From assembly GCA_030673825.1 (NCBI GenBank), contig JAUTCS010000075.1, forward strand, positions 1-64,000: a DNA stretch of 64,000 bases, in the 5' to 3' direction. The stretch comes from Verrucomicrobiota bacterium JB024 (GTDB lineage: Bacteria; Verrucomicrobiota; Verrucomicrobiia; Opitutales; Cerasicoccaceae). Position numbers and translations under genes: made by a program. The stretch's first letter is position 1; each line of letters starts with the position of its first letter. Under the pieces are notes generated by a model. That model saw only the letters and a program-made list of their open reading frames with translations, ran no database searches and had not been told where the DNA came from. Positions 1 through 64,000 of this stretch are shown piece by piece.

Positions 1-1451
1 TGGGTGTAGCTGGCAATCCACAGGCACGGCTCCTCGGAAGAGGTAAAGTTCTCGTCTTTGCGCAGGATGCGGCAGTGCTTGTGCGGAAAGAATTTTCGCA
101 ACTCGCTCTGCCAGACAGGCACCACGCTGGCGGGGCAGACGATGATCGAGCGCTTGCCCTCGACTGGATGCGCCACCAGCAGCGAAAGGATCTGAAGGGT
201 TTTTCCCAGGCCCATCTCATCGGCGAGCAGCCCGTGGCAGCCGTTGGCGCAGAGGTGCGCGAGCCAGTGGCAGCCGTAGCGCTGGTAGGGGCGCAGGATC
301 GGCAGGAGTTCGTCGCTCTCGGCGGCGGGTGAGACCAGGCGTTTGCGCCAGGTGTCGAGGCCCTCGGTCAGGTCGAGTTTGACCTCGTCGCGTCCGAAGA
401 GCGAGCACAGCAGGTAGCGCGGGAGCGAGCCGTTGCCCTGCTGGTTGAGGGAGGAACGCCAGTCGGCCAGGGCCTCGGTCTGGCGGTTGCTGAGGCGGAC
501 GAGGCCGCGTCCTTTGAGAAAGATCAGGTTCTCGCCCCGGAAAAAGCGGTGCTGCGCCTCGCGCTCGGCGATGAGCTCGCCCTCCAGCTCGAAGCGCCAG
601 TTCAGCTCGAAGGCGCCGTCGGTCAACTCGCGGGCCTCGGCGGCAATGTCGAGTTCGCGGATGCCGTTTTTCAACGCGAGAGCGTCGGGCGTGAGCAGGC
701 AGGCGAAGAACTTGCGCCAGTGGGCCAGGGGGCTGCCCAGGAAGCCGGGCACCTCGTCCAGCCGCGAAAGCAGGTAGCGGTTGGAGGCGCTGGTAAAGCG
801 GAAGCCCGCCTTGCGGGCGAAATTGGCGAGGCGGATGAGTTTTTCGCGGTCGGCGGCGGAGAGCACGTCCCCGCTGAGGGCGCCCTCGCCCAGGGCGGCG
901 ACTTTTACGCCGTTGTCCAACCAGTACACGGCGAAGTCCAGCCCCTGCTCCGAGGCGCTGAAATCGAGCTGAAGCTCGCGGGCATCGCTGAGCACGGGCG
1001 CGGGAGCCTCGGGCTCGGCGGGGGCGGTGCCGTTGGCGGAAGCAGAGGCGGAATCGGCAGGATCGGCGTCTTCGTCGGCCTCGTCCTTGGCGCGTTTCTG
1101 GCGGTCGCTGGGCAGGGGGGAAATCTCCTCGGCGATCAGCTCCTCGATCTCATAAAGGCCGGCGGCGGCCAGGCACTTGCCCCGGGCGGTATCGTCGGTC
1201 GAGCTGCGGACCTGGAGCTTGTTCTTGTTCCACTCGACAACGGCGTAGCTCTCCTGGTCGCGCCAGTTGCCGTGGATGATGGCGTCCTCGGCGCTAAGCT
1301 CGATCTCGCGGATGCCGCCGTCGCGGTAGCAGGCGCGGCCCTCGCGCAACTGCCCCTCGCTGAAGGAGCGTTCCCAGTCCTGACAAAGCTTGCCAAACCA
1401 CGCCTCAAGGGCGTCGGAGGAGTACAGGCGTTTGGCAGAGCGGCAGTCCAT
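1..1451 (-). CDS. SNF2-family DEAD/DEAH helicase, N-terminal part (runs off left edge)
   Basis: The reverse strand reads open from an ATG at 1451 to the window edge, giving about 483 codons. The first 380 or so residues form a family-specific N-terminal region with an acidic/Ala-Pro linker. It is followed by the start of a SNF2 ATPase core: LRPYQRYGCHWL (Q-motif region), then LLADEMGLGKTLQ with the Walker A lysine near residue 417, then the motif Ia region SIIVCPASVVPVW. The DEGH box and helicase C-terminal domain must lie beyond the edge. SNF2 proteins translocate on dsDNA and remodel protein-DNA complexes; the bacterial substrate cannot be told from this fragment. No SWIM zinc-finger cysteines are visible in the N-terminal part. 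The family call is firm, the exact subfamily is not. Confidence 0.9.
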   Translation of the reverse strand, partial: MDCRSAKRLYSSDALEAWFGKLCQDWERSFSEGQLREGRACYRDGGIREIELSAEDAIIHGNWRDQESYAVVEWNKNKLQVRSSTDDTARGKCLAAAGLYEIEELIAEEISPLPSDRQKRAKDEADEDADPADSASASANGTAPAEPEAPAPVLSDARELQLDFSASEQGLDFAVYWLDNGVKVAALGEGALSGDVLSAADREKLIRLANFARKAGFRFTSASNRYLLSRLDEVPGFLGSPLAHWRKFFACLLTPDALALKNGIRELDIAAEARELTDGAFELNWRFELEGELIAEREAQHRFFRGENLIFLKGRGLVRLSNRQTEALADWRSSLNQQGNGSLPRYLLCSLFGRDEVKLDLTEGLDTWRKRLVSPAAESDELLPILRPYQRYGCHWLAHLCANGCHGLLADEMGLGKTLQILSLLVAHPVEGKRSIIVCPASVVPVWQSELRKFFPHKHCRILRKDENFTSSEEPCLWIASYT

Positions 1452-1579
1452 GAGTCACATTACGGGTATAAGGAACCGAAAAACCTATAGCACGCGCAAT
1501 GCCGAGGCAAGCGAAACCGGTCACGTTGTCACCGGGACGGCGGTTTTTGCCCAACGGGGACAAACGAAGCCAGAAGCGC

Positions 1580-1682
1580 AACCCCGTTGGGGTTGACGAA
1601 TCTCTCGTTTCATTCATCCCGGGGTAGCCCTCACTATGCTCGGCAACCCCGGGCTGGACTGCGGAACCCCGTTGGGGTTCCT
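1580..1682. repeat. Palindromic intergenic repeat (AACCCCGTTGGGGTT type)
   Basis: Two copies of the palindrome AACCCCGTTGGGGTT (1580-1594, and 1665-1679 within a slightly longer palindrome) flank a segment holding a third imperfect palindrome (CCCGGGGTAGCCC ... CAACCCCGGGCTGG). This architecture resembles interspersed repeats scattered through planctomycete and verrucomicrobial genomes. The rest of the 1452-1735 spacer holds nothing recognisable. Confidence 0.7.
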
Positions 1683-1735
1683 GATCGATGACTCGGTTGC
1701 GTGTCCTACGACGACCGGCAACTGCCCCACCCTTT

Positions 1736-3247
<1,512 letters not shown>

Positions 3248-4330
3248 TTAGGCGTTCGGTTCAGGCTCGCGGCCGGGGTGTTTACCGGCGTGATCATACT
3301 CTTCATCGTCCTCGGGAGGGGCGATCTTAAAATTAAAGATCGGCAAGAGCATCAGCAGAATAACGAACGTCAGGCCCATGACCGAGTAGCCCGCGATGTC
3401 GTGCACAGAGGCGAAGACGAAATCGGGGTTGGTCGTGCCATCGGGCAGGGTATGGGGGTTGCGGAAAATATCGCCGTCGATGGCCCCGGAACCGTAGGCG
3501 TAGGCCCAGCCGGTCAGGAAGAGGCTGCGGATGATATTCGTCACAAAGGCGAGGATCATGGACAGGATGACCATGAGCACTTTTTTCCAGAAACGGTCCA
3601 GGAAGACCGCCGCCATGAACGAGCCCACGAAGATACAGCCCGTGAGCGAGCGTACACCCGAGCAGGCGTCGGCCACACCGACTTCGCCCTTGGGCAGCTC
3701 GAGGACGTTGCCCTCGCGGATGACGGTGAAGCCGAGGAAATTAAAGACGGTGTACACGATCCGCGTCACCCACTCCAGCAGGACGAGCTTTACCGTGGAG
3801 TCCATGTACATGACCATCGGGGCCGAGATCAGCCAGGCCAGCGCCGGAAACAGAAACAGGAAGGTAAACCCGAGGCGCTCTTTCCAGGAGAGGATGCGGC
3901 CCTTTACATCGTCACGTGCGACCAGGTAGGCCAGCCCCAGCACAATCCCGCCCAGCCCGGCAGCCATCAGCATACTGCCCTGATTGGAAGGGCCCTGCGA
4001 GGCCAGGATCATTCCCCCGAGCAGGAACATCAGCAGCGCCAGCACCAGCCCGGAGTAAAACACCACCGTCGTCACCCGCATGAGCGCATTCGGCGGGGCG
4101 GAAGGGAGCTTGTCGTCCCCCTCCCCCAGCAGGAGGGCCCGGATCTTCGGCCAGCGGTCATAGACCACGTAACCGACGAAGATCGGCACGAGGTAGCCGA
4201 AGCTGTAATCCTCCATGTTCGACCAGTAGAAAACCTGGTCGTAAATCACCAGACCGACGAAGACCAGTCCCAGCCAGAAGGCGAATTGGGTGGTGCGGGG
4301 CAGAGAGAAGAAATCGGCTTTCTTGGACAT
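3248..4330 (-). CDS. Exosortase/archaeosortase family transmembrane transpeptidase
   Basis: A 360-aa polytopic membrane protein with about eight hydrophobic segments. The exosortase catalytic triad is visible: Cys223 in VADACSGVRSL, Arg268 in TNIIRSLFL and His310 in VHDIAGYSV. The family cleaves C-terminal sorting signals (PEP-CTERM type) of exported proteins at the cytoplasmic membrane, usually in exopolysaccharide-producing Gram-negatives. The insertion between residues 65 and 145 (a low-complexity loop plus extra helices) makes it longer than many Xrt proteins. No EpsI partner domain or PEP-CTERM substrate was found in this window. It abuts glgA downstream and diverges from the flavoprotein gene at 4383 across 52 bp, which must hold both promoters. 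Confidence 0.88.
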   Translation of the reverse strand: MSKKADFFSLPRTTQFAFWLGLVFVGLVIYDQVFYWSNMEDYSFGYLVPIFVGYVVYDRWPKIRALLLGEGDDKLPSAPPNALMRVTTVVFYSGLVLALLMFLLGGMILASQGPSNQGSMLMAAGLGGIVLGLAYLVARDDVKGRILSWKERLGFTFLFLFPALAWLISAPMVMYMDSTVKLVLLEWVTRIVYTVFNFLGFTVIREGNVLELPKGEVGVADACSGVRSLTGCIFVGSFMAAVFLDRFWKKVLMVILSMILAFVTNIIRSLFLTGWAYAYGSGAIDGDIFRNPHTLPDGTTNPDFVFASVHDIAGYSVMGLTFVILLMLLPIFNFKIAPPEDDEEYDHAGKHPGREPEPNA

Positions 4331-4382
4331 CAGGGGGAAGGTTTAATGAACATAGGGTTTTGCCGCCCGGGGCAACCCGGAA

Positions 4383-5672
4383 ATGACAGGAAGAAAGATG
4401 CGCACGAACGGCAAAAAAGCTGTCCACCGCCCCGCCCATGGACAAGATGAAACCGTTTTGGTTCAAAACGACATCGTCATCGCCGGAGGCGGACTGGCCG
4501 GAGCCATCGCCGCCCTCACCGCCGCCGCCCACGCCCCGCAAGGGTCCGTCACCTGGCTCGTCGCCGAGGATGCCCCGCTGGCCGAACTGCGCCGCACCGG
4601 CAGCGACCAGCGGCTGATCACCCGGCTCTGTGGCGACCCCTCGGAGTACCTCCCGCGCTTTCCGCGTGGCGGCAGCGACGCCCTGCCGGAGTTTTACGCC
4701 TTCGGCCCCGAGCAAACCCGTGAGTGGTGCCGCCGCCACCACCTGGACGCCCTCCCCCAGCCCGACGGCTCTCTTCGCCTGCCCGAGGAGGCCCCCGGCC
4801 TGGCCGACGCCCTTCCTGCCCTCGCCGCCCGCGCCGGGGTGGACATCCGCACCGGCGAAAAGCTCGTCGCCGTCGAGGCCAAGCCTCAGGGCGGCTTCTG
4901 GATCACGGTGACGGCCGAGCGCACCGTCCAGTGCCAACGGCTCATCCTCGCCGGGGACCCCGAGAACATCCCACAGGCCGTCAAGGCCGCCGAGAGCCTC
5001 GGCCACACGGTCGAGCGCCCCGTGCCCAGCCTGTTTTATTTCCTCATCGACTCCCCGCTGTTTAAGAACATGCGCGCCGAGCGCGTGCGCGAAGCCCGCC
5101 TCAGCCTGCCCGGACTCGGGGCGGAGTCTGCCGGAGCGCTGGAGCTGCACCCGTGGGGCTTGGCCGGGGACGCCGTGCTGGAGCTCTCCAGCCGGGCGGC
5201 GAAGGACTTGGCTCAGCCGCAGGGGCAGGCCCTGCGTGTCAACTGGTGCGGCCCGCAAAAAGTTTCCCGGCTGTTGGAGGAACGCGTCCGTCTGCACCCG
5301 CGCCAGCGCCTGATCTCCGAACCGCTGACCGAGCTGCCGGAACCGCTCTGGGCCTACCTGCTGGGGGCCGCCGGGCTCGACCCCGACCGCCACTGGGGTC
5401 AGCTCAAAAAAGGCGAGCTGCGCGGCCTGCAGGACCAGCTCGAAAACACCGAGCTACACCTCACCCGTAAAAAGCTCGCCCTGTGCGAACGCGCCCTGTG
5501 CGGCGGTGTCGTCCGCGACGAGATCGAGTTCGAGACGATGGCCAGCCTGAAGGTGCCGGGCCTGCACCTGGCCGGGGATATTGTGGACGTGGACGGCTTC
5601 GCCGGAGGCTGGCACCGCCAGTGGCACTGGACCAGCGGCCACGCCGCCGGCCTGGCGTGCGCGGGGGTGTGA
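4383..5672 (+). CDS. BaiN/HI0933-like NAD(P)/FAD-dependent oxidoreductase
   Basis: A 429-aa flavoprotein. The N-terminal dinucleotide-binding motif IVIAGGGLAGAIAAL (near residues 32-46) is preceded by an odd Lys/Arg-rich leader, so translation may start a little downstream of the ATG used here. The C-terminal FAD motif LHLAGDIVDVDGFAGGWH followed by QWHWTSGHAAG is the hallmark of the YhiN/BaiN family, as is FETMASLKVPGL. Family members are FAD reductases of diverse substrates, including BaiN in bile-acid dehydroxylation; the substrate here is unknown. The 420-aa length is normal. It stands alone, divergent from the exosortase gene and followed by a repeat-rich spacer. Confidence 0.85.
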   Translation: MTGRKMRTNGKKAVHRPAHGQDETVLVQNDIVIAGGGLAGAIAALTAAAHAPQGSVTWLVAEDAPLAELRRTGSDQRLITRLCGDPSEYLPRFPRGGSDALPEFYAFGPEQTREWCRRHHLDALPQPDGSLRLPEEAPGLADALPALAARAGVDIRTGEKLVAVEAKPQGGFWITVTAERTVQCQRLILAGDPENIPQAVKAAESLGHTVERPVPSLFYFLIDSPLFKNMRAERVREARLSLPGLGAESAGALELHPWGLAGDAVLELSSRAAKDLAQPQGQALRVNWCGPQKVSRLLEERVRLHPRQRLISEPLTELPEPLWAYLLGAAGLDPDRHWGQLKKGELRGLQDQLENTELHLTRKKLALCERALCGGVVRDEIEFETMASLKVPGLHLAGDIVDVDGFAGGWHRQWHWTSGHAAGLACAGV

Positions 5673-5710
5673 GGGACCGCCTTCGCACCCCAAAGAAAAT
5701 ACAGACGGTA

Positions 5711-5920
5711 GGAAGCATCGCGTAGCGATGCCTGATGGTTAGCCGTGGGTTTTAACCCACGGTCCTTCGTGGCCCCACGAGCTCTACGTCGCGTCAGCGA
5801 CGTTTCATGCCACGGCCCGGAGAAACGTCGCTACGCGACGTCATGTTTATCTTTCTCCTAAACCGTGGGTTGAAACCCACGGCTATTGATCAATCGCCGC
5901 TACGCGACGAATCCACGCAG
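5711..5920. repeat. 210-bp composite palindromic repeat, copy 1
   Basis: This stretch consists of consecutive short palindromes: GCATCGCGTAGCGATGC, CCGTGGGTTTTAACCCACGG, ACGTCGCGTCAGCGACGT, ACGTCGCTACGCGACGT, CCGTGGGTTGAAACCCACGG and a final CGCTACGCG box. The same order recurs at 15206-15414, where I estimate about 80% identity. It lies between the converging ends of the flavoprotein and glycosyltransferase genes. It has no coding potential and resembles REP/BIME-type mobile repeats. Confidence 0.85.
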
Positions 5921-5932
5921 AGGATTTCGCCC

Positions 5933-7207
5933 TCAGTGCCGTCCGCCGTGCAGGGCCCGTTCGGCGCGGGAACGGACGAACGCCTCCAGCGCGTGGACGG
6001 ACATGGCGGGGCCGTTTTCGCGGGCGAGGAGGGCGGCCAGCTCGCGGGCGCGTTCGGCGTAGTGGGCGTGTTTTTCGATCTTGCGCACGTGGTGGGGAAG
6101 GCGTTCGGGCCACTTGCGCTTGCCCAGGCAGACCCCGGCCTTGAGGCGGACAACCTCGCTCGCCCACCACTGCTGGTCCGCGATGTGCGGGATGATGATG
6201 TTCGGCACCCCGGCGTGCAGGACCGAGGCCGTCGTCCCCGCCCCGCCGTGGTGGATGACCATGGAGGCGAAGCGGAAAAGCTGGTCGTGGGACATCTGGT
6301 GGACGACCTTGATCTCGGGGCGCTCCAGCTCTACGGAGAGCCCGGCCCAGCCGCTTTGGAGGATGATCTTCTTGCCGCGGGGCCAGTTCTTTAAAAAGCG
6401 GCTCATGATCGTGTGCGTGTCGTCGAAGGCCACGCTGCCGAAGGTCATGATGGGCACCTTTTCCCCGGCGCAGAAACTCTCCAGCTCGGCCTGCGCGGCG
6501 GGGTCCTCCTCGGACTGCCAGCGCAGGTAGCCGGAGAACTGGAAACGCGGGTCGTGCTCGATCCCGCCCATGAGCTCGCGCGAGACGGCGACCAGGCACA
6601 GGTCGGCGGGCGTGAGCAGGAAGCCCTCGGAGCGCCCAAGCCCCTTTTGCTGGTAGAGCTCGCCCACGGTGTGGTTGACGGTGAAGTCCACGAGGTTGTT
6701 GGCCACACGCCAGAGGAAGCGGTTCCAGCGCCGCTGGAGGCGACGGGGGAAGTTGTAAAGCGCCGGGGTGCCCTCGGGCGGGTAGTCCGGCGTGGGCACG
6801 AGGTTGTGGCAAAAGGCGAAGGTGGCGAACGGGATGCCGTGGCGGTCGGCCAGCTTGCGGTACTGCGGGAAAAAGTACGAACTCACCAGCAGGTCCGCGC
6901 CCTTGAGCGCCGCGTCCATGGCGTCGATCAGCTCGCTCATGAAGGGCAGCGCGCCCTTGTAAATCCAGCGCAGCTGGAGCAGCGGCAGCGGGGCCCGGTT
7001 GAGCTCGCGCATGAACTCGATAAAAATCTCCTTTTCCCAGTCCGGGGGCAGGTGCCGGTACTCCAGCCCGGCCCGCTCGATGGCGTCGCGGTAGAGCGGC
7101 GCGGAGGCGAAGACCACCTCGTGCCCGGCCTCCAGCAAGGCGCGCCCGAGCGCGATCATGGGATAGATGTCACCGGTCGAGCCGTGGGATGTGAGTACCG
7201 CGCGCAT
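5933..7207 (-). CDS. GT1-family (UGT/MGT-like) glycosyltransferase
   Basis: A 424-aa GT-B glycosyltransferase. The N-terminus MRAVLTSHGSTGDIYPMIAL is the glycine-rich acceptor-domain motif of sterol, macrolide and rhamnosyl transferases. The donor-binding motif HHGGAGTTASVLHAGVPNII followed by QQWWASEVV lies in the C-terminal third. Such enzymes transfer a sugar from a nucleotide-sugar to a lipid or small molecule in the cytosol; the acceptor cannot be deduced. Its neighbours are a lipid desaturase upstream and a repeat spacer downstream. A glycolipid product would fit the lipid-rich neighbourhood, but that is only inference. Confidence 0.88.
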   Translation of the reverse strand: MRAVLTSHGSTGDIYPMIALGRALLEAGHEVVFASAPLYRDAIERAGLEYRHLPPDWEKEIFIEFMRELNRAPLPLLQLRWIYKGALPFMSELIDAMDAALKGADLLVSSYFFPQYRKLADRHGIPFATFAFCHNLVPTPDYPPEGTPALYNFPRRLQRRWNRFLWRVANNLVDFTVNHTVGELYQQKGLGRSEGFLLTPADLCLVAVSRELMGGIEHDPRFQFSGYLRWQSEEDPAAQAELESFCAGEKVPIMTFGSVAFDDTHTIMSRFLKNWPRGKKIILQSGWAGLSVELERPEIKVVHQMSHDQLFRFASMVIHHGGAGTTASVLHAGVPNIIIPHIADQQWWASEVVRLKAGVCLGKRKWPERLPHHVRKIEKHAHYAERARELAALLARENGPAMSVHALEAFVRSRAERALHGGRH

Positions 7208-7328
7208 GTCTGGGAATTGTCACAAACTCCTGACCGTGAATGGCCCCGCCCGCAAGGGCGATATTGTTACGTTTGTGAGACGGCAAACCCGTCGAGCGGC
7301 TACACCCGTGGAAGCGAAGAATGATTTT

Positions 7329-7477
7329 CCCGCGAAGGCACGCGAAGCAGCGCGAAGTTTTGGGAAACAGACTTTATTTGCACGACTCACGACCCCCAAC
7401 CAATACAGGGCGAGAAAAAGACCACCAGCGAGACTCCGCCCAAAACGCCTCCGTGCCTCTGTGCCTCCGTGTGAGCA
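7329..7477. repeat. Degenerate-word repeats in the 7208-7544 spacer
   Basis: The 337-bp spacer upstream of the glycosyltransferase gene holds CCCGCGAAGGCACGCGAAGC (from 7329), the same word set that forms the near-perfect arms at 53421 and 53856. It also holds CCTCCGTGCCTCTGTGCCTC near 7449-7470. These belong to the periodic word family found in many spacers here. The rest of the spacer has no gene; a promoter for the glycosyltransferase must lie just upstream of 7207 but is not obvious. Confidence 0.6.
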
Positions 7478-7544
7478 AAAAAATATTCTGCCGGGAAGGG
7501 AATGATCCCCGACGGCGCAATCCGGGGCGTCCCCCTGCCCTCCC

Positions 7545-8693
7545 CTACGCCGTGGCGGCGGCGGGGGTGTGGACTTCGAGCAGCTCGTCCAGATGGCGCA
7601 GAGCGTGGTTGATCTCGCGGCGCCACTGGGCGACCTTGGCCTTGGAAAACTCGACGCGCTCGGTCACGCCCTTTTGCACCTGGTAGTAGCAGCTCGCCAG
7701 CTCCTCCTGCTTGAGGTGGAGGTATTCGAGCGAGGCGTGGAGCCTGGCGCGGGCGGCCTCGGTCAGGTCGGTGTTTTTAAAGGTGGCCAGCCCGCTCTCC
7801 ATGCGGCGGCGGGCTTCGGTCAGCTCGGCCAGGAGGATCTTCGCGTCGGAGACACGGCGCAGGTTGTAGGTCAGGCCAAACTTGGACAGGAGCCAGATGG
7901 TCCACTTCGTCGGGTCGAACTGCCAAGGCTTTACGCCGTTGCGGTAGTCGTGCTGAAACTCGTGGTGGTAGTTGTGGTAGCCCTCCCCGTAGGTGATGAA
8001 GGCGATCCACCAGCTGTCGCGGGCGCTGTGCTTGCTGGAGTACGGCTGCTTGCCGAAGTAGTGGCAGGCCGAGTTGATGCAAAAGGTCGCGTGCTGCACG
8101 ATGACCGTGCGCAGAACGCCCACGATGAGGAAGCCGCCCAGCGCCGCCATCCACGAGCCGTAAACGAGCCCGCACAGCACCGCCGGGACGATGAAGCCCA
8201 CCACCAGCGCGATCCAGTGCACGTTGCGGTGCTGCCAGAGGACCCACTTGTCCTTGCGCAGGTCGTTCACGTTGTCCATCGGGGGCTCGGGGCTGAGCTT
8301 GAAGAGCAGCCAGCCCACGTGGGCGAAAAAGAAACCGTTGTTGATGTTGTACGGGTCGTCGTCGTGGTCCACGTGCTTGTGGTGGCGGCGGTGATCCGAC
8401 ACCCAGTCCAGGACCGAGTTTTCCCACGCCGCCGCGCCGAAGAGCAACACGAACATCCGCACTGGCCACTTCGCCCCGAAGGACAGGTGCGCGAACAGCC
8501 GGTGGTAGCCCAGCGTGATGCTCAGGCCCGTGGCCACGAGGTAAAACGCCAGCAGCCCGGCCATGAACCAGCCCATACCAAAGAAAATCAGGTACGCCGG
8601 AACAGCCGTCAGCGTCAGAAACAGCGTGATGCTCAGAAAAGAGGTCGTGGTCCACGCGACCCGCTCGAAGGGAATATGCTTGAAGCCCGTCAT
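7545..8693 (-). CDS. Membrane acyl-CoA/acyl-lipid delta-9-type fatty acid desaturase
   Basis: A 382-aa integral membrane di-iron desaturase. The three histidine boxes are present: HRLFAH at residues 64-69, HRRHH at 101-105 and HNYHH at 240-244, with hydrophobic pairs before and between them. The arrangement is that of stearoyl-CoA desaturase/OLE1-like bacterial DesC enzymes, which insert a cis double bond into saturated acyl chains. The last 100 residues are an unusual soluble, charged, probably coiled-coil tail (ARRRMESGLATF ... INHALRHLDELLE) absent from the minimal enzyme. It lies next to the fabF-acpP-fabG operon on the same strand, but a terminator and a 324-bp spacer separate them, so it probably has its own promoter. 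Confidence 0.93.
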   Translation of the reverse strand: MTGFKHIPFERVAWTTTSFLSITLFLTLTAVPAYLIFFGMGWFMAGLLAFYLVATGLSITLGYHRLFAHLSFGAKWPVRMFVLLFGAAAWENSVLDWVSDHRRHHKHVDHDDDPYNINNGFFFAHVGWLLFKLSPEPPMDNVNDLRKDKWVLWQHRNVHWIALVVGFIVPAVLCGLVYGSWMAALGGFLIVGVLRTVIVQHATFCINSACHYFGKQPYSSKHSARDSWWIAFITYGEGYHNYHHEFQHDYRNGVKPWQFDPTKWTIWLLSKFGLTYNLRRVSDAKILLAELTEARRRMESGLATFKNTDLTEAARARLHASLEYLHLKQEELASCYYQVQKGVTERVEFSKAKVAQWRREINHALRHLDELLEVHTPAAATA

Positions 8694-8860
8694 ATCGTCA
8701 GGGGTGAGAGTGTGAAATCAGAGTGAAAATAACACGTTCGGCCGCCCAAAGTGGCGGTCGTGCCTTAACAATTTAGTAGCAAACCTGAAAAACCCTATCA
8801 GCGCAACTCAAACCGGCGAATTTGCTGAGGGATTGACCGCAGAAACGCCGGGAGGGGGAA

Positions 8861-8930
8861 TTGAACCACGGATGGGCACGGATAGCGCAGATGTTTCTTA
8901 TTATCATGAAGATCCGTGCCACCCGTTAAT
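8861..8930. repeat. Stem-loop of the CACGGAT word family
   Basis: An imperfect inverted repeat in the spacer 8694-9017: left arm ACCACGGATGGGCACGGAT (8864-8882), right arm ATCCGTGCCACCCGTTAAT (8912-8930). The same words build the inner repeat at 57044-57110. It lies between the desaturase promoter region and the fab operon terminator. No gene is present in the spacer. Confidence 0.6.
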
Positions 8931-8940
8931 TCCGTAGTAA

Positions 8941-8974
8941 AAAAAACCTCCGCCCGGATCAGGACGGAGGTTTT
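8941..8974 (-). terminator. Rho-independent terminator of the fabG-acpP-fabF operon
   Basis: Reading the reverse strand after fabF: AAAACCTCCG, a 12-nt loop, then CGGAGG followed by a run of eight or more T residues. The site lies 44 bp past the fabF stop codon and the orientation fits the operon. Confidence 0.85.
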
Positions 8975-9017
8975 GAAAAAAGTGGGTAACGATTCGCTCG
9001 AAACCGGCGGGAGCCCT

Positions 9018-10271
9018 TTACACCTCGCGGAAGACGAGGGTGACGTTGTGGCCGCCGAAGCCGGAGTTGTTGCTGATGGCGATCTTGACGGGGGCCTCGC
9101 GCTTGACGTTCGGCACATAGTCCAGGTCGCAATCGGGGTCCGGCGTGGTGTAGTTGATGGTCGGCGCGATGACCTTGTCCTGAAGGGTCTTACAGGCCAC
9201 GGCGGCCTCCAGACCACCGGCGGCACCCAGAAGGTGACCGGTCATGGATTTGGTCGAGCTGATCATCAGCTTGTTGGCGTGGTCACCGAAAGCCTTTTTC
9301 AGGGCGATGGTTTCAAACTTGTCGTTGTACGGCGTGGAGGTGCCGTGCGCGTTGACGTAGTCCACCTCTTCCGGCGCGACCCCGGCACTGCGGAGCGCGT
9401 TGCCGATGCAGCGGGCCAGGCCCTTGCCTTCCGGGTCGGGCATGGTGATGTGGTGGGCGTCGCAAGTGGAGGCGTAACCGGCGATTTCCGCGTAGATGCG
9501 GGCACCGCGAGCCTTGGCGCTCTCTTCGGTTTCCAGGATCAGCACCCCGGCGCCGTCACCCATGACAAAACCGTCGCGGTCCTTGTCAAACGGGCGGGAA
9601 GCCTGCTCGGGGCAGTCATTGTACTTCGTGCTCATGGCGCGCATGGAGCAGAAGCCGCCGAAGCCGAGCTCGGTGATGGCCGACTCGCTGCCGCCCGCGA
9701 TCATGATGTCCGCCTCGCCACGCTGGATCACGCGGAGGGCCTCGCCGATGGCGTGAGCCCCGGTCGAGCAGGCGCTGACCACGGACATGTTCGGGCCGCG
9801 CGCCTTGAACTCGATCGCCACAATGCCGGAGGCCATGTTGGCGATGAGCGAGGGAATCATGAAGGGCGAGAGCTTGCGCGGGCCCATCTCAAAGAGACGC
9901 CGGCTCTGCTCCTGAATGGTCATCATACCTCCGATACCGGAGCCGATGATAACACCGGCGCGGTCGGGGTCCCAAGACTCCGGGTCGAGCCCGCTGTCCT
10001 TGACCGCCAAGCGGCTGGCCGCCATCGCCAGATGGGTGTAGCGGTCGTTGCGCTTGGCTTCCTTGCCGTCCATGTAGTCCTCGACATTAAAATCGCGAAC
10101 CTCAGAGGCAACTTGGGACGGGAACGTGGAGACATCGAACTGCTCCAGACGACTGATGCCGCTTTTACCGGCAAGCAGGTTCGCCCACAGCGTGTCGATG
10201 TCATGGCCGAGCGAGGATATAACCCCCAACCCGGTCACCACAACTTTGGAGACTGGTTTATCCGATTCCAT
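9018..10271 (-). CDS. fabF: Beta-ketoacyl-ACP synthase II
   Basis: A 417-aa KAS II of normal length. The catalytic triad is clear: Cys168 in VVSACSTGAHAI, His309 in NAHGTSTPYND and His346 in STKSMTGHLLGAAGG, with Lys341 alongside. It condenses malonyl-ACP with acyl-ACP during fatty acid elongation. The gene follows acpP after 52 bp and closes the fabG-acpP-fabF operon, a standard arrangement. Confidence 0.97.
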   Translation of the reverse strand: MESDKPVSKVVVTGLGVISSLGHDIDTLWANLLAGKSGISRLEQFDVSTFPSQVASEVRDFNVEDYMDGKEAKRNDRYTHLAMAASRLAVKDSGLDPESWDPDRAGVIIGSGIGGMMTIQEQSRRLFEMGPRKLSPFMIPSLIANMASGIVAIEFKARGPNMSVVSACSTGAHAIGEALRVIQRGEADIMIAGGSESAITELGFGGFCSMRAMSTKYNDCPEQASRPFDKDRDGFVMGDGAGVLILETEESAKARGARIYAEIAGYASTCDAHHITMPDPEGKGLARCIGNALRSAGVAPEEVDYVNAHGTSTPYNDKFETIALKKAFGDHANKLMISSTKSMTGHLLGAAGGLEAAVACKTLQDKVIAPTINYTTPDPDCDLDYVPNVKREAPVKIAISNNSGFGGHNVTLVFREV

Positions 10272-10323
10272 TCAGGGCAATGACAACTGGATCCTTAAAA
10301 GGGTCCTGATGAGCGCCGCAACC

Positions 10324-10581
10324 TCAGGAGGCTTGCTTCTCCTTGATGTAAGCAACGACGTCACCGACGGTACGGAGCTTTTCCGCGTCGGATTCGGGGA
10401 TTTCGCCCTGAATTTCGTCCTTGAATTCTTCCTCGAAAGCCATGACGAGCTCAACCTGGTCGAGCGAGTCGGCGCCGAGATCTTCCATAAAGGAAGCATC
10501 GGGAGTCACCTGCTCTTCATTCTTGTTGAGCTGGTTGACGATAATTTCCTTAACGCGTTCTTCGATAGTTTTATCGGCCAT
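10324..10581 (-). CDS. acpP: Acyl carrier protein
   Basis: The product is an 85-aa acidic protein starting [20 protein letters not shown]. The phosphopantetheine attachment serine is Ser39 in the canonical motif [16 protein letters not shown] chose the ATG at 10581 because upstream codons are not ACP-like. It carries growing acyl chains between the Fab enzymes. It sits between fabG (28 bp upstream) and fabF. Confidence 0.97.
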
Positions 10582-10609
10582 ATTCTTGATGGAGTAAGTA
10601 GTCAGTTGT

Positions 10610-11356
10610 TTACATCGCCATGCCGCCGTCAACCGTAAAAGTTTGACCGGTGATATAGCCCGCTTCCTCGGAGGCGAGGTAGGTGACCATGCTGGCGATT
10701 TCTTCGGGTTGTCCAAAGCGTTTGAGAGGCACGAGCTTTTTCGCGGCTTCGGTGACTTCCTCGTTCAGCGCGGCGGTCATGTCCGTGGCGATAAAGCCCG
10801 GCGCAACCGCGTTGACTGTGATGCCCCGGGAGGCGACTTCGCGGGCCATGGACTTGGTCAGGCCGAAAATGCCCGCCTTGGCGGCGGCATAGTTGACCTG
10901 GCCGGGATTGCCCATGATCCCAACGACCGAGGAAATATTAATGACGCGGCCCCAGCGCTTGCGGGTCATGGGGCGCAGCAGGCCCTTGGACCAGTAGAAG
11001 CAGCTGGAGAGGTTGGTCGAGACGACATCGCTCCAGTCCTCGTCGGTCATGCGCAGCATGAGCGTGTCGCGGGTGATACCCGCATTGTTGACGAGGATGT
11101 CCACGTTTTCGTGCTCCTTGAGGAGAGCTTCGCAGGCGTCGGCCACCATGGCCCCGTCGGAGACGTCCACGGCCAGGGCGGAGGCGCGGCCTCCGGCGGC
11201 CTTGATGGCCTCGGCGACGGCGCCGCAGGAGGATTCGTTACGGCTCACACAGACGACGAATACGCCCTCGGCAGCGAGGCTCTCGGCGATGGCGCGACCG
11301 ATCCCACGGCCCGCTCCGGTGACCACGGCCACCTTGTTCTCAAAAGTCAGATTCAT
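10610..11356 (-). CDS. fabG: 3-oxoacyl-ACP reductase
   Basis: A 248-aa short-chain dehydrogenase from the ATG at 11356 ([16 protein letters not shown]). The reading frame stays open upstream to 11452, but that extension is not family-like. Motifs: cofactor loop TGAGRGIG at residues 13-20, NNAG at 90-93, catalytic Asn115, Ser142/143, Tyr156 and Lys160 (YAAAK), and the C-terminal [14 protein letters not shown]. It reduces 3-oxoacyl-ACP with NADPH. It is first gene of the operon with acpP and fabF. Confidence 0.96.
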
Positions 11357-11639
11357 TCGGGAAAAGGGTAAACAGGCGACAGTGCCCGCCCTGCCGGTCA
11401 ACGCAAGCAAAAATCTGCCCGTAAACTTTCCCCCCGCCGCCCCGGCACACATCTCCAGCTCTCATAAAAAGCGGCACAATCGCCCCGAAACGGGCTAAAA
11501 ACGGGCAAAAGGCAGCACAGCGGGGCCGTTTCGGCGGGTTTTTATGGGAAATACACCGGATGTCGTCTTCCGAAAAAACGCCGGAGCCACCCGCCCCGCA
11601 CCGCCCCACTCTGCACCGACCAACGGGAGACATCCCCCT

Positions 11640-11767
11640 GTTGTCATCCTGAGTAAGTCCGCTTTGCGGACGCATCGAAGGATCTCCTCGTCCGATCTGC
11701 TGGAGCGACTCGAAAAAGCCCACACCAGGAGATCCTTCGACTCGCTGCGCTCGCTCAGGATGACAAC
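11640..11767. repeat. Long inverted repeat, TGTCATCCTGAG type
   Basis: Left arm from 11640 (GTTGTCATCCTGAG ... CGAAGGATCTCC) and right arm from 11728 to 11767 (GGAGATCCTTCGA ... CTCAGGATGACAAC) are inverted copies with small differences in the middle. Together they form a stem of about 40 bp. This class of repeat is widespread in unrelated bacterial genomes. It lies in the 550-bp spacer between the divergent fabG and cls genes; the remainder of that spacer (11357-11639 and 11768-11906) shows nothing else recognisable. Confidence 0.8.
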
Positions 11768-11906
11768 GAGTGCGACCCTGACATAAGCTACCGCGCGGAC
11801 TTGGCGTGCTGCCCTGACTTTTCCGGGGACGCTCCAGTTAGACCAAACCGTTTATGCAGCGGTATAAGGGTTGATTTGTCCCAGGGCGTCCCCATAAAAA
11901 TGAGGC

Positions 11907-13367
11907 GTGGAATCCCAGCACGATTACGTCGTGGACATCTTCTTTCTCCTGCACTGGACGCTGGCCATCGCCGTCACGCTGCGGGTGATCATGCGCCGCA
12001 ATTCGGTCGGAGTGGCCCTCGCCTGGCTCACCCTGGTCTTTTTCCTGCCGATGGCCGGGTCGATCCTGTACATCATTTTCGGTGAGATCAGCGTCGGACG
12101 TGCCCGCACCAAGCGCGCCCTGCGGCTCATCCAGCCCTTCAAGCAGCTGATCAACGACCGGCGGCAGCGCTTCGACATCGACTGGTCGAAGCAGTCCGAG
12201 GCCGCCCTCCTGCTCTCCCGGCACGCCTACAACGCCGTCAATCTGCCCGTCCTCCCCGGTAACGACCTGGAGCTGCTCGACAATTGCCAGGACATCCTCC
12301 GGCGCATGATTCAGGACATCCAGCAGGCCACCCAACGCGTGCACATGGAGTTCTACATCTGGCACCTGGGCGGGATCGCCGACGAGGTCATGGCCGCCGT
12401 GATCGAGGCCCGCCAGCGCGGGGCGCATTGCCGCATCCTGCTCGACTCCATCGGCAGCCACGAGTTCCTCAAGAGCGAGCTGTGCCACAAGGCCCGCCAG
12501 GCCGGGGTCGAGATCGCCGAGGCCCTGCCCGTGCGCTGGCTGCGCAACTTTTACCGCCGCCAGGACCTGCGCCTGCACCGCAAGATCGTGGTCATCGACG
12601 GCGAAGTCGCCTACACCGGCAGCCTCAACCTGGTGGACTCGCGCCACTTCAAGACCAAGGCCGGGGTCGGCCAGTGGGTGGACAGCATGGTGCGCGTGCG
12701 CGGGCCGGTGGTCGAGGCGCTCGCGGTCGTCTTCCTGGCGGACTGGAGCATCGAGACCGGGATGAGCTTCGACCGGATCAAGGAAGAGGGCGGGCTCAAG
12801 GAGCTCGACGAGGCCGGGGACTCCTTCGTGCAGGTGGTGCCCTCCGGGCCGGGCTTTTTCAACCAGTCCAGCTACCAGAGCATCCTGACCGCCATTTACC
12901 TGGCGAAAAAGGAACTCGTCTTGACCACCCCGTACTTCGTGCCGGACGAGGCCGTGCAAATCGCGCTGGTCTCCGCCGTCATGCGCGGGGTCCAGGTCAC
13001 CCTCATCATGCCGGAAAAGGTGGACTCAAAGCTCGTCCACCACGCCAGCCGCGCGTACTTCGAGGAACTGCTGGAGGGCGGCGTGCGCATCGCGCTTTTC
13101 AAGGCCGGGCTCCTGCACTCCAAGACCGTCACGGTGGACGGCGAAATCGGCCTCATCGGCTCGGTCAACCTCGACCAGCGCAGCCTCTGGCTCAACCAGG
13201 AGGTCACCCTCTTCGTGTACGACAGCGCGTTCACCCAACGCCTGCGCAAGGTCCAGCAAAGCTACATCGACAACTCCGACATCCTCCACCTCGCCACCTG
13301 GAAGAAACGCCGCTTCCACCAGCGGTTACTGGAGAATGCACTGCGCCTCACCGGGCCGCTGCTGTAG
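11907..13367 (+). CDS. cls: Cardiolipin synthase (phospholipase D superfamily)
   Basis: A 486-aa protein with two N-terminal membrane helices (about residues 10-27 and 36-58), including the cls leader motif RRNSVGVALAWLTLVFFLPM. Two HKD phosphodiesterase motifs follow: H224-x-K226-x4-D231 (LHRKIVVIDGEVAYTGSLN) and H404-x-K406-x4-D411 (LHSKTVTVDGEIGLIGSVN). It joins two phosphatidyl units into cardiolipin at the inner membrane. The best start is GTG at 11907 (MESQHDYVVDIFFLLHW); a nearby ATG at 11900 is out of frame. It diverges from fabG. Confidence 0.94.
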   Translation: MESQHDYVVDIFFLLHWTLAIAVTLRVIMRRNSVGVALAWLTLVFFLPMAGSILYIIFGEISVGRARTKRALRLIQPFKQLINDRRQRFDIDWSKQSEAALLLSRHAYNAVNLPVLPGNDLELLDNCQDILRRMIQDIQQATQRVHMEFYIWHLGGIADEVMAAVIEARQRGAHCRILLDSIGSHEFLKSELCHKARQAGVEIAEALPVRWLRNFYRRQDLRLHRKIVVIDGEVAYTGSLNLVDSRHFKTKAGVGQWVDSMVRVRGPVVEALAVVFLADWSIETGMSFDRIKEEGGLKELDEAGDSFVQVVPSGPGFFNQSSYQSILTAIYLAKKELVLTTPYFVPDEAVQIALVSAVMRGVQVTLIMPEKVDSKLVHHASRAYFEELLEGGVRIALFKAGLLHSKTVTVDGEIGLIGSVNLDQRSLWLNQEVTLFVYDSAFTQRLRKVQQSYIDNSDILHLATWKKRRFHQRLLENALRLTGPLL

Positions 13368-13379
13368 GGAAGATGAATT

Positions 13380-13926
13380 TTACCACAAAGGCGCAAAGAC
13401 ACAAAGGTAAGAGCCTAATATTTAAGCAGGAGAAATCTATGAGCGGCAGGCTAAGTTTTTCGGGCATACTGATGTCTGTGCTCTTGGGAATGAGTTTACT
13501 TCCAAGCGGGTTGGCTGCGACCGAGGAATGGATCTCGTGTTCCTCGTATGCGATGAACGTCAAACTCGACCTTCGGCAGTACAAAAAGGGGGTGGATGAG
13601 TCCAAGGCTGGCTTCTTGTTGCTGGATGTAGATGTTGAGCACAAAAAGGCCCTGCTACTGCTGTATGATGAGACCAAAAAACAGACTTATTGTGGCTGGG
13701 TTAACGAAGCTATGTTTGTCGATTTCGCCACGGCGCTGACAGGCCGCTCAGGACTCAAATTATTAAAGGTTACAGAGAACTCTGCTACCTTTGAGGTACG
13801 CTTTGCGCGTTAATGGAGAGCTTTGGCAATCGGTATGCGCGCCGACATAATAACCGGATAACCGCAGTGACAGTTATCGTACGGTAAGGGCATCTTTCTT
13901 TGCGCCTTTGTGTCTTTGCGGTTAAC
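13380..13926. repeat. Word-type inverted repeats bracketing a single gene
   Basis: Left arm 13380-13410 is made of the words CACAAAGG, GCGCAAAGAC and ACAAAGG. Right arm 13894-13926 (CTTTGCGCCTTTGTGTCTTT plus GCGGTTAA) is the inverse with the same words in shuffled order. The pair encloses exactly one gene (13439-13813) of lower GC than its neighbours. Confidence 0.7.
13439..13813 (+). CDS. Small secreted protein of unknown function
   Basis: A 124-aa protein from an ATG preceded by a good Shine-Dalgarno (AGGAG, 13428-13432). Residues 1-26 form a signal peptide (basic start, hydrophobic core SFSGILMSVLLGMSLL, then SGLAA). The mature part is about 98 residues with two cysteines (in SCSSYAM and TYCGWV), which may form a disulfide, and alternating charged/hydrophobic strands. 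I do not recognise the family. Base composition is visibly lower in GC than the flanking cls and ABC genes, and inverted repeats bracket it on both sides, so acquisition by transfer is plausible. Confidence 0.75.
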   Translation: MSGRLSFSGILMSVLLGMSLLPSGLAATEEWISCSSYAMNVKLDLRQYKKGVDESKAGFLLLDVDVEHKKALLLLYDETKKQTYCGWVNEAMFVDFATALTGRSGLKLLKVTENSATFEVRFAR

Positions 13927-13943
13927 TAAAAAACACTTTTCCC

Positions 13944-14735
13944 ATGTCCACTGAACCGACACCGCTTTTATCCGTCGAGGGGCTGGCCGTCATGCGCGGC
14001 GACACCCACATCCTGCGCCGCATTGACTGGCGCGTCGAGCACGGGCAGCACTGGGCCATCCTCGGGGCCAACGGCTGCGGCAAGACTTCCCTGCTCTCCG
14101 CCATCACCGCGTACCTGACGCCCTCGTCCGGCGAAATCGTCTTCGAGGGCGACGCCTACGGCGAGACCGACTGGAACGACGTGCGCCTGCGCATCGGGAT
14201 CGTCAGCAACGCCCTCACCCGCCGCGTCCCGCCCGCCGAGAACGCCCTCACCACCGTGCTCTCCGGGGCGACCGCGCAACTCGGCTTCTGGACGCGGGAG
14301 AAGACCGTCCCGGTCGAGAAAGCGATGCGCTGCCTCGGCCAGCTCGGCGTGCGCCACCTGGCCGAACGCCGCTGGGAGGTGCTCAGCCAGGGCGAGCGGC
14401 AAAAGGTCTTCATCGCCCGCGCCCTCATGGCCGACCCGCGCCTGCTCATCCTCGACGAACCCTGCGCGGGGCTCGACCCGGTCGCCCGGGAGAACTTCCT
14501 CGCCCGCCTGCGCAAGCTCGCCGCCCGCCAGCGCGGGCCGGGGCTGATCCTCGTCACCCACCATGTGGAGGAGATTTTTCCCGAAATCACGCACGTGCTC
14601 GTGCTCAAAAAAGGCCGCGTCCTGGCCGCCGGACCGGCGGAGGAGGTGCTCTCATCTGAAACGCTCAGCGCTGCCTTTGGCGCTTCGCTGGCCCTGGAGC
14701 GTGACCGGCACGGACGCTGGCGCTTGCTGGCCTGA
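13944..14735 (+). CDS. ABC transporter ATP-binding protein (orphan)
   Basis: A 263-aa single ATPase domain: Walker A GANGCGKT (41-48), ABC signature LSQGERQKV, Walker B LLILDEPCAGLDP and the H-loop histidine in ILVTHHVEEI. Family resemblance is to ModF/YlmA-type cytoplasmic ATPases. No permease or binding-protein gene is adjacent, so its partner and substrate are unknown; it could act in trans or have a non-transport role. Confidence 0.92.
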   Translation: MSTEPTPLLSVEGLAVMRGDTHILRRIDWRVEHGQHWAILGANGCGKTSLLSAITAYLTPSSGEIVFEGDAYGETDWNDVRLRIGIVSNALTRRVPPAENALTTVLSGATAQLGFWTREKTVPVEKAMRCLGQLGVRHLAERRWEVLSQGERQKVFIARALMADPRLLILDEPCAGLDPVARENFLARLRKLAARQRGPGLILVTHHVEEIFPEITHVLVLKKGRVLAAGPAEEVLSSETLSAAFGASLALERDRHGRWRLLA

Positions 14736-14886
14736 GTGGCGAAGTCGCTCGTGCCCATGCGGATAGATTGAAAAAAAGCGCGTCCTTGGCATCACCCATG
14801 CTAATCTTTCGTGTGCGCAGAATTATTTTGCATAAGCAGAACTTTTTTGCGAACATGTTGGGTTTAATTTCGATCTAATAGCTCAG

Positions 14887-15153
14887 ATGAAGACCACAGA
14901 AGTCATTGTCCCCTGGAAGGGGGGACTGCACTTGAGACCGGCGGCGGACCTCGTGAATGCCGCCCGCGAGAGCACCTCGTCCATGACCCTGCGCCACGGC
15001 AGCAAACGCGCCAGCCTGCGCAGTATCGTCAGCCTCGTCACCCTCTGCGCGACCATGGGCACGCCGCTCGTACTGGAGGCCAATGGCGAGGACGAGGAAC
15101 GCGCCTCCCAGAAGATCGTCCAAATCTTCTCCCGCGACCACATCGAAGGCTAA
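14887..15153 (+). CDS. HPr-like phosphocarrier protein
   Basis: An 88-aa protein with the HPr active-site motif GLHLRPAA, phospho-acceptor His15 and the following Arg17. The central region SLRSIVSLVTLCATMGTPL replaces the usual regulatory-serine segment (KSILGVMSL) and keeps a serine there. In PTS systems HPr relays phosphate from enzyme I to sugar-specific EIIs. No ptsI or EII gene is in view, so this may be a regulatory (NPr-like) copy. The upstream 150 bp (14736-14886) is AT-rich and probably carries its promoter. Confidence 0.85.
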   Translation: MKTTEVIVPWKGGLHLRPAADLVNAARESTSSMTLRHGSKRASLRSIVSLVTLCATMGTPLVLEANGEDEERASQKIVQIFSRDHIEG

Positions 15154-15205
15154 GCCTGACTTGGCGAGCACGCGCACGAGAATCTTTACTTCAGTGCGTA
15201 ACAGC

Positions 15206-15414
15206 GGAAAGCATCGGGTAGCGATGCGGTGTGCTTAGCCGTGGTTTTCAACCCACGGTCTTTTGCGACGACGCAGAATTTACGTCGCGTCAGCGACGTT
15301 TGAAGACCTTCCGGAGAAACGTCGCAACGCGACGTCATGCTTTTCTTTGGTCTAAACCGTGGGTTGAAACCCACGGCTATCGATTAATCGTCGCTACGCG
15401 ACGCATCCACGCAG
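15206..15414. repeat. 210-bp composite palindromic repeat, copy 2
   Basis: This is the same ordered set of palindromes as at 5711-5920: GCATCGGGTAGCGATGC, the CCGTGG...CCACGG box, ACGTCGCGTCAGCGACGT, ACGTCGCAACGCGACGT, CCGTGGGTTGAAACCCACGG and a final TCGCTACGCGA box. Interior linkers differ more than the palindromes. It fills most of the spacer between the HPr-like gene and msrA. Confidence 0.85.
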
Positions 15415-15453
15415 GCGGACCTACACCGAAACTCCATGACATTTTCCCTTTGC

Positions 15454-16110
15454 TCACTCCAGACCAAGCTTCTTGAGCTTGGGGGCGATGACGACCTGGC
15501 AGTACGGGGCGGAGGAGTTGCGGTCGTAGTAGTCCTGATGGTAGCCCTCCGCCGGGTAAAAGGTCGTCGCCGGGGTGATCTCGGTCACGATGGGCTTGGA
15601 AAACTCGCCCAAGGCGTCGAGCTCGGCCTTGACCTTTTCGGCGGTCTCCTGCTGGGCCGCATCGAGGGTGAAAATGGCAGAACGGTACTGCGTGCCGGTG
15701 TCCGCGCCCTGGCGGTTGAGCGTGGTCGGGTCGTGCGCGGCGAAAAACAGCCCCACGAGCTGCTCATAGCTGACTTGATCCGGGTCGAAAGTCACGCGGA
15801 TGGCCTCGGCGTGGCCGGTCGTGCCCGTGCAAACCTGCTGGTAGGTCGGGTTGGGGACGGTACCGCCGATGTAACCGGATTCGACCCGGAGCACGCCCTT
15901 GATGCGTTCAAAGACGGCTTCGGTGCACCAGAAGCAGCCACCGGCGAAGATGGCCTGTTGGGCGTTGGCGGGGAGGTCGGTCATGGCGGTGTCAGGTTGA
16001 CGGGTGGAGGATGGCTCCTGTGCGCAGGCCGCGCTGAACACAGCGGCCAGCCCGAGGAGTGAGAGGGTGAAGAATCTCGCGGGGAACATGCCTGTCTGTG
16101 TCGCAATCAA
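15454..16110 (-). CDS. msrA: Peptide-methionine (S)-S-oxide reductase, exported
   Basis: A 218-aa MsrA with the catalytic motif GCFWC (nucleophile Cys59), GYIGG, TGHAEA and the C-terminal YHQDYYDRN. It reduces methionine-S-sulfoxide in damaged proteins. An N-terminal hydrophobic stretch ending FSAAC suggests export, possibly as a lipoprotein, so it would act in the periplasm; the lipobox is weak. Translation may begin at the second Met (16089, MFPARFF). It stands alone, between two repeat spacers. Confidence 0.94.
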
Positions 16111-16200
16111 GGCCGTTTCCTTTCAGGCGCAAGCGTGGCGGGCAAATTGCGTAACATCGGGCACTCACACCCCGTCGGCGTTATTCCGATTAAAATATGT

Positions 16201-16436
16201 AACCGCAGAGGCGCAAAGACGCAGAGAGCAACGGACAGTGGGCAAGCGTCCCGCGATGGGGAGCGTCCCGATGAGTGGAGAAGTGGCGAGGAGAGCTTTG
16301 ACTCAAAATACTCGGTGTGCGCCGTGCTTCTCGGTGTGCGCTGTGCCTAAAAAATCTTGAAACCTTTTTGCCGTGAGAGAACGCAATTGGCGTCACGATT
16401 GGCAGGACCACTCTGCGCCTTTGCGCCTCTGCGGTT
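16201..16436. repeat. 26-bp inverted repeat pair of the GCAAAG/GCAGAG word family
   Basis: The left arm 16201-16226 (AACCGCAGAGGCGCAAAGAC plus GCAGAG) and the right arm 16411-16436 match as an inverted repeat at 25 of 26 positions. Between them lie further related words (GGTGTGCGCCGTGCTTCTC). The pair occupies the 350-bp spacer 16111-16460 between the msrA start and the murJ stop, which otherwise holds no gene. Confidence 0.8.
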
Positions 16437-16460
16437 CAATGCTTCTCCTCTCCCCGGCTG

Positions 16461-18047
16461 CTACTTGTGCGACCGCCCCCGGCGCAGGATGAGCGACAAG
16501 AGCGCGTGGCGGTCCTCGAAACCGCTCACCCACAGTAGTCCGAAATACACTGCGGACGAGACCGGGATGATGCCGACCACCGCCAGCGTGTCGGCCCACT
16601 TGCCCGGTGGCACCCACTGGGACAGACCGCGCGAGAGCAGCCAGGTAACGAGCCCCATGCCTGCCGCCGCCAAGCAGATACGGATGAGCCCGCTGACCAG
16701 CCGCGCCCCGGAAAAGACCGCCAGCTTGCGCGGGAGGACCATGCCTAGCCCGACCGCCTGCACGGCGGCGGAAACAAGGTTGGCCACAGCGAGCCCGACC
16801 GTGCCGTACGGGAGCATCAGCGCCACGCTCAGCACGAGATTGACGATAAAGGACACCACCGCAATCCGCACCGGCGTGCGCGTGTCCTTCATCGAGTGAA
16901 AGCCCCGCGTGGCCATCGTCGCCAGCCCGTAGAAGGGCAGCGCGCAGGCGAACACCGCCAGCACCGGCACAGTCTTGTCCACGTCGAGGGCGTTGAAGCG
17001 CCCCCATTCGAAAAGCAACCCGAGCACGGGCGAGGCGAGCACGGCCAGCCCCACCGCCGCCGGGACGGTGATGGCAAGAATCAGACGCAGGCCCTCGCCA
17101 TAGAGCCGGACGATCCCGGCCTTGTCCCCGGCGGCGGCCAGCAGCGCCAGATTGGGAAAAATCACCGTCGCCACCGCGATGGCGAACACCCCCAGCGGCA
17201 GCTCCACCAGCCGGTTGGCCAGGTAGAGGGCGCTCACGCCGGTGTCGTTCAGCCCGAAAGCCAGCAGGCGAGAGACGAGGACGTTGACCTGCATGACGGC
17301 GGCCCCCGCCACGGCGGGGAGGAAAATCCGGTTCAGCTCGTGCAGCCGGGGCTCGTGGGTAAAGTCCATCCGCCCCTGCCAGCTCTCGCGCCACAGCGCC
17401 ACCATCGGCACCAGCAGCTGGACCGCCCCGCCGACGAGCACGCCCAGGCACAGCGCCAGGGCCAGCGGGTAGCCCTTCAGGCCCATCGCCCAGCCCCCGA
17501 TGAGCAGCGCGGCGATGAGCGCAAGGTTCAGCCAGACCGCCGTGAGCGCGTGCACGGCGAAGCGCTGGAGCACATTGAGCAGGCCGCCCATCAGTGCCGC
17601 CAGGCACACCAGCACCATGTACGGCAGCAGCAGCACGCCCATTTCGCAGCCCTTTTCCCACTGGATACGGTCCACGTTGAGCGCCTCGGCCAGCCCGGCG
17701 TGGCGCACCAGCGCCCAACCCAGCCCAAAGCCCGCCATGCCCACCGCCGTCAGGATGAGCAGCACGACCAGCGCCCGCGTCAGCACCCGGTTGGCAAAGC
17801 GGAAGGCCGGGCCCTTCCCGTCCTGCTTGAGCGCCTCGGAAAAGACCGGAATCAGCGCCGAACTGAGGGCCCCCTCCCCCAGCAACCGGCGGAAAAGGTT
17901 TGGCACGGTAAATGCAAAAATAAATGCTGAGGAGGTGGACGAAAGGCCTAAGAAGCCCATCATCAGGATGTCACGTAATAAACCCAACAGGCGAGAACCC
18001 AGCGTCGAAACTGATACTATAAGAATGTTTTGCAGGTTTTTCGCCAT
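16461..18047 (-). CDS. murJ: Lipid II flippase MurJ
   Basis: A 528-aa protein with about 14 transmembrane segments, starting MAKNLQNILIVSVSTLGSRL. Family signatures include LGLLRDILMMGFLG, FAFTVPNLFRRLLGEGALSSAL (broken here for length) and the central NRLVELPLGVFAIAV. It flips lipid-linked peptidoglycan precursor across the inner membrane. Length and topology are normal for the MOP-family flippase. It is divergent from pta with 59 bp between start codons. Confidence 0.95.
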   Translation of the reverse strand: MAKNLQNILIVSVSTLGSRLLGLLRDILMMGFLGLSSTSSAFIFAFTVPNLFRRLLGEGALSSALIPVFSEALKQDGKGPAFRFANRVLTRALVVLLILTAVGMAGFGLGWALVRHAGLAEALNVDRIQWEKGCEMGVLLLPYMVLVCLAALMGGLLNVLQRFAVHALTAVWLNLALIAALLIGGWAMGLKGYPLALALCLGVLVGGAVQLLVPMVALWRESWQGRMDFTHEPRLHELNRIFLPAVAGAAVMQVNVLVSRLLAFGLNDTGVSALYLANRLVELPLGVFAIAVATVIFPNLALLAAAGDKAGIVRLYGEGLRLILAITVPAAVGLAVLASPVLGLLFEWGRFNALDVDKTVPVLAVFACALPFYGLATMATRGFHSMKDTRTPVRIAVVSFIVNLVLSVALMLPYGTVGLAVANLVSAAVQAVGLGMVLPRKLAVFSGARLVSGLIRICLAAAGMGLVTWLLSRGLSQWVPPGKWADTLAVVGIIPVSSAVYFGLLWVSGFEDRHALLSLILRRGRSHK

Positions 18048-18106
18048 TGATCCTCGCAGCCTCCCACACTAGTGATAAACCCTTTCCCAACCAGAATTTC
18101 TTTACC

Positions 18107-19141
18107 ATGTCACTGATTAATCGCTTATCCGTTCGCTTGCAGAACCACCCCAAGCGCGTTGTCTACCCCGAAGGCACCGACCCACGCATCATTCAGGCCG
18201 CCCGGCAGTACGCCACCCGCGGACTGGGTGTACCGATCCTCTTGGGCGACCGAACGCGTATTAAAATCAACGCCGCCCGCCTCGACATCAAGCTCGATGG
18301 TGTCAAAATTATCGAGCCGGGCCGTTCCGACGAGCTGGAGGACTTCATGACGAAATTCCAGGGCCTGCGGCGCTTCCGCTCCCTGGACAAGCAGTCCGCC
18401 CGCGACTACGTCATGAACAACAATTATTTCGCCACCCTGATGCTGGCCACCGGCGCCGCCGATGCCATCGTCTCGGGGGCCACCATTACGGCCTCCAGCG
18501 CCCTGCGCCCGCTCTTCCAGATCATCCCGACGCAGGAGGGCGTGCAGACCGCTTCCTCCATGCTCATCCTGGAAAAGGAAGACTCGCGCCTGGGCATCGA
18601 AGGGGCGCTCTTCATGGCGGACTGCGGCGTCATCCCCGAGCCGACCTCCGAGCAGCTCGCGGACATCGCCTGCACGACCGCCGGGCTCGCCTGGCACCTG
18701 ACCAACGAGCGCCCGCGCGTGGCCATGCTCGCCTTTTCCAGTAAGGCCAACAAGGACAAGCACCCCTCCATCGCCCGGATGAAGGCCGCCACCTCCCTGG
18801 CCAAGGACAAGGCCCGCGACCACGACATGCCCGTCGAGATCGACGGCGAGCTCCAGGCCGACGCCGCGCTCGACCCATTCGTGGCCGAGCAGAAGGAGAT
18901 CGGCGGCTCCGTCGCCGGGCAAGCCAACGTGCTCGTCTTCCCCGACCTGAACAGTGGCAACATCGCCTCCAAGCTCGCCCAGATCGTCTCCGGCGCGCGC
19001 TCCTACGGGCAGATCATCACCGGCCTCTCCAAGCCCGCCGCCGAGATCAGCCGCGGTGCCAGCGCGCACGACATCTTCGGGGCCACAGTCATCGTCGCCG
19101 CCCAGGCGGTTGACAAGAAGTACCTCTACCCGAACGACTAG
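18107..19141 (+). CDS. pta: Phosphate acetyltransferase, catalytic domain only
   Basis: A 344-aa Pta catalytic domain from ATG 18107 (MSLINRLSVRLQNHPKRVVY). Motifs include LATGAADAIVSGAT, MLAFSSKAN and the C-terminal HDIFGATVIVAAQA. It interconverts acetyl-CoA and acetyl phosphate. This is the short form; the P-loop/DRTGG region found N-terminal in long Pta proteins is encoded by the next gene (19255). No ackA is in view. Confidence 0.94.
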   Translation: MSLINRLSVRLQNHPKRVVYPEGTDPRIIQAARQYATRGLGVPILLGDRTRIKINAARLDIKLDGVKIIEPGRSDELEDFMTKFQGLRRFRSLDKQSARDYVMNNNYFATLMLATGAADAIVSGATITASSALRPLFQIIPTQEGVQTASSMLILEKEDSRLGIEGALFMADCGVIPEPTSEQLADIACTTAGLAWHLTNERPRVAMLAFSSKANKDKHPSIARMKAATSLAKDKARDHDMPVEIDGELQADAALDPFVAEQKEIGGSVAGQANVLVFPDLNSGNIASKLAQIVSGARSYGQIITGLSKPAAEISRGASAHDIFGATVIVAAQAVDKKYLYPND

Positions 19142-19146
19142 CGAAG

Positions 19147-19250
19147 TTCTTCGTGCTTTGTTCTTGGTGCTTCGTGCCTGGCCTCAGGTACGAATGGACG
19201 GCGATAACCGCCCCGCCCAAAACAAAGAACCAAGAACCACAAACTTTCTC
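19147..19250. repeat. Inverted word repeat between pta and its regulatory partner
   Basis: Left words TTCTTCGTGCTTTGTTCTTG and GTGCTTCGTGCC (19147-19180) face right words AACAAAGAACCAAGAACCAC (19221-19240) in inverted orientation. It belongs to the same style of short-word repeats as other spacers. Confidence 0.55.
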
Positions 19251-19254
19251 CCCC

Positions 19255-20448
19255 ATGGCCAAAGCTAAGAACAGAATGACGCACTCGCCCTTCGTCGAAC
19301 CCGACGAAACCGAACTGCTGGAGCGGCCCCGCAACACCTCGACGAAGCGTATCTTCGTCGCGGCCACGCGGCAGAACGACGGCAAGACCACAACGTGCCT
19401 GGGCCTGTTCGCCGCGCTGCGGCAGTTCTCGGACCGGGTCGGTTTCATCAAGCCGGTGGGCCAGCGCTTCATCGAGGTCGAGGGGCAGAAGGTGGACGAG
19501 GACTCGGTCCTGCTGGAGAGTATTTTCCACGTCGGCCTGCCGCTCATGGCCATGAGCCCGGTCGCCATCGACGGCACCTTCACCCGCCGTTACCTCAAGG
19601 ACCCCGACGACTCGCTCAAGGTCATCGTGGACAAGATGAGCCGCGCCTTTGACCGCACCGCCTACGAGAAGGACTTCGTCATCATCGAGGGCAGCGGCCA
19701 CGCCGGGGTCGGGGCGGTCTTCGACATGTCCAACGCCCAGGTGGCCAAGCTCATGGGCGCGAAGGCCATCATCGTGGCCCAGGGCGGGATTGGCCGCCCG
19801 GTGGACGAAGTCGCCATCAACAAGGCTCTCTTTGACAAGTACGGCGTCGAGGTCCTCGGAGCCATCCTGAACAAGGTGATGCCCGACAAGATCGACGTCA
19901 TCCGCGAGTACGCCGGGGCCGGGCTGGCCCGCCTGGGCGTACCGCTGCTGGGGGTCCTGCCGCTCCAGAAGCAGCTCGCCGCCCCGAACCTTTCCCAGAT
20001 CGTGGACGAGATCGGAGGCCGCTGGCTCAACGGCCGCGAGCAGGCCGCCAACGAGCGCATCCTGCGCGTGGTCATCGGCGCCATGACCGCCAAGGGCGTG
20101 ATCGACTACCTCCAGCCGGGCGTGCTCATCATCACCCCCGGGGACCGCGACGACATCATTTTCTCCGCCATCGCCAGCGCCGGGCTTTCGGGCAAAAAAG
20201 TCGTCTCCGGCATCGTGCTCACGCGCAACATCCTCCCCCACCCCAAGCTGATGGAGATGCTCGCCCGCACGAACATCCCGACCGTCATTTGCAGCGAGGA
20301 GAGCTACGCCGTGGCCTCCCGCATCAACTCCATGACTGTCAAGACCCAGCCCCAGGACCACGACAAGATCCCCATCATCAACAACCTCGTGATGGATAAC
20401 GTGGACATGAAAAAGATCATCGCCGCCTTCGAGCCGGGCCGGGCGTAG
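19255..20448 (+). CDS. BioD-like P-loop / DRTGG-domain protein (stand-alone Pta regulatory half)
   Basis: A 397-aa protein from ATG 19255 (MAKAKNRMTHSPFVEP). The N-terminal half is a dethiobiotin-synthetase-like P-loop NTPase: AATRQNDGKTTTCLGLF near residues 37-52, FVIIEGSGHAGVGAVFDMSNA and an ILNKV motif. The C-terminal half (GVIDYLQPGVLIITPGDRDD) is a DRTGG domain. In enterobacterial Pta these two domains are fused in front of the catalytic domain and mediate allosteric control. Placement directly after pta supports a shared role. It lacks biotin-synthesis neighbours, so a true BioD is unlikely. Confidence 0.85.
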   Translation: MAKAKNRMTHSPFVEPDETELLERPRNTSTKRIFVAATRQNDGKTTTCLGLFAALRQFSDRVGFIKPVGQRFIEVEGQKVDEDSVLLESIFHVGLPLMAMSPVAIDGTFTRRYLKDPDDSLKVIVDKMSRAFDRTAYEKDFVIIEGSGHAGVGAVFDMSNAQVAKLMGAKAIIVAQGGIGRPVDEVAINKALFDKYGVEVLGAILNKVMPDKIDVIREYAGAGLARLGVPLLGVLPLQKQLAAPNLSQIVDEIGGRWLNGREQAANERILRVVIGAMTAKGVIDYLQPGVLIITPGDRDDIIFSAIASAGLSGKKVVSGIVLTRNILPHPKLMEMLARTNIPTVICSEESYAVASRINSMTVKTQPQDHDKIPIINNLVMDNVDMKKIIAAFEPGRA

Positions 20449-20543
20449 GGGCAGTGTTCCGCGCAGGGGAGAGAGCACTCTCCATCCAAACGTAACATAG
20501 TTTTGACTTTCCCTTATTCTAGTTTGCCGTGATAGTGGCAGGG

Positions 20544-22148
20544 ATGCTTCGCCAGCTCTTCTCGTTTTTCCTTGTCTGCACACTTGCCCTCACCAGCCGG
20601 GCGCAGGACGCCCAGACCTCCGCCGACCTGACGACGGCGATCCTGATTGGCTATGCCGGGGGCAGCCTGACAACCGACGGCGGCAGCGTCATGTTCAGCG
20701 GCGACCCCATAGGCAGTGACGGCATCCTCAGTCTGGAAAACAGCATCGCACTGGAGGACTGGTTCGCAATGATGGACACGCTAACGAGCTACGATGGCGA
20801 CACGACCGTCTTTATCGGAACGCTTGGGGACGGCACCTGGCTCGAAGAGATGATCAACCTCTCCGGCACAGACGGATGGGTTTACCTGGAGCCCACTGAA
20901 TACACGACGATCACCCTGATCCCAAGCGAACGCCTCGCCTACGCCCCCAGCAGCGAACCCGCCGCCCCCGCCACGACCACCTACCTGCCCGCCGACAACA
21001 ACCCGCCCGATGGCGTCATCAGCGCGGAGGAGTTCGACACCTACTGCCAGGCGTGGCGCTCCGGCGTCAACTGGCCCGAGCACGGCGGCCCCATCCCGAT
21101 CGACTTCCTTACCCGCACGGCCAAGATTTTCTGGAAGTTCGACGGCGCATACACCTACGAGGAAGGGTCCGACCCCTCCGACCCCGGCTCCTATTATGGG
21201 TCCGACTGGCAGTTGACAGACTCCAACTGGGAGAATGTTAACTTTACACCCGTCGGCGGAACCATGGTCGAGTGGTCCGCCGCGCGCGTGGTCTGCGAGT
21301 TAAGGCAACTGCCGATCTTCACCGCCTATGCGGTGGAGCTGACACTGCCGCAGGGCTGGCACAGCCTGCCGGTGGACAAAGGAGGCATCGATATGTTCAG
21401 CGTGGATGCGCTTGAAACCGGCACGCTCGACGCGGCGGGACGCACCTTACGCTGGGGCCCCTACCACGGAAGCGACATCCCCGCTAATATCGGCACCGCC
21501 CTCATCTCCATGGAGGGCAAAATCCTCCCCGAGGTTTCGACCTTGGCGGGCGCGATGTCCAGAGATGGATCTAGCACATCCCTCACTTATGAGATGTCCG
21601 AGCCCAGCCTGTACGTGTACCTCAGCCGCGACGACGAGGAGGGCCGCGACCCCGGACTACGTCCGGCAGGGCCGCTGTTGGAGCGCGCCCTCGCCGGCAC
21701 CGCCAAGCTCCCGAAAAAGAACTTTTCTCCGGCCTTCGAGCGCTTCACCGACGACGAAGGTCAAGCCCGCATTCACTGTACGCTCGTGCGTGACGTTATT
21801 TACCCAGAGATGGGTTTCCAGGTTCAGCGTACCACGAACTTCACCAACTGGGAAACGCTCCCGGTCGAGTGGACGCTGACGAACCAGAACGGGCGGATGC
21901 TGACCTTCGAGACTACCGTCGCCTGCCTCGACAACGGTCAGCCCGAAACCTACCGCGTGCTCGTAACCGAAGATAACGCCGCCGCCAGCGGACTCGCCCG
22001 GATATTCGAGGGCGACACGGATGATGAGGATGCCGGTAATGGCTCCTCGGGCGAATCCCCCGACGATCCATCGGGAGGTGGTTCTACGCCTCCGCCGGAC
22101 GGCGGTGGTCCCATTTTGCATCCGATTTCCGGCGCTGGCGGCGATTGA
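20544..22148 (+). CDS. Secreted protein of unknown function
   Basis: A 534-aa protein from ATG 20544 (an in-frame GTG at 20529 is less likely). Residues 1-21 (MLRQLFSFFLVCTLALTSRA) are a signal peptide. The middle contains low-complexity Gly/Asp/Thr stretches and a Pro-rich linker (PSSEPAAPATTTYLP). Residues 400-470 (FQVQRTTNFTNWETLPVEWT) resemble the beta-sandwich module found near the C-terminus of many verrucomicrobial surface proteins. The tail is acidic then Gly/Pro-rich (SGGGSTPPPDGGG). No catalytic motif and no PEP-CTERM signal is seen. It is probably an extracellular or outer-membrane protein of the Opitutae repertoire. Confidence 0.75.
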   Translation: MLRQLFSFFLVCTLALTSRAQDAQTSADLTTAILIGYAGGSLTTDGGSVMFSGDPIGSDGILSLENSIALEDWFAMMDTLTSYDGDTTVFIGTLGDGTWLEEMINLSGTDGWVYLEPTEYTTITLIPSERLAYAPSSEPAAPATTTYLPADNNPPDGVISAEEFDTYCQAWRSGVNWPEHGGPIPIDFLTRTAKIFWKFDGAYTYEEGSDPSDPGSYYGSDWQLTDSNWENVNFTPVGGTMVEWSAARVVCELRQLPIFTAYAVELTLPQGWHSLPVDKGGIDMFSVDALETGTLDAAGRTLRWGPYHGSDIPANIGTALISMEGKILPEVSTLAGAMSRDGSSTSLTYEMSEPSLYVYLSRDDEEGRDPGLRPAGPLLERALAGTAKLPKKNFSPAFERFTDDEGQARIHCTLVRDVIYPEMGFQVQRTTNFTNWETLPVEWTLTNQNGRMLTFETTVACLDNGQPETYRVLVTEDNAAASGLARIFEGDTDDEDAGNGSSGESPDDPSGGGSTPPPDGGGPILHPISGAGGD

Positions 22149-22198
22149 TCTCAACCGGCCGCTTGGAGGACTCACCCCAAGCGCACCAAGCCCGCCCC

Positions 22199-23278
22199 CT
22201 ACTTGTGCAGCGGGGGCTTTTTGAAATTCAGTTCGGTGGGGTGGCCGCGCAACTCGACGTGCAGCGGCGGGGTGCCCAGGGGGTTGACCAGGGCGGAGCC
22301 GATGGGCTGGTTGAGCACGGGGGACATCGTGCCGGAGAGGATGCGGCCAACCTCGCGGGTTTCCGCATCGAGCACGGGCGTGTGCCCGCGGGCGATACGG
22401 CGGCCCTCCAGCGTGTAGAACTTCACCTGCGGCAGCTCCTCGTCCTTGGACTGCTTAAGCAGGGCTTCGCGCCCGACAAAGGCTTCCTTGTCCAGCTTCA
22501 CGGCCCAGCCGAGTCCGGCCATGAGCGGCGAAATCTGCTCGCTCAGCTCGTGCCCGTAGAGCGGGTAACCGGCCTCCAGGCGCAGGCTGTCGCGCGCCCC
22601 TAGACCGCACCACTGCGCCCCGAAGGCCGGGGCGGCGGCGGTGAGCGCCTCGGCCAGCGCGACGGCGTCGGTCGCGGCGCAGAAAATCTCGAACCCGTCC
22701 TCGCCGGTGTAGCCGGTGCGGCTCAGGCGGCAGGCGATTCCGGCCACGGTGGCCTCGGCGTGCCAGAAGCGCTTGGGCAGAGTCGCTCCCGGCGCGAGCG
22801 AGGCGACGAGCTCCACGGCTTTGGGCCCCTGCACCGCTATCAGCCCGGTCTCGTCGGAAATATTGGCCAGTTCCACGTCATGGTGCTTCGCCAGTTTCTC
22901 GAAGTGCGCGAAGTCCTTTTTGATGTTCGAGGCGTTGACCACGATCAGAAAATCCTCCGCCCCCCGGCGGTACACAATAAGGTCGTCGATGGTGCCGCCG
23001 TCCTCCTCGCACAGGGGCGAGTACACGGCCTTGCCCGCGGGGGTCCCCGCGATGCGGTTGGTCAGGGCGCGGTCCAGAAAGAGCTCCGCCTCCGGCCCGG
23101 TCACGACAAATTCGCCCATGTGGCACACGTCGAAAAAGCCGCAAGCCTGGCGCACGGCGAGGTGTTCCTCGATGATCCCGGCGTAGCTAACGGGCATTTC
23201 CCAGCCGGCAAACGGCACGCAGCGTGCTTGCAGCGCCTTGTGAAAATCGATGAGGGGAGTGTGTTTGAGGTCGGACAT
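22199..23278 (-). CDS. gcvT: Glycine cleavage system T protein (aminomethyltransferase)
   Basis: A 359-aa GcvT of normal length starting MSDLKHTPLIDFHKALQARC. Characteristic segments: CGFFDVCHMGEF, GGTIDDLIVYR, LIAVQGPKA, SRTGYTGEDGFEIF and RDSLRLEAGYPLYGHEL. It transfers the aminomethyl carbon from H-protein to tetrahydrofolate. It is divergent from gcvP; no gcvH lies between them or elsewhere in the window. Confidence 0.96.
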   Translation of the reverse strand: MSDLKHTPLIDFHKALQARCVPFAGWEMPVSYAGIIEEHLAVRQACGFFDVCHMGEFVVTGPEAELFLDRALTNRIAGTPAGKAVYSPLCEEDGGTIDDLIVYRRGAEDFLIVVNASNIKKDFAHFEKLAKHHDVELANISDETGLIAVQGPKAVELVASLAPGATLPKRFWHAEATVAGIACRLSRTGYTGEDGFEIFCAATDAVALAEALTAAAPAFGAQWCGLGARDSLRLEAGYPLYGHELSEQISPLMAGLGWAVKLDKEAFVGREALLKQSKDEELPQVKFYTLEGRRIARGHTPVLDAETREVGRILSGTMSPVLNQPIGSALVNPLGTPPLHVELRGHPTELNFKKPPLHK

Positions 23279-23491
23279 AACAGTGGGAAGGTAAGTTATT
23301 TATGGCGCAACACCCCCGTAAAGGCAAAATCCGATTTCGTTTTTCCGCTGCCGGAGCTCTGCCACCGCACCGTAACGGCCCCAGTCGCAGGCAGCCCGCC
23401 GCCAGCGGAAAAAATAAATCGTTGCCGCCCGCAGGCTTACGCAAAGGCCGCCGCCTGCGCGCAAAATTGGGTTGCGTTAACCGACCTTGAA

Positions 23492-23514
23492 GATTGTCTG
23501 ATTGTCAGACAATC
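23492..23514. promoter_or_regulatory. Perfect 10-bp inverted repeat in the gcvT-gcvP divergent region
   Basis: Arms GATTGTCTGA (23492-23501) and TCAGACAATC (23505-23514) are exact inverse complements separated by 3 nt, ending 26 bp before the gcvP ATG. The symmetry and position suggest a repressor operator, and the TTGTCTGA half resembles GntR-family sites. No glycine riboswitch consensus was recognised in the 262-bp divergent spacer. Confidence 0.55.
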
Positions 23515-23540
23515 CTAATCCACCACCGCACACATTTCCC

Positions 23541-26498
23541 ATGGCCCATATCGACCGCGAACACGCCCGCGACTACATCCCCGCCAGCGACGAGGATTTT
23601 CAACAAATGCTCGAAACCGTTGGGGCGAAAGACCTTGCCGACCTCTATCGGCACATCGCCGCCGAGGTGAAGTTCGACGCGCCGCTGCCGCTGCCCGCCG
23701 CCGAGGCCCACGAAAAGCTCCTCGACCGCCTGGGCGAGATCGCCGACATGAACGTCGTGCGCGAGTCGTACATCGGCGATGGGCTGCCCGCTTTTAAACA
23801 GATGCCCATCGTGGCCGAGGTCTCCGCTATCCGCAACCTGACCACCGCCTACACCCCCTACCAGCCCGAGCGCAGCCAGGGCACCCTGCTGTGCCACTGG
23901 ATTTACCAGTGCCTGATGCGCACGCTGACCGGGTTCGAGGCCGTCAACGCCTCGCTCTACGACCGCTCGACCGCCCTCTTTGAAGCCGCCTGCGCGGCCA
24001 TCCGCCTCAAGCGCAAGAGCAGCGCCGTCATCGTCTCCGAGGCCATTTACCCCGGCGACCGCGAGGTGCTCGAAACCCTTGCCGCCGACACCGAGGTCGA
24101 GTTGCTCTGGGCCCCGCGCGACGCCGCCACCGGCACGCTCGACCTGGACGCGCTCAAGGCCCTCATTGCTGAAACCGGCGAAAAGCTGGCCGGGATCGCC
24201 TTCCCGCAGGTCAACGACCTCGGGCTGATCGAGGACGTGGATGCGCTGACCGACCTGGCCCACGAGGCCGGGGTGCTCGCCATCGCCCTGATCGACCCGA
24301 TGCTGCTGGGCACCGGCGGGCTCAAGCCCCCGACGGACTTCGGCGCGACCGGGGCCGACATCGTAGTGGGCGAGGCCCAGCACGTCGCGCTCGCCCCGAA
24401 CTTCGGCGGACCGGGGCTGGGACTTTTTGCCGTGCGCCATACGAGCGAGATTTCCACCCATGTGCGCGCCACACCGGGCCGCTACGTGGGCAAGGCCCTC
24501 GACGGCGAAGGACGCGAATGCCGCGTGGCCGTCATGTCCACCCGCGAGCAGCACATCCGCAAGGAAAAAGCCACCTCCAACATTTGCTCGAACCAGGCCT
24601 TCATCGCCACGCTGGCCGGAGCCGCCCTGCTTGAGCGCGGCGAGGAGGGCATGGCCATGGCCGTGAGCGCCGCCCGCGAACGCGCCGCCGAGGCCGCCGC
24701 CGCCCTCTGCGCCCTTGACGGCGTGGAGCTGCTCTACCCGGAGAGCCCGTTCTTTAACGAGTTTACCCTCAAGCTGTCCCGTCCCGTGGCCGACGTGCTC
24801 CGCGCCGGGCGCGAAGCCGGGCTCCACCTCGGCGTGGACGTGAGCGCCCGTGTCGCGGGCGGCTCGAACCTCCTGAAACTTTCCTTCTCCGACCTGCACG
24901 CGGAAATCACGAACCTGATCGGCTGCTTCGAGCGGCAGTTCGGCCCGGCGAAAAAGTCCGCCACCCTGCCCGAGCTTCCCGCCGCCGCCCTGCGCGAAGG
25001 CTCCGCCGGGCTCCCGAGCTTCGGCTACGACGAGGTGCTCGCCTACTACAAAAAGCTCGGTTCGCTCAACGTCAGCCCCGACGACAACCCTTACCCGCTC
25101 GGCTCGTGCACCATGAAGTACAACCCGCTCGTCAACGACGAGGCCGCCGCGCTCCCGGGCTTTACCCAGGTGCATCCGCAGGCCCCCGCCGAAGACGTGC
25201 AGGGCTCGTTAAAACTGCTCTTTGAGATTCAGGAATGGTTCAAGGCCATCACCGGACTGGCCGGGCTCACCACCCAGCCGCTGGCCGGGGCCCAGGGCGA
25301 GCTGGTCGGGTTAAAACTTTTCCAGGCCTACCACCGGGATCACTCCGAAACCCGCCGCGACGTCATCCTGCTGCCGCGCTCGGCCCACGGCACGAACTTC
25401 GCCACCGCGGCCATGGCGGGCTACACGACCCGCCCAGGCGTCAACCCCAAGGGCGGGATCGTCCTGCTGGAGGCCGGGGACGACGGCCAGATCGACCTTG
25501 CCCAGCTCGACGAAGTCATCGCCACCTACGGCGAGCGCATCGCCGGGGTCATGATCACCAACCCGAACACGAGCGGCATCTTCGAGACGCACTTCAAGAC
25601 CATCGCGGACAAGATCCACGCCGTCGGCGGGCTTGTCTATATGGACGGGGCGAACATGAACGCCATCGCCGGCTGGGTGAACCTCGGCGCGATGGGCGTG
25701 GACGCCGTGCACAACAACCTGCACAAGACCTGGACCATCCCGCACGGCGGCGGCGGCCCCGGCGACGCCATCGTCGCCGTAAGCGAGCGGCTCGTCCCCT
25801 ACCTGCCCGGCTTCCAGATCGAGCAGGACGGCGAGACCTTTGTCCCCGTCAAGGCTCCGCGCTCCATCGGCTCTTTCCACCGGCACTGGGGCAACTTCGG
25901 CCACAAGATTCGCTGCTACACCTACCTGCTGCGGCTCGGCGGCGAGGGCATCCGCCGCATGTCGGCCACCGCCGTCCTGGCGGCACGCTACCTCTTCGAG
26001 CGCACCCGCGGCCAGTACGCCACCCTGCCCGCCGGAACCGCTGAGCTCCCGCGCATGCACGAGTTTATCCTCACACTCACGGCGGAGGACTTCGCCCGCG
26101 TCGAGGCTGCCGGTGTCGCCAAGACCTCCATCATGCCCAGCCTGGGCAAGCTCTTCCTCGACTTCGGCTTCCACGCGCCCACCGTCGCCTGGCCGGAAAT
26201 GCTCGGGGTCATGTTCGAGCCCACCGAGAGCTACACCCGCGCCGAGCTCGACCGCCTGGCCGACGCCGCGCTGGCCATCCTCGAACTCATCCGCGAACAG
26301 CCCGAGCTCCTCAAGCTCGCCCCGCTGACCACCCCCACCGGACGCATCGACGAGGTCGCCGCCAACCGCGATCTGTGCATCAGCGAAAAACTCACCGCCC
26401 TGCCCACCACCCCCGAGGTGCGCCTGCCCCTCGACGAGATCGCCACCACGCCCATCCCCGCCATCGCCGAACGCCTCCGCCAAGGCGCTACGGTCTAG
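23541..26498 (+). CDS. gcvP: Glycine dehydrogenase (decarboxylating), fused P1-P2 subunits
   Basis: A 985-aa PLP enzyme from ATG 23541 (MAHIDREHARDYIPASDEDF). The upstream TTG would fall inside the inverted repeat and is rejected. The N-terminal half has subunit-1 motifs (NASLYDRSTALFEA, STREQHIRKEKATSN). The C-terminal half has subunit-2 motifs (YPLGSCTMKYNP, HGTNFATAAMAGY) and the PLP lysine K729 in NNLHKTWTIPHGGGG. It decarboxylates glycine and loads H-protein. Both halves look closest to the separate GcvPA and GcvPB subunits of two-subunit systems, joined here by a short linker near residue 490. Confidence 0.95.
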   Translation: MAHIDREHARDYIPASDEDFQQMLETVGAKDLADLYRHIAAEVKFDAPLPLPAAEAHEKLLDRLGEIADMNVVRESYIGDGLPAFKQMPIVAEVSAIRNLTTAYTPYQPERSQGTLLCHWIYQCLMRTLTGFEAVNASLYDRSTALFEAACAAIRLKRKSSAVIVSEAIYPGDREVLETLAADTEVELLWAPRDAATGTLDLDALKALIAETGEKLAGIAFPQVNDLGLIEDVDALTDLAHEAGVLAIALIDPMLLGTGGLKPPTDFGATGADIVVGEAQHVALAPNFGGPGLGLFAVRHTSEISTHVRATPGRYVGKALDGEGRECRVAVMSTREQHIRKEKATSNICSNQAFIATLAGAALLERGEEGMAMAVSAARERAAEAAAALCALDGVELLYPESPFFNEFTLKLSRPVADVLRAGREAGLHLGVDVSARVAGGSNLLKLSFSDLHAEITNLIGCFERQFGPAKKSATLPELPAAALREGSAGLPSFGYDEVLAYYKKLGSLNVSPDDNPYPLGSCTMKYNPLVNDEAAALPGFTQVHPQAPAEDVQGSLKLLFEIQEWFKAITGLAGLTTQPLAGAQGELVGLKLFQAYHRDHSETRRDVILLPRSAHGTNFATAAMAGYTTRPGVNPKGGIVLLEAGDDGQIDLAQLDEVIATYGERIAGVMITNPNTSGIFETHFKTIADKIHAVGGLVYMDGANMNAIAGWVNLGAMGVDAVHNNLHKTWTIPHGGGGPGDAIVAVSERLVPYLPGFQIEQDGETFVPVKAPRSIGSFHRHWGNFGHKIRCYTYLLRLGGEGIRRMSATAVLAARYLFERTRGQYATLPAGTAELPRMHEFILTLTAEDFARVEAAGVAKTSIMPSLGKLFLDFGFHAPTVAWPEMLGVMFEPTESYTRAELDRLADAALAILELIREQPELLKLAPLTTPTGRIDEVAANRDLCISEKLTALPTTPEVRLPLDEIATTPIPAIAERLRQGATV

Positions 26499-26525
26499 CG
26501 GTTGGGGACGTTTGTGGTGGTTGAA

Positions 26526-26879
26526 GTGGGGGCTGCGCGCCCCCACGCCCCGCGCCGGGCTTATGCAGCCCGGACCCGCAGCAGGCACAGCCTGCACTTT
26601 CGATGCTTGCAGCATCGTGTCAGCGATTACTGAACATGAGCTCAGCTCATGTTCAGTAATCGCTGAGCGAAGGCATCAAAACTGGGTCGCCACCTTTTTT
26701 ACGAATGCCCGCCGTCGGGGTAGCCGCCTGTCTGGCGGCGTAGGGGCAGATTGCTGGTCCAGCCGGACCCCCTTATTGTCCAGTGCGGCCACACACCCGG
26801 GGCAGCGGCCTGTCTGGCCGCGATGGGGCAGAGCCCCATGAGTGATGCGGAGCATCACAGGTGCAGGACTACGTCCTGC
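26526..26879. repeat. Array of about ten short perfect hairpins (gcvP-def spacer)
   Basis: The 431-bp spacer between gcvP and def is packed with perfect hairpins of 6-8 bp stem and 3-5 nt loop. Examples: GTGGGGGC/GCCCCCAC from 26526, CCGGGCT/AGCCCGG, GCAGGC/GCCTGC, GATGCT/AGCATC, GCCGCC/GGCGGC, GCGGCC/GGCCGC, TGGGGC/GCCCCA, GTGATGC/GCATCAC and GCAGGAC/GTCCTGC ending 26879. A 45-nt palindrome sits in the middle. Two hairpins share the loop TGTCT. No reading frame in the stretch is convincing. Confidence 0.8.
26621..26665. repeat. Perfect 45-nt palindrome (22-bp arms, 1-nt centre)
   Basis: The left arm 26621-26642 (CAGCGATTACTGAACATGAG plus CT) and the right arm 26644-26665 are exact inverse complements around a single C. 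It would extrude as a cruciform or form a very stable RNA hairpin. It lies inside the hairpin array and is by far its longest member. Confidence 0.9.
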
Positions 26880-26929
26880 CTGCTTTTGGGGTTTCCATCG
26901 GGGGGGAGGATGGTTTTACTGGGGGTTCA

Positions 26930-27505
26930 ATGGTGTTACGTGTTACCCAGTACGGTGAGCCGGTCCTGAAGGAAAAAGGGGCCCCGGTGACGGAGTTCAA
27001 CGACGAGCTGCGCAAGCTCGCCGACGACATGGTCGAGACCATGCACGCGGCCGAGGGCATCGGCCTGGCCGCGCAGCAGGTCGGCGTGGCCATCCAGCTG
27101 TTTGTCATGGAGCTGCCCGTCTATGAGGATGAGCCCGACCCGGAGTACCAGTACGACGGCAAGCACCCGCCGCTGGAACTGATCATGCCGCTGGCCGTGG
27201 TCAACCCCGTGCTGGAGCTTGCCGGTGAGGAAGCCGGATACGAGGAGGGCTGCCTGTCCTTCCCCGGCATCCGTGGCAACGTTGACCGCCCCACCCGCCT
27301 GCGCATGCGCTTTCAGGACACCGAAGGCAACCCGCACGAGATCGTCTGCGACGGGCTCTTCGCCCGCGTCATCCAGCACGAGTACGATCACCTGCAGGGC
27401 GTGCTCTTCATCGACCGCATGCACCCGAAGGTCCTGCGCCCGCTGGAGTCGAAAATCCGCCGTCTGCGCCGCGCCACCCGCGACTTCCTCAAGGGCAAGG
27501 CGTAA
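26930..27505 (+). CDS. def: Peptide deformylase
   Basis: A 191-aa deformylase from ATG 26930 (MVLRVTQYGEPVLKEKGAPV). All three metal-site motifs are present: EGIGLAAQQVG (43-52), EEGCLSFPG with Cys108, and QHEYDH with His150, Glu151 and His154. It removes the formyl group from nascent N-termini. The frame is open upstream to 26861, but that part reads through the hairpin array and is not deformylase-like. There is an insertion of about 15 acidic/Pro residues between motifs 1 and 2 (YEDEPDPEYQYDGKHPP). Confidence 0.95.
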   Translation: MVLRVTQYGEPVLKEKGAPVTEFNDELRKLADDMVETMHAAEGIGLAAQQVGVAIQLFVMELPVYEDEPDPEYQYDGKHPPLELIMPLAVVNPVLELAGEEAGYEEGCLSFPGIRGNVDRPTRLRMRFQDTEGNPHEIVCDGLFARVIQHEYDHLQGVLFIDRMHPKVLRPLESKIRRLRRATRDFLKGKA

Positions 27506-27563
27506 CAGCGACAAGCTCGCCGGAGCGCATCCGCGTAATTTTCAAACGCTCAAACGTTCCGCC

Positions 27564-27590
27564 ACCTGTAGTGGCGTGGCCACTACAGGT
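27564..27590. terminator. Hairpin between convergent def and histidine kinase genes
   Basis: Perfect arms ACCTGTAGTGGC (27564-27575) and GCCACTACAGGT (27579-27590) with a 3-nt loop. The right arm overlaps the stop codon of the kinase gene. It could serve both converging transcripts, though T-tracts are poor. Confidence 0.6.
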
Positions 27591-30500
27591 CTGGATGAAT
27601 CTTGCGCGAGCACAGCAGCTTGTAAACGTGCTGGAGCGTGTCCTTAAGCTGCATGGTTGAGATCGGCTTGGACATGTAGTCGTTGCAACCGGCATCGAGG
27701 CACTTGCGGCGGTCTTCGGCCAGGGCAAAGGCTGTCACCGCCAGCACGTACACGTCGCGGTGGCGGTCACCGTATTCGCCCGCTCGCAAGCGGCGGGTGA
27801 TCTCCAGCCCACTGCGTCCGGGCAGCTGAATGTCCATCAGGATGATGTCGTAGTCCTGCTTACGCAGCAGGCGCGAGGCCTGCGGCTCGTCCTCGGCCTG
27901 ATCGGGACTGTAGCCGAGCTTGGCCATGATCTCCTGGATAAGCTGACGGTTCACCGCATCGTCCTCGACCACGAGAATCGAGAGCGGATGGGTCCGGCCA
28001 AAGTCCTCCGTCAAGATCGCCGAGCCCATAGACGAACGCACAGGGACCGGGTCGCCCGAGCGGGTGAGCGGGAAGTCGAAGGCGAACGTAGAGCCCTCGC
28101 CCTCGGAGCTGGTCACGCGAATGTCGCCACCCATTTTCTCGATCAAGCGCTTGCAGATGACTAGACCCAGACCGGTACCGCCGTACTTGCGCGTGGTGGA
28201 GGAGTCCACCTGCGAGAAGGGCTGGAAGAGACGGTCGATCTTTTCGGCGGCGATACCGATGCCGGTATCCACGACCTCGAAAAAGACCTGCTCGCGGTCG
28301 CTGGCGGGGGTCGGCTCGACCCGTACGCGCACCTCGACCTGCCCCTCGTGCGTGAACTTGACCGCATTGTTGACCAGATTAAGCAGGATCTGTTTGAGCC
28401 TGTGCGGGTCCCCCAGATACTCGTAACTCTTGGCGCCGGTGATCGAGTACGTCACCTCGATCCCCTTCTCCCGCGCCTTGATCAGAACGAGTTCCAGCGA
28501 CTCCATGATGGTCGTCTCCAGATTAAAGGGCAGGTACTCCAGCTCGATCCCACGGGACTCGATCTTGGAGTAGTCGAGGATGTTGTTGATGAGCTCAAGC
28601 AGAGCCTTGCCGCTGCGGTCGATGACGGAAAGCGAGTCAATCTGCGACTGGTCCAGCTTTGTCTGCGCCAGCAGGTCGGCGAAGCCCAGAATCGCGTTCA
28701 TCGGGGTACGGATCTCGTGGCTCATCATGGCGAGGAATTCGCCCTTGGCCATGTTCGCCCGGTCCGCGTTCTCCTTGGCATGGCGGAGCTGATCCTCGAC
28801 CTGGCGGTTGATAAAAAACGCTCCCACGCTGGCCGCCGCCAGCTGGATCGAGGTCATCTCCCCTTCTTCCCAGTGGCGTTCGCGACCACAGTCGGACAAG
28901 ACTAGCACCCCCCAGAAATAGCTCTCGATGTGGACAGGGGCCATAAGGACCGCCTTCACGCCCTGCTCCTCCATGCAGTGCTTCATGTCGGGGGAAGCCT
29001 CGCTGGTTGCCGCCTGCACCACGCTATGCGCGGCAAGCTTGTCGTAGAGGAGGCGCATGTCGCCCTCCCAGCAGTTCTCTGGAATCTCATCGATACCCAG
29101 CTCAAAGCCCGGACGGGCCCAGCCGTAGCTCAGCTTCGGGCGCAGGCGGTTGCCTTCCAGATCGATGCTGTTCTCCACGATGTTAACGCGGTCCACCTGA
29201 GCGTGTTCACCGATGGCTTCGAGCGCGCGCTCGACGGCTTCCTGCATGTCGCGCACGCCCAGCAGTAGGGAACTGGCCCGCGACACGCCTTGCAGGAGCT
29301 GGTCACGCTGCTCCAGCAGCGCCTCGGTGCGCTTGCGCTCGGTGATGTCGTAGGCGACCCAGATGACCCGGTCCGCCTTGCCATGATCCCCGCTGATGGG
29401 GGCCAGACGCCCCTCGAACCAGTAGGTCTCGCCGTTGACCTCAAGTGTGTATTCCAGCGAAATCTGGTGTCCCACCTGCAGGCAGCGGTCCACCGCCTCC
29501 TGAAAAATCCGCGCCTGCTCCGGTGACCAAGCCTCCCGCAGCGTACTGCCGCTGAGGCGTTCGGCCCGTATCCCCAGCGGACTGTTTTCCTGGGAAAAGA
29601 TTTCCAGGTAGTGGCCGCGCTCGGATATGACGAAGGCGATGTCGGGCAGCGCATCGATAAACCCCCGCAGGCGAAGCTCGTTCAGCCGACTGTTTTCCTC
29701 CCGGCGGCGCAGCTCGGTCAGGATCGCGGCCAGGAAATAGCTGGTGCAACTGATGACCCCGACGAAGACCCACAAAAACTCCGGACTCTGGCTGATGTAC
29801 TTGTTCTCCGGGCCGAAGACCTGAATCAGCTCCCACACGGCCATGATCGAGATCAGCACGATGCCGGTCGTCGCCCCCCGCTGGCCAAAGCGGATCGCCC
29901 CCCAGGCCATCAGGGGAAAGAGCGTCAGCTCCAGCGGATAGCGCAGGGTGTCCGTCGGTGCCCAGTTGCCAAAGATCACCAGTCCGAAAAACGACAGCGC
30001 TGCAATCCAGATGGCAACCTCAACCACCTGGCGATTGCTCCAGTTGATCTTGGTTCTCGAGCTCCACACCAGCAGGAAGGGCGTCACGACCAGAATCCCC
30101 AAAGCATCTCCCAGAAACCACGGCTTCCACAAGCGGCCATACTCTCCCCAGGGCACCGTCGGTTCGATGGCGCAGATGACTGCGACTCCGAGCAAGGCGT
30201 TGACCAGACCTGCGGCCAACGGCCCCGCCAGCAGAAAGACCGTCACCCCACGGATGTTCTCCAGTGTCGTGTCGCTATGCAACGCACGGCCCAGCAGCCA
30301 AGCGCCCAGCGACGCACTAAGCGTGTACACCGCCCCCAGTGCCAGGGAGAACGGAAGCGACATCTCGGAAAGCCAAAAAGCCCACAGGACGTAACCGGCG
30401 AATACACTCAGCCCGTACTTGTAGCCGCCTCGCATGAGAGTTGCTACCGCCAAGCCCGAAGCCGGCCATATCAGATTCACATAACCGTCCAGGGCGCGCA

Positions 30501-30663
30501 GGGCCATCAGACTGCCGATTTCCGCCAGCACTAGGTAAAACGCCGCCACGGCCACCAGTTTCCAGACAAGGACCGTCACATTCAATGCCGGCCCTCCCGC
30601 AACATGCCACGGTGCATTCGTGGGAGTAGTCGCCGGCTTGGCGGCGTAATTCGTCTGACCCAT
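27583..30663 (-). CDS. Hybrid sensor histidine kinase: MASE1-PAS-GAF-HisKA-HATPase-REC
   Basis: A 1026-aa membrane kinase. Residues 30-320 form a MASE1-like sensor with about eight helices and the signature YVNLIWPASGLAVA. A PAS domain follows (about 330-445), then a GAF domain (about 460-620). HisKA carries phospho-acceptor His649 in MMSHEIRTPMNAILGF; HATPase_c has NLVNNAVKF, DTGIGI and GGTGLGL. A C-terminal receiver has Asp944 in ILMDIQLPGRSG. It is complete and likely active, with an internal phosphorelay. No Hpt or output regulator is adjacent, so its target is unknown. Confidence 0.93.
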   Translation of the reverse strand: MGQTNYAAKPATTPTNAPWHVAGGPALNVTVLVWKLVAVAAFYLVLAEIGSLMALRALDGYVNLIWPASGLAVATLMRGGYKYGLSVFAGYVLWAFWLSEMSLPFSLALGAVYTLSASLGAWLLGRALHSDTTLENIRGVTVFLLAGPLAAGLVNALLGVAVICAIEPTVPWGEYGRLWKPWFLGDALGILVVTPFLLVWSSRTKINWSNRQVVEVAIWIAALSFFGLVIFGNWAPTDTLRYPLELTLFPLMAWGAIRFGQRGATTGIVLISIMAVWELIQVFGPENKYISQSPEFLWVFVGVISCTSYFLAAILTELRRREENSRLNELRLRGFIDALPDIAFVISERGHYLEIFSQENSPLGIRAERLSGSTLREAWSPEQARIFQEAVDRCLQVGHQISLEYTLEVNGETYWFEGRLAPISGDHGKADRVIWVAYDITERKRTEALLEQRDQLLQGVSRASSLLLGVRDMQEAVERALEAIGEHAQVDRVNIVENSIDLEGNRLRPKLSYGWARPGFELGIDEIPENCWEGDMRLLYDKLAAHSVVQAATSEASPDMKHCMEEQGVKAVLMAPVHIESYFWGVLVLSDCGRERHWEEGEMTSIQLAAASVGAFFINRQVEDQLRHAKENADRANMAKGEFLAMMSHEIRTPMNAILGFADLLAQTKLDQSQIDSLSVIDRSGKALLELINNILDYSKIESRGIELEYLPFNLETTIMESLELVLIKAREKGIEVTYSITGAKSYEYLGDPHRLKQILLNLVNNAVKFTHEGQVEVRVRVEPTPASDREQVFFEVVDTGIGIAAEKIDRLFQPFSQVDSSTTRKYGGTGLGLVICKRLIEKMGGDIRVTSSEGEGSTFAFDFPLTRSGDPVPVRSSMGSAILTEDFGRTHPLSILVVEDDAVNRQLIQEIMAKLGYSPDQAEDEPQASRLLRKQDYDIILMDIQLPGRSGLEITRRLRAGEYGDRHRDVYVLAVTAFALAEDRRKCLDAGCNDYMSKPISTMQLKDTLQHVYKLLCSRKIHPDL

Positions 30664-30854
30664 TTAGTACCGTTATTAATAGCAGCTATTTAGGCCTGAC
30701 AAGGTTACAGTGTTCGCAACAACCCCACAATGCGTGAATGAGGTTATTTTTAGTTAAAAGTACGTATGCTGTTGTATTCGAAAACATAAGGAATTTAACC
30801 TATATATTTAAAAGTGGGGTTTCCATCCACCGCGAAATGTCTATGCTATGCACT

Positions 30855-31157
30855 ATGCCTGTCTATGTTTATGAGGTTATCACCAGCGATGAAAACGGGG
30901 GGGAACGCTTTGAAATCGAGCAGCCGATGAGCGACCCTGCGCTGACACGCCACCCACGTACCGGCGAGCCCGTGCGCCGCGTTTACCTGCCGCCCAACCT
31001 CGCCTCGAAGTACACCCCGGGCGCCACGAAGAACAAGCTGAGCAACGATAACGTCGAAAAGGCGGGCTTTACCAAGTACGAGCGCGACAAGTTGACCGGC
31101 ACCTACCACAAAGTGGCGGGCAAAAACCGTGAGGCCCCCGATACCCTCAAGCCTTGA
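30855..31157 (+). CDS. FmdB-like small protein lacking zinc-ribbon cysteines
   Basis: A 100-aa protein from ATG 30855. Upstream in-frame codons to 30738 are AT-rich and not conserved-looking. The sequence MPVYVYEVITSDENGGERFE ... QPMSDPALTRHPRTGEPVRRVY follows the FmdB zinc-ribbon pattern (MPIYEYRCxxCG ... MSDPPLxxCPxCG-PVRR). However, both CxxC pairs are replaced: the first by SDEN, the second by HPRT. It therefore should not bind zinc. FmdB proteins are small regulators of uncertain role. It lies 50 bp upstream of the pseudokinase gene on the same strand, suggesting a two-gene unit. The 190-bp spacer upstream is unusually AT-rich. Confidence 0.7.
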   Translation: MPVYVYEVITSDENGGERFEIEQPMSDPALTRHPRTGEPVRRVYLPPNLASKYTPGATKNKLSNDNVEKAGFTKYERDKLTGTYHKVAGKNREAPDTLKP

Positions 31158-31207
31158 CCTTTGGCCGAGGCTTGAGCACTTTGTCTCTTGCTCCGTCCGA
31201 CCGATCC

Positions 31208-34200
31208 ATGGCCGCTCTTTCCGCCGATTCCAGCTCCAGCCCCAAGCCTCCGCCAGGTCGGGCTTATGAGGTCCTGACCCCGGGTGAGAAATTCGGTGAC
31301 GATCAGGTGCTGCGCTGCCTCTCCTATGACTTGATGGGCAGCCTCTACAGCGTCCGCCGAGCCCGTGTCAAAGAAGGCCGCAGCCTCTTCATCCTGCCCC
31401 CGTTGGTCAAAAACGACAGCCATTTCCGTGAGCGTTTCTTCCAGCACAGCGCGCGGCTCATCCAGCTCTCCCACCCTCATCTGCTCAAGGCGCAGGATGC
31501 CGACATCGTCAAGGACCGCTTCTGCATCTTCCACGATCCCTTCGAGGGGCAGAATCTGGCCGACTACCTTGAGCAGTACGCCATCGAGAAAAACAAGAGC
31601 AAGCGCGCGGCGGCTGCCTCCGAGGACTTGATCGCCGATATGCCCACCGGCCTGCCTGAGCAGGAGGCCGCGGATATCCTCACCCAGGTGCTCGAAGGGC
31701 TCAGCTACGCCCACTCCAACAAGGTCCTCCACCTCAATCTCAACCCCACCAACATCCTCCGCAGCGCCGACGGCAAGGTCAAGCTGGCCGGGCTGGGCAT
31801 CATGTCCATGGCCGGCAAGGAGCTGTTCGAGACGCTGGTCTCGGCAGGCATCCCGCCCATCTCGCTGGGGCCGCGCCGCATCCGCATCAACTCGGTGGAC
31901 ATCCTCTCGCCCGAGGCCCGTCTGGGTAAGGCCGGGGACGAGCGCTCGGATATTTACGCTTTTGGCATCACCGCCTACTGGCTGCTCACCGGGCACAAGC
32001 CCAGCTACCAGTACATCCCGCCCAGCGAACACAACCCGGAGCTCGACAAAGGCTGGGACACCCTGCTGGCCAACTGCCTGGAACGCGATCCGGACAAGCG
32101 CTACGCCTCGGCCCGCGCCGTGCTCGAAGACCTGCGCAACCTGCACGAGCTCAAGGAACGCCGGACACCGCTGGAGCCGGGCACCGCGCAAACGAAGTCC
32201 GTCTTCCGGCACATGGACTTCATCCCCGTTCCGAAGCATATCAAGCGTCGTGGTGTAAAAACCACCCGCGTGTTCCGTCTGGGCGTCATCGGCCTGGTCG
32301 GCGTTGTCGCCGTCTGGCTGGCCTCCCTCTTTTACGGGCTGGCCTTCAGCGAGGGCCTCAGTTCAGACACCCCTATCGCCATCCGCACCCCCGAGGGTAA
32401 GAAACCGCGAATGAGCCTGAGCATCGAGCCCGCCAACGCCCTGGTCGAGTTCACCGCTGGGGATTTGAATTTCATCGTCCGCGACGGCAGGCTGGACCTG
32501 AACATCCTCCCCGGCCAGTACCGCGTCAAGTTCAGCGCCCCCCACTACAACCCGCAACTGAAGGTGCTGGATATCGGCAGCGGTTCCCAGACCCTTGATA
32601 TCAAACTCGAACCCGCCTGGGCCAAAATCAACATCCTGACCACGCCCGGGGCGCACGCCGTCGCTATCGGCGAGGATCACCGCATGTATGACCTGGGCAC
32701 GGCTAACGCAGACGGCATCCTCCAAGCCCCGCAGTTGCTCTACGCAGGCACCTACACCCTGCGGCTGGAGAAGGAAGATTATCTGCCCATGGTCAAAGAG
32801 GGCTTTCACCTGAGCGAAGAGACCACCTCCCGCCTGGAGTTCCCCCTCGCGCCCGTGCCCGGCACGCTCCGCGTGCGCTCAGAGCCTAAAGGGGCCACCG
32901 TCTATGTCGAGGGCCGCGAGATCGGCACCACCAACGCTACGATTGAGGGCCTGCCCGTACGCGAGGAGTTCGTCGTCACCCTGGAGATGCCCGGTTACCG
33001 TACCGAGAAACTGGCCGTCACCCTGGAGCCCAATACCCGCACCGTGCTGGATTTCGGCGACCTGGTGGCCCGTTCCGGCGAGGTGCTCCCGCTTGTCACT
33101 TTCGACGGGGTCGCCCCCACCGCCAAGCTGCTCGAAGCTCTCACTTACCGGGTCGGGAAGCGGACTTATCCCGGCACTGACAATGTCCTCTCCGGCATCC
33201 CCGAGGGCGAGGTCACACTCGTGGCCAGCCACCCGGATTACCTGGATGTCGCCCAGACTTTCCGCATGGCGGACAACACCCTCATCCGCCTGCCCCTCGA
33301 CCTCAAGCCCAAGCCCGCCACCGTCGAGCTGGTCGTCACCCCGCCCGACCTGGCGCTGACCGTCAGTGCCAACGGCAAGACCTTCCAGCTCGACAGCGCC
33401 CGCCGCTTTACGCTCGCCCCCGACGAGGAGTACGAGTTGACCCTGGAGGCCCCCAACTACATTTCCCAGCAGCTCAGCCTCCGGCTCAAGCCCAACGAGA
33501 CCTACCGCTGGAGCACCGCGCTCACGCCCATCCCCGGCCCGGTCACCGGACTGACCTACGACATCCCCTACCTCGACATCGGCCTGGCATGGATCCCCGC
33601 CGGTACCTACCTGATGGGCAGCCCTCTGGCCGAGCACGCGCGGCTCCCCATCGAGGGCCCCCAGACGGAGGTCACCCTCACCCACGGTTTCTGGCTGTCC
33701 GAAACAGAGGTCACCCAGCAACAATATCAGTCTCTCATGGGCAAGAACCCCTCCGAGTTCAAGGGCCCGAAAAATCCGGTGGAAAAAGTCACCTGGCGCG
33801 AGGCGGTCGCCTTTTGTGAGGCGCTCAATGCCCGCGAGCAAGCCGCCGGACGCGTTCCCGAGGGCTACGAGTACCGCCTGCCGACGGAGGCCGAGTGGGA
33901 GTACGCCGCCCGCGCGGGCACGACCACCCCCTTTACCTGGGGCGACACCGCCGACATCTCCCGCGGCAACTTCCGCGGCAAGTATCCCCGCGACTTCACC
34001 TCTTCGCAGCTGGAAGACCCGGACTTTTACGGCACCGCTCCGGTCGGCAGTTACTCGCCCAACGGCTTCGGCCTCTACGACATCCACGGCAACGTCGCCG
34101 AATGGTGCCTGGACGATTTCAACGGACGCCTCCCCGGCGGCAAGCAGACCGACTGGCTTCTCTCCGAAGGCGGCACCCGCCATGTCGTCCGCGGCGGCGG

Positions 34201-34315
34201 TTGGGAAGCCTACGCCATCCGCGCCCGCGTCGCCTCCCGCGAAAACATGACCCCCGACACCCGTTCCTCCTCCATCGGCTTCCGCCTGTGCCTGGGGCCG
34301 GTTATTGGTCAGTAG
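31208..34315 (+). CDS. Membrane pseudokinase with PEGA repeats and C-terminal FGE-sulfatase domain
   Basis: A 1035-aa protein from ATG 31208. Residues 30-320 have a protein-kinase fold (LNPTNILRSADGKVKL, ERSDIYAFGITAYWLLTG). The HRD loop reads HLNLNPTN (catalytic Asp to Asn), DFG reads AGLG, and the VAIK lysine position reads FILPP, so it looks catalytically dead. A single transmembrane helix spans about 357-379. Residues 390-780 hold several PEGA-type beta-repeats (GTLRVRSEPKGATVYVEG). Residues 790-1030 are a formylglycine-generating-enzyme-like domain (IPAGTYLMGSP, LPTEAEWEYAAR, GNVAEWC, HVVRGGGW, SIGFRLC). The predicted topology is kinase fold inside, PEGA and FGE outside. Function unknown; signalling or envelope scaffolding is plausible. 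Confidence 0.88.
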   Translation: MAALSADSSSSPKPPPGRAYEVLTPGEKFGDDQVLRCLSYDLMGSLYSVRRARVKEGRSLFILPPLVKNDSHFRERFFQHSARLIQLSHPHLLKAQDADIVKDRFCIFHDPFEGQNLADYLEQYAIEKNKSKRAAAASEDLIADMPTGLPEQEAADILTQVLEGLSYAHSNKVLHLNLNPTNILRSADGKVKLAGLGIMSMAGKELFETLVSAGIPPISLGPRRIRINSVDILSPEARLGKAGDERSDIYAFGITAYWLLTGHKPSYQYIPPSEHNPELDKGWDTLLANCLERDPDKRYASARAVLEDLRNLHELKERRTPLEPGTAQTKSVFRHMDFIPVPKHIKRRGVKTTRVFRLGVIGLVGVVAVWLASLFYGLAFSEGLSSDTPIAIRTPEGKKPRMSLSIEPANALVEFTAGDLNFIVRDGRLDLNILPGQYRVKFSAPHYNPQLKVLDIGSGSQTLDIKLEPAWAKINILTTPGAHAVAIGEDHRMYDLGTANADGILQAPQLLYAGTYTLRLEKEDYLPMVKEGFHLSEETTSRLEFPLAPVPGTLRVRSEPKGATVYVEGREIGTTNATIEGLPVREEFVVTLEMPGYRTEKLAVTLEPNTRTVLDFGDLVARSGEVLPLVTFDGVAPTAKLLEALTYRVGKRTYPGTDNVLSGIPEGEVTLVASHPDYLDVAQTFRMADNTLIRLPLDLKPKPATVELVVTPPDLALTVSANGKTFQLDSARRFTLAPDEEYELTLEAPNYISQQLSLRLKPNETYRWSTALTPIPGPVTGLTYDIPYLDIGLAWIPAGTYLMGSPLAEHARLPIEGPQTEVTLTHGFWLSETEVTQQQYQSLMGKNPSEFKGPKNPVEKVTWREAVAFCEALNAREQAAGRVPEGYEYRLPTEAEWEYAARAGTTTPFTWGDTADISRGNFRGKYPRDFTSSQLEDPDFYGTAPVGSYSPNGFGLYDIHGNVAEWCLDDFNGRLPGGKQTDWLLSEGGTRHVVRGGGWEAYAIRARVASRENMTPDTRSSSIGFRLCLGPVIGQ

Positions 34316-34487
34316 TCATTCGTTACTCGTCATTGGTCAGTGGTCATTCAAGATGCTGAACGCTTTCGAGACTGAATGCTCGGTGTCCGCACACCTTGTC
34401 GCCCCCACGGCACGGACGGCATGTAGGCTGGCGTGCAGCTGTCCCTGCCAGCCACAAATGACCAATAACAATTGACCAATGACCAAC
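34302..34487. repeat. GGTCATT/AATGACC word inverted repeat between convergent genes
   Basis: Left words TTATTGGTCAGTAGTCATTC and CGTCATTGGTCAGTGGTCATT (34302-34348) face right words AATGACCAATAACAATTGAC and CAATGACCAACG (34456-34487). The left arm begins inside the last four codons of the pseudokinase gene and the right arm ends 2 bp before the corA stop codon, so the repeats fill the 174-bp convergent spacer almost exactly. Confidence 0.7.
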
Positions 34488-34489
34488 GT

Positions 34490-35584
34490 CTACAGCCACT
34501 TCATCTTGCGGAACCACGCGAGCATGGCGAAGAAGAAGGTGGCCATGAACAGCAGGCAGGCCGGATAGCCGTAGCGCATATACAGCTCCGGCATGTTCCA
34601 GGGGCTCACCTCGTGGTCAAAGTTCATCCCGTACACCCCGGCGATGAAGGTCAGCGGCAGGAACAGCGTGGCGATGATGGTCAGCACCTTCATCACGTGG
34701 TTGTTCCGGTGCTCCTCGATCAGGTGGTAGTACTCCTGCATGTTCTGGAGGATGAGCCGGGCGTGTTCGAGCCGGTCGGCGGCGCGGCGGGCGTTGTCCG
34801 CCAGGTCGCGGAAAAAGTACCGGTCCTGGTCCTGCACCAGCGGGTGATCGATGATTTCGAGCCGGTGCGCGTTGTCCCGCATCGGCATGACGAAGCGCAT
34901 GATCGCCAGCACAGTGCGCTTGTGCTGGTAAATGGTGTCGATGGTGAAGTCCTCGTCGCCGGTCAGCAGGTCCTCCTCCACCTCGACGATGTCCGTCTCG
35001 ATCATGTCGAGAATGCTCAGGATATTGTCCGCCTTCACATCCATCAGCGCGAACAGCAGGTAGCCGGTCCCGCGCGCGCGCAGGCGGGCCGAGGCCTCGC
35101 GCACCCGGTTCATCACCGGCTGGAAAAACGTGCTCTCGCTCTCCTGCACACTCAAGAGCGCGCGATCGGTCGCGTAAAAGGCAACCTGCTCGATCATGAT
35201 TTCGCGCGCATCCCGGTTGACAATGGCGGTCTTGGTCACGACGAAAAGGTCTCGCCCGTACTCTTCGAACTTCGGGCGCGTGTTGGTACTGAGAATGTCC
35301 TCCTGCGCCAGCGGATGGATGCTGAGCATGTCGGAGAGCTGGCGGATCAGCTTGTCGTCGCTCACACCGCAGACGTGGATCCAGCACACGGGCCACTTGC
35401 CCAGCTGCTCGCTCACCTGCTCCACCGTGGCCGCCTCGATCTCCAGAAAATCCGTCTCGTTGTAGGCGAGGATGCGGATCGTCGGCTGGCTGGCGGCACG
35501 TTCGGCGTCCACCCGCACCAGTTGCCCCGGTGGTAGCCCGTGTCCGTGATCAAAGACTTTTTTGCGGGAGACGACTTTCATCAC
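34490..35584 (-). CDS. corA: CorA-family magnesium/cobalt transporter
   Basis: A 364-aa protein with a large cytoplasmic N-domain and two C-terminal transmembrane helices. The pore signature YGMNF lies at the end of the first helix (FLPLTFIAGVYGMNFDHEV), and the C-terminus FFAMLAWFRKMKWL has the usual basic tail. It forms a pentameric Mg2+ channel in the inner membrane. Length and motif order are normal. It stands alone between convergent and tandem neighbours. Confidence 0.95.
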   Translation of the reverse strand: MMKVVSRKKVFDHGHGLPPGQLVRVDAERAASQPTIRILAYNETDFLEIEAATVEQVSEQLGKWPVCWIHVCGVSDDKLIRQLSDMLSIHPLAQEDILSTNTRPKFEEYGRDLFVVTKTAIVNRDAREIMIEQVAFYATDRALLSVQESESTFFQPVMNRVREASARLRARGTGYLLFALMDVKADNILSILDMIETDIVEVEEDLLTGDEDFTIDTIYQHKRTVLAIMRFVMPMRDNAHRLEIIDHPLVQDQDRYFFRDLADNARRAADRLEHARLILQNMQEYYHLIEEHRNNHVMKVLTIIATLFLPLTFIAGVYGMNFDHEVSPWNMPELYMRYGYPACLLFMATFFFAMLAWFRKMKWL

Positions 35585-35675
35585 CCCTTGAGCAAAGAGA
35601 TTATTCCGCAGGTTTCAAAAAGAAAAAATGTGCCAATCCGGCAACGCCCCTGCCTCGGTGGCGGCTGTCCCGGAC

Positions 35676-38600
35676 CTATTCCGCATCCGCCGAGACTTTC
35701 AAAAAGAGAAAGCGCGTCTCCCCCGCGGCGAGCGCAGCGGCATCTGTGACCGTAACGGTTTCGGTGCCGTCGCCGTTGGACTCGATGGCTTCAGATGCCA
35801 CCAGTTCAGAGAAAGGCTCACCTCCCGGCGAGGGGCTGCCCCCCACCGCGTAAAGCGAGGCATCGGCCCCCGCCGGGCGCACATAGGAGAGAGACAATGT
35901 CCCATCAGATGAACGCGTCACCCGCGGCAGCCGCACCCGTGTCAACGCGTCGGCATCGTGCAGGGGGTCGATCCCCAGCGCGAACTCAAGCAGGTTGACG
36001 GTGCCGTTCCCGTTGGCGTCAAAGGCAGGGCTCCAGACGCTGCCCGAGCCCTCCATCGCCCCGGCGTAGTGCGCCGCCCAGTTCGCATAAGTATAGGACA
36101 ACAGGGTCACATTCACCTCGGTATCCCCAGACAAGACATAGCCCTCCCCCGGCTCCAGAGTAAGCGTCAGCACCCGCGCCACACCGTCCGTGCGCGTAAG
36201 CGCCTCAATGGCAAAGCTGGCCTCGGTCTCGCCTGCCTCGACAGTCAGGCTGCTCGGTAACGGCGAAAAATCCTCCCCCGCAACGGCATCGCCTCCAAGC
36301 GTGTAACTAAGCGTCAACGCCTGAGCCGGGGCCGGGTCGATCCCCACCGTGACCGGAAATCCGTTGGCTGCGCGCTGGAGTAGCTCGCCATCGGTGCTTG
36401 TCATGAAAACCTGATACACGCCGTCCACCGAGACCTTCCAGGTCCGCCGCACCGTAGCGTAACCATCGTCCGCCACCAGCGCTACCGTGTGGAGTCCGGG
36501 TGTTTCGAAAGTAAAGACCGGACTCGCCGTGCCAGCACCCTCCACCGTGTAAGTACCCGCCTCGGCCAGCACGGACCAGGCAAGCGCGGGCGCTTGCGGC
36601 CCGTCTTCGTCGGTCACGGTCAACGTCGGCGTCCAAGCTGTGCCGGCTTCCACAGTGAGGGTCTGCGGATCGCCGATGAGGGGGGCGTGATTCGCCGCCA
36701 ACCGTGTGACCTCCTCGGGCTCCAACACGCGATCATAGACGCGTACCTCGTCCAGCCGCCCGTCCAGCCCGCGGTCGCCGGTTGGCTGGTTGCCCAGCCA
36801 GGCGAGCCCAGCTCCGGTGATCATCTCAAAACTCCCGGAGCCCGACTTGTGCAAGCTACGTTGCTCCACGCCGTCGATGTACAGAGACGGTGCCTCGTCG
36901 CCATCCCTCCAGGTGGCCGCCACATGGTACCAGCGGTCTGTACCGACCGATCCTACCGGCGTGGACCAGATGTCCGCATTAGTGGCATAGTGACGGGCGA
37001 ACTTCAGGCTCGGCCCCCTGCTCGCTCCGACTTGCGAAAAAATCAACGCCCACTCCTGCCCGTCGATGACACGGGGCAACGCCACGACCGACGAGTCCGC
37101 CCGGACCCACGCGCTGAGCGAGACCGTCGGCAAACTCGGCAGTGAGCCGACCTGCACACCCTCGAACTCGCCGCCATGGCCCGCGTACGCGCCGCCGTCC
37201 ACACCGGTGCCGCGCCCGGCTCCATTGGCCAGCGCGCCTGTGTGCCCTTGGCCCGAGGTATCCGCCACCGTGTCGCCCTCCCCGTCAAACAGCCACTCGG
37301 CCACCAGTCCACCCTCCACCGGCCGGGTTCCGACCGTTACCGAGCAGGTGTCGCTACGGGCTACGCCGTCCGTCATCACGGTCGCGCTCAAGGTGTATAC
37401 GCCCGTTTCGGTAAAGCTCGCCCACGCCGTTGTCGGACTTTCGACAGTTATCGTCACCCCCGCACTGGGCACGACCGACCAGCTCACGCCATACTCCGGC
37501 GCGACGGCCTCGCCCGCTACCGTTACCGCAGCCTCCAGCCGCAGGGCTGCCGACGTGTCACCGAGAAAAACGTCTCCGGCGGGCGAGACGAGTTCGACCT
37601 CCTCCACCCCGGTCAAGGCATCGAGCAGACGCCCGACGTTCAGCCGACCGCCCGTCGCCGTCGATCCGCTGAGCGCGGGCACCAGGTCCACACTCGCCAG
37701 CAGGGCATCCCGCACCGCTTGTGCGTCCGCCTCCGGGGCGGCGGCAAAGGCCAGCGCCACGGCCCCGGCCACCTGAGGCGCGGCCATCGAGGTACCGCTG
37801 CGCGTGGTGTAGCTATCACCCGTCCAGGTCGAAAAAATATCCACCCCCGGCGCCGCCAGATCCACCGTAGACGCGCCAAAGTTCGAGGTGGTCGAGAGGT
37901 TGTCCGCGTCGTCCGAGTTGGCGACATTGACCACGTGAGTACCGGGATGAGCGCCGGGGTAAACCGGCACGGCGTCCACATCCGTTGCGGTGTTGCCTGC
38001 CGCCGCCACGAAGATGATCCCCGCCTCGCCCTGCCGGTCGATCGCCGCCTGCTCGGCATCGCTGATACCTTCGCCGCTGTAGGAGTTATTGGATACAACG
38101 ACGTTGACCCCGTGCTCCGTACGCAGCGCGTAAAGGTAGTCCAGCGCCTCCACCACCGCCGAGACGGTAAAGCTCGTGCTGCCGATGCGCAGCGGAAGCA
38201 CTGAGACGGACCAGTTTACCCCGGTCACGCCGGTCGCATTTCCGCCGACAGCTCCGGCGATCCCCGCCACATGCGTACCGTGCCCGACGGCGTCATCCGG
38301 CGCGTTGTCGTCGTCGGCCATGTCCCAGCCGTGCACGTCGTCCGCATAGCCGTTGTCGTCGTCGTCGAGTCCGTTGCCCGCGATCTCGCCGGGATTCGTC
38401 CAGAGGTTGGCCGCCAAGTCCGGATGGTCCAGGTCCATTCCCGTGTCAATCACCGCCAGCACAACCTCCGCAGAGCCCGTCGAGACATCCCATGCCGCCG
38501 CGCTGCCGATCAGGCCATGCGCGTACTGCTGCGAAAAATCCGGATCGTCCGGCTCCAGCGCGGGAAAGCGCAGGTAATCCGGCTCGGCGCGATCAAAGCC

Positions 38601-39224
38601 CAACCCACTCACGGTAGCTCTCGCCGCAGGAACAGCCTCCAGTGTCGCCCCGGGCAAAGCGATTAACAACAGGTAGGGTGAGCGGCTCCGCTCGATAGCA
38701 TAGCCCGCCGCCGCCAACTGTTCCTGCGCCTGAAGCGCGTCCTGCGGCGTATCTAGCGAGATCAGCAAGCGGTCCGCCAGCATGGCCGTTTGCGAGACAC
38801 GCACGCGCGCGCCGGAGGGCAGCGTCTCGTAAACATCTTCCACCCGCAACAGGTGTGCCTGGCCCGCATGCCGCATCAGGCGCAGTTGCCGCCAACGTCC
38901 ATCCGCCAGTTGTTCCCAGCGCTCATCCAGCACGAGCCCCGCCGCCAAACGGTCAGGCACGCCGGCGGCTACGGGAAGCGCAACCTGGCCGGAGGCCGGA
39001 ACGGCGGAAGGGGTCGCGGACGGCTTCGGTACCGATGCAGGCCGAGTCAACTCCTCACCCGCCAAGCGTTCTCCCGGGGCGGTGGGCTGCACCGACGGGA
39101 CGTCATCCACGGCGGAAACCGTTCGCGCCCCGCCGACACCGGAGCGGCCCGTCGGCCACAGTGCCACGAGTACGGCCCCGAGCAGGGCCGCCACCGCCCA
39201 CCGGACTGTACGCGCGTGCCACAT
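35676..39224 (-). CDS. Secreted multidomain S8 subtilisin-like protease
   Basis: A 1182-aa protein from ATG 39224 (MWHARTVRWAVAALLGAVLV, a signal peptide/anchor). Upstream codons to 39329 are not signal-like. A propeptide-like region precedes the S8 domain with catalytic Asp in VLAVIDTGMDLDHPDL, His in VGHGTHVAGIAG, oxyanion Asn in VVSNNSYSG and Ser in RSGTSMAAPQVAG. Then come Ig-like segments, a LamG/concanavalin domain (YHVAATWRDGDEAPSLYIDG), a Calx-beta-like repeat (DAVAGEDFSPLPSSLTVEAG) and the C-terminal module with NGTVNLLEFALGIDP common in Opitutae exoproteins. It probably degrades extracellular protein. No PEP-CTERM tail is present. Confidence 0.92.
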   Translation of the reverse strand: MWHARTVRWAVAALLGAVLVALWPTGRSGVGGARTVSAVDDVPSVQPTAPGERLAGEELTRPASVPKPSATPSAVPASGQVALPVAAGVPDRLAAGLVLDERWEQLADGRWRQLRLMRHAGQAHLLRVEDVYETLPSGARVRVSQTAMLADRLLISLDTPQDALQAQEQLAAAGYAIERSRSPYLLLIALPGATLEAVPAARATVSGLGFDRAEPDYLRFPALEPDDPDFSQQYAHGLIGSAAAWDVSTGSAEVVLAVIDTGMDLDHPDLAANLWTNPGEIAGNGLDDDDNGYADDVHGWDMADDDNAPDDAVGHGTHVAGIAGAVGGNATGVTGVNWSVSVLPLRIGSTSFTVSAVVEALDYLYALRTEHGVNVVVSNNSYSGEGISDAEQAAIDRQGEAGIIFVAAAGNTATDVDAVPVYPGAHPGTHVVNVANSDDADNLSTTSNFGASTVDLAAPGVDIFSTWTGDSYTTRSGTSMAAPQVAGAVALAFAAAPEADAQAVRDALLASVDLVPALSGSTATGGRLNVGRLLDALTGVEEVELVSPAGDVFLGDTSAALRLEAAVTVAGEAVAPEYGVSWSVVPSAGVTITVESPTTAWASFTETGVYTLSATVMTDGVARSDTCSVTVGTRPVEGGLVAEWLFDGEGDTVADTSGQGHTGALANGAGRGTGVDGGAYAGHGGEFEGVQVGSLPSLPTVSLSAWVRADSSVVALPRVIDGQEWALIFSQVGASRGPSLKFARHYATNADIWSTPVGSVGTDRWYHVAATWRDGDEAPSLYIDGVEQRSLHKSGSGSFEMITGAGLAWLGNQPTGDRGLDGRLDEVRVYDRVLEPEEVTRLAANHAPLIGDPQTLTVEAGTAWTPTLTVTDEDGPQAPALAWSVLAEAGTYTVEGAGTASPVFTFETPGLHTVALVADDGYATVRRTWKVSVDGVYQVFMTSTDGELLQRAANGFPVTVGIDPAPAQALTLSYTLGGDAVAGEDFSPLPSSLTVEAGETEASFAIEALTRTDGVARVLTLTLEPGEGYVLSGDTEVNVTLLSYTYANWAAHYAGAMEGSGSVWSPAFDANGNGTVNLLEFALGIDPLHDADALTRVRLPRVTRSSDGTLSLSYVRPAGADASLYAVGGSPSPGGEPFSELVASEAIESNGDGTETVTVTDAAALAAGETRFLFLKVSADAE

Positions 39225-39409
39225 AAACAAACCCCGCAAGCATGAGGAGTTCACCCCCGGAGAACAGTTCAAAATCCACCCGCGACCGGACATCTTCCAC
39301 AAGCACCTGCCCGTGTGGAATTTATCCACCGCAAAAATACAACCGGTCCATGTTTTTCAACCCCGCCGAACCCGATGTTCCAACCGATCCAACCCAGCCA
39401 ACCGAACGA

Positions 39410-39437
39410 TTGTGTGATCAAAAATCCGTGATAATAT
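39410..39437 (+). promoter_or_regulatory. Possible sigma-70 promoter of the capsid cassette
   Basis: TTGTGT (39410-39415), a 16-nt spacer and TAATAT (39432-39437), about 65 bp ahead of the first cassette gene. Matches are partial. It lies in the 277-bp spacer divergent to the subtilase, which also holds a degenerate direct repeat CCAACCGATCC/CCAACCGAACG near 39380-39408 and nothing else seen. Confidence 0.3.
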
Positions 39438-39501
39438 CCGTGCCATCACGCGGTCGCCGCCGACGGCCAACCGCCTCCCACGACCCAACTTTCCGCCATC
39501 C

Positions 39502-39771
39502 ATGATCAAACGCCAGATACTTCGCCAGACCATCCTTCTCCAACTGGAGGCAGCCGCCCCGGCCTTTCTCCCCGTCGAGACGCTGCTGACCGGCATCCGC
39601 GCCGCCGGCTACGAGATCAACGACAAGCTCCTGCGCCGCGAGCTGACCTACCTCGATGACAAATCGCTCATCGACAGCGCGCTGCCCGACCTCGACCCTG
39701 CCGACCGGCGCTACCGCCTCGGCGCCGCCGGACAGGACTTCCTCGATGCCAACGGGCTGAGCCAGTCCTGA
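39502..39771 (+). CDS. Small winged-helix-like protein, first gene of capsid cassette
   Basis: An 89-aa protein (MIKRQILRQTILLQLEAAAP). The pattern LRRELTYLDDKSLIDSALPD followed by RRYRLGAAGQDFLDANG has the shape of a small winged-helix domain: recognition helix, beta wing, then the C-terminal 'G-x-DFL' helix. Similar short proteins precede the terminase genes of Mu-like phages. It could be a cassette regulator or a packaging accessory. The gene starts the one-strand run that ends at 50673, 29 bp before the small terminase gene. Confidence 0.7.
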   Translation: MIKRQILRQTILLQLEAAAPAFLPVETLLTGIRAAGYEINDKLLRRELTYLDDKSLIDSALPDLDPADRRYRLGAAGQDFLDANGLSQS

Positions 39772-39789
39772 CCGCCCTTTTCTTTTTAC

Positions 39790-39808
39790 GTATCGAAAAA
39801 ATGGATAC
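39790..39808. repeat. GTATC...GATAC inverted repeat at terminase small subunit start
   Basis: GTATC, 9 nt of A-rich sequence, GATAC; the site overlaps the start codon (39801) of the next gene. Related full sites are at 49220-49237 and 49517-49535, and half sites occur at several other cassette gene junctions. Confidence 0.65.
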
Positions 39809-40397
39809 GCCACAAATAGCTTTCTCCGGGAAACCGGGATCAGAGAAAAGCCAGAGCAGTAGTGAGACACCGCCGCCGGTCGGTCCCGTCGAGTCGGCCC
39901 CCGTCACCGGGCAGACGACGCAAAGCCGGCACCCCAACCACGAGACGGGCGGAGCCCCTGAGGGCTCCGCCCCCTCACCGGCGGGCGCGGACAGGGAAGC
40001 CTTTCTTGCACATCTGACTTCCCTTCGTTGGGCAAAAAAAATCACCAACCTGATTCTAAGAACCAACAACCCCAAGCACAGAAAAGTTCGAGGAACCATC
40101 GACCACACTTGGCAACTCCTCTTCGAGCTCGTCCGAAATGTCAGCAAAGGGGCCAAGTCCTTCGATCAGGCCGAGTTGGCAACTTACAACACGCTTTCAT
40201 CGATTATCCAACGGCTCAGTTCATCCTACATCCAGATCAACAATCTTGAGACAAAGCTCTGCGTCGACGAGCAGGAGCGCTTCGAACGCGAAAAGCAGAA
40301 GACTAAAATGCTTCAGGACCTCAAGGACGCCCGCACCCGCGGCGGCCTCACCCTCGAAACCATCCGCGAGCTCGAGCAGACGCTCAAGCTGCTATGA
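39801..40397 (+). CDS. Probable terminase small subunit (Mu gp27-position protein)
   Basis: A 198-aa protein. Residues 1-68 are Pro/Ser/Gly-rich and disordered. Residues 70-198 are helical and charged (RWAKKITNLILRTNNPKHRK ... ELEQTLKLL) with a coiled-coil C-terminus. I do not recognise the sequence itself. The call rests on position: it overlaps the large terminase start by ATGA, where Mu-like phages place their small terminase. The helical part is AT-richer than the neighbours. No clear shortened start is available, and the MDTPQ start overlaps the GTATC/GATAC repeat. Confidence 0.55.
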   Translation: MDTPQIAFSGKPGSEKSQSSSETPPPVGPVESAPVTGQTTQSRHPNHETGGAPEGSAPSPAGADREAFLAHLTSLRWAKKITNLILRTNNPKHRKVRGTIDHTWQLLFELVRNVSKGAKSFDQAELATYNTLSSIIQRLSSSYIQINNLETKLCVDEQERFEREKQKTKMLQDLKDARTRGGLTLETIRELEQTLKLL

Positions 40398-41869
40398 CCG
40401 CCCACGCCCCCACCGCCATGAACGCCTCCCCCGTCACGACTTCCGCCGCTCAGCTCGCCCAGACTACGGCACAGCCGCTGCCGTTTTTCCTGCCCTATCA
40501 GCGCAAGTGGATCGAGGACACCTCGCGACTGAAAATCATGGAAAAGTCGCGCCAGATCGGCCTGTCCTGGACCAGCGCCTACAGCCTCGTGCGGGAGCAG
40601 TCCCGCTCCGACGCCCGGCTCGACGCCTGGGTTTCCTCCCGTGACGAGATGCAGGCCCGCCTCTTTCTGGAGGACGCCAAGTCCTTCGCCTCCATCCTGC
40701 ACCGCGCCGCCGGGGACCTCGGCGCGACTGTGGTGAGCGAGGGTGGCGGCTCGGCCTTCGCGCTGGAGTTCGCCAACGGCCGACGCCTGCACTGCCTCTC
40801 CAGCAACGCCGACGCGCAGGCGGGCAAGCGCGGCACGCGCCTGCTCGACGAGTTCGCGCTCCACCCCGACCCGCGCCACCTCTACGCCATCGCCTATCCC
40901 GGCATCACCTGGGGCGGTCAGCTCGAGATCGTCTCCACTCACCGCGGCTCGAACAATTTCTTCAACCAGCTCATCCGCGAAGTCACCGAGCAGGGCAACC
41001 CGAAGGGCTTCTCCCACCACCGCGTCACCCTCCAGGACGCGCTCGACCAGGGCTTCCTCACCAAGCTCAAGGAAAAGCTCCCGCCCGAGGACCCCCGCGC
41101 CCACATGGATGAGGCCGCGTACTACGACTTCATCCGCGCCTCCTGCGCCGACGAGGAGAGCTTTCAACAGGAGTACCTCTGCCGCCCCGCCGACGACACC
41201 ACGGCGTTTCTGTCCTGGGAGCTGATCAGCGAGTGCGAGTACGCCGCCCGCGACGAGTGGGAGATCCCGCTTGCGGCCTGTGCCGCCGGGGACGCGGAGA
41301 AGCAGGGGCGCGACCTGCGCCTGGCCCATGACCTGTACCTGGGCGTGGACATCGGACGCGAGCACGACCTGTCCGTCTTCTGGCTGGTCGAGCGCATCAA
41401 CGACCTCTCTCTCACCCGCAACGTCACCACGCTCGAGCGCACGCCCTTCGCGCAGCAGGAGGAGGTGCTCGACGCCTTCCTCTCGCTGCCCACCCTGCGC
41501 CGCGCCTGCATCGACCAGAGCGGCCTCGGGCGGCAGTTCGCCGAGCGCGCCGCCGCCCGCTACGGCGGCTACCGCGTCGAGGGGGTGACCTTCACCGCCG
41601 GGCTCAAGGAAGCGCTCGCCTACCCCGTGCGCAGCGCCTTCGAGAACCGCACCCTGCGTATCCCTCCGGACAAGCGCATCCGTGCCGACCTGCGCGCCGT
41701 CAAAAAAGAAGCCACCGCCTCGGGCAATGTCCGCTTCTGCGCCGAGCGCGGGGCCAACGGCCACGCCGACCGTTTCTGGGCGCTCGCCCTCGCCCTCCAT
41801 GCCGGACGCCAGCCCGCCGCCCGCGCCACCCACTACGAATCCCTTAATCTCCCGGCCCGCGGTCGCTGA
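40394..41869 (+). CDS. Phage terminase large subunit (Mu gp28-like)
   Basis: A 491-aa packaging motor. The ATPase domain has a gp28-type Walker A variant, MEKSRQIGLSW, at residues 50-60, and a Walker B region GTRLLDEFALHPDP. The RNase H-like nuclease starts at DLYLGVDIGREHDLSVFW, near residue 315. The C-terminal GANGHADRFWALALALHA is a hallmark of Mu gp28 homologues. Full length and apparently intact. It cuts and translocates DNA into procapsids. The gene overlaps the previous one by 4 bp (ATGA), indicating coupled translation. Confidence 0.92.
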   Translation: MTAHAPTAMNASPVTTSAAQLAQTTAQPLPFFLPYQRKWIEDTSRLKIMEKSRQIGLSWTSAYSLVREQSRSDARLDAWVSSRDEMQARLFLEDAKSFASILHRAAGDLGATVVSEGGGSAFALEFANGRRLHCLSSNADAQAGKRGTRLLDEFALHPDPRHLYAIAYPGITWGGQLEIVSTHRGSNNFFNQLIREVTEQGNPKGFSHHRVTLQDALDQGFLTKLKEKLPPEDPRAHMDEAAYYDFIRASCADEESFQQEYLCRPADDTTAFLSWELISECEYAARDEWEIPLAACAAGDAEKQGRDLRLAHDLYLGVDIGREHDLSVFWLVERINDLSLTRNVTTLERTPFAQQEEVLDAFLSLPTLRRACIDQSGLGRQFAERAAARYGGYRVEGVTFTAGLKEALAYPVRSAFENRTLRIPPDKRIRADLRAVKKEATASGNVRFCAERGANGHADRFWALALALHAGRQPAARATHYESLNLPARGR

Positions 41870-41883
41870 GTGATCCATCCCGA

Positions 41884-41903
41884 ACGTATCCAATTTTAAC
41901 TAC
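41884..41903. repeat. Direct repeat ACGTATCCAATTTTAACTAC, copy 1
   Basis: A 20-nt sequence upstream of the portal gene; it recurs with one mismatch at 44332-44351 upstream of the decoration protein gene. It contains the GTATCCA half of the cassette motif. Confidence 0.7.
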
Positions 41904-41918
41904 ACAAACGCCACCTCC

Positions 41919-43133
41919 ATGAAAACCGCCTCCCTCATCCCGACCGATCGCGCCCGCAGTTCCCGACGTGCGACGTTTAACCCGATCCGCCACCTCACGC
42001 CGGGGACGCTCACGCGCATGCTCGACTCCTTTCACGCCGGGGAGCTGCGCCAGGCCGCGCTGGCCTGGGAAGCGATCGAGCAGCGCGACGACCTCGTCAA
42101 GGCCGTCGCCACCAAGCGCAAAAAAGCCGTCGGGCGCTTCGGCTGGGAGATCGAGTCCTTTGACGATTCCGAGGAAGCCCGCCGCCACGCCGCCGCGCTG
42201 AAATTCCTCTACCGCCAGCTCACCGCCGCCCACGCCTGCGATCTCAACGAGATCGGCGGCTTTTCCCTGCTCGTACGCCAGATGATGGACGCCGTCGGCA
42301 AACGCTACGCCGTCCACGAGATTGTCTGGCAGCCCGTGCGCCGAGCCACCAATCAGGAGACGGACGAGCCCGAACTGCCCGCCACGCTGTTGACCGCACA
42401 GTTCCGATTCGTGCCGCTATGGTTCATGGAAAACCGCACCGGACGGCTGCGTTTCCTGGAGAGCGACACCGCAACGCAGGGCCGTGAGCTGGAGCAGGAC
42501 GGTTGGCTCGTCACCACGGGCGACGGGCTGATGGAGGCCACCGCCATTGCCTATCTGTTCAAGCACCTGCCCCTGCGCGACTGGCTCGTATACTGCGAGC
42601 GCAACGGCATGCCCGGCGTGCGCGGCGTGACCGACGCCGCCCCCGGCACCCCCGAGTGGGAGGCCGCCCGCGACGCCGTGCGCGACTTCGGGGCGGAGTT
42701 CCATGCGCTCATGTCGCGGGGAACGGAGATCGAGGCCATCGACCTGCGCGGCGGCGGCGAGCTGCCCTACCCCGCGCTCGTGGACCGCATGGACAAGGCC
42801 ATCGCCACGCTCTGGCGCGGCAGCAGCATGGGCACCGTGGCCGACTCCGGAGCGGGTATCTCGCTCCAGGGCAAGGAGACCGCGCTGATCGAGCGCGAGG
42901 ACGCCGAGCACATCGCCGGCACCCTCCACACTCAGGTGGACCGCCCCGCCCTGCGCTTCCTTTTCAATACGGACCAGCCACGCGCCCGCGTCGTCATCCG
43001 CCACAAGGAAAGCGGTCTCTCGTCCGAGGAGCTCGACACCGCCCGCGACCTGCTCAGCACAGCGATCCCCAAGGTTATTCACCAGTTCGTCCGCCGCCTG
43101 ATGGGCAAGAGCAATGCCCCGCTGAGCGCGTAG
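41919..43133 (+). CDS. Phage portal protein, DUF935 (Mu gp29-like)
   Basis: A 404-aa protein with DUF935 features: RQAALAWEAIEQRDDLVKAV and KRKKAVGRFGWEIE near the N-terminus, EIVWQPV, YLFKHLPLRDWLVYCERNGM centrally, and the C-terminal ARDLLSTAIPKVIHQFVRRLMG. Portal dodecamers form the DNA gate at one capsid vertex and dock the terminase. At 404 aa it is shorter than Mu gp29 (about 510), mainly at the C-terminus, which in Mu reaches toward gp30/tail-side partners; those partners are absent here. Confidence 0.9.
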   Translation: MKTASLIPTDRARSSRRATFNPIRHLTPGTLTRMLDSFHAGELRQAALAWEAIEQRDDLVKAVATKRKKAVGRFGWEIESFDDSEEARRHAAALKFLYRQLTAAHACDLNEIGGFSLLVRQMMDAVGKRYAVHEIVWQPVRRATNQETDEPELPATLLTAQFRFVPLWFMENRTGRLRFLESDTATQGRELEQDGWLVTTGDGLMEATAIAYLFKHLPLRDWLVYCERNGMPGVRGVTDAAPGTPEWEAARDAVRDFGAEFHALMSRGTEIEAIDLRGGGELPYPALVDRMDKAIATLWRGSSMGTVADSGAGISLQGKETALIEREDAEHIAGTLHTQVDRPALRFLFNTDQPRARVVIRHKESGLSSEELDTARDLLSTAIPKVIHQFVRRLMGKSNAPLSA

Positions 43134-43199
43134 TTAAAATCCATGACAGACTGACACGCTCATCAAAAGCAACACCACCAACTTTATTTCCAGACATCC

Positions 43200-44327
43200 A
43201 TGAACGAAGACACGATCACCACTCTCGTCACCCAGGAATGGTCCAATGCCACCTCCGGGTGGCTCAAGCTCGCCGACTACGGCGACTGGCCGCACGCCCG
43301 TGGCATCCAGCGCCTCAGCCGCGAGGCCGCCGGGCACATGTGTGAGTATTTCAAGTCCCTGCGCGGGCGCCTGGCCCGGCGCTTCGGCGGGCTGCCCGTG
43401 TACATCGGCCACCCGGACGATCCCGGCTTCGCCGGAAACAGCGGCCACGACGACACCCGCGCCTACGCCTGGATCGCCGACATGCAGGACCGCGATGACG
43501 GCCTCTATGTGCTCCCGCGCTGGTCTCAGGCCGGACGAGAACTTCTCGCCAACGCCTTTTATAAATTCCTCTCTCCCCGCTGGGCCATGCGCCACCTGGA
43601 GGCCGACATCTACGAGCCCGTCCGCCTCATCTCCATCGGCCTGACCAACCAGCCCAATATCCCCGGCGAAACCATCGCCAACGAGCTTCGCCCGGACAGA
43701 CCTGCTGAATCTACCAACACGGATGTCGAGAAACACACGGACGGCACGACGAACCTGGACGGCTCCGCCCCCGAGTCCCGTCCGGTCGAAGCCCTCGACG
43801 TGCTGGAGCTGCTCGGCGTGGACCCCGAGGGCGACTGGCGCGGGGCCTGCCGCGAGCTCGCCGCCAACGCCCGCCGCTGGCAAAAAGAAGGTGCCGAGCT
43901 GGCCGACACCAACACCGAGCTCTCCGCCGAAAACGAACGCTTTTACCGCATCGCCAACGAGAGCGAGAGAACACGCACGCACTCGCAGGAAGCCTTCGCC
44001 AACGAGCGGCGTGCACGCATCGCACTGTTGCTCGATCACGCGCTGTTGCGCGGACGCATCCTGCCCCACGAGCGTGAGACCTGGGAGCGAGGGCTGGAGG
44101 CGGACTTTGACACCGGTCTGCGTGAGCTCTGCAACGCCGAGTGCGCCCTGCACACCCAGCCCCGCACACGCGAACTCGGGCGGCGCGCCCCACTCGTGCA
44201 GAAGCGCCGCGATTTCCTCGCACTCGTCAACGAGCGCATCGACAGCACCGGGGAAGATTTCAGCACCGCCTGGTCCGCCCTCAAGCGCGACCGCCCTGAC
44301 CTCTACGACCAGCTCAAGCTTATTTAG
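43200..44327 (+). CDS. Mu-like I protein: capsid maturation protease with scaffold region
   Basis: A 375-aa protein. Residues 15-165 match the Mu I-protein domain (WLKLADYGDWPHARGIQRLS, LPVYIGHPDDPGFAG, AYAWIADMQDRDDGLYVLPRW, RLISIGLTNQPNIPG). Residues 200-300 are charged and coiled-coil-like (ELADTNTELSAENERFYRIA), as expected for an embedded scaffold. It would shape and then proteolyse the procapsid interior. The position between portal and capsid is standard for Mu-like head modules. Confidence 0.88.
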   Translation: MNEDTITTLVTQEWSNATSGWLKLADYGDWPHARGIQRLSREAAGHMCEYFKSLRGRLARRFGGLPVYIGHPDDPGFAGNSGHDDTRAYAWIADMQDRDDGLYVLPRWSQAGRELLANAFYKFLSPRWAMRHLEADIYEPVRLISIGLTNQPNIPGETIANELRPDRPAESTNTDVEKHTDGTTNLDGSAPESRPVEALDVLELLGVDPEGDWRGACRELAANARRWQKEGAELADTNTELSAENERFYRIANESERTRTHSQEAFANERRARIALLLDHALLRGRILPHERETWERGLEADFDTGLRELCNAECALHTQPRTRELGRRAPLVQKRRDFLALVNERIDSTGEDFSTAWSALKRDRPDLYDQLKLI

Positions 44328-44331
44328 TCAC

Positions 44332-44351
44332 ACGTATCCAATTTTCACTAC
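44332..44351. repeat. Direct repeat ACGTATCCAATTTTCACTAC, copy 2
   Basis: Matches the copy at 41884-41903 at 19 of 20 positions; located 63 bp ahead of the decoration protein gene. Confidence 0.7.
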
Positions 44352-44413
44352 TAAAAGGCCCAACCTGAATCCCTTCGGAGAAAACCGACATCAACCACCA
44401 ACAACCATTCGAC

Positions 44414-44953
44414 ATGATTCGTTTCCTTAAAAACCTGTTCAAGACCCGTCCGGTCTTCGCAAACGTCGCCGAGGGTGTTCACCCCGGCCTCGTCACCCGC
44501 ACCCTCGAAAGCACGGTTACTACGCGCCATCTGATCGGCAAGACCGGCAGCACTGCCAGCCAGGTCGCCGTCTGTGGGGCCGCCGACAGCCCGCTGGGCG
44601 TCATCACCGACACCGGCGCGGCGGGCGACCCCGTCAACGTCAACCTCCTGTCCTCCACCCGCACGACCGCGCTCATGATCGCCGCCGAGGCCATCTCGGT
44701 CGGTGAGGACGTGTACACCGCCACTGGTGGCAAGGTGCAAGACCAGCCCGTCGTCACGGGGACCTACTACCAAGTCGGCCGCGCCCTCACGGCGGCCACC
44801 GGCGACGGCTCCATCATCGAGGTCGAGCCCTGCGCCCCGCGTAAGCTGATCGTGGCCGAGGCCTTCACCGGCGTCGGTAACACCGACGTGATCACGCTGG
44901 CGGGCATTCTCCAGCAGGGCCCGGACAAGATCGTCATGCTCCCGGACATGTAA
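44414..44953 (+). CDS. Capsid decoration/DUF2190-like protein
   Basis: A 179-aa protein made of short glycine-rich beta segments (GKTGSTASQVAVCGAADSPL, GVITDTGAAGDPVNVNLL, VYTATGGKVQDQPVVTGTYY, VGRALTAATGDGSIIEVEPC). This pattern is typical of DUF2190/head-stabilising decoration proteins encoded just before major capsid genes. Its first 20 residues are basic and hydrophobic (MIRFLKNLFKTRPVF). It probably cements the mature shell. The assignment rests on composition and position. Confidence 0.7.
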   Translation: MIRFLKNLFKTRPVFANVAEGVHPGLVTRTLESTVTTRHLIGKTGSTASQVAVCGAADSPLGVITDTGAAGDPVNVNLLSSTRTTALMIAAEAISVGEDVYTATGGKVQDQPVVTGTYYQVGRALTAATGDGSIIEVEPCAPRKLIVAEAFTGVGNTDVITLAGILQQGPDKIVMLPDM

Positions 44954-44992
44954 TGCCCGGTCAATACACCAACCCTTCATCCTCATTCCATC

Positions 44993-45934
44993 ATGAACAC
45001 CGAGAAAATTGAAACTCCCCGCACCGGCGAGATCACGGCGGCCAACGAGAGCCGCTTCAACGCCGCCCACTACTCCGAGCCGCTGACGGCCTTCACCGTC
45101 GGCTGGAAGGACCCCGAGAGCCTCGACGAGCTGCTCGACTTTGTCGCCCCGCGCGTGCAGGTGGGCCGCCGTTTCGAGTTCAAGCGCGCGACCAACGCCG
45201 AGGCCTTCTTCTCCGAGGCCGACGACGTGCGTGCCGTCGGCAGCGCCTTCAAGCGCGTTGAGTACACCGGCGACACCGTCAACGCCAAAACCCTGAACAA
45301 GGGCCTGACCATGCGCATCGACCACGACGAGGTGTACGGCGACGACTGGCAGGAGCGCTATGTGCAGATCCTGCTCCAGCGCCTCCTGCGTAACGAACTG
45401 CGCCGCGCCATCTCCGCGCTCGACACCGCCGCCACCTCCACCAGCCACACCTGGGACGAGTCCGGCACTCCGGACGCGGACATCCGTGCGGCCCTTATCG
45501 ACGCCGCCGACGAAAGCGGCGTACGCCCGAACCGCCTCCTCTTCGGCGAAAGCGCGTGGGACATGCGCGCCGCCGCCTACGAGTCGCAGGACAATGCCGG
45601 GGCCTTCCGCTCGCTCGCGCTCGACCCGCAGAGCCTCGCTCGCAAGCTCTTCGTGGACGGCGTCCGCATCGCCGGCGTGCGCTACCAGAGCTCCGGCAGT
45701 GAAAAGTCCGGCCTGCTTGGCAACGCCGTGTACGCCTTCTTCGAGCAGAACGCCGTGACCAAAGACGAGCCCTCCAACCTGAAGCGCTTCGTCACCCCGG
45801 TGGACGGCGGCGGCCACTTCCGCGTGTACGTGGAGGAATCCGCCAAGTTCACCGACCTCACGGTCGAGCACTACAGCACCGTCATCGCCAGCAGCGCCCT
45901 GGGCGTGCGCAAGCTCGCCGTCAGCGCCTCCTAA
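44993..45934 (+). CDS. Major capsid protein (HK97-fold type)
   Basis: A 313-aa protein. Residues 40-75 (SLDELLDFVAPRVQVGRRFE) and 95-125 (KTLNKGLTMRIDHDEV) resemble the N-arm and E-loop region of GpT/phage capsid families. The C-terminal part has the P-domain-like helix and beta strands (RLLFGESAWDMRAAAYESQD, GHFRVYVEESAKFTDLTVEH). No extra head-fusion is visible. Its position after protease and decoration genes and the strong hairpin just downstream support the capsid call. Confidence 0.8.
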   Translation: MNTEKIETPRTGEITAANESRFNAAHYSEPLTAFTVGWKDPESLDELLDFVAPRVQVGRRFEFKRATNAEAFFSEADDVRAVGSAFKRVEYTGDTVNAKTLNKGLTMRIDHDEVYGDDWQERYVQILLQRLLRNELRRAISALDTAATSTSHTWDESGTPDADIRAALIDAADESGVRPNRLLFGESAWDMRAAAYESQDNAGAFRSLALDPQSLARKLFVDGVRIAGVRYQSSGSEKSGLLGNAVYAFFEQNAVTKDEPSNLKRFVTPVDGGGHFRVYVEESAKFTDLTVEHYSTVIASSALGVRKLAVSAS

Positions 45935-45951
45935 CCCGTCTCCCGCCATCC

Positions 45952-45980
45952 GAAGGGCGGGGGCAAATCCCCCGCCCTTC
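45952..45980 (+). terminator. Strong hairpin after the major capsid gene
   Basis: Perfect 12-bp arms GAAGGGCGGGGG and CCCCCGCCCTTC with loop CAAAT, 17 bp after the capsid stop codon. It lacks a T-tract, so it may be a partial terminator or an mRNA-stabilising structure that raises capsid over downstream gene expression. Confidence 0.65.
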
Positions 45981-45997
45981 CCCAACATTTCATTGTC

Positions 45998-46459
45998 ATG
46001 ACAAACTGGATACACCTAACCGAGTCCGACCTGCGCGCCTACCTCAACGCCTCCCAGATCGAAACGCTGCTCACGCGCCCCAACCGGGGAAACGCCGCCG
46101 ACCCGCTCGCGCCCATTCTGGAGCAGACCGTCAGCCGCATCCGGGCCGATATCCGCAGTCGCGAGACGAACGTCCTATCCGAAGACCAGAGTGCCATTCC
46201 GCCTGAGCTCAAGCGCACGGCCAGCCTGCTCGCCATCGCCGACCTGCCGGGGAAGATCCGCGGTTTTACCCTGACCGAAGCTCAGGAGGACGCCGCAGAC
46301 GAGGCCGAGGATGTCCTCGACCGCATCCGCGACGGCGACCTGCCTGTGCGCGTCCCCGCCGATCCGCAACCGACCCCCGAAGTCCGCACCGAATTCGGAC
46401 TGGAAGTCGCCCGCAAACGCTCGATCCGCCTCAGTGGCGATCAGTTGAACGGCCTCTGA
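45998..46459 (+). CDS. Gp36/DUF1320-like head completion protein
   Basis: A 153-aa protein with the usual gp36 layout: N-terminal WIHLTESDLRAYLNASQIET, a long helix ending in ADIRSRETNV, LKRTASLLAIADLPGKIRGF, and an acidic loop preceding DVLDRIRDGDLPVRVP. In Mu-like phages this protein is a connector at the portal vertex that prepares tail docking. The start region carries TGGATACACC, a half of the cassette motif. It is the last recognisable structural head gene. Confidence 0.78.
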   Translation: MTNWIHLTESDLRAYLNASQIETLLTRPNRGNAADPLAPILEQTVSRIRADIRSRETNVLSEDQSAIPPELKRTASLLAIADLPGKIRGFTLTEAQEDAADEAEDVLDRIRDGDLPVRVPADPQPTPEVRTEFGLEVARKRSIRLSGDQLNGL

Positions 46460-46507
46460 TCAGCCCAATACCGCCACCCACCCTTCACCGCCTCACCCGA
46501 CATCACG

Positions 46508-48919
46508 ATGAGCACCTTTCCAAAGACCCGTATCCGCATCGCCGCGGACCTCTTCAGCTACACCGCCTTCGGTGACGTCCTCCGCGCCGCCGAGGATGAC
46601 TACCGTCCGAAGTTCCGCGCCGGGGACGACATTCAGTTTGAGATCGGCCTGTTTAACAACGGCGAGCTTCTCGACCTCTCCGGCATCGCAGCCGTCACCC
46701 TTGAGATCAAGCCGCTGGACTCCGAATTGACTGAGCGCTTCGACGAGGACGACGACGCCGACAACTACGACCTGCGCGGGCCGGACCTGAACCTGACCCC
46801 CATTCGCAGCAAGACCCTCTCGGCCTCCGAGCTCAACGCCACGCTGACGAAGAGCGGCTGGGACAGCAACGCCTCCGAGCAGTGCCACGCGCTGATTGCC
46901 CTCAGTTCGGCCGAGAGCAACATCGCCGCCGGCGACCGGTGGCTGAGCATCGGCATTGTCACCGGCGACAGCCCTGGTCGCATCCGCACGGTCTGCGCCG
47001 GACCTATCCGCGTGCTCGGGGGCGGGCTCAGTCAGGCGGCTTCGCCCGAGGGAGACACACCTGAGACCTTTTATAATACGGCGGAGGCAGACGCGCGCTA
47101 CCTCAAACTGGCCAACAATCTCTCAGACCTGGCCGACTCCGCCGCTGCCCGCGGTCACCTCGGGCTAGGAGAGGCGGATAGTCCGAGCTTTGGCGGTCTG
47201 ACGATCAGCAGCGGAGGTGTAGTGGATTTTAATGACAACAGGTTGATCGAAGTTGGAGACGCCATTGGCGACACAGATGGCCTCAACCGCCAGAGCGCGG
47301 ATGCCCGCTACCTTAAGCTCTCCGAAAGTGGTGCAGACATTGCAGATCCCGATGCCTTTCGTGATCATCTTTCGATCTACAGCCGCAAGGACGTCGACAC
47401 CCTCGCCGCCAAGACCTTTGGCCCGGCGCTGTACCTCGATGGTGTGACTGGTGCCGTGACGCTGCCCGCCGCAGTCGGTGCAGCCTTCGCGAGTTCTTCC
47501 ACGATTGCCATCCGCCTACGCCTCGCGGACGGGCGGCCCGCCGCAGTCGGTTGCCTGCTGGGCTACTCGACCGGGGCCATTCCCGACACGTCGTTCCAGC
47601 TCCTGCTCAACACCAACGGCTCACTCAAGCTCCTCCTGCGCGACGGCACCTCGGAGGCCAGCACCCAGTCTGCTGTCCTCTTTGCCGACGGGCCGAGCCG
47701 CGAAGTCACGGTTGTCGCCACCATCGACACGGTGGCAGGGGTGGCCACGCTTTATCTGGATGGCAGCCAGGTCGCCTCGCTGGACATCTCCACGATGGAT
47801 TTTGCGGCTGGCATCTGGGGCGCGCCCGCGCTCGGCGCTCTGCTCTCGAGCGGCACCCCTGGCACGCGTTTGGCCGCCTACTTCGTCGCGTGCGCTATCT
47901 ATAATCATGCCCTGTCCGCCACCGAGGTCGCCGAGCGCTACGGTCTGCAACCGACCTGGCCGGTCGTGTCCGCACAGAAACACGCGGCAGGCGTGGTCTT
48001 TGCACCCGACTTCAGTACCATCAATACATACACGTCCGGCATTTTGACAACGCTTGACAACAACGGAGTTTCCGACGGAGCGACAACGTTCGACGACTGC
48101 CTTTCCTTGACCTGTTCGGTTAATCAGTCCCAATGCTATATCTCGTTTATCGCCGACTCCTTTGCCCCTAAAGCCGGTGAAACCTACCGTGTGACGGGAT
48201 GGGCCTATGCCCCATCGTCCAACTCCACGATAGATGCCATCGCGTTCAAGGACGGGCAGGCCGGGAACCTTATCAGTAACTACCCTTCCGGCATCATCGA
48301 CATCTCCGGGCAATGGACCCGGATCGACTTCACTTATACGGCAAGCGTCTCGGATATGCCGCGCATCAACATGGCCAACGTGGGGCAGAGCGTGCCCAAC
48401 ATCGGCTTTGACGCAACGACAGGAGATATCATTTACCTCCAGGGGCTGAAATACACCAAGCTTGGAGCGCGGGCATACTACGATGCCGCGCAGGATTCCC
48501 GTGTCGGCTATCAACTCCGCGACCTAGGTGGCAACGGCCTGCACGGCCTGCACAGTCCCACCGGCTGCACCTGGCTGGAGGCGGGCACGCGCGGACAGCT
48601 CACGCTCTCGGGCTTCACCGCCGATGCCTGGTTGGGCGGCTCCGAACGGGCACTCATTCCAGCGGGCTATCGCATCGCTGAGATCATCGCCACGGAAACA
48701 GCGGGCGTGGGTGTGAACAACCTCGCCCTCGGCACCACGGCCAACGGTACCGACCTCGTATCCAGTTTTTCACTACTGTCAAATGAAACAAAATCGCTCG
48801 CTGTGGCCGCCCCCTTTGCAGCCAAGAGCGTCACCAAGCCCGTCCACCTCAACGACGCCCCAGGCGGCTCCTGGGGCGGGGCAAAGATCACCCTCACCTT
48901 CATCCTGGAGAAGTTCTGA
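46508..48919 (+). CDS. Fibre/appendage-like protein with LamG domain
   Basis: An 803-aa protein. Residues 1-190 form a beta domain with an acidic loop (FDEDDDADNYDLRG). Residues 190-280 contain phage tail-fibre-style repeats (ADARYLKLANNLSDLADSAA, SADARYLKLSESG). Residues 300-470 are a LamG/concanavalin domain (ALYLDGVTGAVTLPAAVG, GVATLYLDGSQVASLDI). The middle and C-terminus look like carbohydrate-binding modules (YRVTGWAYAPSSN), and the extreme C-terminus (GGSWGGAKITLTFILEKF) like a fibre tip. Probably a receptor-binding spike. GC drops in parts (47.1-47.4 and 48.0-48.5 kb), suggesting host-range exchange. No chaperone gene follows. Confidence 0.72.
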   Translation: MSTFPKTRIRIAADLFSYTAFGDVLRAAEDDYRPKFRAGDDIQFEIGLFNNGELLDLSGIAAVTLEIKPLDSELTERFDEDDDADNYDLRGPDLNLTPIRSKTLSASELNATLTKSGWDSNASEQCHALIALSSAESNIAAGDRWLSIGIVTGDSPGRIRTVCAGPIRVLGGGLSQAASPEGDTPETFYNTAEADARYLKLANNLSDLADSAAARGHLGLGEADSPSFGGLTISSGGVVDFNDNRLIEVGDAIGDTDGLNRQSADARYLKLSESGADIADPDAFRDHLSIYSRKDVDTLAAKTFGPALYLDGVTGAVTLPAAVGAAFASSSTIAIRLRLADGRPAAVGCLLGYSTGAIPDTSFQLLLNTNGSLKLLLRDGTSEASTQSAVLFADGPSREVTVVATIDTVAGVATLYLDGSQVASLDISTMDFAAGIWGAPALGALLSSGTPGTRLAAYFVACAIYNHALSATEVAERYGLQPTWPVVSAQKHAAGVVFAPDFSTINTYTSGILTTLDNNGVSDGATTFDDCLSLTCSVNQSQCYISFIADSFAPKAGETYRVTGWAYAPSSNSTIDAIAFKDGQAGNLISNYPSGIIDISGQWTRIDFTYTASVSDMPRINMANVGQSVPNIGFDATTGDIIYLQGLKYTKLGARAYYDAAQDSRVGYQLRDLGGNGLHGLHSPTGCTWLEAGTRGQLTLSGFTADAWLGGSERALIPAGYRIAEIIATETAGVGVNNLALGTTANGTDLVSSFSLLSNETKSLAVAAPFAAKSVTKPVHLNDAPGGSWGGAKITLTFILEKF

Positions 48920-48965
48920 CCGCCAACATCCAGAAACCAACAATTAGCAATCAGCCATTTAACCC

Positions 48966-49205
48966 ATGAATCCTTATTTAGCCATCATCGACCTCGAAGC
49001 CTCCTACAACGATACACCGGTCAAGCTCGGCTGGCGTGGCGGCATCCTCGGGGACTACCTGCTGGGCGACCTGCTGTCCGCCGACGGCGAGACCGTCATC
49101 GCGGCGGGCATCACTGCCAGGACCGAGCTCATCGCCACTGCCGCAGACCTCACCGTGGCCAACGTCCGCGCCGCCTACCAGGCTGAGCTCGGCCTGAGCG
49201 CCTAG
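48966..49205 (+). CDS. Small hypothetical cassette protein
   Basis: A 79-aa acidic protein (MNPYLAIIDLEASYNDTPVK) with a repeated Leu/Gly pattern (LGWRGGILGDYLLGDLLSAD) and a helical end. I do not recognise it. It sits between the fibre-like and holin-like genes in the same direction with 46 and 36 bp spacing, so it belongs to the cassette. A role in fibre attachment or a small virion component is possible. Confidence 0.6.
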   Translation: MNPYLAIIDLEASYNDTPVKLGWRGGILGDYLLGDLLSADGETVIAAGITARTELIATAADLTVANVRAAYQAELGLSA

Positions 49206-49219
49206 CAGGCTGTCTATCT

Positions 49220-49237
49220 GTATTCAAAACTGGATAC
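49220..49237. repeat. GTATTC...GGATAC inverted repeat ahead of holin-like gene
   Basis: GTATTC, AAAACT, GGATAC, followed by ACCC and the ATG at 49242. It nearly repeats the site at 49517-49535. Confidence 0.7.
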
Positions 49238-49241
49238 ACCC

Positions 49242-49511
49242 ATGAAATCCCCCCAGACCACAACCATCGCCATCCTGGCCATCGCCGCCGGTGCGTTTCG
49301 CGTCCTGTACGCGGTCCTGGCCGAGGGCGCGTTACCCGGCACCGAGGATATCGCCCTTGTGCTCTCCGGCGTCGGCTTCCTGTTTGCCCGCGACAACAAC
49401 CGCACCGACCGCGAATCCGGGGCCGACGACGCCGAGGCCACCCGCGAGCTCAAGCGGGCCGTCAAGGCCACCCGAGCCACTCCCCCCGCCGATCACGGCC
49501 CTCGCCACTAA
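49242..49511 (+). CDS. Small membrane protein, holin-like
   Basis: An 89-aa protein. One to two hydrophobic stretches (TIAILAIAAGAFRVLYAVLA and DIALVLSGVGFLFA) are followed by a highly charged C-terminal tail (ARDNNRTDRESGADDAEATR). Size, topology and position before lysis-type genes fit a class II holin. The sequence itself is not one I recognise, so this rests on architecture. Confidence 0.6.
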   Translation: MKSPQTTTIAILAIAAGAFRVLYAVLAEGALPGTEDIALVLSGVGFLFARDNNRTDRESGADDAEATRELKRAVKATRATPPADHGPRH

Positions 49512-49516
49512 CCTTT

Positions 49517-49535
49517 GTATTCAAAACATCGATAC
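49517..49535. repeat. GTATTC...GATAC inverted repeat ahead of lipoprotein gene
   Basis: GTATTCAAAACATCGATAC precedes GCC and the ATG at 49539. The first 11 nt are identical to those of the site at 49220. Confidence 0.7.
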
Positions 49536-49538
49536 GCC

Positions 49539-50039
49539 ATGAAACATTTAAAAACCATTACACTCGCCGCCGCCCTCGGGGCGGTCACGATCCCGCCACT
49601 CCTGACTCTTAGCGGCTGCGACACTCTTCGGTCCGTCTGGGCTCAAACACCCGAGCCCGTCAAGGCCACGGCCATCACACTCGGGAAGGCCGCCGCCAAG
49701 CTCGCGCTTAACATCGGCTTCACAGCCTTTCTGGACGGCGTCAACGAAACCGATCCCTACCGCGAACAGCTGCTAACCCTGCTGGGCGCAGTTGACGACG
49801 CCTTCGAGACCGGAGCCGATGCCTCGCAGGCGGCTTCGGCGGTCGCTGCCGACATCGCGGGCTCGGACCTGCCCGACGCGACCAAGTCCGCCCTCATCGA
49901 CGAGTTGCTGGCCGCGCTCGCCGCCCAGAGCGAAGCCGAGACGCAGACCGTGGCCGCGGGCGGCGACCAACAGCCCAATTACGGCGGGGCGCTCTACGAG
50001 CAGCTCACCCTCACCCAGACCTGTCTGGACGACCAATAA
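49539..50039 (+). CDS. Cassette lipoprotein of unknown function
   Basis: A 166-aa protein from ATG 49539 (MKHLKTITLAAALGAVTIPP). A lipoprotein signal peptide ends in the lipobox LSGC (Cys near residue 28). The mature part is helical, alanine-rich and acidic (ASAVAADIAGSDLPDATKSA) with a Gln/Gly-rich tail. An in-frame start 8 codons upstream would place the GATAC site inside the coding region and is less likely. It is probably anchored in the envelope; in a lysis module it might act as a spanin-like or immunity protein, but no homology is evident. Confidence 0.65.
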   Translation: MKHLKTITLAAALGAVTIPPLLTLSGCDTLRSVWAQTPEPVKATAITLGKAAAKLALNIGFTAFLDGVNETDPYREQLLTLLGAVDDAFETGADASQAASAVAADIAGSDLPDATKSALIDELLAALAAQSEAETQTVAAGGDQQPNYGGALYEQLTLTQTCLDDQ

Positions 50040-50057
50040 GTCAGCCCCGCCTCTACC

Positions 50058-50097
50058 GCCCGCCCCGGAAGGAACTGCCGGGGCGGGCTTCTTTTTT
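50058..50097 (+). terminator. Rho-independent terminator directly before the cysteine peptidase gene
   Basis: Perfect 11-bp arms GCCCGCCCCGG (50058-50068) and CCGGGGCGGGC (50078-50088) followed by TTCTTTTTT. The T-tract ends 3 bp before the ATG at 50100, leaving no room for a ribosome-binding site, so transcription into the last two cassette genes would need antitermination or read-through. Confidence 0.85.
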
Positions 50098-50099
50098 CC

Positions 50100-50564
50100 A
50101 TGGACACGCCCTCTCCCCTCTCAGCGACCACCTGGGCCGCCGCACTGGCCCGGCGCTACCCCCGGCTTCCGGCGGAGCGCACCACTTTCCGCGACGGCAT
50201 TTACCGGCCTGTGCCGCGCGCAGACGCGCTCAGCCTGCATATGGAATTTCTGGCGTGGATGCGAACGATCCTCGAACCCCATGGCGTCTTTGGTTGGGTG
50301 AAGGACAAGGGCGACTGCGACTTCTGGAGCCGCTTGTTCATCGCCTACGTGCTGTTGCGCAACGTCATCGGCCAGGCTCCGAACAAGCCCGCCCTGGCCG
50401 AGATCCACTTTTTGAAAACCCCCGCCGACTCACGCAGCGGGCATTCCGTGTGTTCGCTGCTGGATGAGCGCATGCGCGTTTACGAACTCGACCCGCAGCC
50501 CGGCTGCGGACTGACCCGCCTGACCGATGCCCAAGCCGCCACTTGCCGTTCTCTGGATGCTTAG
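50100..50564 (+). CDS. Transglutaminase-like cysteine peptidase, putative lysis enzyme
   Basis: A 154-aa protein. A papain/transglutaminase-type triad is arranged as expected: Cys73 in KDKGDCDFWSRL, His115 in SRSGHSVCSLLD and Asp131 in YELDPQPG. These match the GDC...GH...D pattern of bacterial transglutaminase-like cysteine peptidases. No signal peptide is seen, so export would need the holin-like protein. The location between a holin-like gene and an Rz1-like lipoprotein suggests a role like an endolysin cutting peptidoglycan stem peptides. Substrate is inferred only. Confidence 0.6.
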   Translation: MDTPSPLSATTWAAALARRYPRLPAERTTFRDGIYRPVPRADALSLHMEFLAWMRTILEPHGVFGWVKDKGDCDFWSRLFIAYVLLRNVIGQAPNKPALAEIHFLKTPADSRSGHSVCSLLDERMRVYELDPQPGCGLTRLTDAQAATCRSLDA

Positions 50565-50673
50565 CCTCGTCCTGAGCGCCTGCGCACCCGAGCCCAGCCG
50601 CGATTTCCCGCGGACCTACCCGGCCCTGCCCGCCGGTTCTACGGAAATCTCACCCACCGCGGCGGAGCCGTGA
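50527..50673 (+). CDS. Rz1-like proline-rich outer-membrane lipoprotein (o-spanin candidate)
   Basis: A 48-aa protein read in another frame and starting inside the end of the previous gene (overlap 50527-50564). It begins MPKPPLAVLWMLSLVLSAC, with lipobox LSAC at residues 16-19, followed by a short proline-rich mature part (APEPSRDFPRTYPALPAG). Size, lipobox, proline content and embedding in a lysis gene are typical of Rz1 outer-membrane spanin subunits. The matching inner-membrane Rz partner was not found, unless the holin-like protein or the cassette lipoprotein fills that role. Confidence 0.6.
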   Translation: MPKPPLAVLWMLSLVLSACAPEPSRDFPRTYPALPAGSTEISPTAAEP

Positions 50674-50712
50674 GTCATTCTCCGAAAACCGCTGCGCCAT
50701 TCCTCCGCCGAC

Positions 50713-50738
50713 GCGGTCTTTTGATTTGGCAAGACCGC
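50713..50738 (+). terminator. Hairpin at the downstream end of the capsid cassette
   Basis: Perfect 8-bp arms GCGGTCTT and AAGACCGC with a 10-nt loop, 40 bp after the last cassette stop codon. It has no T-tract beyond the stem. It may end cassette transcription before the esterase gene. Confidence 0.5.
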
Positions 50739-50763
50739 TGCCATCGTCCCATCATACCTGCTT

Positions 50764-51522
50764 ATGAAGACGCTCAGCCTGCACGGCTCGCTCCCCTCTG
50801 GCACGACCCAACCAGCTCCCGCCATCGAAGCCTGGCTCCCCGACGAAGCCGACCGTAATGGCGCGGCCATCGTCATCTTCCCCGGCGGAGGGTATTGGCG
50901 TCACGCCGAGCACGAGGGCAAGGGCTACGCGGAGTTTTTCGCCGCCGCCGGGTACTGCTGCTTCGTCACCGCCTACCGGGTCGCCGAGGGCGGGCACCGC
51001 CACCCGGCTATGCTGGAGGATGCGCTGGCCGCCCTTTACACCGTGCGCAGCCGCGCGGCCGAGTTCGGTATCAGGCCGAACCGCATCGGCGTCATCGGCT
51101 CCTCTGCCGGCGGACACCTCGCGGCGCACGCGGTGACCGCCTGGGACCAGTACGAGGCGGAGGTTTCGCTGCGTCCGGACTTCGGCATCCTCTGCTACCC
51201 GGTCATCAGCATGCTGGGCGAGCACCACCACAGCGGCTCCGCCCAGAATCTCCACGGGGGTGCCCCAAACCCCGAACAGGCGGCAGCCACCTCTCCGGAG
51301 TTGCTGGTCACCCCGCAGACGCCGCCCTGCTTCCTGTGGCACACGCGCGAGGACCCCGTCGTCCTTAGCATGAACAGCCTGGTCTTCGCCCAGGCGCTGG
51401 AGCGGGCGGGCGTGGATTACGAGCTGCACATCTATAAAACCGGTCGTCACGGTCTCGGGCTCGATGCCGGATATGACTGGAGCGGCCTGTGCCTTGGCTG
51501 GCTCGAAAAAATTCTGGCCTGA
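50764..51522 (+). CDS. Alpha/beta hydrolase, acetyl-esterase type
   Basis: A 252-aa protein. Oxyanion region FPGGGYW (39-45), nucleophile Ser114 in GVIGSSAGGHLAA, acid Asp in WHTREDPVV and His in KTGRHGLGL complete the catalytic triad. The layout matches the BD-FAE/acetyl-xylan-esterase-like (COG0657) hydrolases that remove acetyl groups from sugars. No signal peptide, so it is cytoplasmic. It lies beyond the cassette's terminal hairpin and is probably a chromosomal gene. Confidence 0.9.
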   Translation: MKTLSLHGSLPSGTTQPAPAIEAWLPDEADRNGAAIVIFPGGGYWRHAEHEGKGYAEFFAAAGYCCFVTAYRVAEGGHRHPAMLEDALAALYTVRSRAAEFGIRPNRIGVIGSSAGGHLAAHAVTAWDQYEAEVSLRPDFGILCYPVISMLGEHHHSGSAQNLHGGAPNPEQAAATSPELLVTPQTPPCFLWHTREDPVVLSMNSLVFAQALERAGVDYELHIYKTGRHGLGLDAGYDWSGLCLGWLEKILA

Positions 51523-51588
51523 GTCCCTCACGGGGCCAGGTTCAGGCTCAAAACTTAACAGACAAACGATTCTACCGATACCTGAAGG

Positions 51589-52338
51589 ATGCGCCCCATG
51601 TTCGTTGCCGTCTGCCTCGCCTCCTGGCTAACTGTCACTGGCGCGGCTTCTGCCGCCGTGACTGACCCCCAGTTGCGGGAGATTCTGGACGGATACGTTG
51701 AGCAGTGCGGGGGCCGATACACCATCCAGGATCTCAAAAGCCTGCGCTGGGAGGGTGACCTGAGCGAGGACGGTACAGTGGTGGCCGAGGTGATCATCGT
51801 GCGTAAACGTCCCGGTAAGATACGCCTGATGCTGCAACAGGGCCCGCGCAAACTCACCATGGGTTACAACGGCAAAACCTGCTGGACAACCCAGAGTTAC
51901 AACGGCAAGACGACCAAGACAGAAACACTCGAGCCGACAGTGGCGGCCAACCTCATCCGCGAGGCTGACCTGATCGACGCGCTCGCCGGCTACCGCGATT
52001 CCTCGTACACCTACACGCTTATCGGCGAGGAAAGCCTCGGCGGCACGGACGCGTATGTGATCGGGGTTACTCGCCCCGGCGTCCAGGGCACTGAGACCTA
52101 CTACCTTTCCAAGGACGAGTTGAAGCTTCTCCAGCGCGTAATAAAGGCGCCCCCCACCGACACCGGGGCCGACGAGGAGACCGTCACCGTTTACCACGAC
52201 TTCCGCACCGTCAACGGCGTGCTCCTGCCCTACGCCACCACCACCCTCCTGCCCAACGGGCGAAGGCAGGATCTGCAGTGGGAAACCATCGACCCCAACG
52301 CCGGGGTCTTCGACTACTACTTCGAAGTACCGAAGTGA
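51589..52338 (+). CDS. LolA/LppX-like periplasmic lipid- or lipoprotein-carrier protein
   Basis: A 249-aa protein with a signal peptide (MRPMFVAVCLASWLTVTGAA). The mature part has the LolA-like half-barrel pattern: an N-terminal helix (LREILDGYVEQCGG), then strands such as LRWEGDLSEDGTVVAEVIIV, KPGKIRLMLQQGPRKLTM-like segments and TVYHDFRTVNGVLLPYATTT. Such proteins carry lipids or lipoproteins between membranes. No Lol operon partner is adjacent. Fold-level assignment only. Confidence 0.65.
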   Translation: MRPMFVAVCLASWLTVTGAASAAVTDPQLREILDGYVEQCGGRYTIQDLKSLRWEGDLSEDGTVVAEVIIVRKRPGKIRLMLQQGPRKLTMGYNGKTCWTTQSYNGKTTKTETLEPTVAANLIREADLIDALAGYRDSSYTYTLIGEESLGGTDAYVIGVTRPGVQGTETYYLSKDELKLLQRVIKAPPTDTGADEETVTVYHDFRTVNGVLLPYATTTLLPNGRRQDLQWETIDPNAGVFDYYFEVPK

Positions 52339-52450
52339 TCCCGCTCCCGTGTGGCGCGAAGGCGCAGCCGCGCGGTTTCAGGGCATCACCCCGACCTTGA
52401 CCCCGGGGCGGATATTCCCAAAGGTGGGGGCGATCTCCTAACCTTTCGCC

Positions 52451-53404
52451 ATGATACGCCTTACGTTCCTCGGTTCCGCCCTCGCCCTCCTGCTGGGGCT
52501 GCTGTCGGTTATGCCTGCCCACGCGGCTGAAACGGTCACGCCTCGCCTGTTCACGCCCAAGCGCACCGGCGACTGCTACTGGTTCCGGGACCAGCGCACC
52601 GTCGGCAACTCCACCCTCGTGACCCAGTCCGGAGCCATCGTCAACTCGGAGAAGGCCGTGTTCGAAAGCGTCTTCGAAGCCAACGCCACGGTCATCTCCA
52701 ACAACGCCCAGGGCAAGGCCACGCAGGAGCGCTTCGACGTCGTGACCTTTACCGTGAGCAAGGACGGCGGCCCGGCTCAGGAAATCCTCCCTCCCGGCAC
52801 CCGCTTCACCGGTAAGCTCAAGCTGGGCAAAAAGGTCTTCACCGACGCCGACGGCCAGCCCCTGCCCGAGTCTATCACCGTCTATCTCGACCAGATCATC
52901 GCCCTGCGCGACAACGCCATCACCGACGACGACATCTTCGGCCCCGGCCATCCGGTCTCCGTCGGCGACTCCTGGCCCGTCAACGCCAACCTCGCCGCCG
53001 AGGACTTCAACTTCGACCTGACCCTGCTGACGAACGCCAAGAACCTCCAGGGCACCGTCACCCTCGTAGACACCGACACCCTCAAGGACGTCCCCAGTGT
53101 TCACCTGCTGACTGAGATGCAGCTGACCAAGGTCAAGCTGCCCGAGGAGAAAGGCCTGCGCCTGATCAAAGGCGACCTCACCTTCCGCTCCGAGACGTGG
53201 ATGCCCCAGACCGGCCCGGCCTACCCGGTGCGCCAGCAGACCTCGCTCAAGCTCGTCCTTATCGGCGACCCGGTCGAGCAGAACCGCTTCACCCCCAAGC
53301 GCATGATGGCCACCTCCACCATCGACGCCACCATCGAGTCCAAGCCCCTCCCCCGCGACGAGTCCGTCATGGAACTCGACCGCACCCTCGGCATCCGCCG
53401 CTGA
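52451..53404 (+). CDS. Secreted protein of unknown function
   Basis: A 317-aa protein with a signal peptide (MIRLTFLGSALALLLGLLSV, cleavage near AHA-AE). The mature part is mostly beta-strand with repeated Lys/Asp patterns (FTGKLKLGKKVFTDADGQPL, FDLTLLTNAKNLQGTVTLVD). It has no cysteine pair, catalytic motif or anchor that I recognise. It is tandem with the LolA-like gene (112 bp apart), and both may belong to envelope maintenance. Confidence 0.7.
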   Translation: MIRLTFLGSALALLLGLLSVMPAHAAETVTPRLFTPKRTGDCYWFRDQRTVGNSTLVTQSGAIVNSEKAVFESVFEANATVISNNAQGKATQERFDVVTFTVSKDGGPAQEILPPGTRFTGKLKLGKKVFTDADGQPLPESITVYLDQIIALRDNAITDDDIFGPGHPVSVGDSWPVNANLAAEDFNFDLTLLTNAKNLQGTVTLVDTDTLKDVPSVHLLTEMQLTKVKLPEEKGLRLIKGDLTFRSETWMPQTGPAYPVRQQTSLKLVLIGDPVEQNRFTPKRMMATSTIDATIESKPLPRDESVMELDRTLGIRR

Positions 53405-53420
53405 GGCTTTTTGCAAGAGA

Positions 53421-53887
53421 TTGCCCGCGAAGGCACGCGAAGAAGCGCGAAGGGAAGCGGTTGATACCCCTTTCAACCCGTTTGGGAAAAATGGGTTGAG
53501 CTTAACAGGAAGGCCGGGAAGATCGAAAAGAGTTTCCCGATCGCAGTTGCGCGTTAGGACAATTAAAAAAGTTGTGTCCACAGATTACACAGATGGAAAC
53601 AGATAGGTCTGAAATAATCTGTGTCCATCTGTGTAATCTGTGGATAAAAATAAAGCCACCTACGGCTACGGCTTTATTTGAATCGCTTTAGCCAGTCTGT
53701 TCATCAAGGAAACATTCACGAGCGGGTTGCCCAGCCGGTTTTTTCTTCGTCGCGTAGCGACGCTTCCCCCGGTCTGGCTTTCCTCTCGCAGCACTGATCC
53801 CTTCAACGCCATCCCCTGGCACCCCCTTTCCGTTTGAAAACGGTATTCGTCTCAACTTCGCGCCTCTTCGCGTGCCTTCGCGGGCAA
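53421..53887. repeat. Nested inverted repeats filling a convergent spacer
   Basis: Outer arms 53421-53452 and 53856-53887 (TTGCCCGCGAAGGCACGCGA...) match as an inverted repeat at 31 of 32 positions. Inner arms 53577-53604 and 53617-53644 (TCCACAGATTACACAGATGG...) match at 27 of 28. Next to the inner pair is a perfect 10-bp stem AAATAAAGCC/GGCTTTATTT (53648-53679), and near 53748 a CGTCGCGTAGCGACG palindrome related to the 210-bp repeats. The 515-bp spacer between convergent genes holds no coding region. Confidence 0.85.
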
Positions 53888-53919
53888 AATGTATTTCCCG
53901 ATCCCGCCTGTAAACGGCA

Positions 53920-54480
53920 TCAGTTCAGCGTCGGGTCGTCTGGAGCGTCCGCGAGGAAGGCGAGTTCGGGCCAGGTGCTGGCTAAGATTTCGCGCCACAT
54001 GGCGGGGCCGTCGAGCCCTTCCATCAGGTGGCCGCTGACGGGAATGACAAGCCAGGCGTTTTGCTGACGCTCCATTTCGAGCTGTCCCTCGGACCAGCCG
54101 GAGTAGCCCAGAAAGGCGCGCACCTCCGCGGTGGGCTCCTCGGTCATGATCTCGGTCAGCTTCTCCTCGGAGATACCGAAGTACACCCGGAACGCCGAGC
54201 TCTCGGGCATCCAGTGCCAGGCGGCCAGCAGGACCTGGTCCTTCTGGACCGGCCCGCCCTCGTACACGGGCACGTGCGCCAGCGGACTGAAGGCGTACTC
54301 GCCGTTGAGCTCGCCCAGGGTCTGCCCGGTGGGCCGGTTGATGATCACGCCCAGCGAGCCGTCCTCCTCGTCGTGGGCGGAGAGCAGCACGATAGCCTTG
54401 CGGAAATTCGGATCGTGCAGCCCCGGGTGCGCCACCAGCAGCGAGCCGGAAAAGGGCGGAGCTTCGTTGGGCTTGGGCAT
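53920..54480 (-). CDS. YqgE/AlgH family protein (DUF179)
   Basis: A 186-aa protein with the family signatures GSLLVAHPGLHDPNFRKAIV at the N-terminus, GVIINRPTGQTLGEL, VYEGGPVQKDQ and RAFLGYSGWSEGQLEMER. The family is widespread with a conserved single-domain fold; its biochemical role is unsettled. Length is normal. It lies 13 bp downstream of the dCMP deaminase gene on the same strand, suggesting cotranscription. Confidence 0.93.
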   Translation of the reverse strand: MPKPNEAPPFSGSLLVAHPGLHDPNFRKAIVLLSAHDEEDGSLGVIINRPTGQTLGELNGEYAFSPLAHVPVYEGGPVQKDQVLLAAWHWMPESSAFRVYFGISEEKLTEIMTEEPTAEVRAFLGYSGWSEGQLEMERQQNAWLVIPVSGHLMEGLDGPAMWREILASTWPELAFLADAPDDPTLN

Positions 54481-54493
54481 GGGAAATCGGAGA

Positions 54494-54976
54494 CTAAAGG
54501 AGCTTCATCACGCGCACACCGGCCTCTTCCAGCAAGTCGAGGGCGATGGGGTCGTTGCGGTAGTCGTCGAGGTACTTGACGACTTTGACACCCGCGGCGC
54601 AGAGGATCTTCGCGCAGTTGATACACGGAAAGTGGGTGATGTAGGCCGTCGCCCCGTCGAGGCTGACCCCGCGCCGGGCGGCGTCGGCGATGGCGTTCTG
54701 CTCGGCGTGGACGGTGCCCTGCTCGTGGTCGTCGCGCACCCGCGAGAGGTGCGGCGAACCCGGCAGAAAGCCGTTGTACCCGGCGGCGATGAGGCGGTTC
54801 TTGTGCTCGCCGGCCGAGACCAGCACGCAGCCTACGTGCAGGCGCTCACAGGGGGAGCGCGAGCCCATGAGGATGCTCATGGCGGCAAAATACTCGTCCC
54901 AGGACGGCCGTTGCGTCCAGCCGCCGACCAGGGACTTGAGCTGGTCGAGCTGGCTCGGGGATTGCGCGGATTGCAT
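54494..54976 (-). CDS. dCMP/cytidine deaminase (ComEB-type)
   Basis: A 160-aa zinc deaminase from ATG 54976 (MQSAQSPSQLDQLKSLVGGW). Zinc ligands and catalytic Glu: His90 and Glu92 in TVHAEQNAI, Cys118 and Cys121 in HFPCINCAK. The segment CERLHVGCVLVSAGEHKNRL gives the second zinc/substrate-loop pattern of dCMP deaminases. It converts dCMP to dUMP in thymidylate supply. The open frame extends far upstream, but only this part is family-like. Divergent from the rhomboid gene, cotranscribed with yqgE. Confidence 0.92.
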   Translation of the reverse strand: MQSAQSPSQLDQLKSLVGGWTQRPSWDEYFAAMSILMGSRSPCERLHVGCVLVSAGEHKNRLIAAGYNGFLPGSPHLSRVRDDHEQGTVHAEQNAIADAARRGVSLDGATAYITHFPCINCAKILCAAGVKVVKYLDDYRNDPIALDLLEEAGVRVMKLL

Positions 54977-55021
54977 GGAGAAAAGCTTGTGCAAGCGCCC
55001 GCGCCCCGCAACCCTAAACAC

Positions 55022-55897
55022 GTGCACGCGCCCGCCTCCGATGTCCCCGACGGCCTGACCGTGGTCGGCTCCTACGCGAGCTTCGACGCCGCGAACGAGC
55101 GGGCCCTGGTCGTGCTCTCGATGCGCATGTCCTACCGCATGTTGCACGCCGAGGGCCGCTACCTGCTGTGCGTGGACGACGCCGTGGCCGCACCGGTGCG
55201 AGAGCAGTTGGAGCGCTTCGAGCGCGAGAACGCCCACTGGCCCCCACGCGCACCCGCCGCGCCTCCCAGCCGCCCAGCGGCCCTCGGGCTGTGGATCTAC
55301 TCCGTCGTGCTGGTCACCGTTTTCGCCGCCCAGCGCCTGTGGCCCGCGTTGGAGGACTTTGGCATGAACAACGCCCAGGCCGTCATGCAGCACGGGCAGG
55401 TCTGGCGCTGCTTCACCGCCCTGCTGCTGCACGCCGACATCGGCCACCTGGCGGGTAACCTCGTCTCCGGCCTGTGCCTGATCTGGCTCGTCGTGCAGGT
55501 CTTCGGCAACCGCCTGGGCTGGCTGCTGGTCATCCTTTCCGGCGTCATCGGCAATGCCTTTTGCGCCTGGCTCTACGCACCCGAGGCGTACCGCTCGCTC
55601 GGGGCCTCGACCGCGATATTCGGGGCGCTCGGGCTGCTCGTGGGGCACGCGCTGGCCGTGGGCTTCTCCCCCGAAGGCTGGCGGCGGCTGCGTTCGCGGC
55701 TGGTCCCGCTGGCCGCCGGGCTGACCGTGCTCGTCATGACCGGCACCGAGGGCGAGAGCACCGACATCATCGCCCACTGCGCGGGCTTCACCGCGGGGAT
55801 TCTCCTGGGCGTGGCCGCTCGGCTGCTGGCCCGGTCCGAGCCCCCCGCACGACCAGCCTCCCCCGGAGAGCCGCCCCCGCCACCGGAGTCCCCCTAA
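55022..55897 (+). CDS. Rhomboid-family intramembrane serine protease with N-terminal soluble domain
   Basis: A 291-aa protein. The frame is open far upstream, but GTG 55022 (HAPASDVPDGLTVVGSY) is a plausible start; GTG 54989 is the alternative. Residues 10-75 resemble a DUF2007-like small domain. From residue 88 there are six membrane segments. Rhomboid hallmarks are present: HADIGHLAGN (residues 137-146), catalytic Ser196 in RSLGASTAIFG and His252 in IIAHCAGFTAG. It should cleave membrane proteins within the bilayer. The C-terminal tail is Pro-rich. Substrates unknown. Confidence 0.85.
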   Translation: MHAPASDVPDGLTVVGSYASFDAANERALVVLSMRMSYRMLHAEGRYLLCVDDAVAAPVREQLERFERENAHWPPRAPAAPPSRPAALGLWIYSVVLVTVFAAQRLWPALEDFGMNNAQAVMQHGQVWRCFTALLLHADIGHLAGNLVSGLCLIWLVVQVFGNRLGWLLVILSGVIGNAFCAWLYAPEAYRSLGASTAIFGALGLLVGHALAVGFSPEGWRRLRSRLVPLAAGLTVLVMTGTEGESTDIIAHCAGFTAGILLGVAARLLARSEPPARPASPGEPPPPPESP

Positions 55898-56023
55898 GAC
55901 CCCGGCATTTCACCCCAAAGCCCCCCTTTCCTAACGGGCCGGGTCAATGCCTTACTCCATTTTCGGACCTTGCCAACAGCCCCCGTCCTGCCCATCTTTA
56001 TCGTTAACCATAATCTATCCACT

Positions 56024-56827
56024 ATGATCAAAAAAATTCTCCTGGTCCTTCTCGCCCTCTTTATCATCGCCTGTGTCGTGGTGTATTTCTCGCTGGACAG
56101 CATCGTCAGCAAGACCGTCAAGTACGCCATTAACACCTACGGCCCGCAGGCCACGCAGACCGCCGTCAGCGTCGAGTCCGTCGGCATCTCCGTCTTCTCC
56201 GGCAACGCCAAGATCGACGACCTCAAGGTCGGCAACCCCGACAGCTTCCAGCCCCCCGCCGACGCCTTCACCCTCGGCGAAATCAGTGTCGATATCGAGC
56301 CCTCCTCGCTCCTGAGCGACACCATCGTGATCAACGAGATCACCATCAAGGAAGCCGAGTTCAACTACATCACCAAGACCTTCACCTCCAGCAACCTCCA
56401 GGCCATCCTCGATAACGTGAAGGACTTCTCCGGCCAGGCCCAGAGCGCCCCGGCCACGACTACCCCGGCTCCCTCCAGCGACACGCCCGCCGCCCCGCCC
56501 GAAGCCGCCCAGGGTAAGAAGTTCGTCATCCACAAGGTCACCGTCGAAGGCGCCACCGCCAACGCCACCGTCCTCGGCCAGTCCATCAAGGTGCAAATTC
56601 CTGACATCCACCTCGACAACGCCTCTGACGCGGGCATCAACCCGGCCCAGGTCGTGGACCTCATCCTCTCGGACGTCCTCGTCGCCGTCATCGAGCAGGT
56701 CACCAAGCAGGTCGAGGAAATCGCCAAGGACCCCGCCGGGGCCGGCCTGAACATCATCAAGGGCGCCACCGACACCGGCGACGATGCCGTGGACAAGACC
56801 GTCGATACGATCAAGAACCTCTTCTAA
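56024..56827 (+). CDS. AsmA/DUF748-like membrane-anchored protein
   Basis: A 267-aa protein from ATG 56024 (MIKKILLVLLALFIIACVVV), with an N-terminal membrane anchor. The mature part (NTYGPQATQTAVSVESVGIS, VFSGNAKIDDLKVGNPDSFQ, TIVINEITIKEAEFNY) has the repeating beta pattern of the AsmA N-terminus, where an alpha-beta barrel meets the inner-membrane helix. An Ala/Pro linker (PATTTPAPSSDTPAAPPEA) follows. It is shorter than AsmA bridging proteins, so it may be a local envelope protein rather than a lipid bridge. Confidence 0.75.
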   Translation: MIKKILLVLLALFIIACVVVYFSLDSIVSKTVKYAINTYGPQATQTAVSVESVGISVFSGNAKIDDLKVGNPDSFQPPADAFTLGEISVDIEPSSLLSDTIVINEITIKEAEFNYITKTFTSSNLQAILDNVKDFSGQAQSAPATTTPAPSSDTPAAPPEAAQGKKFVIHKVTVEGATANATVLGQSIKVQIPDIHLDNASDAGINPAQVVDLILSDVLVAVIEQVTKQVEEIAKDPAGAGLNIIKGATDTGDDAVDKTVDTIKNLF

Positions 56828-56871
56828 GGCACGAGGGTAACTACCCTCTCAACACTAAGCCTCCCTTTACC

Positions 56872-56900
56872 AAAAGCTCCCCGCACGGGGAGCTTTTTTT
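56872..56900 (+). terminator. Rho-independent terminator after the AsmA-like gene
   Basis: AAAAGCTCCCC, a short loop and GGGGAGCTTTTTTT form an 8-11 bp stem with a T-tract on the plus strand, 45 bp past the stop codon. Confidence 0.92.
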
Positions 56901-56977
56901 GTGCGGGCAAACCTACGAGCCCTTGAACCTCAGATCCGACCAACACCCATTCCAATCCCATTGGTCATGAGAAAGAA

Positions 56978-57192
56978 TTAACCACAAAGACTCAAAGGCA
57001 CAAAGAGCACGCCTCCAGCTCAACGCGATTGAGCATTCGAGCTTAACCACTGATGTCACGGATACCACAGATGAAAAACCCTATCCGTGCCATCCGTGGT
57101 ATCCGTGGTAAAAAACGACGCCCCCAGACCGGCGAACCCCATCAAGAAGACACAAAGTCTTTCCTCAAAAAACTCTGTGTTCTCTGTGGTTA
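56978..57192. repeat. Nested word-type inverted repeats in a convergent spacer
   Basis: Outer words TTAACCACAAAGACTCAAAG (56978-57007) face ACTCTGTGTTCTCTGTGGTT (57171-57190). Inner words TAACCACTGATGTCACGGAT...CCACAGATG (57044-57073) face ATCCGTGCCATCCGTGGTAT...(57083-57110). They occupy the spacer between the AsmA-like gene terminator and the end of the opposing gene, with the two pairs nested as at 53421-53887. Confidence 0.75.
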
Positions 57193-57203
57193 CAATAACG
57201 AAC

Positions 57204-58805
57204 CTAGCGCATGTTCTGCTCGGCGGCGCTCTGGCGGATCTGCTGGAGGGTGACCGAGAGCGCCCGAAAGGTCTCGATCGGCACGGTCAGGGTGCCGGTG
57301 AGGGTGTTGTCGCCCGTGCGCACGTCGATCGTCATCGGAGCCAGATTCGTCGCAGCCAATTGGCTCAGGGCCAGCGTGGTGGACGGCGTGGCGGGTAGGC
57401 GCATCTGCTGGAGGCTCTGGAGGTAAATCTGCTTCATGTCCACGTACCCGGCGAGGGCTTGGCCGTCGGCTAATTCCAGATGGTCGCCGACCGAGTCCTG
57501 GGCGGTCTTGTCTTCGGCCACGGCGGCGGCGAGGGACTCCAGCCGCGCGGGCTGGTTGGACAGGACGATCATCCCGTCCACGATCTGGTGCGTGGGCGCT
57601 TCGTAGTCGTCGAGGCTGTTCAGGCTGCCCCCGGCCACGACGTCGCCCATCGCGCCCGGCAGGGCCGAGGAGACTGGGCCGGTGGCCTGGGAGGCGCTGG
57701 TGGCCATCTTGACGGCGCTGGCGTACTGCTCGATGGGCAACTCGTCCAGCAGCGCGGGCACGGTGTCGTTAAAGAACTCGTCCAGCAACTGGCTAAAAGG
57801 CTCCTGCTCCCAGTCCCCGCCAACCACAGCGGCGTAGTCCACCCCCTCGGGCTGGAAGGTCAGGGCGTAGGCCCCGGTGCCGTCCCAGTCGTGGGCGATG
57901 GTCTGGAGCGTGGTTTCCAGCTTGTCGTGGAGCTGGGCGGCTTCGGGCTCTTCGCCCGCCGCTTCCATGCGCTGGAAAAAGACCTTGAGAAAGTCGGTCA
58001 CAGCGGCGGGATCGGTGTGGTAGATGAAGCCCGCGTTCCCCTCGGCCGGGACGAAGCGCGCCACAGGGACATCCCCGCCCGCCGGGGCGGAAAACAGCGC
58101 CGCCTCGGGCGATCCCTCACGCGCCACTTGCCGCGTTCCGATCTGGAAGCGCTCGGTGTCGAGGTTGATCCCGAAGAGCGAGGACTGGATGTTGCTGAGG
58201 AAGGAAAAAGCCATGTCGATGCCGCGGGCCGCGTCAGGGTCGGCGGCGGAAGCGCTCAGGCGCTGGTGCATCGCGTCCAGCTCGGCGGGTGTGCGTTCGA
58301 TTTCCAGCTCAAAGTCAAAGGTCCGCTCCTTGCGCACGAGGCGCAGGACGTCCTCGATGTTGCCCTCATTGACGTAGTAAAGGGCGCCGGGGTCCTCCGC
58401 CATGACGGTCCAGCCGCCGACCTGCTTGACCGCCAGTCCCGCGGCCTGGATCTTGCCGGGCACAGCGCTGTTGGCGGTGAACTTCGCCAGAATCACATAA
58501 GCCATCTCCGACTGGTACGAGCTCCCGGACTCGAAGCCCACCACGCCGACATTCTCCGTGCGCGAGGCCCCCGGGAACATCGGGTAGCCGACCTGCCCGA
58601 GTGTCAGCAACGCCAGAAACTGAAGCGACTGGTTCGTGTCCGTGGCGTAGCCGAAGGCGTTGACCTTCTCCGCCATAGTCGGCAGCGGCGGGGCGCGCAG
58701 CACACCGACGGGGGCGGACGCGCCCAGCAAGTTCAGGGGCAGCAGGCCCAGCAGGAGCAGCGCCGCCTTCGGACGGAAAAAATCGAGAGATTTCAGAGAA
58801 AACAT
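57204..58805 (-). CDS. Large secreted protein of unknown function
   Basis: A 533-aa protein with an N-terminal signal sequence (PKAALLLLGLLPLNLLGASA). The mature part is acidic and mixed alpha/beta (MAEKVNAFGYATDTNQSLQF, ELEIERTPAELDAMHQRLSA, TGAYALTFQPEGVDYAAVVG). The overall pattern resembles DUF3352-like uncharacterised secreted proteins, a weak match. No catalytic motif or anchor is seen. The gene converges with the AsmA-like gene across a repeat-filled spacer. Confidence 0.75.
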   Translation of the reverse strand: MFSLKSLDFFRPKAALLLLGLLPLNLLGASAPVGVLRAPPLPTMAEKVNAFGYATDTNQSLQFLALLTLGQVGYPMFPGASRTENVGVVGFESGSSYQSEMAYVILAKFTANSAVPGKIQAAGLAVKQVGGWTVMAEDPGALYYVNEGNIEDVLRLVRKERTFDFELEIERTPAELDAMHQRLSASAADPDAARGIDMAFSFLSNIQSSLFGINLDTERFQIGTRQVAREGSPEAALFSAPAGGDVPVARFVPAEGNAGFIYHTDPAAVTDFLKVFFQRMEAAGEEPEAAQLHDKLETTLQTIAHDWDGTGAYALTFQPEGVDYAAVVGGDWEQEPFSQLLDEFFNDTVPALLDELPIEQYASAVKMATSASQATGPVSSALPGAMGDVVAGGSLNSLDDYEAPTHQIVDGMIVLSNQPARLESLAAAVAEDKTAQDSVGDHLELADGQALAGYVDMKQIYLQSLQQMRLPATPSTTLALSQLAATNLAPMTIDVRTGDNTLTGTLTVPIETFRALSVTLQQIRQSAAEQNMR

Positions 58806-59152
58806 AATCGTGGGATTAACAGTGGCTTATGCCCAAGACAACGGCGAATTCCGGCGCCGGTTAAGCTCTTTTGGTCCCCTCCCGGACCCAAGGGTTCCTT
58901 TTTCCTCACGAAAGCCCGGGAAAGCGCGTCCGGCGATTGCGCCCGGGGCGTTAGCCGTCTAGGTTTTGCCTGTCAGTCCGTTGCGCACGCATCCTGCTGC
59001 CGACGAACCGGAACGGCCACCGGGCCGCCCCATGCTTTTTCCACGATTTTTACATGTTCACCCGGCGAGGAGTCTCCTAGATTCAACGCCCACATTCCCG
59101 AAATCCTGACCGCCACCGTTCAACGACGGTGGCGCAGTGGATTATTTTCCGT
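58806..59152. other. Divergent spacer with a hairpin before the methyltransferase gene
   Basis: This 347-bp region separates the divergent secreted-protein and methyltransferase genes. It holds no gene that I can support. A 9-bp stem CGCCACCGT/ACGGTGGCG with a 6-nt loop (59111-59134) lies 18 bp before the methyltransferase ATG and overlaps an in-frame GTG at 59129, so it may affect the operon's expression. Confidence 0.5.
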
Positions 59153-59827
59153 ATGCGACAACGCATCATCGAACCCGAAATCCTCGACTCTCTCCCTCCG
59201 GACGATCCGACCGCGTTGCGCAACCGCCGCGAGATTATCCTGCTGGGGCGCCTCAGCGGCACCTACCGCCGGGCGGCCTCCCTGCTCAAGCGTCACCACC
59301 TCCCCGGCGACCGCGTGCTGGAGCTGGGCTGCGGCTGCGGTGAGCTGGGCCGCGCCTACCGGCGGCTGCACCGGGAGGAAACCCACTACACCGGCCTCGA
59401 CGTGATCGACCGCCCCCGCGACTGGCCCGCACCCTGGCACTGGCGGCAGACGGACCTGCTCGCCTTCGACCGCTACAGCGACCACAACGTGCTCGTGGGC
59501 AACTTCATCCTCCACCAGTTCGAGGACAGCGCCCTCAGCGGCCTGTTCACCCGCATTCGCGAGCACTACCGGCTGATGATTTTCTGTGAAACCTCGCGCA
59601 ACCGCCTGCACATGTGGCAGCTGCGGCTGGCCAGCCTGCTAGGGCTCCACCCCGTCACCCGTCACGACGGACGCCTGAGCATCCGGGGCGGCTTCCGCAA
59701 GGGCGAGCTGCCCGCCGTCGCCGGACTCGACCGCGCCCAGTGGCACATCCAGGACGGCACCACCTGGCTGGGCTGCTACTGGATGATCGCCCGCCGGATC
59801 GAACGGCCCCTTCCCTCTCCCCTATGA
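59153..59827 (+). CDS. Class I SAM-dependent methyltransferase of the type III PKS operon
   Basis: A 224-aa protein from ATG 59153 (MRQRIIEPEILDSLPPDDPT). Motif I is VLELGCGCGELGRAY, motif II region YTGLDVIDRP, then NVLVGNFILHQFEDSALSGL, the acidic post-motif typical of Rossmann methyltransferases; it resembles small-molecule (polyketide or quinone) methyltransferases. It overlaps the next gene by ATGA at 59824, so the three operon genes are translationally coupled. Probable job: methylating the polyketide or its product. No N-terminal membrane segment. Confidence 0.85.
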   Translation: MRQRIIEPEILDSLPPDDPTALRNRREIILLGRLSGTYRRAASLLKRHHLPGDRVLELGCGCGELGRAYRRLHREETHYTGLDVIDRPRDWPAPWHWRQTDLLAFDRYSDHNVLVGNFILHQFEDSALSGLFTRIREHYRLMIFCETSRNRLHMWQLRLASLLGLHPVTRHDGRLSIRGGFRKGELPAVAGLDRAQWHIQDGTTWLGCYWMIARRIERPLPSPL

Positions 59828-60849
59828 CTCAGCCCATCACCATCGCCGGCGGCGGCCTGGCCGGACTCTCCCTCGGGATCGCCCTGCGCCGCCAGGACAT
59901 CCCCGTGGTCATCCACGAGGCCGGTTCCTATCCCCGCCATCGCGTCTGCGGCGAGTTTATCTGCGGGCTCAAGGCCGGGACCGCCGAGACCCTCGGGATC
60001 GACGACTGTCTGGCCGACGCCCTCACCTGCCGCACCACTGGCTGGTTCGTAGCCGGGCGGCGTATCTGGGAGCGCGAGCTGCCCACTCCCGCCCTGGGCA
60101 TTTCCCGCCATCGGCTCGACCAACGTCTGGTCGAACGCTTCACCGCCCTCGGCGGCGAGCTGCGCACCGGCTCCCGTCTGCGGCCCGAGGAAAGCTCCGC
60201 CCCCGGCACCGTCTGGGCCACCGGTCGCCGCGCCGCCAAGAGCGCGCGCTGGATCGGGTTAAAATTCCACTGTTCGGACTTCGAGCTGGAGGACGACCTG
60301 GAACTTCATTTGGGCGTGGGCGGCTACATGGGCGTGTCCCGCATCGAGGGCGGAAAAGTGAATATCTGTGGACTTTTCCGGCAAAGACCCAATGCTGGCG
60401 TCTTGAAAACGGAACTGCCCCTGGTCTATATGCGTGCTTCGCGGCTTGACAATCTTGCCGCCAGGGTGGAAGCAAGCACCTTGGACTTTTCAAGTATAGT
60501 GGGTATTTCCCGGCTTTCCTACCGTCCCGCTCCGGCGGATCGGGAGCGTTTTTCGCTCGGGGACCGGCTTGGGCTGATCCCGCCGTTCACCGGCGACGGC
60601 ATGGCCATGGCCTTTCAGGGCGCGGCTCTCGCCGCCGGTCCGTTGGCCGATTACGCCCATGGCAGGCTGGCGTGGCCACAGGCCCTCGACACCGCCCATC
60701 GTGGCCTGCGCAGCGCCTTCGGACGCCGCCGCAACGTCGCCCGCCTGCTGCACCCGCTGATCCTCCGACCCGCCGCGCAACCTTTCCTGGCCACCGCCGC
60801 CAAGCAGGGCCTGCTGCCTTTCAACTTTTTGTTCAACCTCACGCATTAA
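59824..60849 (+). CDS. FAD-dependent oxidoreductase, geranylgeranyl-reductase/halogenase-like
   Basis: A 341-aa flavoprotein. The N-terminal FAD motif is TIAGGGLAGLSLGIALRRQD; the motif PRHRVCGEFICGLKA (residues 38-52) is typical of the GGR family; the C-terminal FAD site is GDRLGLIPPFTGDGMAMAFQ. It would hydroxylate or reduce a lipid-like substrate. Start ATG overlaps the methyltransferase stop; the stop overlaps the PKS start (TAATG). Placement argues that it oxidises or reduces the polyketide product. Confidence 0.88.
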   Translation: MTQPITIAGGGLAGLSLGIALRRQDIPVVIHEAGSYPRHRVCGEFICGLKAGTAETLGIDDCLADALTCRTTGWFVAGRRIWERELPTPALGISRHRLDQRLVERFTALGGELRTGSRLRPEESSAPGTVWATGRRAAKSARWIGLKFHCSDFELEDDLELHLGVGGYMGVSRIEGGKVNICGLFRQRPNAGVLKTELPLVYMRASRLDNLAARVEASTLDFSSIVGISRLSYRPAPADRERFSLGDRLGLIPPFTGDGMAMAFQGAALAAGPLADYAHGRLAWPQALDTAHRGLRSAFGRRRNVARLLHPLILRPAAQPFLATAAKQGLLPFNFLFNLTH

Positions 60850-61889
60850 TGTATCTTCAAGCCCTCGCCAATCGCGTCCCGCCGACCGCCTACACTCAGA
60901 AAGACTGCTGGGAAATGCTCCAGCCGACCGAGCCCTTCAAGCAGCTGCTGCCCCGCTCGAAGTATATCCTGGAAAAAATCCTCATCGGCGCTGCCAGCGG
61001 GATCGAAAAGCGCCACCTGTCCGTCCCCGACATCCAGAACGTCTTCAAGAAGACCCCCGAGGAGCTCAACCGCGAGTTTGAACGCGAAGGCCCCCGCCTC
61101 GCCGCCGACGCCCTCACCGACGCCCTCGACCAGGCCGGGCTCAAGCCCGACGAGCTCGACGCGCTCATCGTGTGCACCTGCACCGGCTACCTCTGCCCCG
61201 GCATCACCAGCTACGTGGCCGAGCGCCTGAACATGCGCCGCGACACCTACCTGCAGGACATCGTTGGCCTGGGCTGCGGCGCCGCCGTCCCCACCCTGCG
61301 CTCCGCCGAGGGCATGATCGCCGCCAACCCCGGCATGAAGGTCGGCGTCATCGCCGTGGAAATCTGCTCCGCCGCCTTTTACCTCGACGACGACCCCGGC
61401 GTCCTCGTCTCCCTCTGCCTCTTCGGTGACGGTGCCTCCGCCAGTATCTGGACGGACAAGCCCGGCCCCACCGGCCTCAAGGCGAAAAACTTCGACACCA
61501 TCCACATCCCCGAAGACCGCGAGCTGCTGCGCTTCGAGAACAAGGACGGCAAGCTGCGCAACAAGCTGCACCTGAGCGTCCCCCAAAAGGCCGCCATCGC
61601 CGTGGACAAGCTCTTTGCCAAGCAGGACCTCTCCAAGGTCGCCCGCGTGCTTTCCCACGCTGGCGGGCGCGACGTGCTCATCGCCGTGGGCGAGAAGATC
61701 AAGCAGGCCCCCCTGCGCGAGGCCGAGATCGTCCTGGCCAACTACGGCAATATGAGCAGCCCCTCCGTCCTCTTCGCCCTCGACGAGTACCTCAAGGCCG
61801 ACCACGACGGCGACCTCGACGGCAAGGACCTCTGGCTGACCAGCTTCGGCGCCGGTTTCGCCGCCCACTCGTTCATGCTGGGCCGTTAG
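60849..61889 (+). CDS. Type III polyketide synthase (chalcone/stilbene synthase-like)
   Basis: A 346-aa thiolase-fold enzyme. Catalytic residues fit type III PKS: Cys143 in VGLGCGAAVPTLRSA, His270 in LSHAGGRDVL and Asn301 in NYGNMSSPS. N- and C-terminal halves are full length. It condenses malonyl-CoA units on an acyl starter to give an alkylpyrone or resorcinol-like product; the starter is unknown. Cotranscribed after the methyltransferase and FAD oxidoreductase. Similar three-gene sets appear in planctomycetes and Bacteroidota. Confidence 0.93.
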   Translation: MYLQALANRVPPTAYTQKDCWEMLQPTEPFKQLLPRSKYILEKILIGAASGIEKRHLSVPDIQNVFKKTPEELNREFEREGPRLAADALTDALDQAGLKPDELDALIVCTCTGYLCPGITSYVAERLNMRRDTYLQDIVGLGCGAAVPTLRSAEGMIAANPGMKVGVIAVEICSAAFYLDDDPGVLVSLCLFGDGASASIWTDKPGPTGLKAKNFDTIHIPEDRELLRFENKDGKLRNKLHLSVPQKAAIAVDKLFAKQDLSKVARVLSHAGGRDVLIAVGEKIKQAPLREAEIVLANYGNMSSPSVLFALDEYLKADHDGDLDGKDLWLTSFGAGFAAHSFMLGR

Positions 61890-61910
61890 TTCGCAAGCGA
61901 ACGAACGGCA

Positions 61911-62058
61911 GTTTGAGAGTTTGAAGGTTTGAGAGTTTGAAAGTTGGTCCAGACTCGCAGCGGCACCTTAAACTCCACGCCTTCAGCACGTTAAGCCTTC
62001 AGCCTTGGCAGCGCCTGCTCAAACTCTCAAACTCTCAAACCTTCAAACTCTCAAACTT
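61911..62058. repeat. 8-nt periodic inverted repeat between PKS and HisI-like genes
   Basis: Left: four tandem 8-nt units (GTTTGAGA, GTTTGAAG, GTTTGAGA, GTTTGAAA) from 61911. Right: the inverse units CTCAAACT, CTCAAACT, CTCAAACC, TTCAAACT, CTCAAACT from 62018 to 62057. Words such as CCTTCAG repeat in the 70-nt middle. The right arm ends 7 bp before the ATG of the next gene, so it also spans its leader. Confidence 0.8.
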
Positions 62059-62064
62059 ATATCC

Positions 62065-62484
62065 ATGAGCAAAGAACTCGAAGAAGGCTCCACCCTGAGC
62101 CTGGACTTTACCAAGCTGAAAAAGGTCGCCGACTGCGGCGCGGACGTCATGCCCGCCGTCGCGCAGGATGTGGACACCGGCGAGGTGCTTATCCTCGGCT
62201 ACGCCAACGAGCTCGCGCTCAAGACCGCGCGCGCCGAGGGCATGGCCACCTTCTGGAGCACCTCCCGCAACGAGCTGTGGATCAAGGGCAAGACCTCCGG
62301 CGACTACCTCGAAATCGTCGAGATCCGCGTCAACTGCGAGCAGAACTCCCTGCTCTACCTCGTCCGCCCCAAGGGCAAGGGCGCCTGCCACACCAAGGAC
62401 AGCTCCGGCACCGCCCGCAGCGGCTGCTACTACCGCCGCCTCCTCCCCGACGGCTCTCTCGAATTCGTCGCGGGCAAGGAATAG
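62065..62484 (+). CDS. HisI-family protein (phosphoribosyl-AMP cyclohydrolase-like) with altered metal ligands
   Basis: A 139-aa protein from ATG 62065 (MSKELEEGSTLSLDFTKLKK). The HisI fold is obvious: PAVAQDVDTGEVLILGYANE, then WSTSRNELWIKGKTSGDYLE and the GACHT segment. The zinc cysteines are kept (Cys91, Cys108, Cys121). However, the magnesium motif D-C-D-x-D is replaced by N90-C-E92-Q-N94. It may be an active variant or a divergent paralogue. There are no other his genes here. A stand-alone gene after the PKS operon. Confidence 0.8.
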   Translation: MSKELEEGSTLSLDFTKLKKVADCGADVMPAVAQDVDTGEVLILGYANELALKTARAEGMATFWSTSRNELWIKGKTSGDYLEIVEIRVNCEQNSLLYLVRPKGKGACHTKDSSGTARSGCYYRRLLPDGSLEFVAGKE

Positions 62485-62497
62485 CGACCGCCCGTTT

Positions 62498-62571
62498 CCT
62501 CTCCGTGCGCTCCGTGTGAGCCCACATTTTTTATTTTCACAAGGAGCACACAGAGGGCACAGGGATAGAGG
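62498..62571. repeat. Word-type inverted repeat after the HisI-like gene
   Basis: Left words CCTCTCCGTGCGCTCCGTGT (62498-62517) face right words AGGAGCACACAGAGGGCACA (62542-62561). Same style as the other word repeats; it sits downstream of the gene's stop codon. Confidence 0.55.
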
Positions 62572-62649
62572 TTTGAACCGCGCGGCGTCTCGTCTTCCGC
62601 GGCACCCGTGGCTTGCCTTTGGCGGGTAACGGACGGTAAATTTTCTGCC

Positions 62650-64000
62650 ATGTCCGCGCGCTTTGCCACCACCAGCACCCGGAGCTCCCGTTTCGGGGCG
62701 GTTTTCATGATCTTGTTCGGGTCGGTTTTCGCCGGGATGGGATTGATGTCGCTCCTGGGCGTCCTGCGCCAGGGTAATCAGGACGGACCGGTCTGGATCG
62801 CCTACGGCGGAACGGGCCTGTTTATCGTCGTGGGGCTGGGCATCATGGGCGGCGGCCTCTACGCCTTCTCCCGGGCCGGTCAGGAGGGAAAGCTCGCCCG
62901 CCAGTATCCGACCGAACCCTGGCTGCACAACAAGACCTGGGCCAGCGGCCGAATCAAGGACGGCAACCTCGGCGGCACGCTGTTTCTACTCGGCTTTGCC
63001 GTCTTCTGGAACCTCATCTCCTGGGGCGTCACCGGCGGGCTGCTCAGCTCGGGCGAACTGGGCCGCGAACCGGCCACCTACCTCGTGCTGCTCTTTCCGC
63101 TCATCGGGGTCGGGATGGCCGCGGCGGCGATTTACCAGCTCCTGCGCTGGCGCAAGTACGGCACCTCGGTCTTCGAGCTGGCGGAGGTCCCCGGGGTCAT
63201 CGGCGGCAACCTCGGCGGCCTCATCCTGACCAAGGTCAACATCCGCCCCGAGGACGGCTTTACCCTCACTCTGCGCAGCATCCACCAGTGGACCAGCGGC
63301 TCGGGCAAGAACCGCACCACCCACCGCGAGACCCTCTGGGAGTCCGAGCAGGTGCTCGACCGGGAAGCCATGCCGGAAGACCTCTCCCGAAGCGCCCTGC
63401 CCGTCCTCTTTTTTATCCCCTACTCCTGCAAGCCGACCGAGCGACTCAGCTCCAGTTCGCAAAACTACTGGGAGCTGATCGCCACCGCCAAGACACCCGG
63501 CCTCGACTACAAGGCCACCTTCCGCGTGCCGGTCTTCATCACCCCTGAGAGCGACCCCGACGCCCGCCCGCCCGAACCGGACAAGGCTGCCCCCGGCGAC
63601 GCCCGCCCCGCTCCGCTGCCCGCGCTCACCGCCATCCCCGGCCTCAGCGTACGCCGGGACTTCTCCGGCGGTGAGGTGCTGGAGTTCCGCCCGCTGCGTA
63701 ACTTCTTCACCCTCCTGATCCCGCTATTCATCGGCCTCGGCATGCTGGTCGGCTCGTACTTCGCGTGGAACAGCGACATGCCGAAGATCTTCCCGGTTTT
63801 CATCGCCCTCTTCGGCCTGCTCATCACCTACGGCATCGCCTCCTCGCTCCTGTCACGGGTGCGCGTCACCAGCTTCCCCGACCGACTGGAGATCCACGTC
63901 CGGCGGCTGCGTCCGAGCCTGCTCAAAACCATCCCGCGCGACCAGATCGCCGACATCGAAATCAAGCAGGCGATGTCCTCCGGCAACACCGTCTATTACA
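62650..64000 (+). CDS. DUF3592-like membrane protein (runs off right edge)
   Basis: An open frame of 450 codons from ATG 62650 (MSARFATTSTRSSRFGAVFM) to the edge. It has several hydrophobic segments (FMILFGSVFAGMGLMSLLGV, IAYGGTGLFIVVGLGIMGGG, TYLVLLFPLIGVGMAAAAIY) and, past a Pro-rich linker, another pair near residues 355-395. The soluble part between (FELAEVPGVIGGNLGGLILT, LTLRSIHQWTSGSGKNRTTH) fits DUF3592-type beta domains. Function unknown. The stop lies beyond the window. Confidence 0.8.
   Translation, partial: MSARFATTSTRSSRFGAVFMILFGSVFAGMGLMSLLGVLRQGNQDGPVWIAYGGTGLFIVVGLGIMGGGLYAFSRAGQEGKLARQYPTEPWLHNKTWASGRIKDGNLGGTLFLLGFAVFWNLISWGVTGGLLSSGELGREPATYLVLLFPLIGVGMAAAAIYQLLRWRKYGTSVFELAEVPGVIGGNLGGLILTKVNIRPEDGFTLTLRSIHQWTSGSGKNRTTHRETLWESEQVLDREAMPEDLSRSALPVLFFIPYSCKPTERLSSSSQNYWELIATAKTPGLDYKATFRVPVFITPESDPDARPPEPDKAAPGDARPAPLPALTAIPGLSVRRDFSGGEVLEFRPLRNFFTLLIPLFIGLGMLVGSYFAWNSDMPKIFPVFIALFGLLITYGIASSLLSRVRVTSFPDRLEIHVRRLRPSLLKTIPRDQIADIEIKQAMSSGNTVYY

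Follow-up and report, generated by a model that had tools for sequence, protein, structure and literature searches.

The cassette of head, packaging, fibre and lysis genes at positions 39502-50673 of the window (the whole 64,000-nucleotide stretch of contig JAUTCS010000075.1 that was analysed) probably descends from a Mu-headed phage that was domesticated by the host and has since been passed on vertically; it would thus be a viriform resembling the gene transfer agents (GTAs). It is called GTA-like and is not filed as a GTA, its particles, their cargo and any transfer being predictions. On the best reading, its heads would be either tail-less or furnished with tails from resident siphoprophages. 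No published GTA of Verrucomicrobiota was found in the literature searched, and the cassette points to a DNA-packaging particle owned by the host that would be new to this phylum.

Gene content of the cassette

The cassette, annotated by Pfam and PHROGs profile matches, consists of 14 ORFs, all open and all on the plus strand, in which a Mu-type head and packaging module is followed by a LamG fibre and then by a lysis cassette (Table 1). Most adjoining genes are separated by gaps of 3-86 bp or overlap shortly, which bears out the tight same-strand packing described in an earlier, sequence-only reading of this DNA. The identities given there to the large terminase, portal, protease, decoration protein, capsid and fibre are backed by the Pfam and PHROGs matches. 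The Gp36 connector and the small terminase fared less evenly: Gp36 stays below the Pfam cut-off, but homologous loci carry both genes.

Table 1. Genes of the cassette and the evidence for their annotation
Predicted product	Position in window	Strand	Evidence
Winged-helix-like 89-aa protein (cassette gene 1), possible DNA-binding protein	39502..39771	+	phrog_436 1.4e-5; congeners 61-91% identical
Small terminase candidate	39801..40397	+	Place in the cassette and a family of homologues at other loci; itself without a family match
Large terminase (ATPase and nuclease)	40394..41869	+	Terminase_6C/6N; Walker A-like KSRQIG, LDEFA and nuclease aspartates conserved
Mu-type portal (DUF935)	41919..43133	+	Portal_Mu 4e-57 (Pfam)
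Mu I-like head maturation protease	43200..44327	+	Mu-like_Pro 2.3e-14 (Pfam)
Head cement/decoration protein	44414..44953	+	Phage_cement_2 3.5e-6; phrog_673 4.7e-12
Major capsid protein	44993..45934	+	phrog_1005 7.7e-10
Gp36 head-completion/connector protein	45998..46459	+	Pfam 0.0016 (below cut-off); homologue cluster at same position
LamG-domain fibre	46508..48919	+	Laminin_G_3 3.4e-7; tail-fibre PHROGs; homologous to sister-cassette fibres
79-aa protein, role unassigned	48966..49205	+	G054 counterpart 73% identical
Holin-like membrane protein	49242..49511	+	54% identity to prophage copy in same genome
Lysis-cassette lipoprotein	49515..50039	+	37% identity to prophage copy in same genome
Putative cysteine peptidase/endolysin of lysis cassette	50100..50564	+	57% identity to prophage copy in same genome; no family match
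Rz1-like small lipoprotein, overlapping the peptidase gene	50527..50673	+	Lipobox-like LSAC; analogous ORF at same place in L208

The lysis labels (holin, lipoprotein and cysteine peptidase), at first guessed from the window, gain support because the same holin-lipoprotein-peptidase order recurs in an integrase-bearing prophage of the same genome, at the end of which (contig C62) all three genes have matches (identities in Table 1); the peptidase remains without a family match, and no homologues of it were found in viral contigs. Only the window and one congener (G054) pair the cassette with lysis genes of this type; in many other cassettes, a gene for a holin-like membrane protein lies upstream instead. 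This shows the lysis part to be exchangeable, and the module of the window was probably taken from prophages.

Genomic surroundings

The cassette is bordered by an S8 subtilase gene (opposite strand) before it and an esterase gene after it, and genes of CorA, a sensor kinase, glycine dehydrogenase, AlgH and a rhomboid protein lie farther out, as expected from the ordinary chromosomal surroundings reported for it earlier. Its GC content (0.649, vs. 0.635 and 0.643 in the flanks) is host-like. The scanned neighbours of the cassette are host genes or unmatched, with no sign of an integrase, an excision gene or a regulator of the satellite type, and genes for replication or integration are lacking in the cassette itself. 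With a single copy between host genes, one Mu portal and no second in the source genome, and the GC content of the host, it is fully endogenised.

Tail-protein families built from related prophages or from sister cassettes gave zero matches across the whole 75-kb contig, and profile searches detected neither Phage_sheath nor Baseplate_J in the source genome; the sheath was found in none of nine relatives within the window's family. The absence of tail genes, first noticed at the locus, thus extends to the whole contig, and a linked Mu-like tail block, which the sequence-only reading had named as the finding that would speak against it, appeared neither on the contig nor in the searches made. 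The MuA-type transposase profile (PF02914) had no match in 14 genomes and was silent on its control too. The source genome is 95% complete and consists of 163 contigs, one of which, a short one (C62), bears a separate prophage end (L208) with a tyrosine integrase, a beta-helix tail spike and a lysis cassette of the window type.

Distribution across the order and relation to tailed prophages

The capsid gene is present in 100 of the 373 genomes and in 43 of the 100 genera of the order Opitutales, mostly in one copy, a count that includes a minority of distant matches of the prophage kind. It was found in 9 of 10 genomes of the window's family (f1), 18 of 19 of f17 and 9 of 11 of f7, and several capsid-bearing families have genomes of 0.7-1.0 Mb. 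A scan of named genomes connects the window's family with Cerasicoccus (isolates of C. arenae, C. frondis and C. maritimus) and f17 with Opitutales from the gut, Marseille-Q1082 for instance; the small genomes are connected with MAGs of Puniceicoccales, whose codes we take to be those of termite-gut surveys. A search of phage records with the capsid gave no match. The cassette, recurring across the order and usually in a single copy, is not an isolated defective prophage.

Two groups of loci could be separated on the basis of 40 loci that were read, plus about 100 further loci: (i) tailed Mu-like prophages, which keep homologues of gpF and gpG, and (ii) single-copy cassettes, which lack both. 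Some gut genomes of f17 carry a cassette as well as a tailed Mu-like prophage. The cassettes form a single clade (SH-aLRT 96) in a capsid tree of 112 rows, apart from nearly all tailed prophages, the exceptions being the viral contig L185, placed inside the cassette clade, and the cassette-like locus L142, placed outside it. L185 also carries phage genes, and its place inside the clade means that some horizontal exchange occurred. The same contig holds two adjoining, related capsid genes (9950-11968). Rearrangements were seen in two loci of f17 (L044 and L046), where the terminase genes are found upstream in reverse orientation and the cassette is split or inverted, and in L139 (18581-20200), where they lie approx. 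7 kb downstream of the capsid block.

Descent with the host and selection

The capsid and rpoB trees of 23 genomes have 13 of 20 splits in common (Mantel r 0.54, p 0.0019); for the portal, compared with rpoB in 23 genomes, the agreement is weaker (10 of 20 splits, p 0.037). The congeners of the window have the same subtilase gene upstream and the same gene downstream (d51; 51589-52338 of the window), CorA lies upstream in the sister genus as well, and a distant homologue of d51 occurs downstream in two other families. Mostly vertical inheritance is indicated by the capsid-rpoB congruence together with these common flanks.

The head genes, which are conserved in their order as well as in sequence, evolve under purifying selection. 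In the pairs measured, which include lineages without tail genes, the Nei-Gojobori dN/dS was 0.04-0.20 for the capsid, 0.05-0.18 for the portal, 0.11-0.27 for the large terminase and 0.15-0.25 for the protease, i.e., below 1 throughout (0.04-0.27); cement, small terminase and fibre genes are under looser constraint. The ATPase and nuclease motifs of the terminase are unbroken in all complete cassette rows. The earlier claims that the recognised head genes are intact, and that intact frames speak against random decay, are thereby strengthened for the head genes.

Tail reduction

In the families f7, f17, f26, f27 and f28, the genes after Gp36 code for a gp37-like protein, a protein of 130 aa, in most cases a fibre, and a protein of approx. 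580 aa. In structure searches, the AlphaFold model of the 130-aa protein (pLDDT 87) resembled tail-tube folds (best E 2e-4), and that of the approx. 580-aa protein (pLDDT 80) resembled the hub fold that occurs in Mu gp44, in VgrG and in the spikes of contractile injection systems (lowest E 2e-14), which supports their assignment as predicted tube-fold and hub-fold tail proteins. Because no tape measure was seen between the tube and hub genes, these sister cassettes code at most for a stub tail.

A hub profile was found in 6 of 6 control genomes of hub-bearing families and in 0 of 16 genomes of f1, f5, f21 and f4. The window's family and two more have neither tube nor hub, but their head genes are still constrained, and Gp36 is also missing from three species of Cerasicoccus and from f5 (two genomes), where other genes directly follow the capsid gene. 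The families f1, f5 and f21 do not group together in the best rpoB tree, but forcing them into one clade was not rejected (p-AU 0.08); tail loss may have been single or repeated.

Tail donors and alternative explanations

Borrowed tails are possible, because congeners carry tailed siphoprophages. Siphoprophages with tape-measure and baseplate-hub genes were found in G020, G054 and G039, those of the congeners having tube and tip genes too. Tail genes of the congener siphoprophages L214-L217, present in two copies in G054, resemble those of RcGTA (BR0599, a gp84-like hub and Rcc01698_C). A split tail locus, first suggested by a search with the tape-measure family PF10145, was rejected, as the loci proved on reading to be separate siphoprophages. 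In the single-contig genome G094, four tape-measure-like matches with an exact spacing of 35,720 bp (L219-L221; contig C1, 4487448-4594904) reflect either tandem copies of a prophage-like unit or an error of the assembly.

These donors bear on the explanation that the cassette is a capsid-forming satellite (cf-PICI-like), or a domesticated equivalent, which makes its own heads, packs DNA and takes siphophage tails from the same cell. Heads without tails normally need tails for injection, and the host genome does hold an integrase-bearing prophage end (on C62) with a lysis cassette in common; approx. 0.6 Mb of that genome (41 stretches), read for siphoprophage tail genes, contained no convincing one. 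The three Cerasicoccus species with the most reduced, head-only cassette showed no tape measure, sheath or hub in a search that distant families would escape. The cassette is, moreover, a single-copy locus that descends with its host and has no integrase, excision gene or satellite regulator beside it, so that the mobile satellite put forward by the sequence-only reading is disfavoured and we regard satellites of either form as unlikely.

Slightly less likely still are domesticated heads with a role other than transfer, such as interference with phages through the capture of their DNA or head parts, altruistic lysis, or the release of protected DNA for the public good. Such roles would suit a cassette that dispenses with tail genes in three families yet keeps its terminase, portal and capsid constrained, and whose lysis genes are swapped among lineages; the retained portal and the intact terminase nuclease nevertheless argue for DNA packaging, and the hub, tube and fibre kept in sister lineages serve delivery. 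An ordinary Mu-like prophage in decay after losing its tail and transposition genes could account for the missing tail genes and transposase (none seen), for further losses such as that of Gp36, and for a similar three-gene remnant in 'Ca. Marcellius' (two Mu-like proteins and the large terminase), which was called a degraded prophage (PMC6920513), but is very improbable in view of dN/dS well below 1, intact catalytic motifs, frames unbroken across the order and near-universal presence in some families. The 'Ca. Marcellius' remnant may be the same cassette.

Comparison with known systems

Several points count against the GTA-like reading: (i) the loss of tube, hub and in places Gp36 is odd for a delivery particle, (ii) the lysis module of the window accompanies the cassette in two species only and looks recruited from prophages, (iii) the place of L185 in the capsid clade reveals some horizontal exchange, and (iv) the literature searched offered no GTA of this phylum as a precedent. 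Low protein carbon is a signature of alphaproteobacterial GTAs. It was not seen here: the cassette proteins are not carbon-poorer than the phage versions, with a slightly opposite tendency for capsid and portal.

GTAs are defined by caudoviricete-derived proteins, caudovirion-like particles, endogenisation and mostly vertical inheritance with co-diversification with the host, and further by packaging of mostly random host DNA, a set of own genes exceeding one head, and delivery of DNA to other cells (PMC9662315). The Pfam and PHROGs matches show caudoviricete-derived proteins in the cassette, and the features of the definition that can be judged from sequence are present, particle form aside: the head gene set is complete, and tail genes are absent in the window's lineage and reduced to a stub in sister families. 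Like RcGTA and other GTA viriforms (PMC9662315), the cassette combines chromosomally fixed head and packaging genes of phage origin with lysis genes, vertical descent, purifying selection and order-wide spread; unlike RcGTA, it had a Mu-headed ancestor, its tail is a stub or lost, its proteins are not carbon-cheap, and its packaging of host DNA and its transfer activity are putative. With Mu-like phages (Muvirus and relatives) it shares the DUF935 portal, I-type protease, Gp36, terminase, cement and a Mu-like gene order, but gpF/gpG, tube and tape measure, and the sheath and baseplate of a contractile tail, were not found; no transposase was seen, and its phylogeny follows the host. The cf-PICIs likewise have head and packaging genes without tail genes. 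The cassette differs in its Mu-type head set, its fixed chromosomal place in close relatives and its co-descent, and neither an integrase nor PICI regulators were found adjoining its head genes.

Among the four options offered by the sequence-only reading, vertical descent, single copy, selection and flanks favour the GTA-like or domesticated particle, and the head genes speak against the decaying prophage. If the cassette is such a GTA-like viriform, the expressed proteins would assemble heads, and the terminase would load these by way of the portal. The load would most likely be fragments of host DNA, packed by the headful mechanism, as suggested by the lack of replication and integration genes. 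Gp36 and the lectin-like fibre would close the neck, and the holin, peptidase and lipoprotein would lyse a subset of cells, from which the released heads could bring protected DNA to kin. Delivery without a tail might proceed by fibre binding and uptake by the recipient; alternatively, the heads could join tails made by a resident siphoprophage.

Significance

A wider and more tentative proposal, possible but short of probable in our judgement, is that the cassettes constitute an order-wide, independently domesticated class of GTA-like viriforms in Verrucomicrobiota, one branch of which is wholly tail-less and makes heads that bear fibres, contain DNA and leave the cell by lysis. The number of independent GTA lineages recognised so far is small. 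The paper on GTA classification evaluates three of them (PMC9662315), and an order-wide, Mu-headed cassette would, if this proposal is true, add one independent lineage. It would also mean that gene transfer, or another function of the particle, repays its cost even in genomes smaller than 1 Mb. Because families differ in how much of the tail they have lost, they offer a direct test of what such a particle needs, and the head-only form is present in cultured strains of Cerasicoccus.
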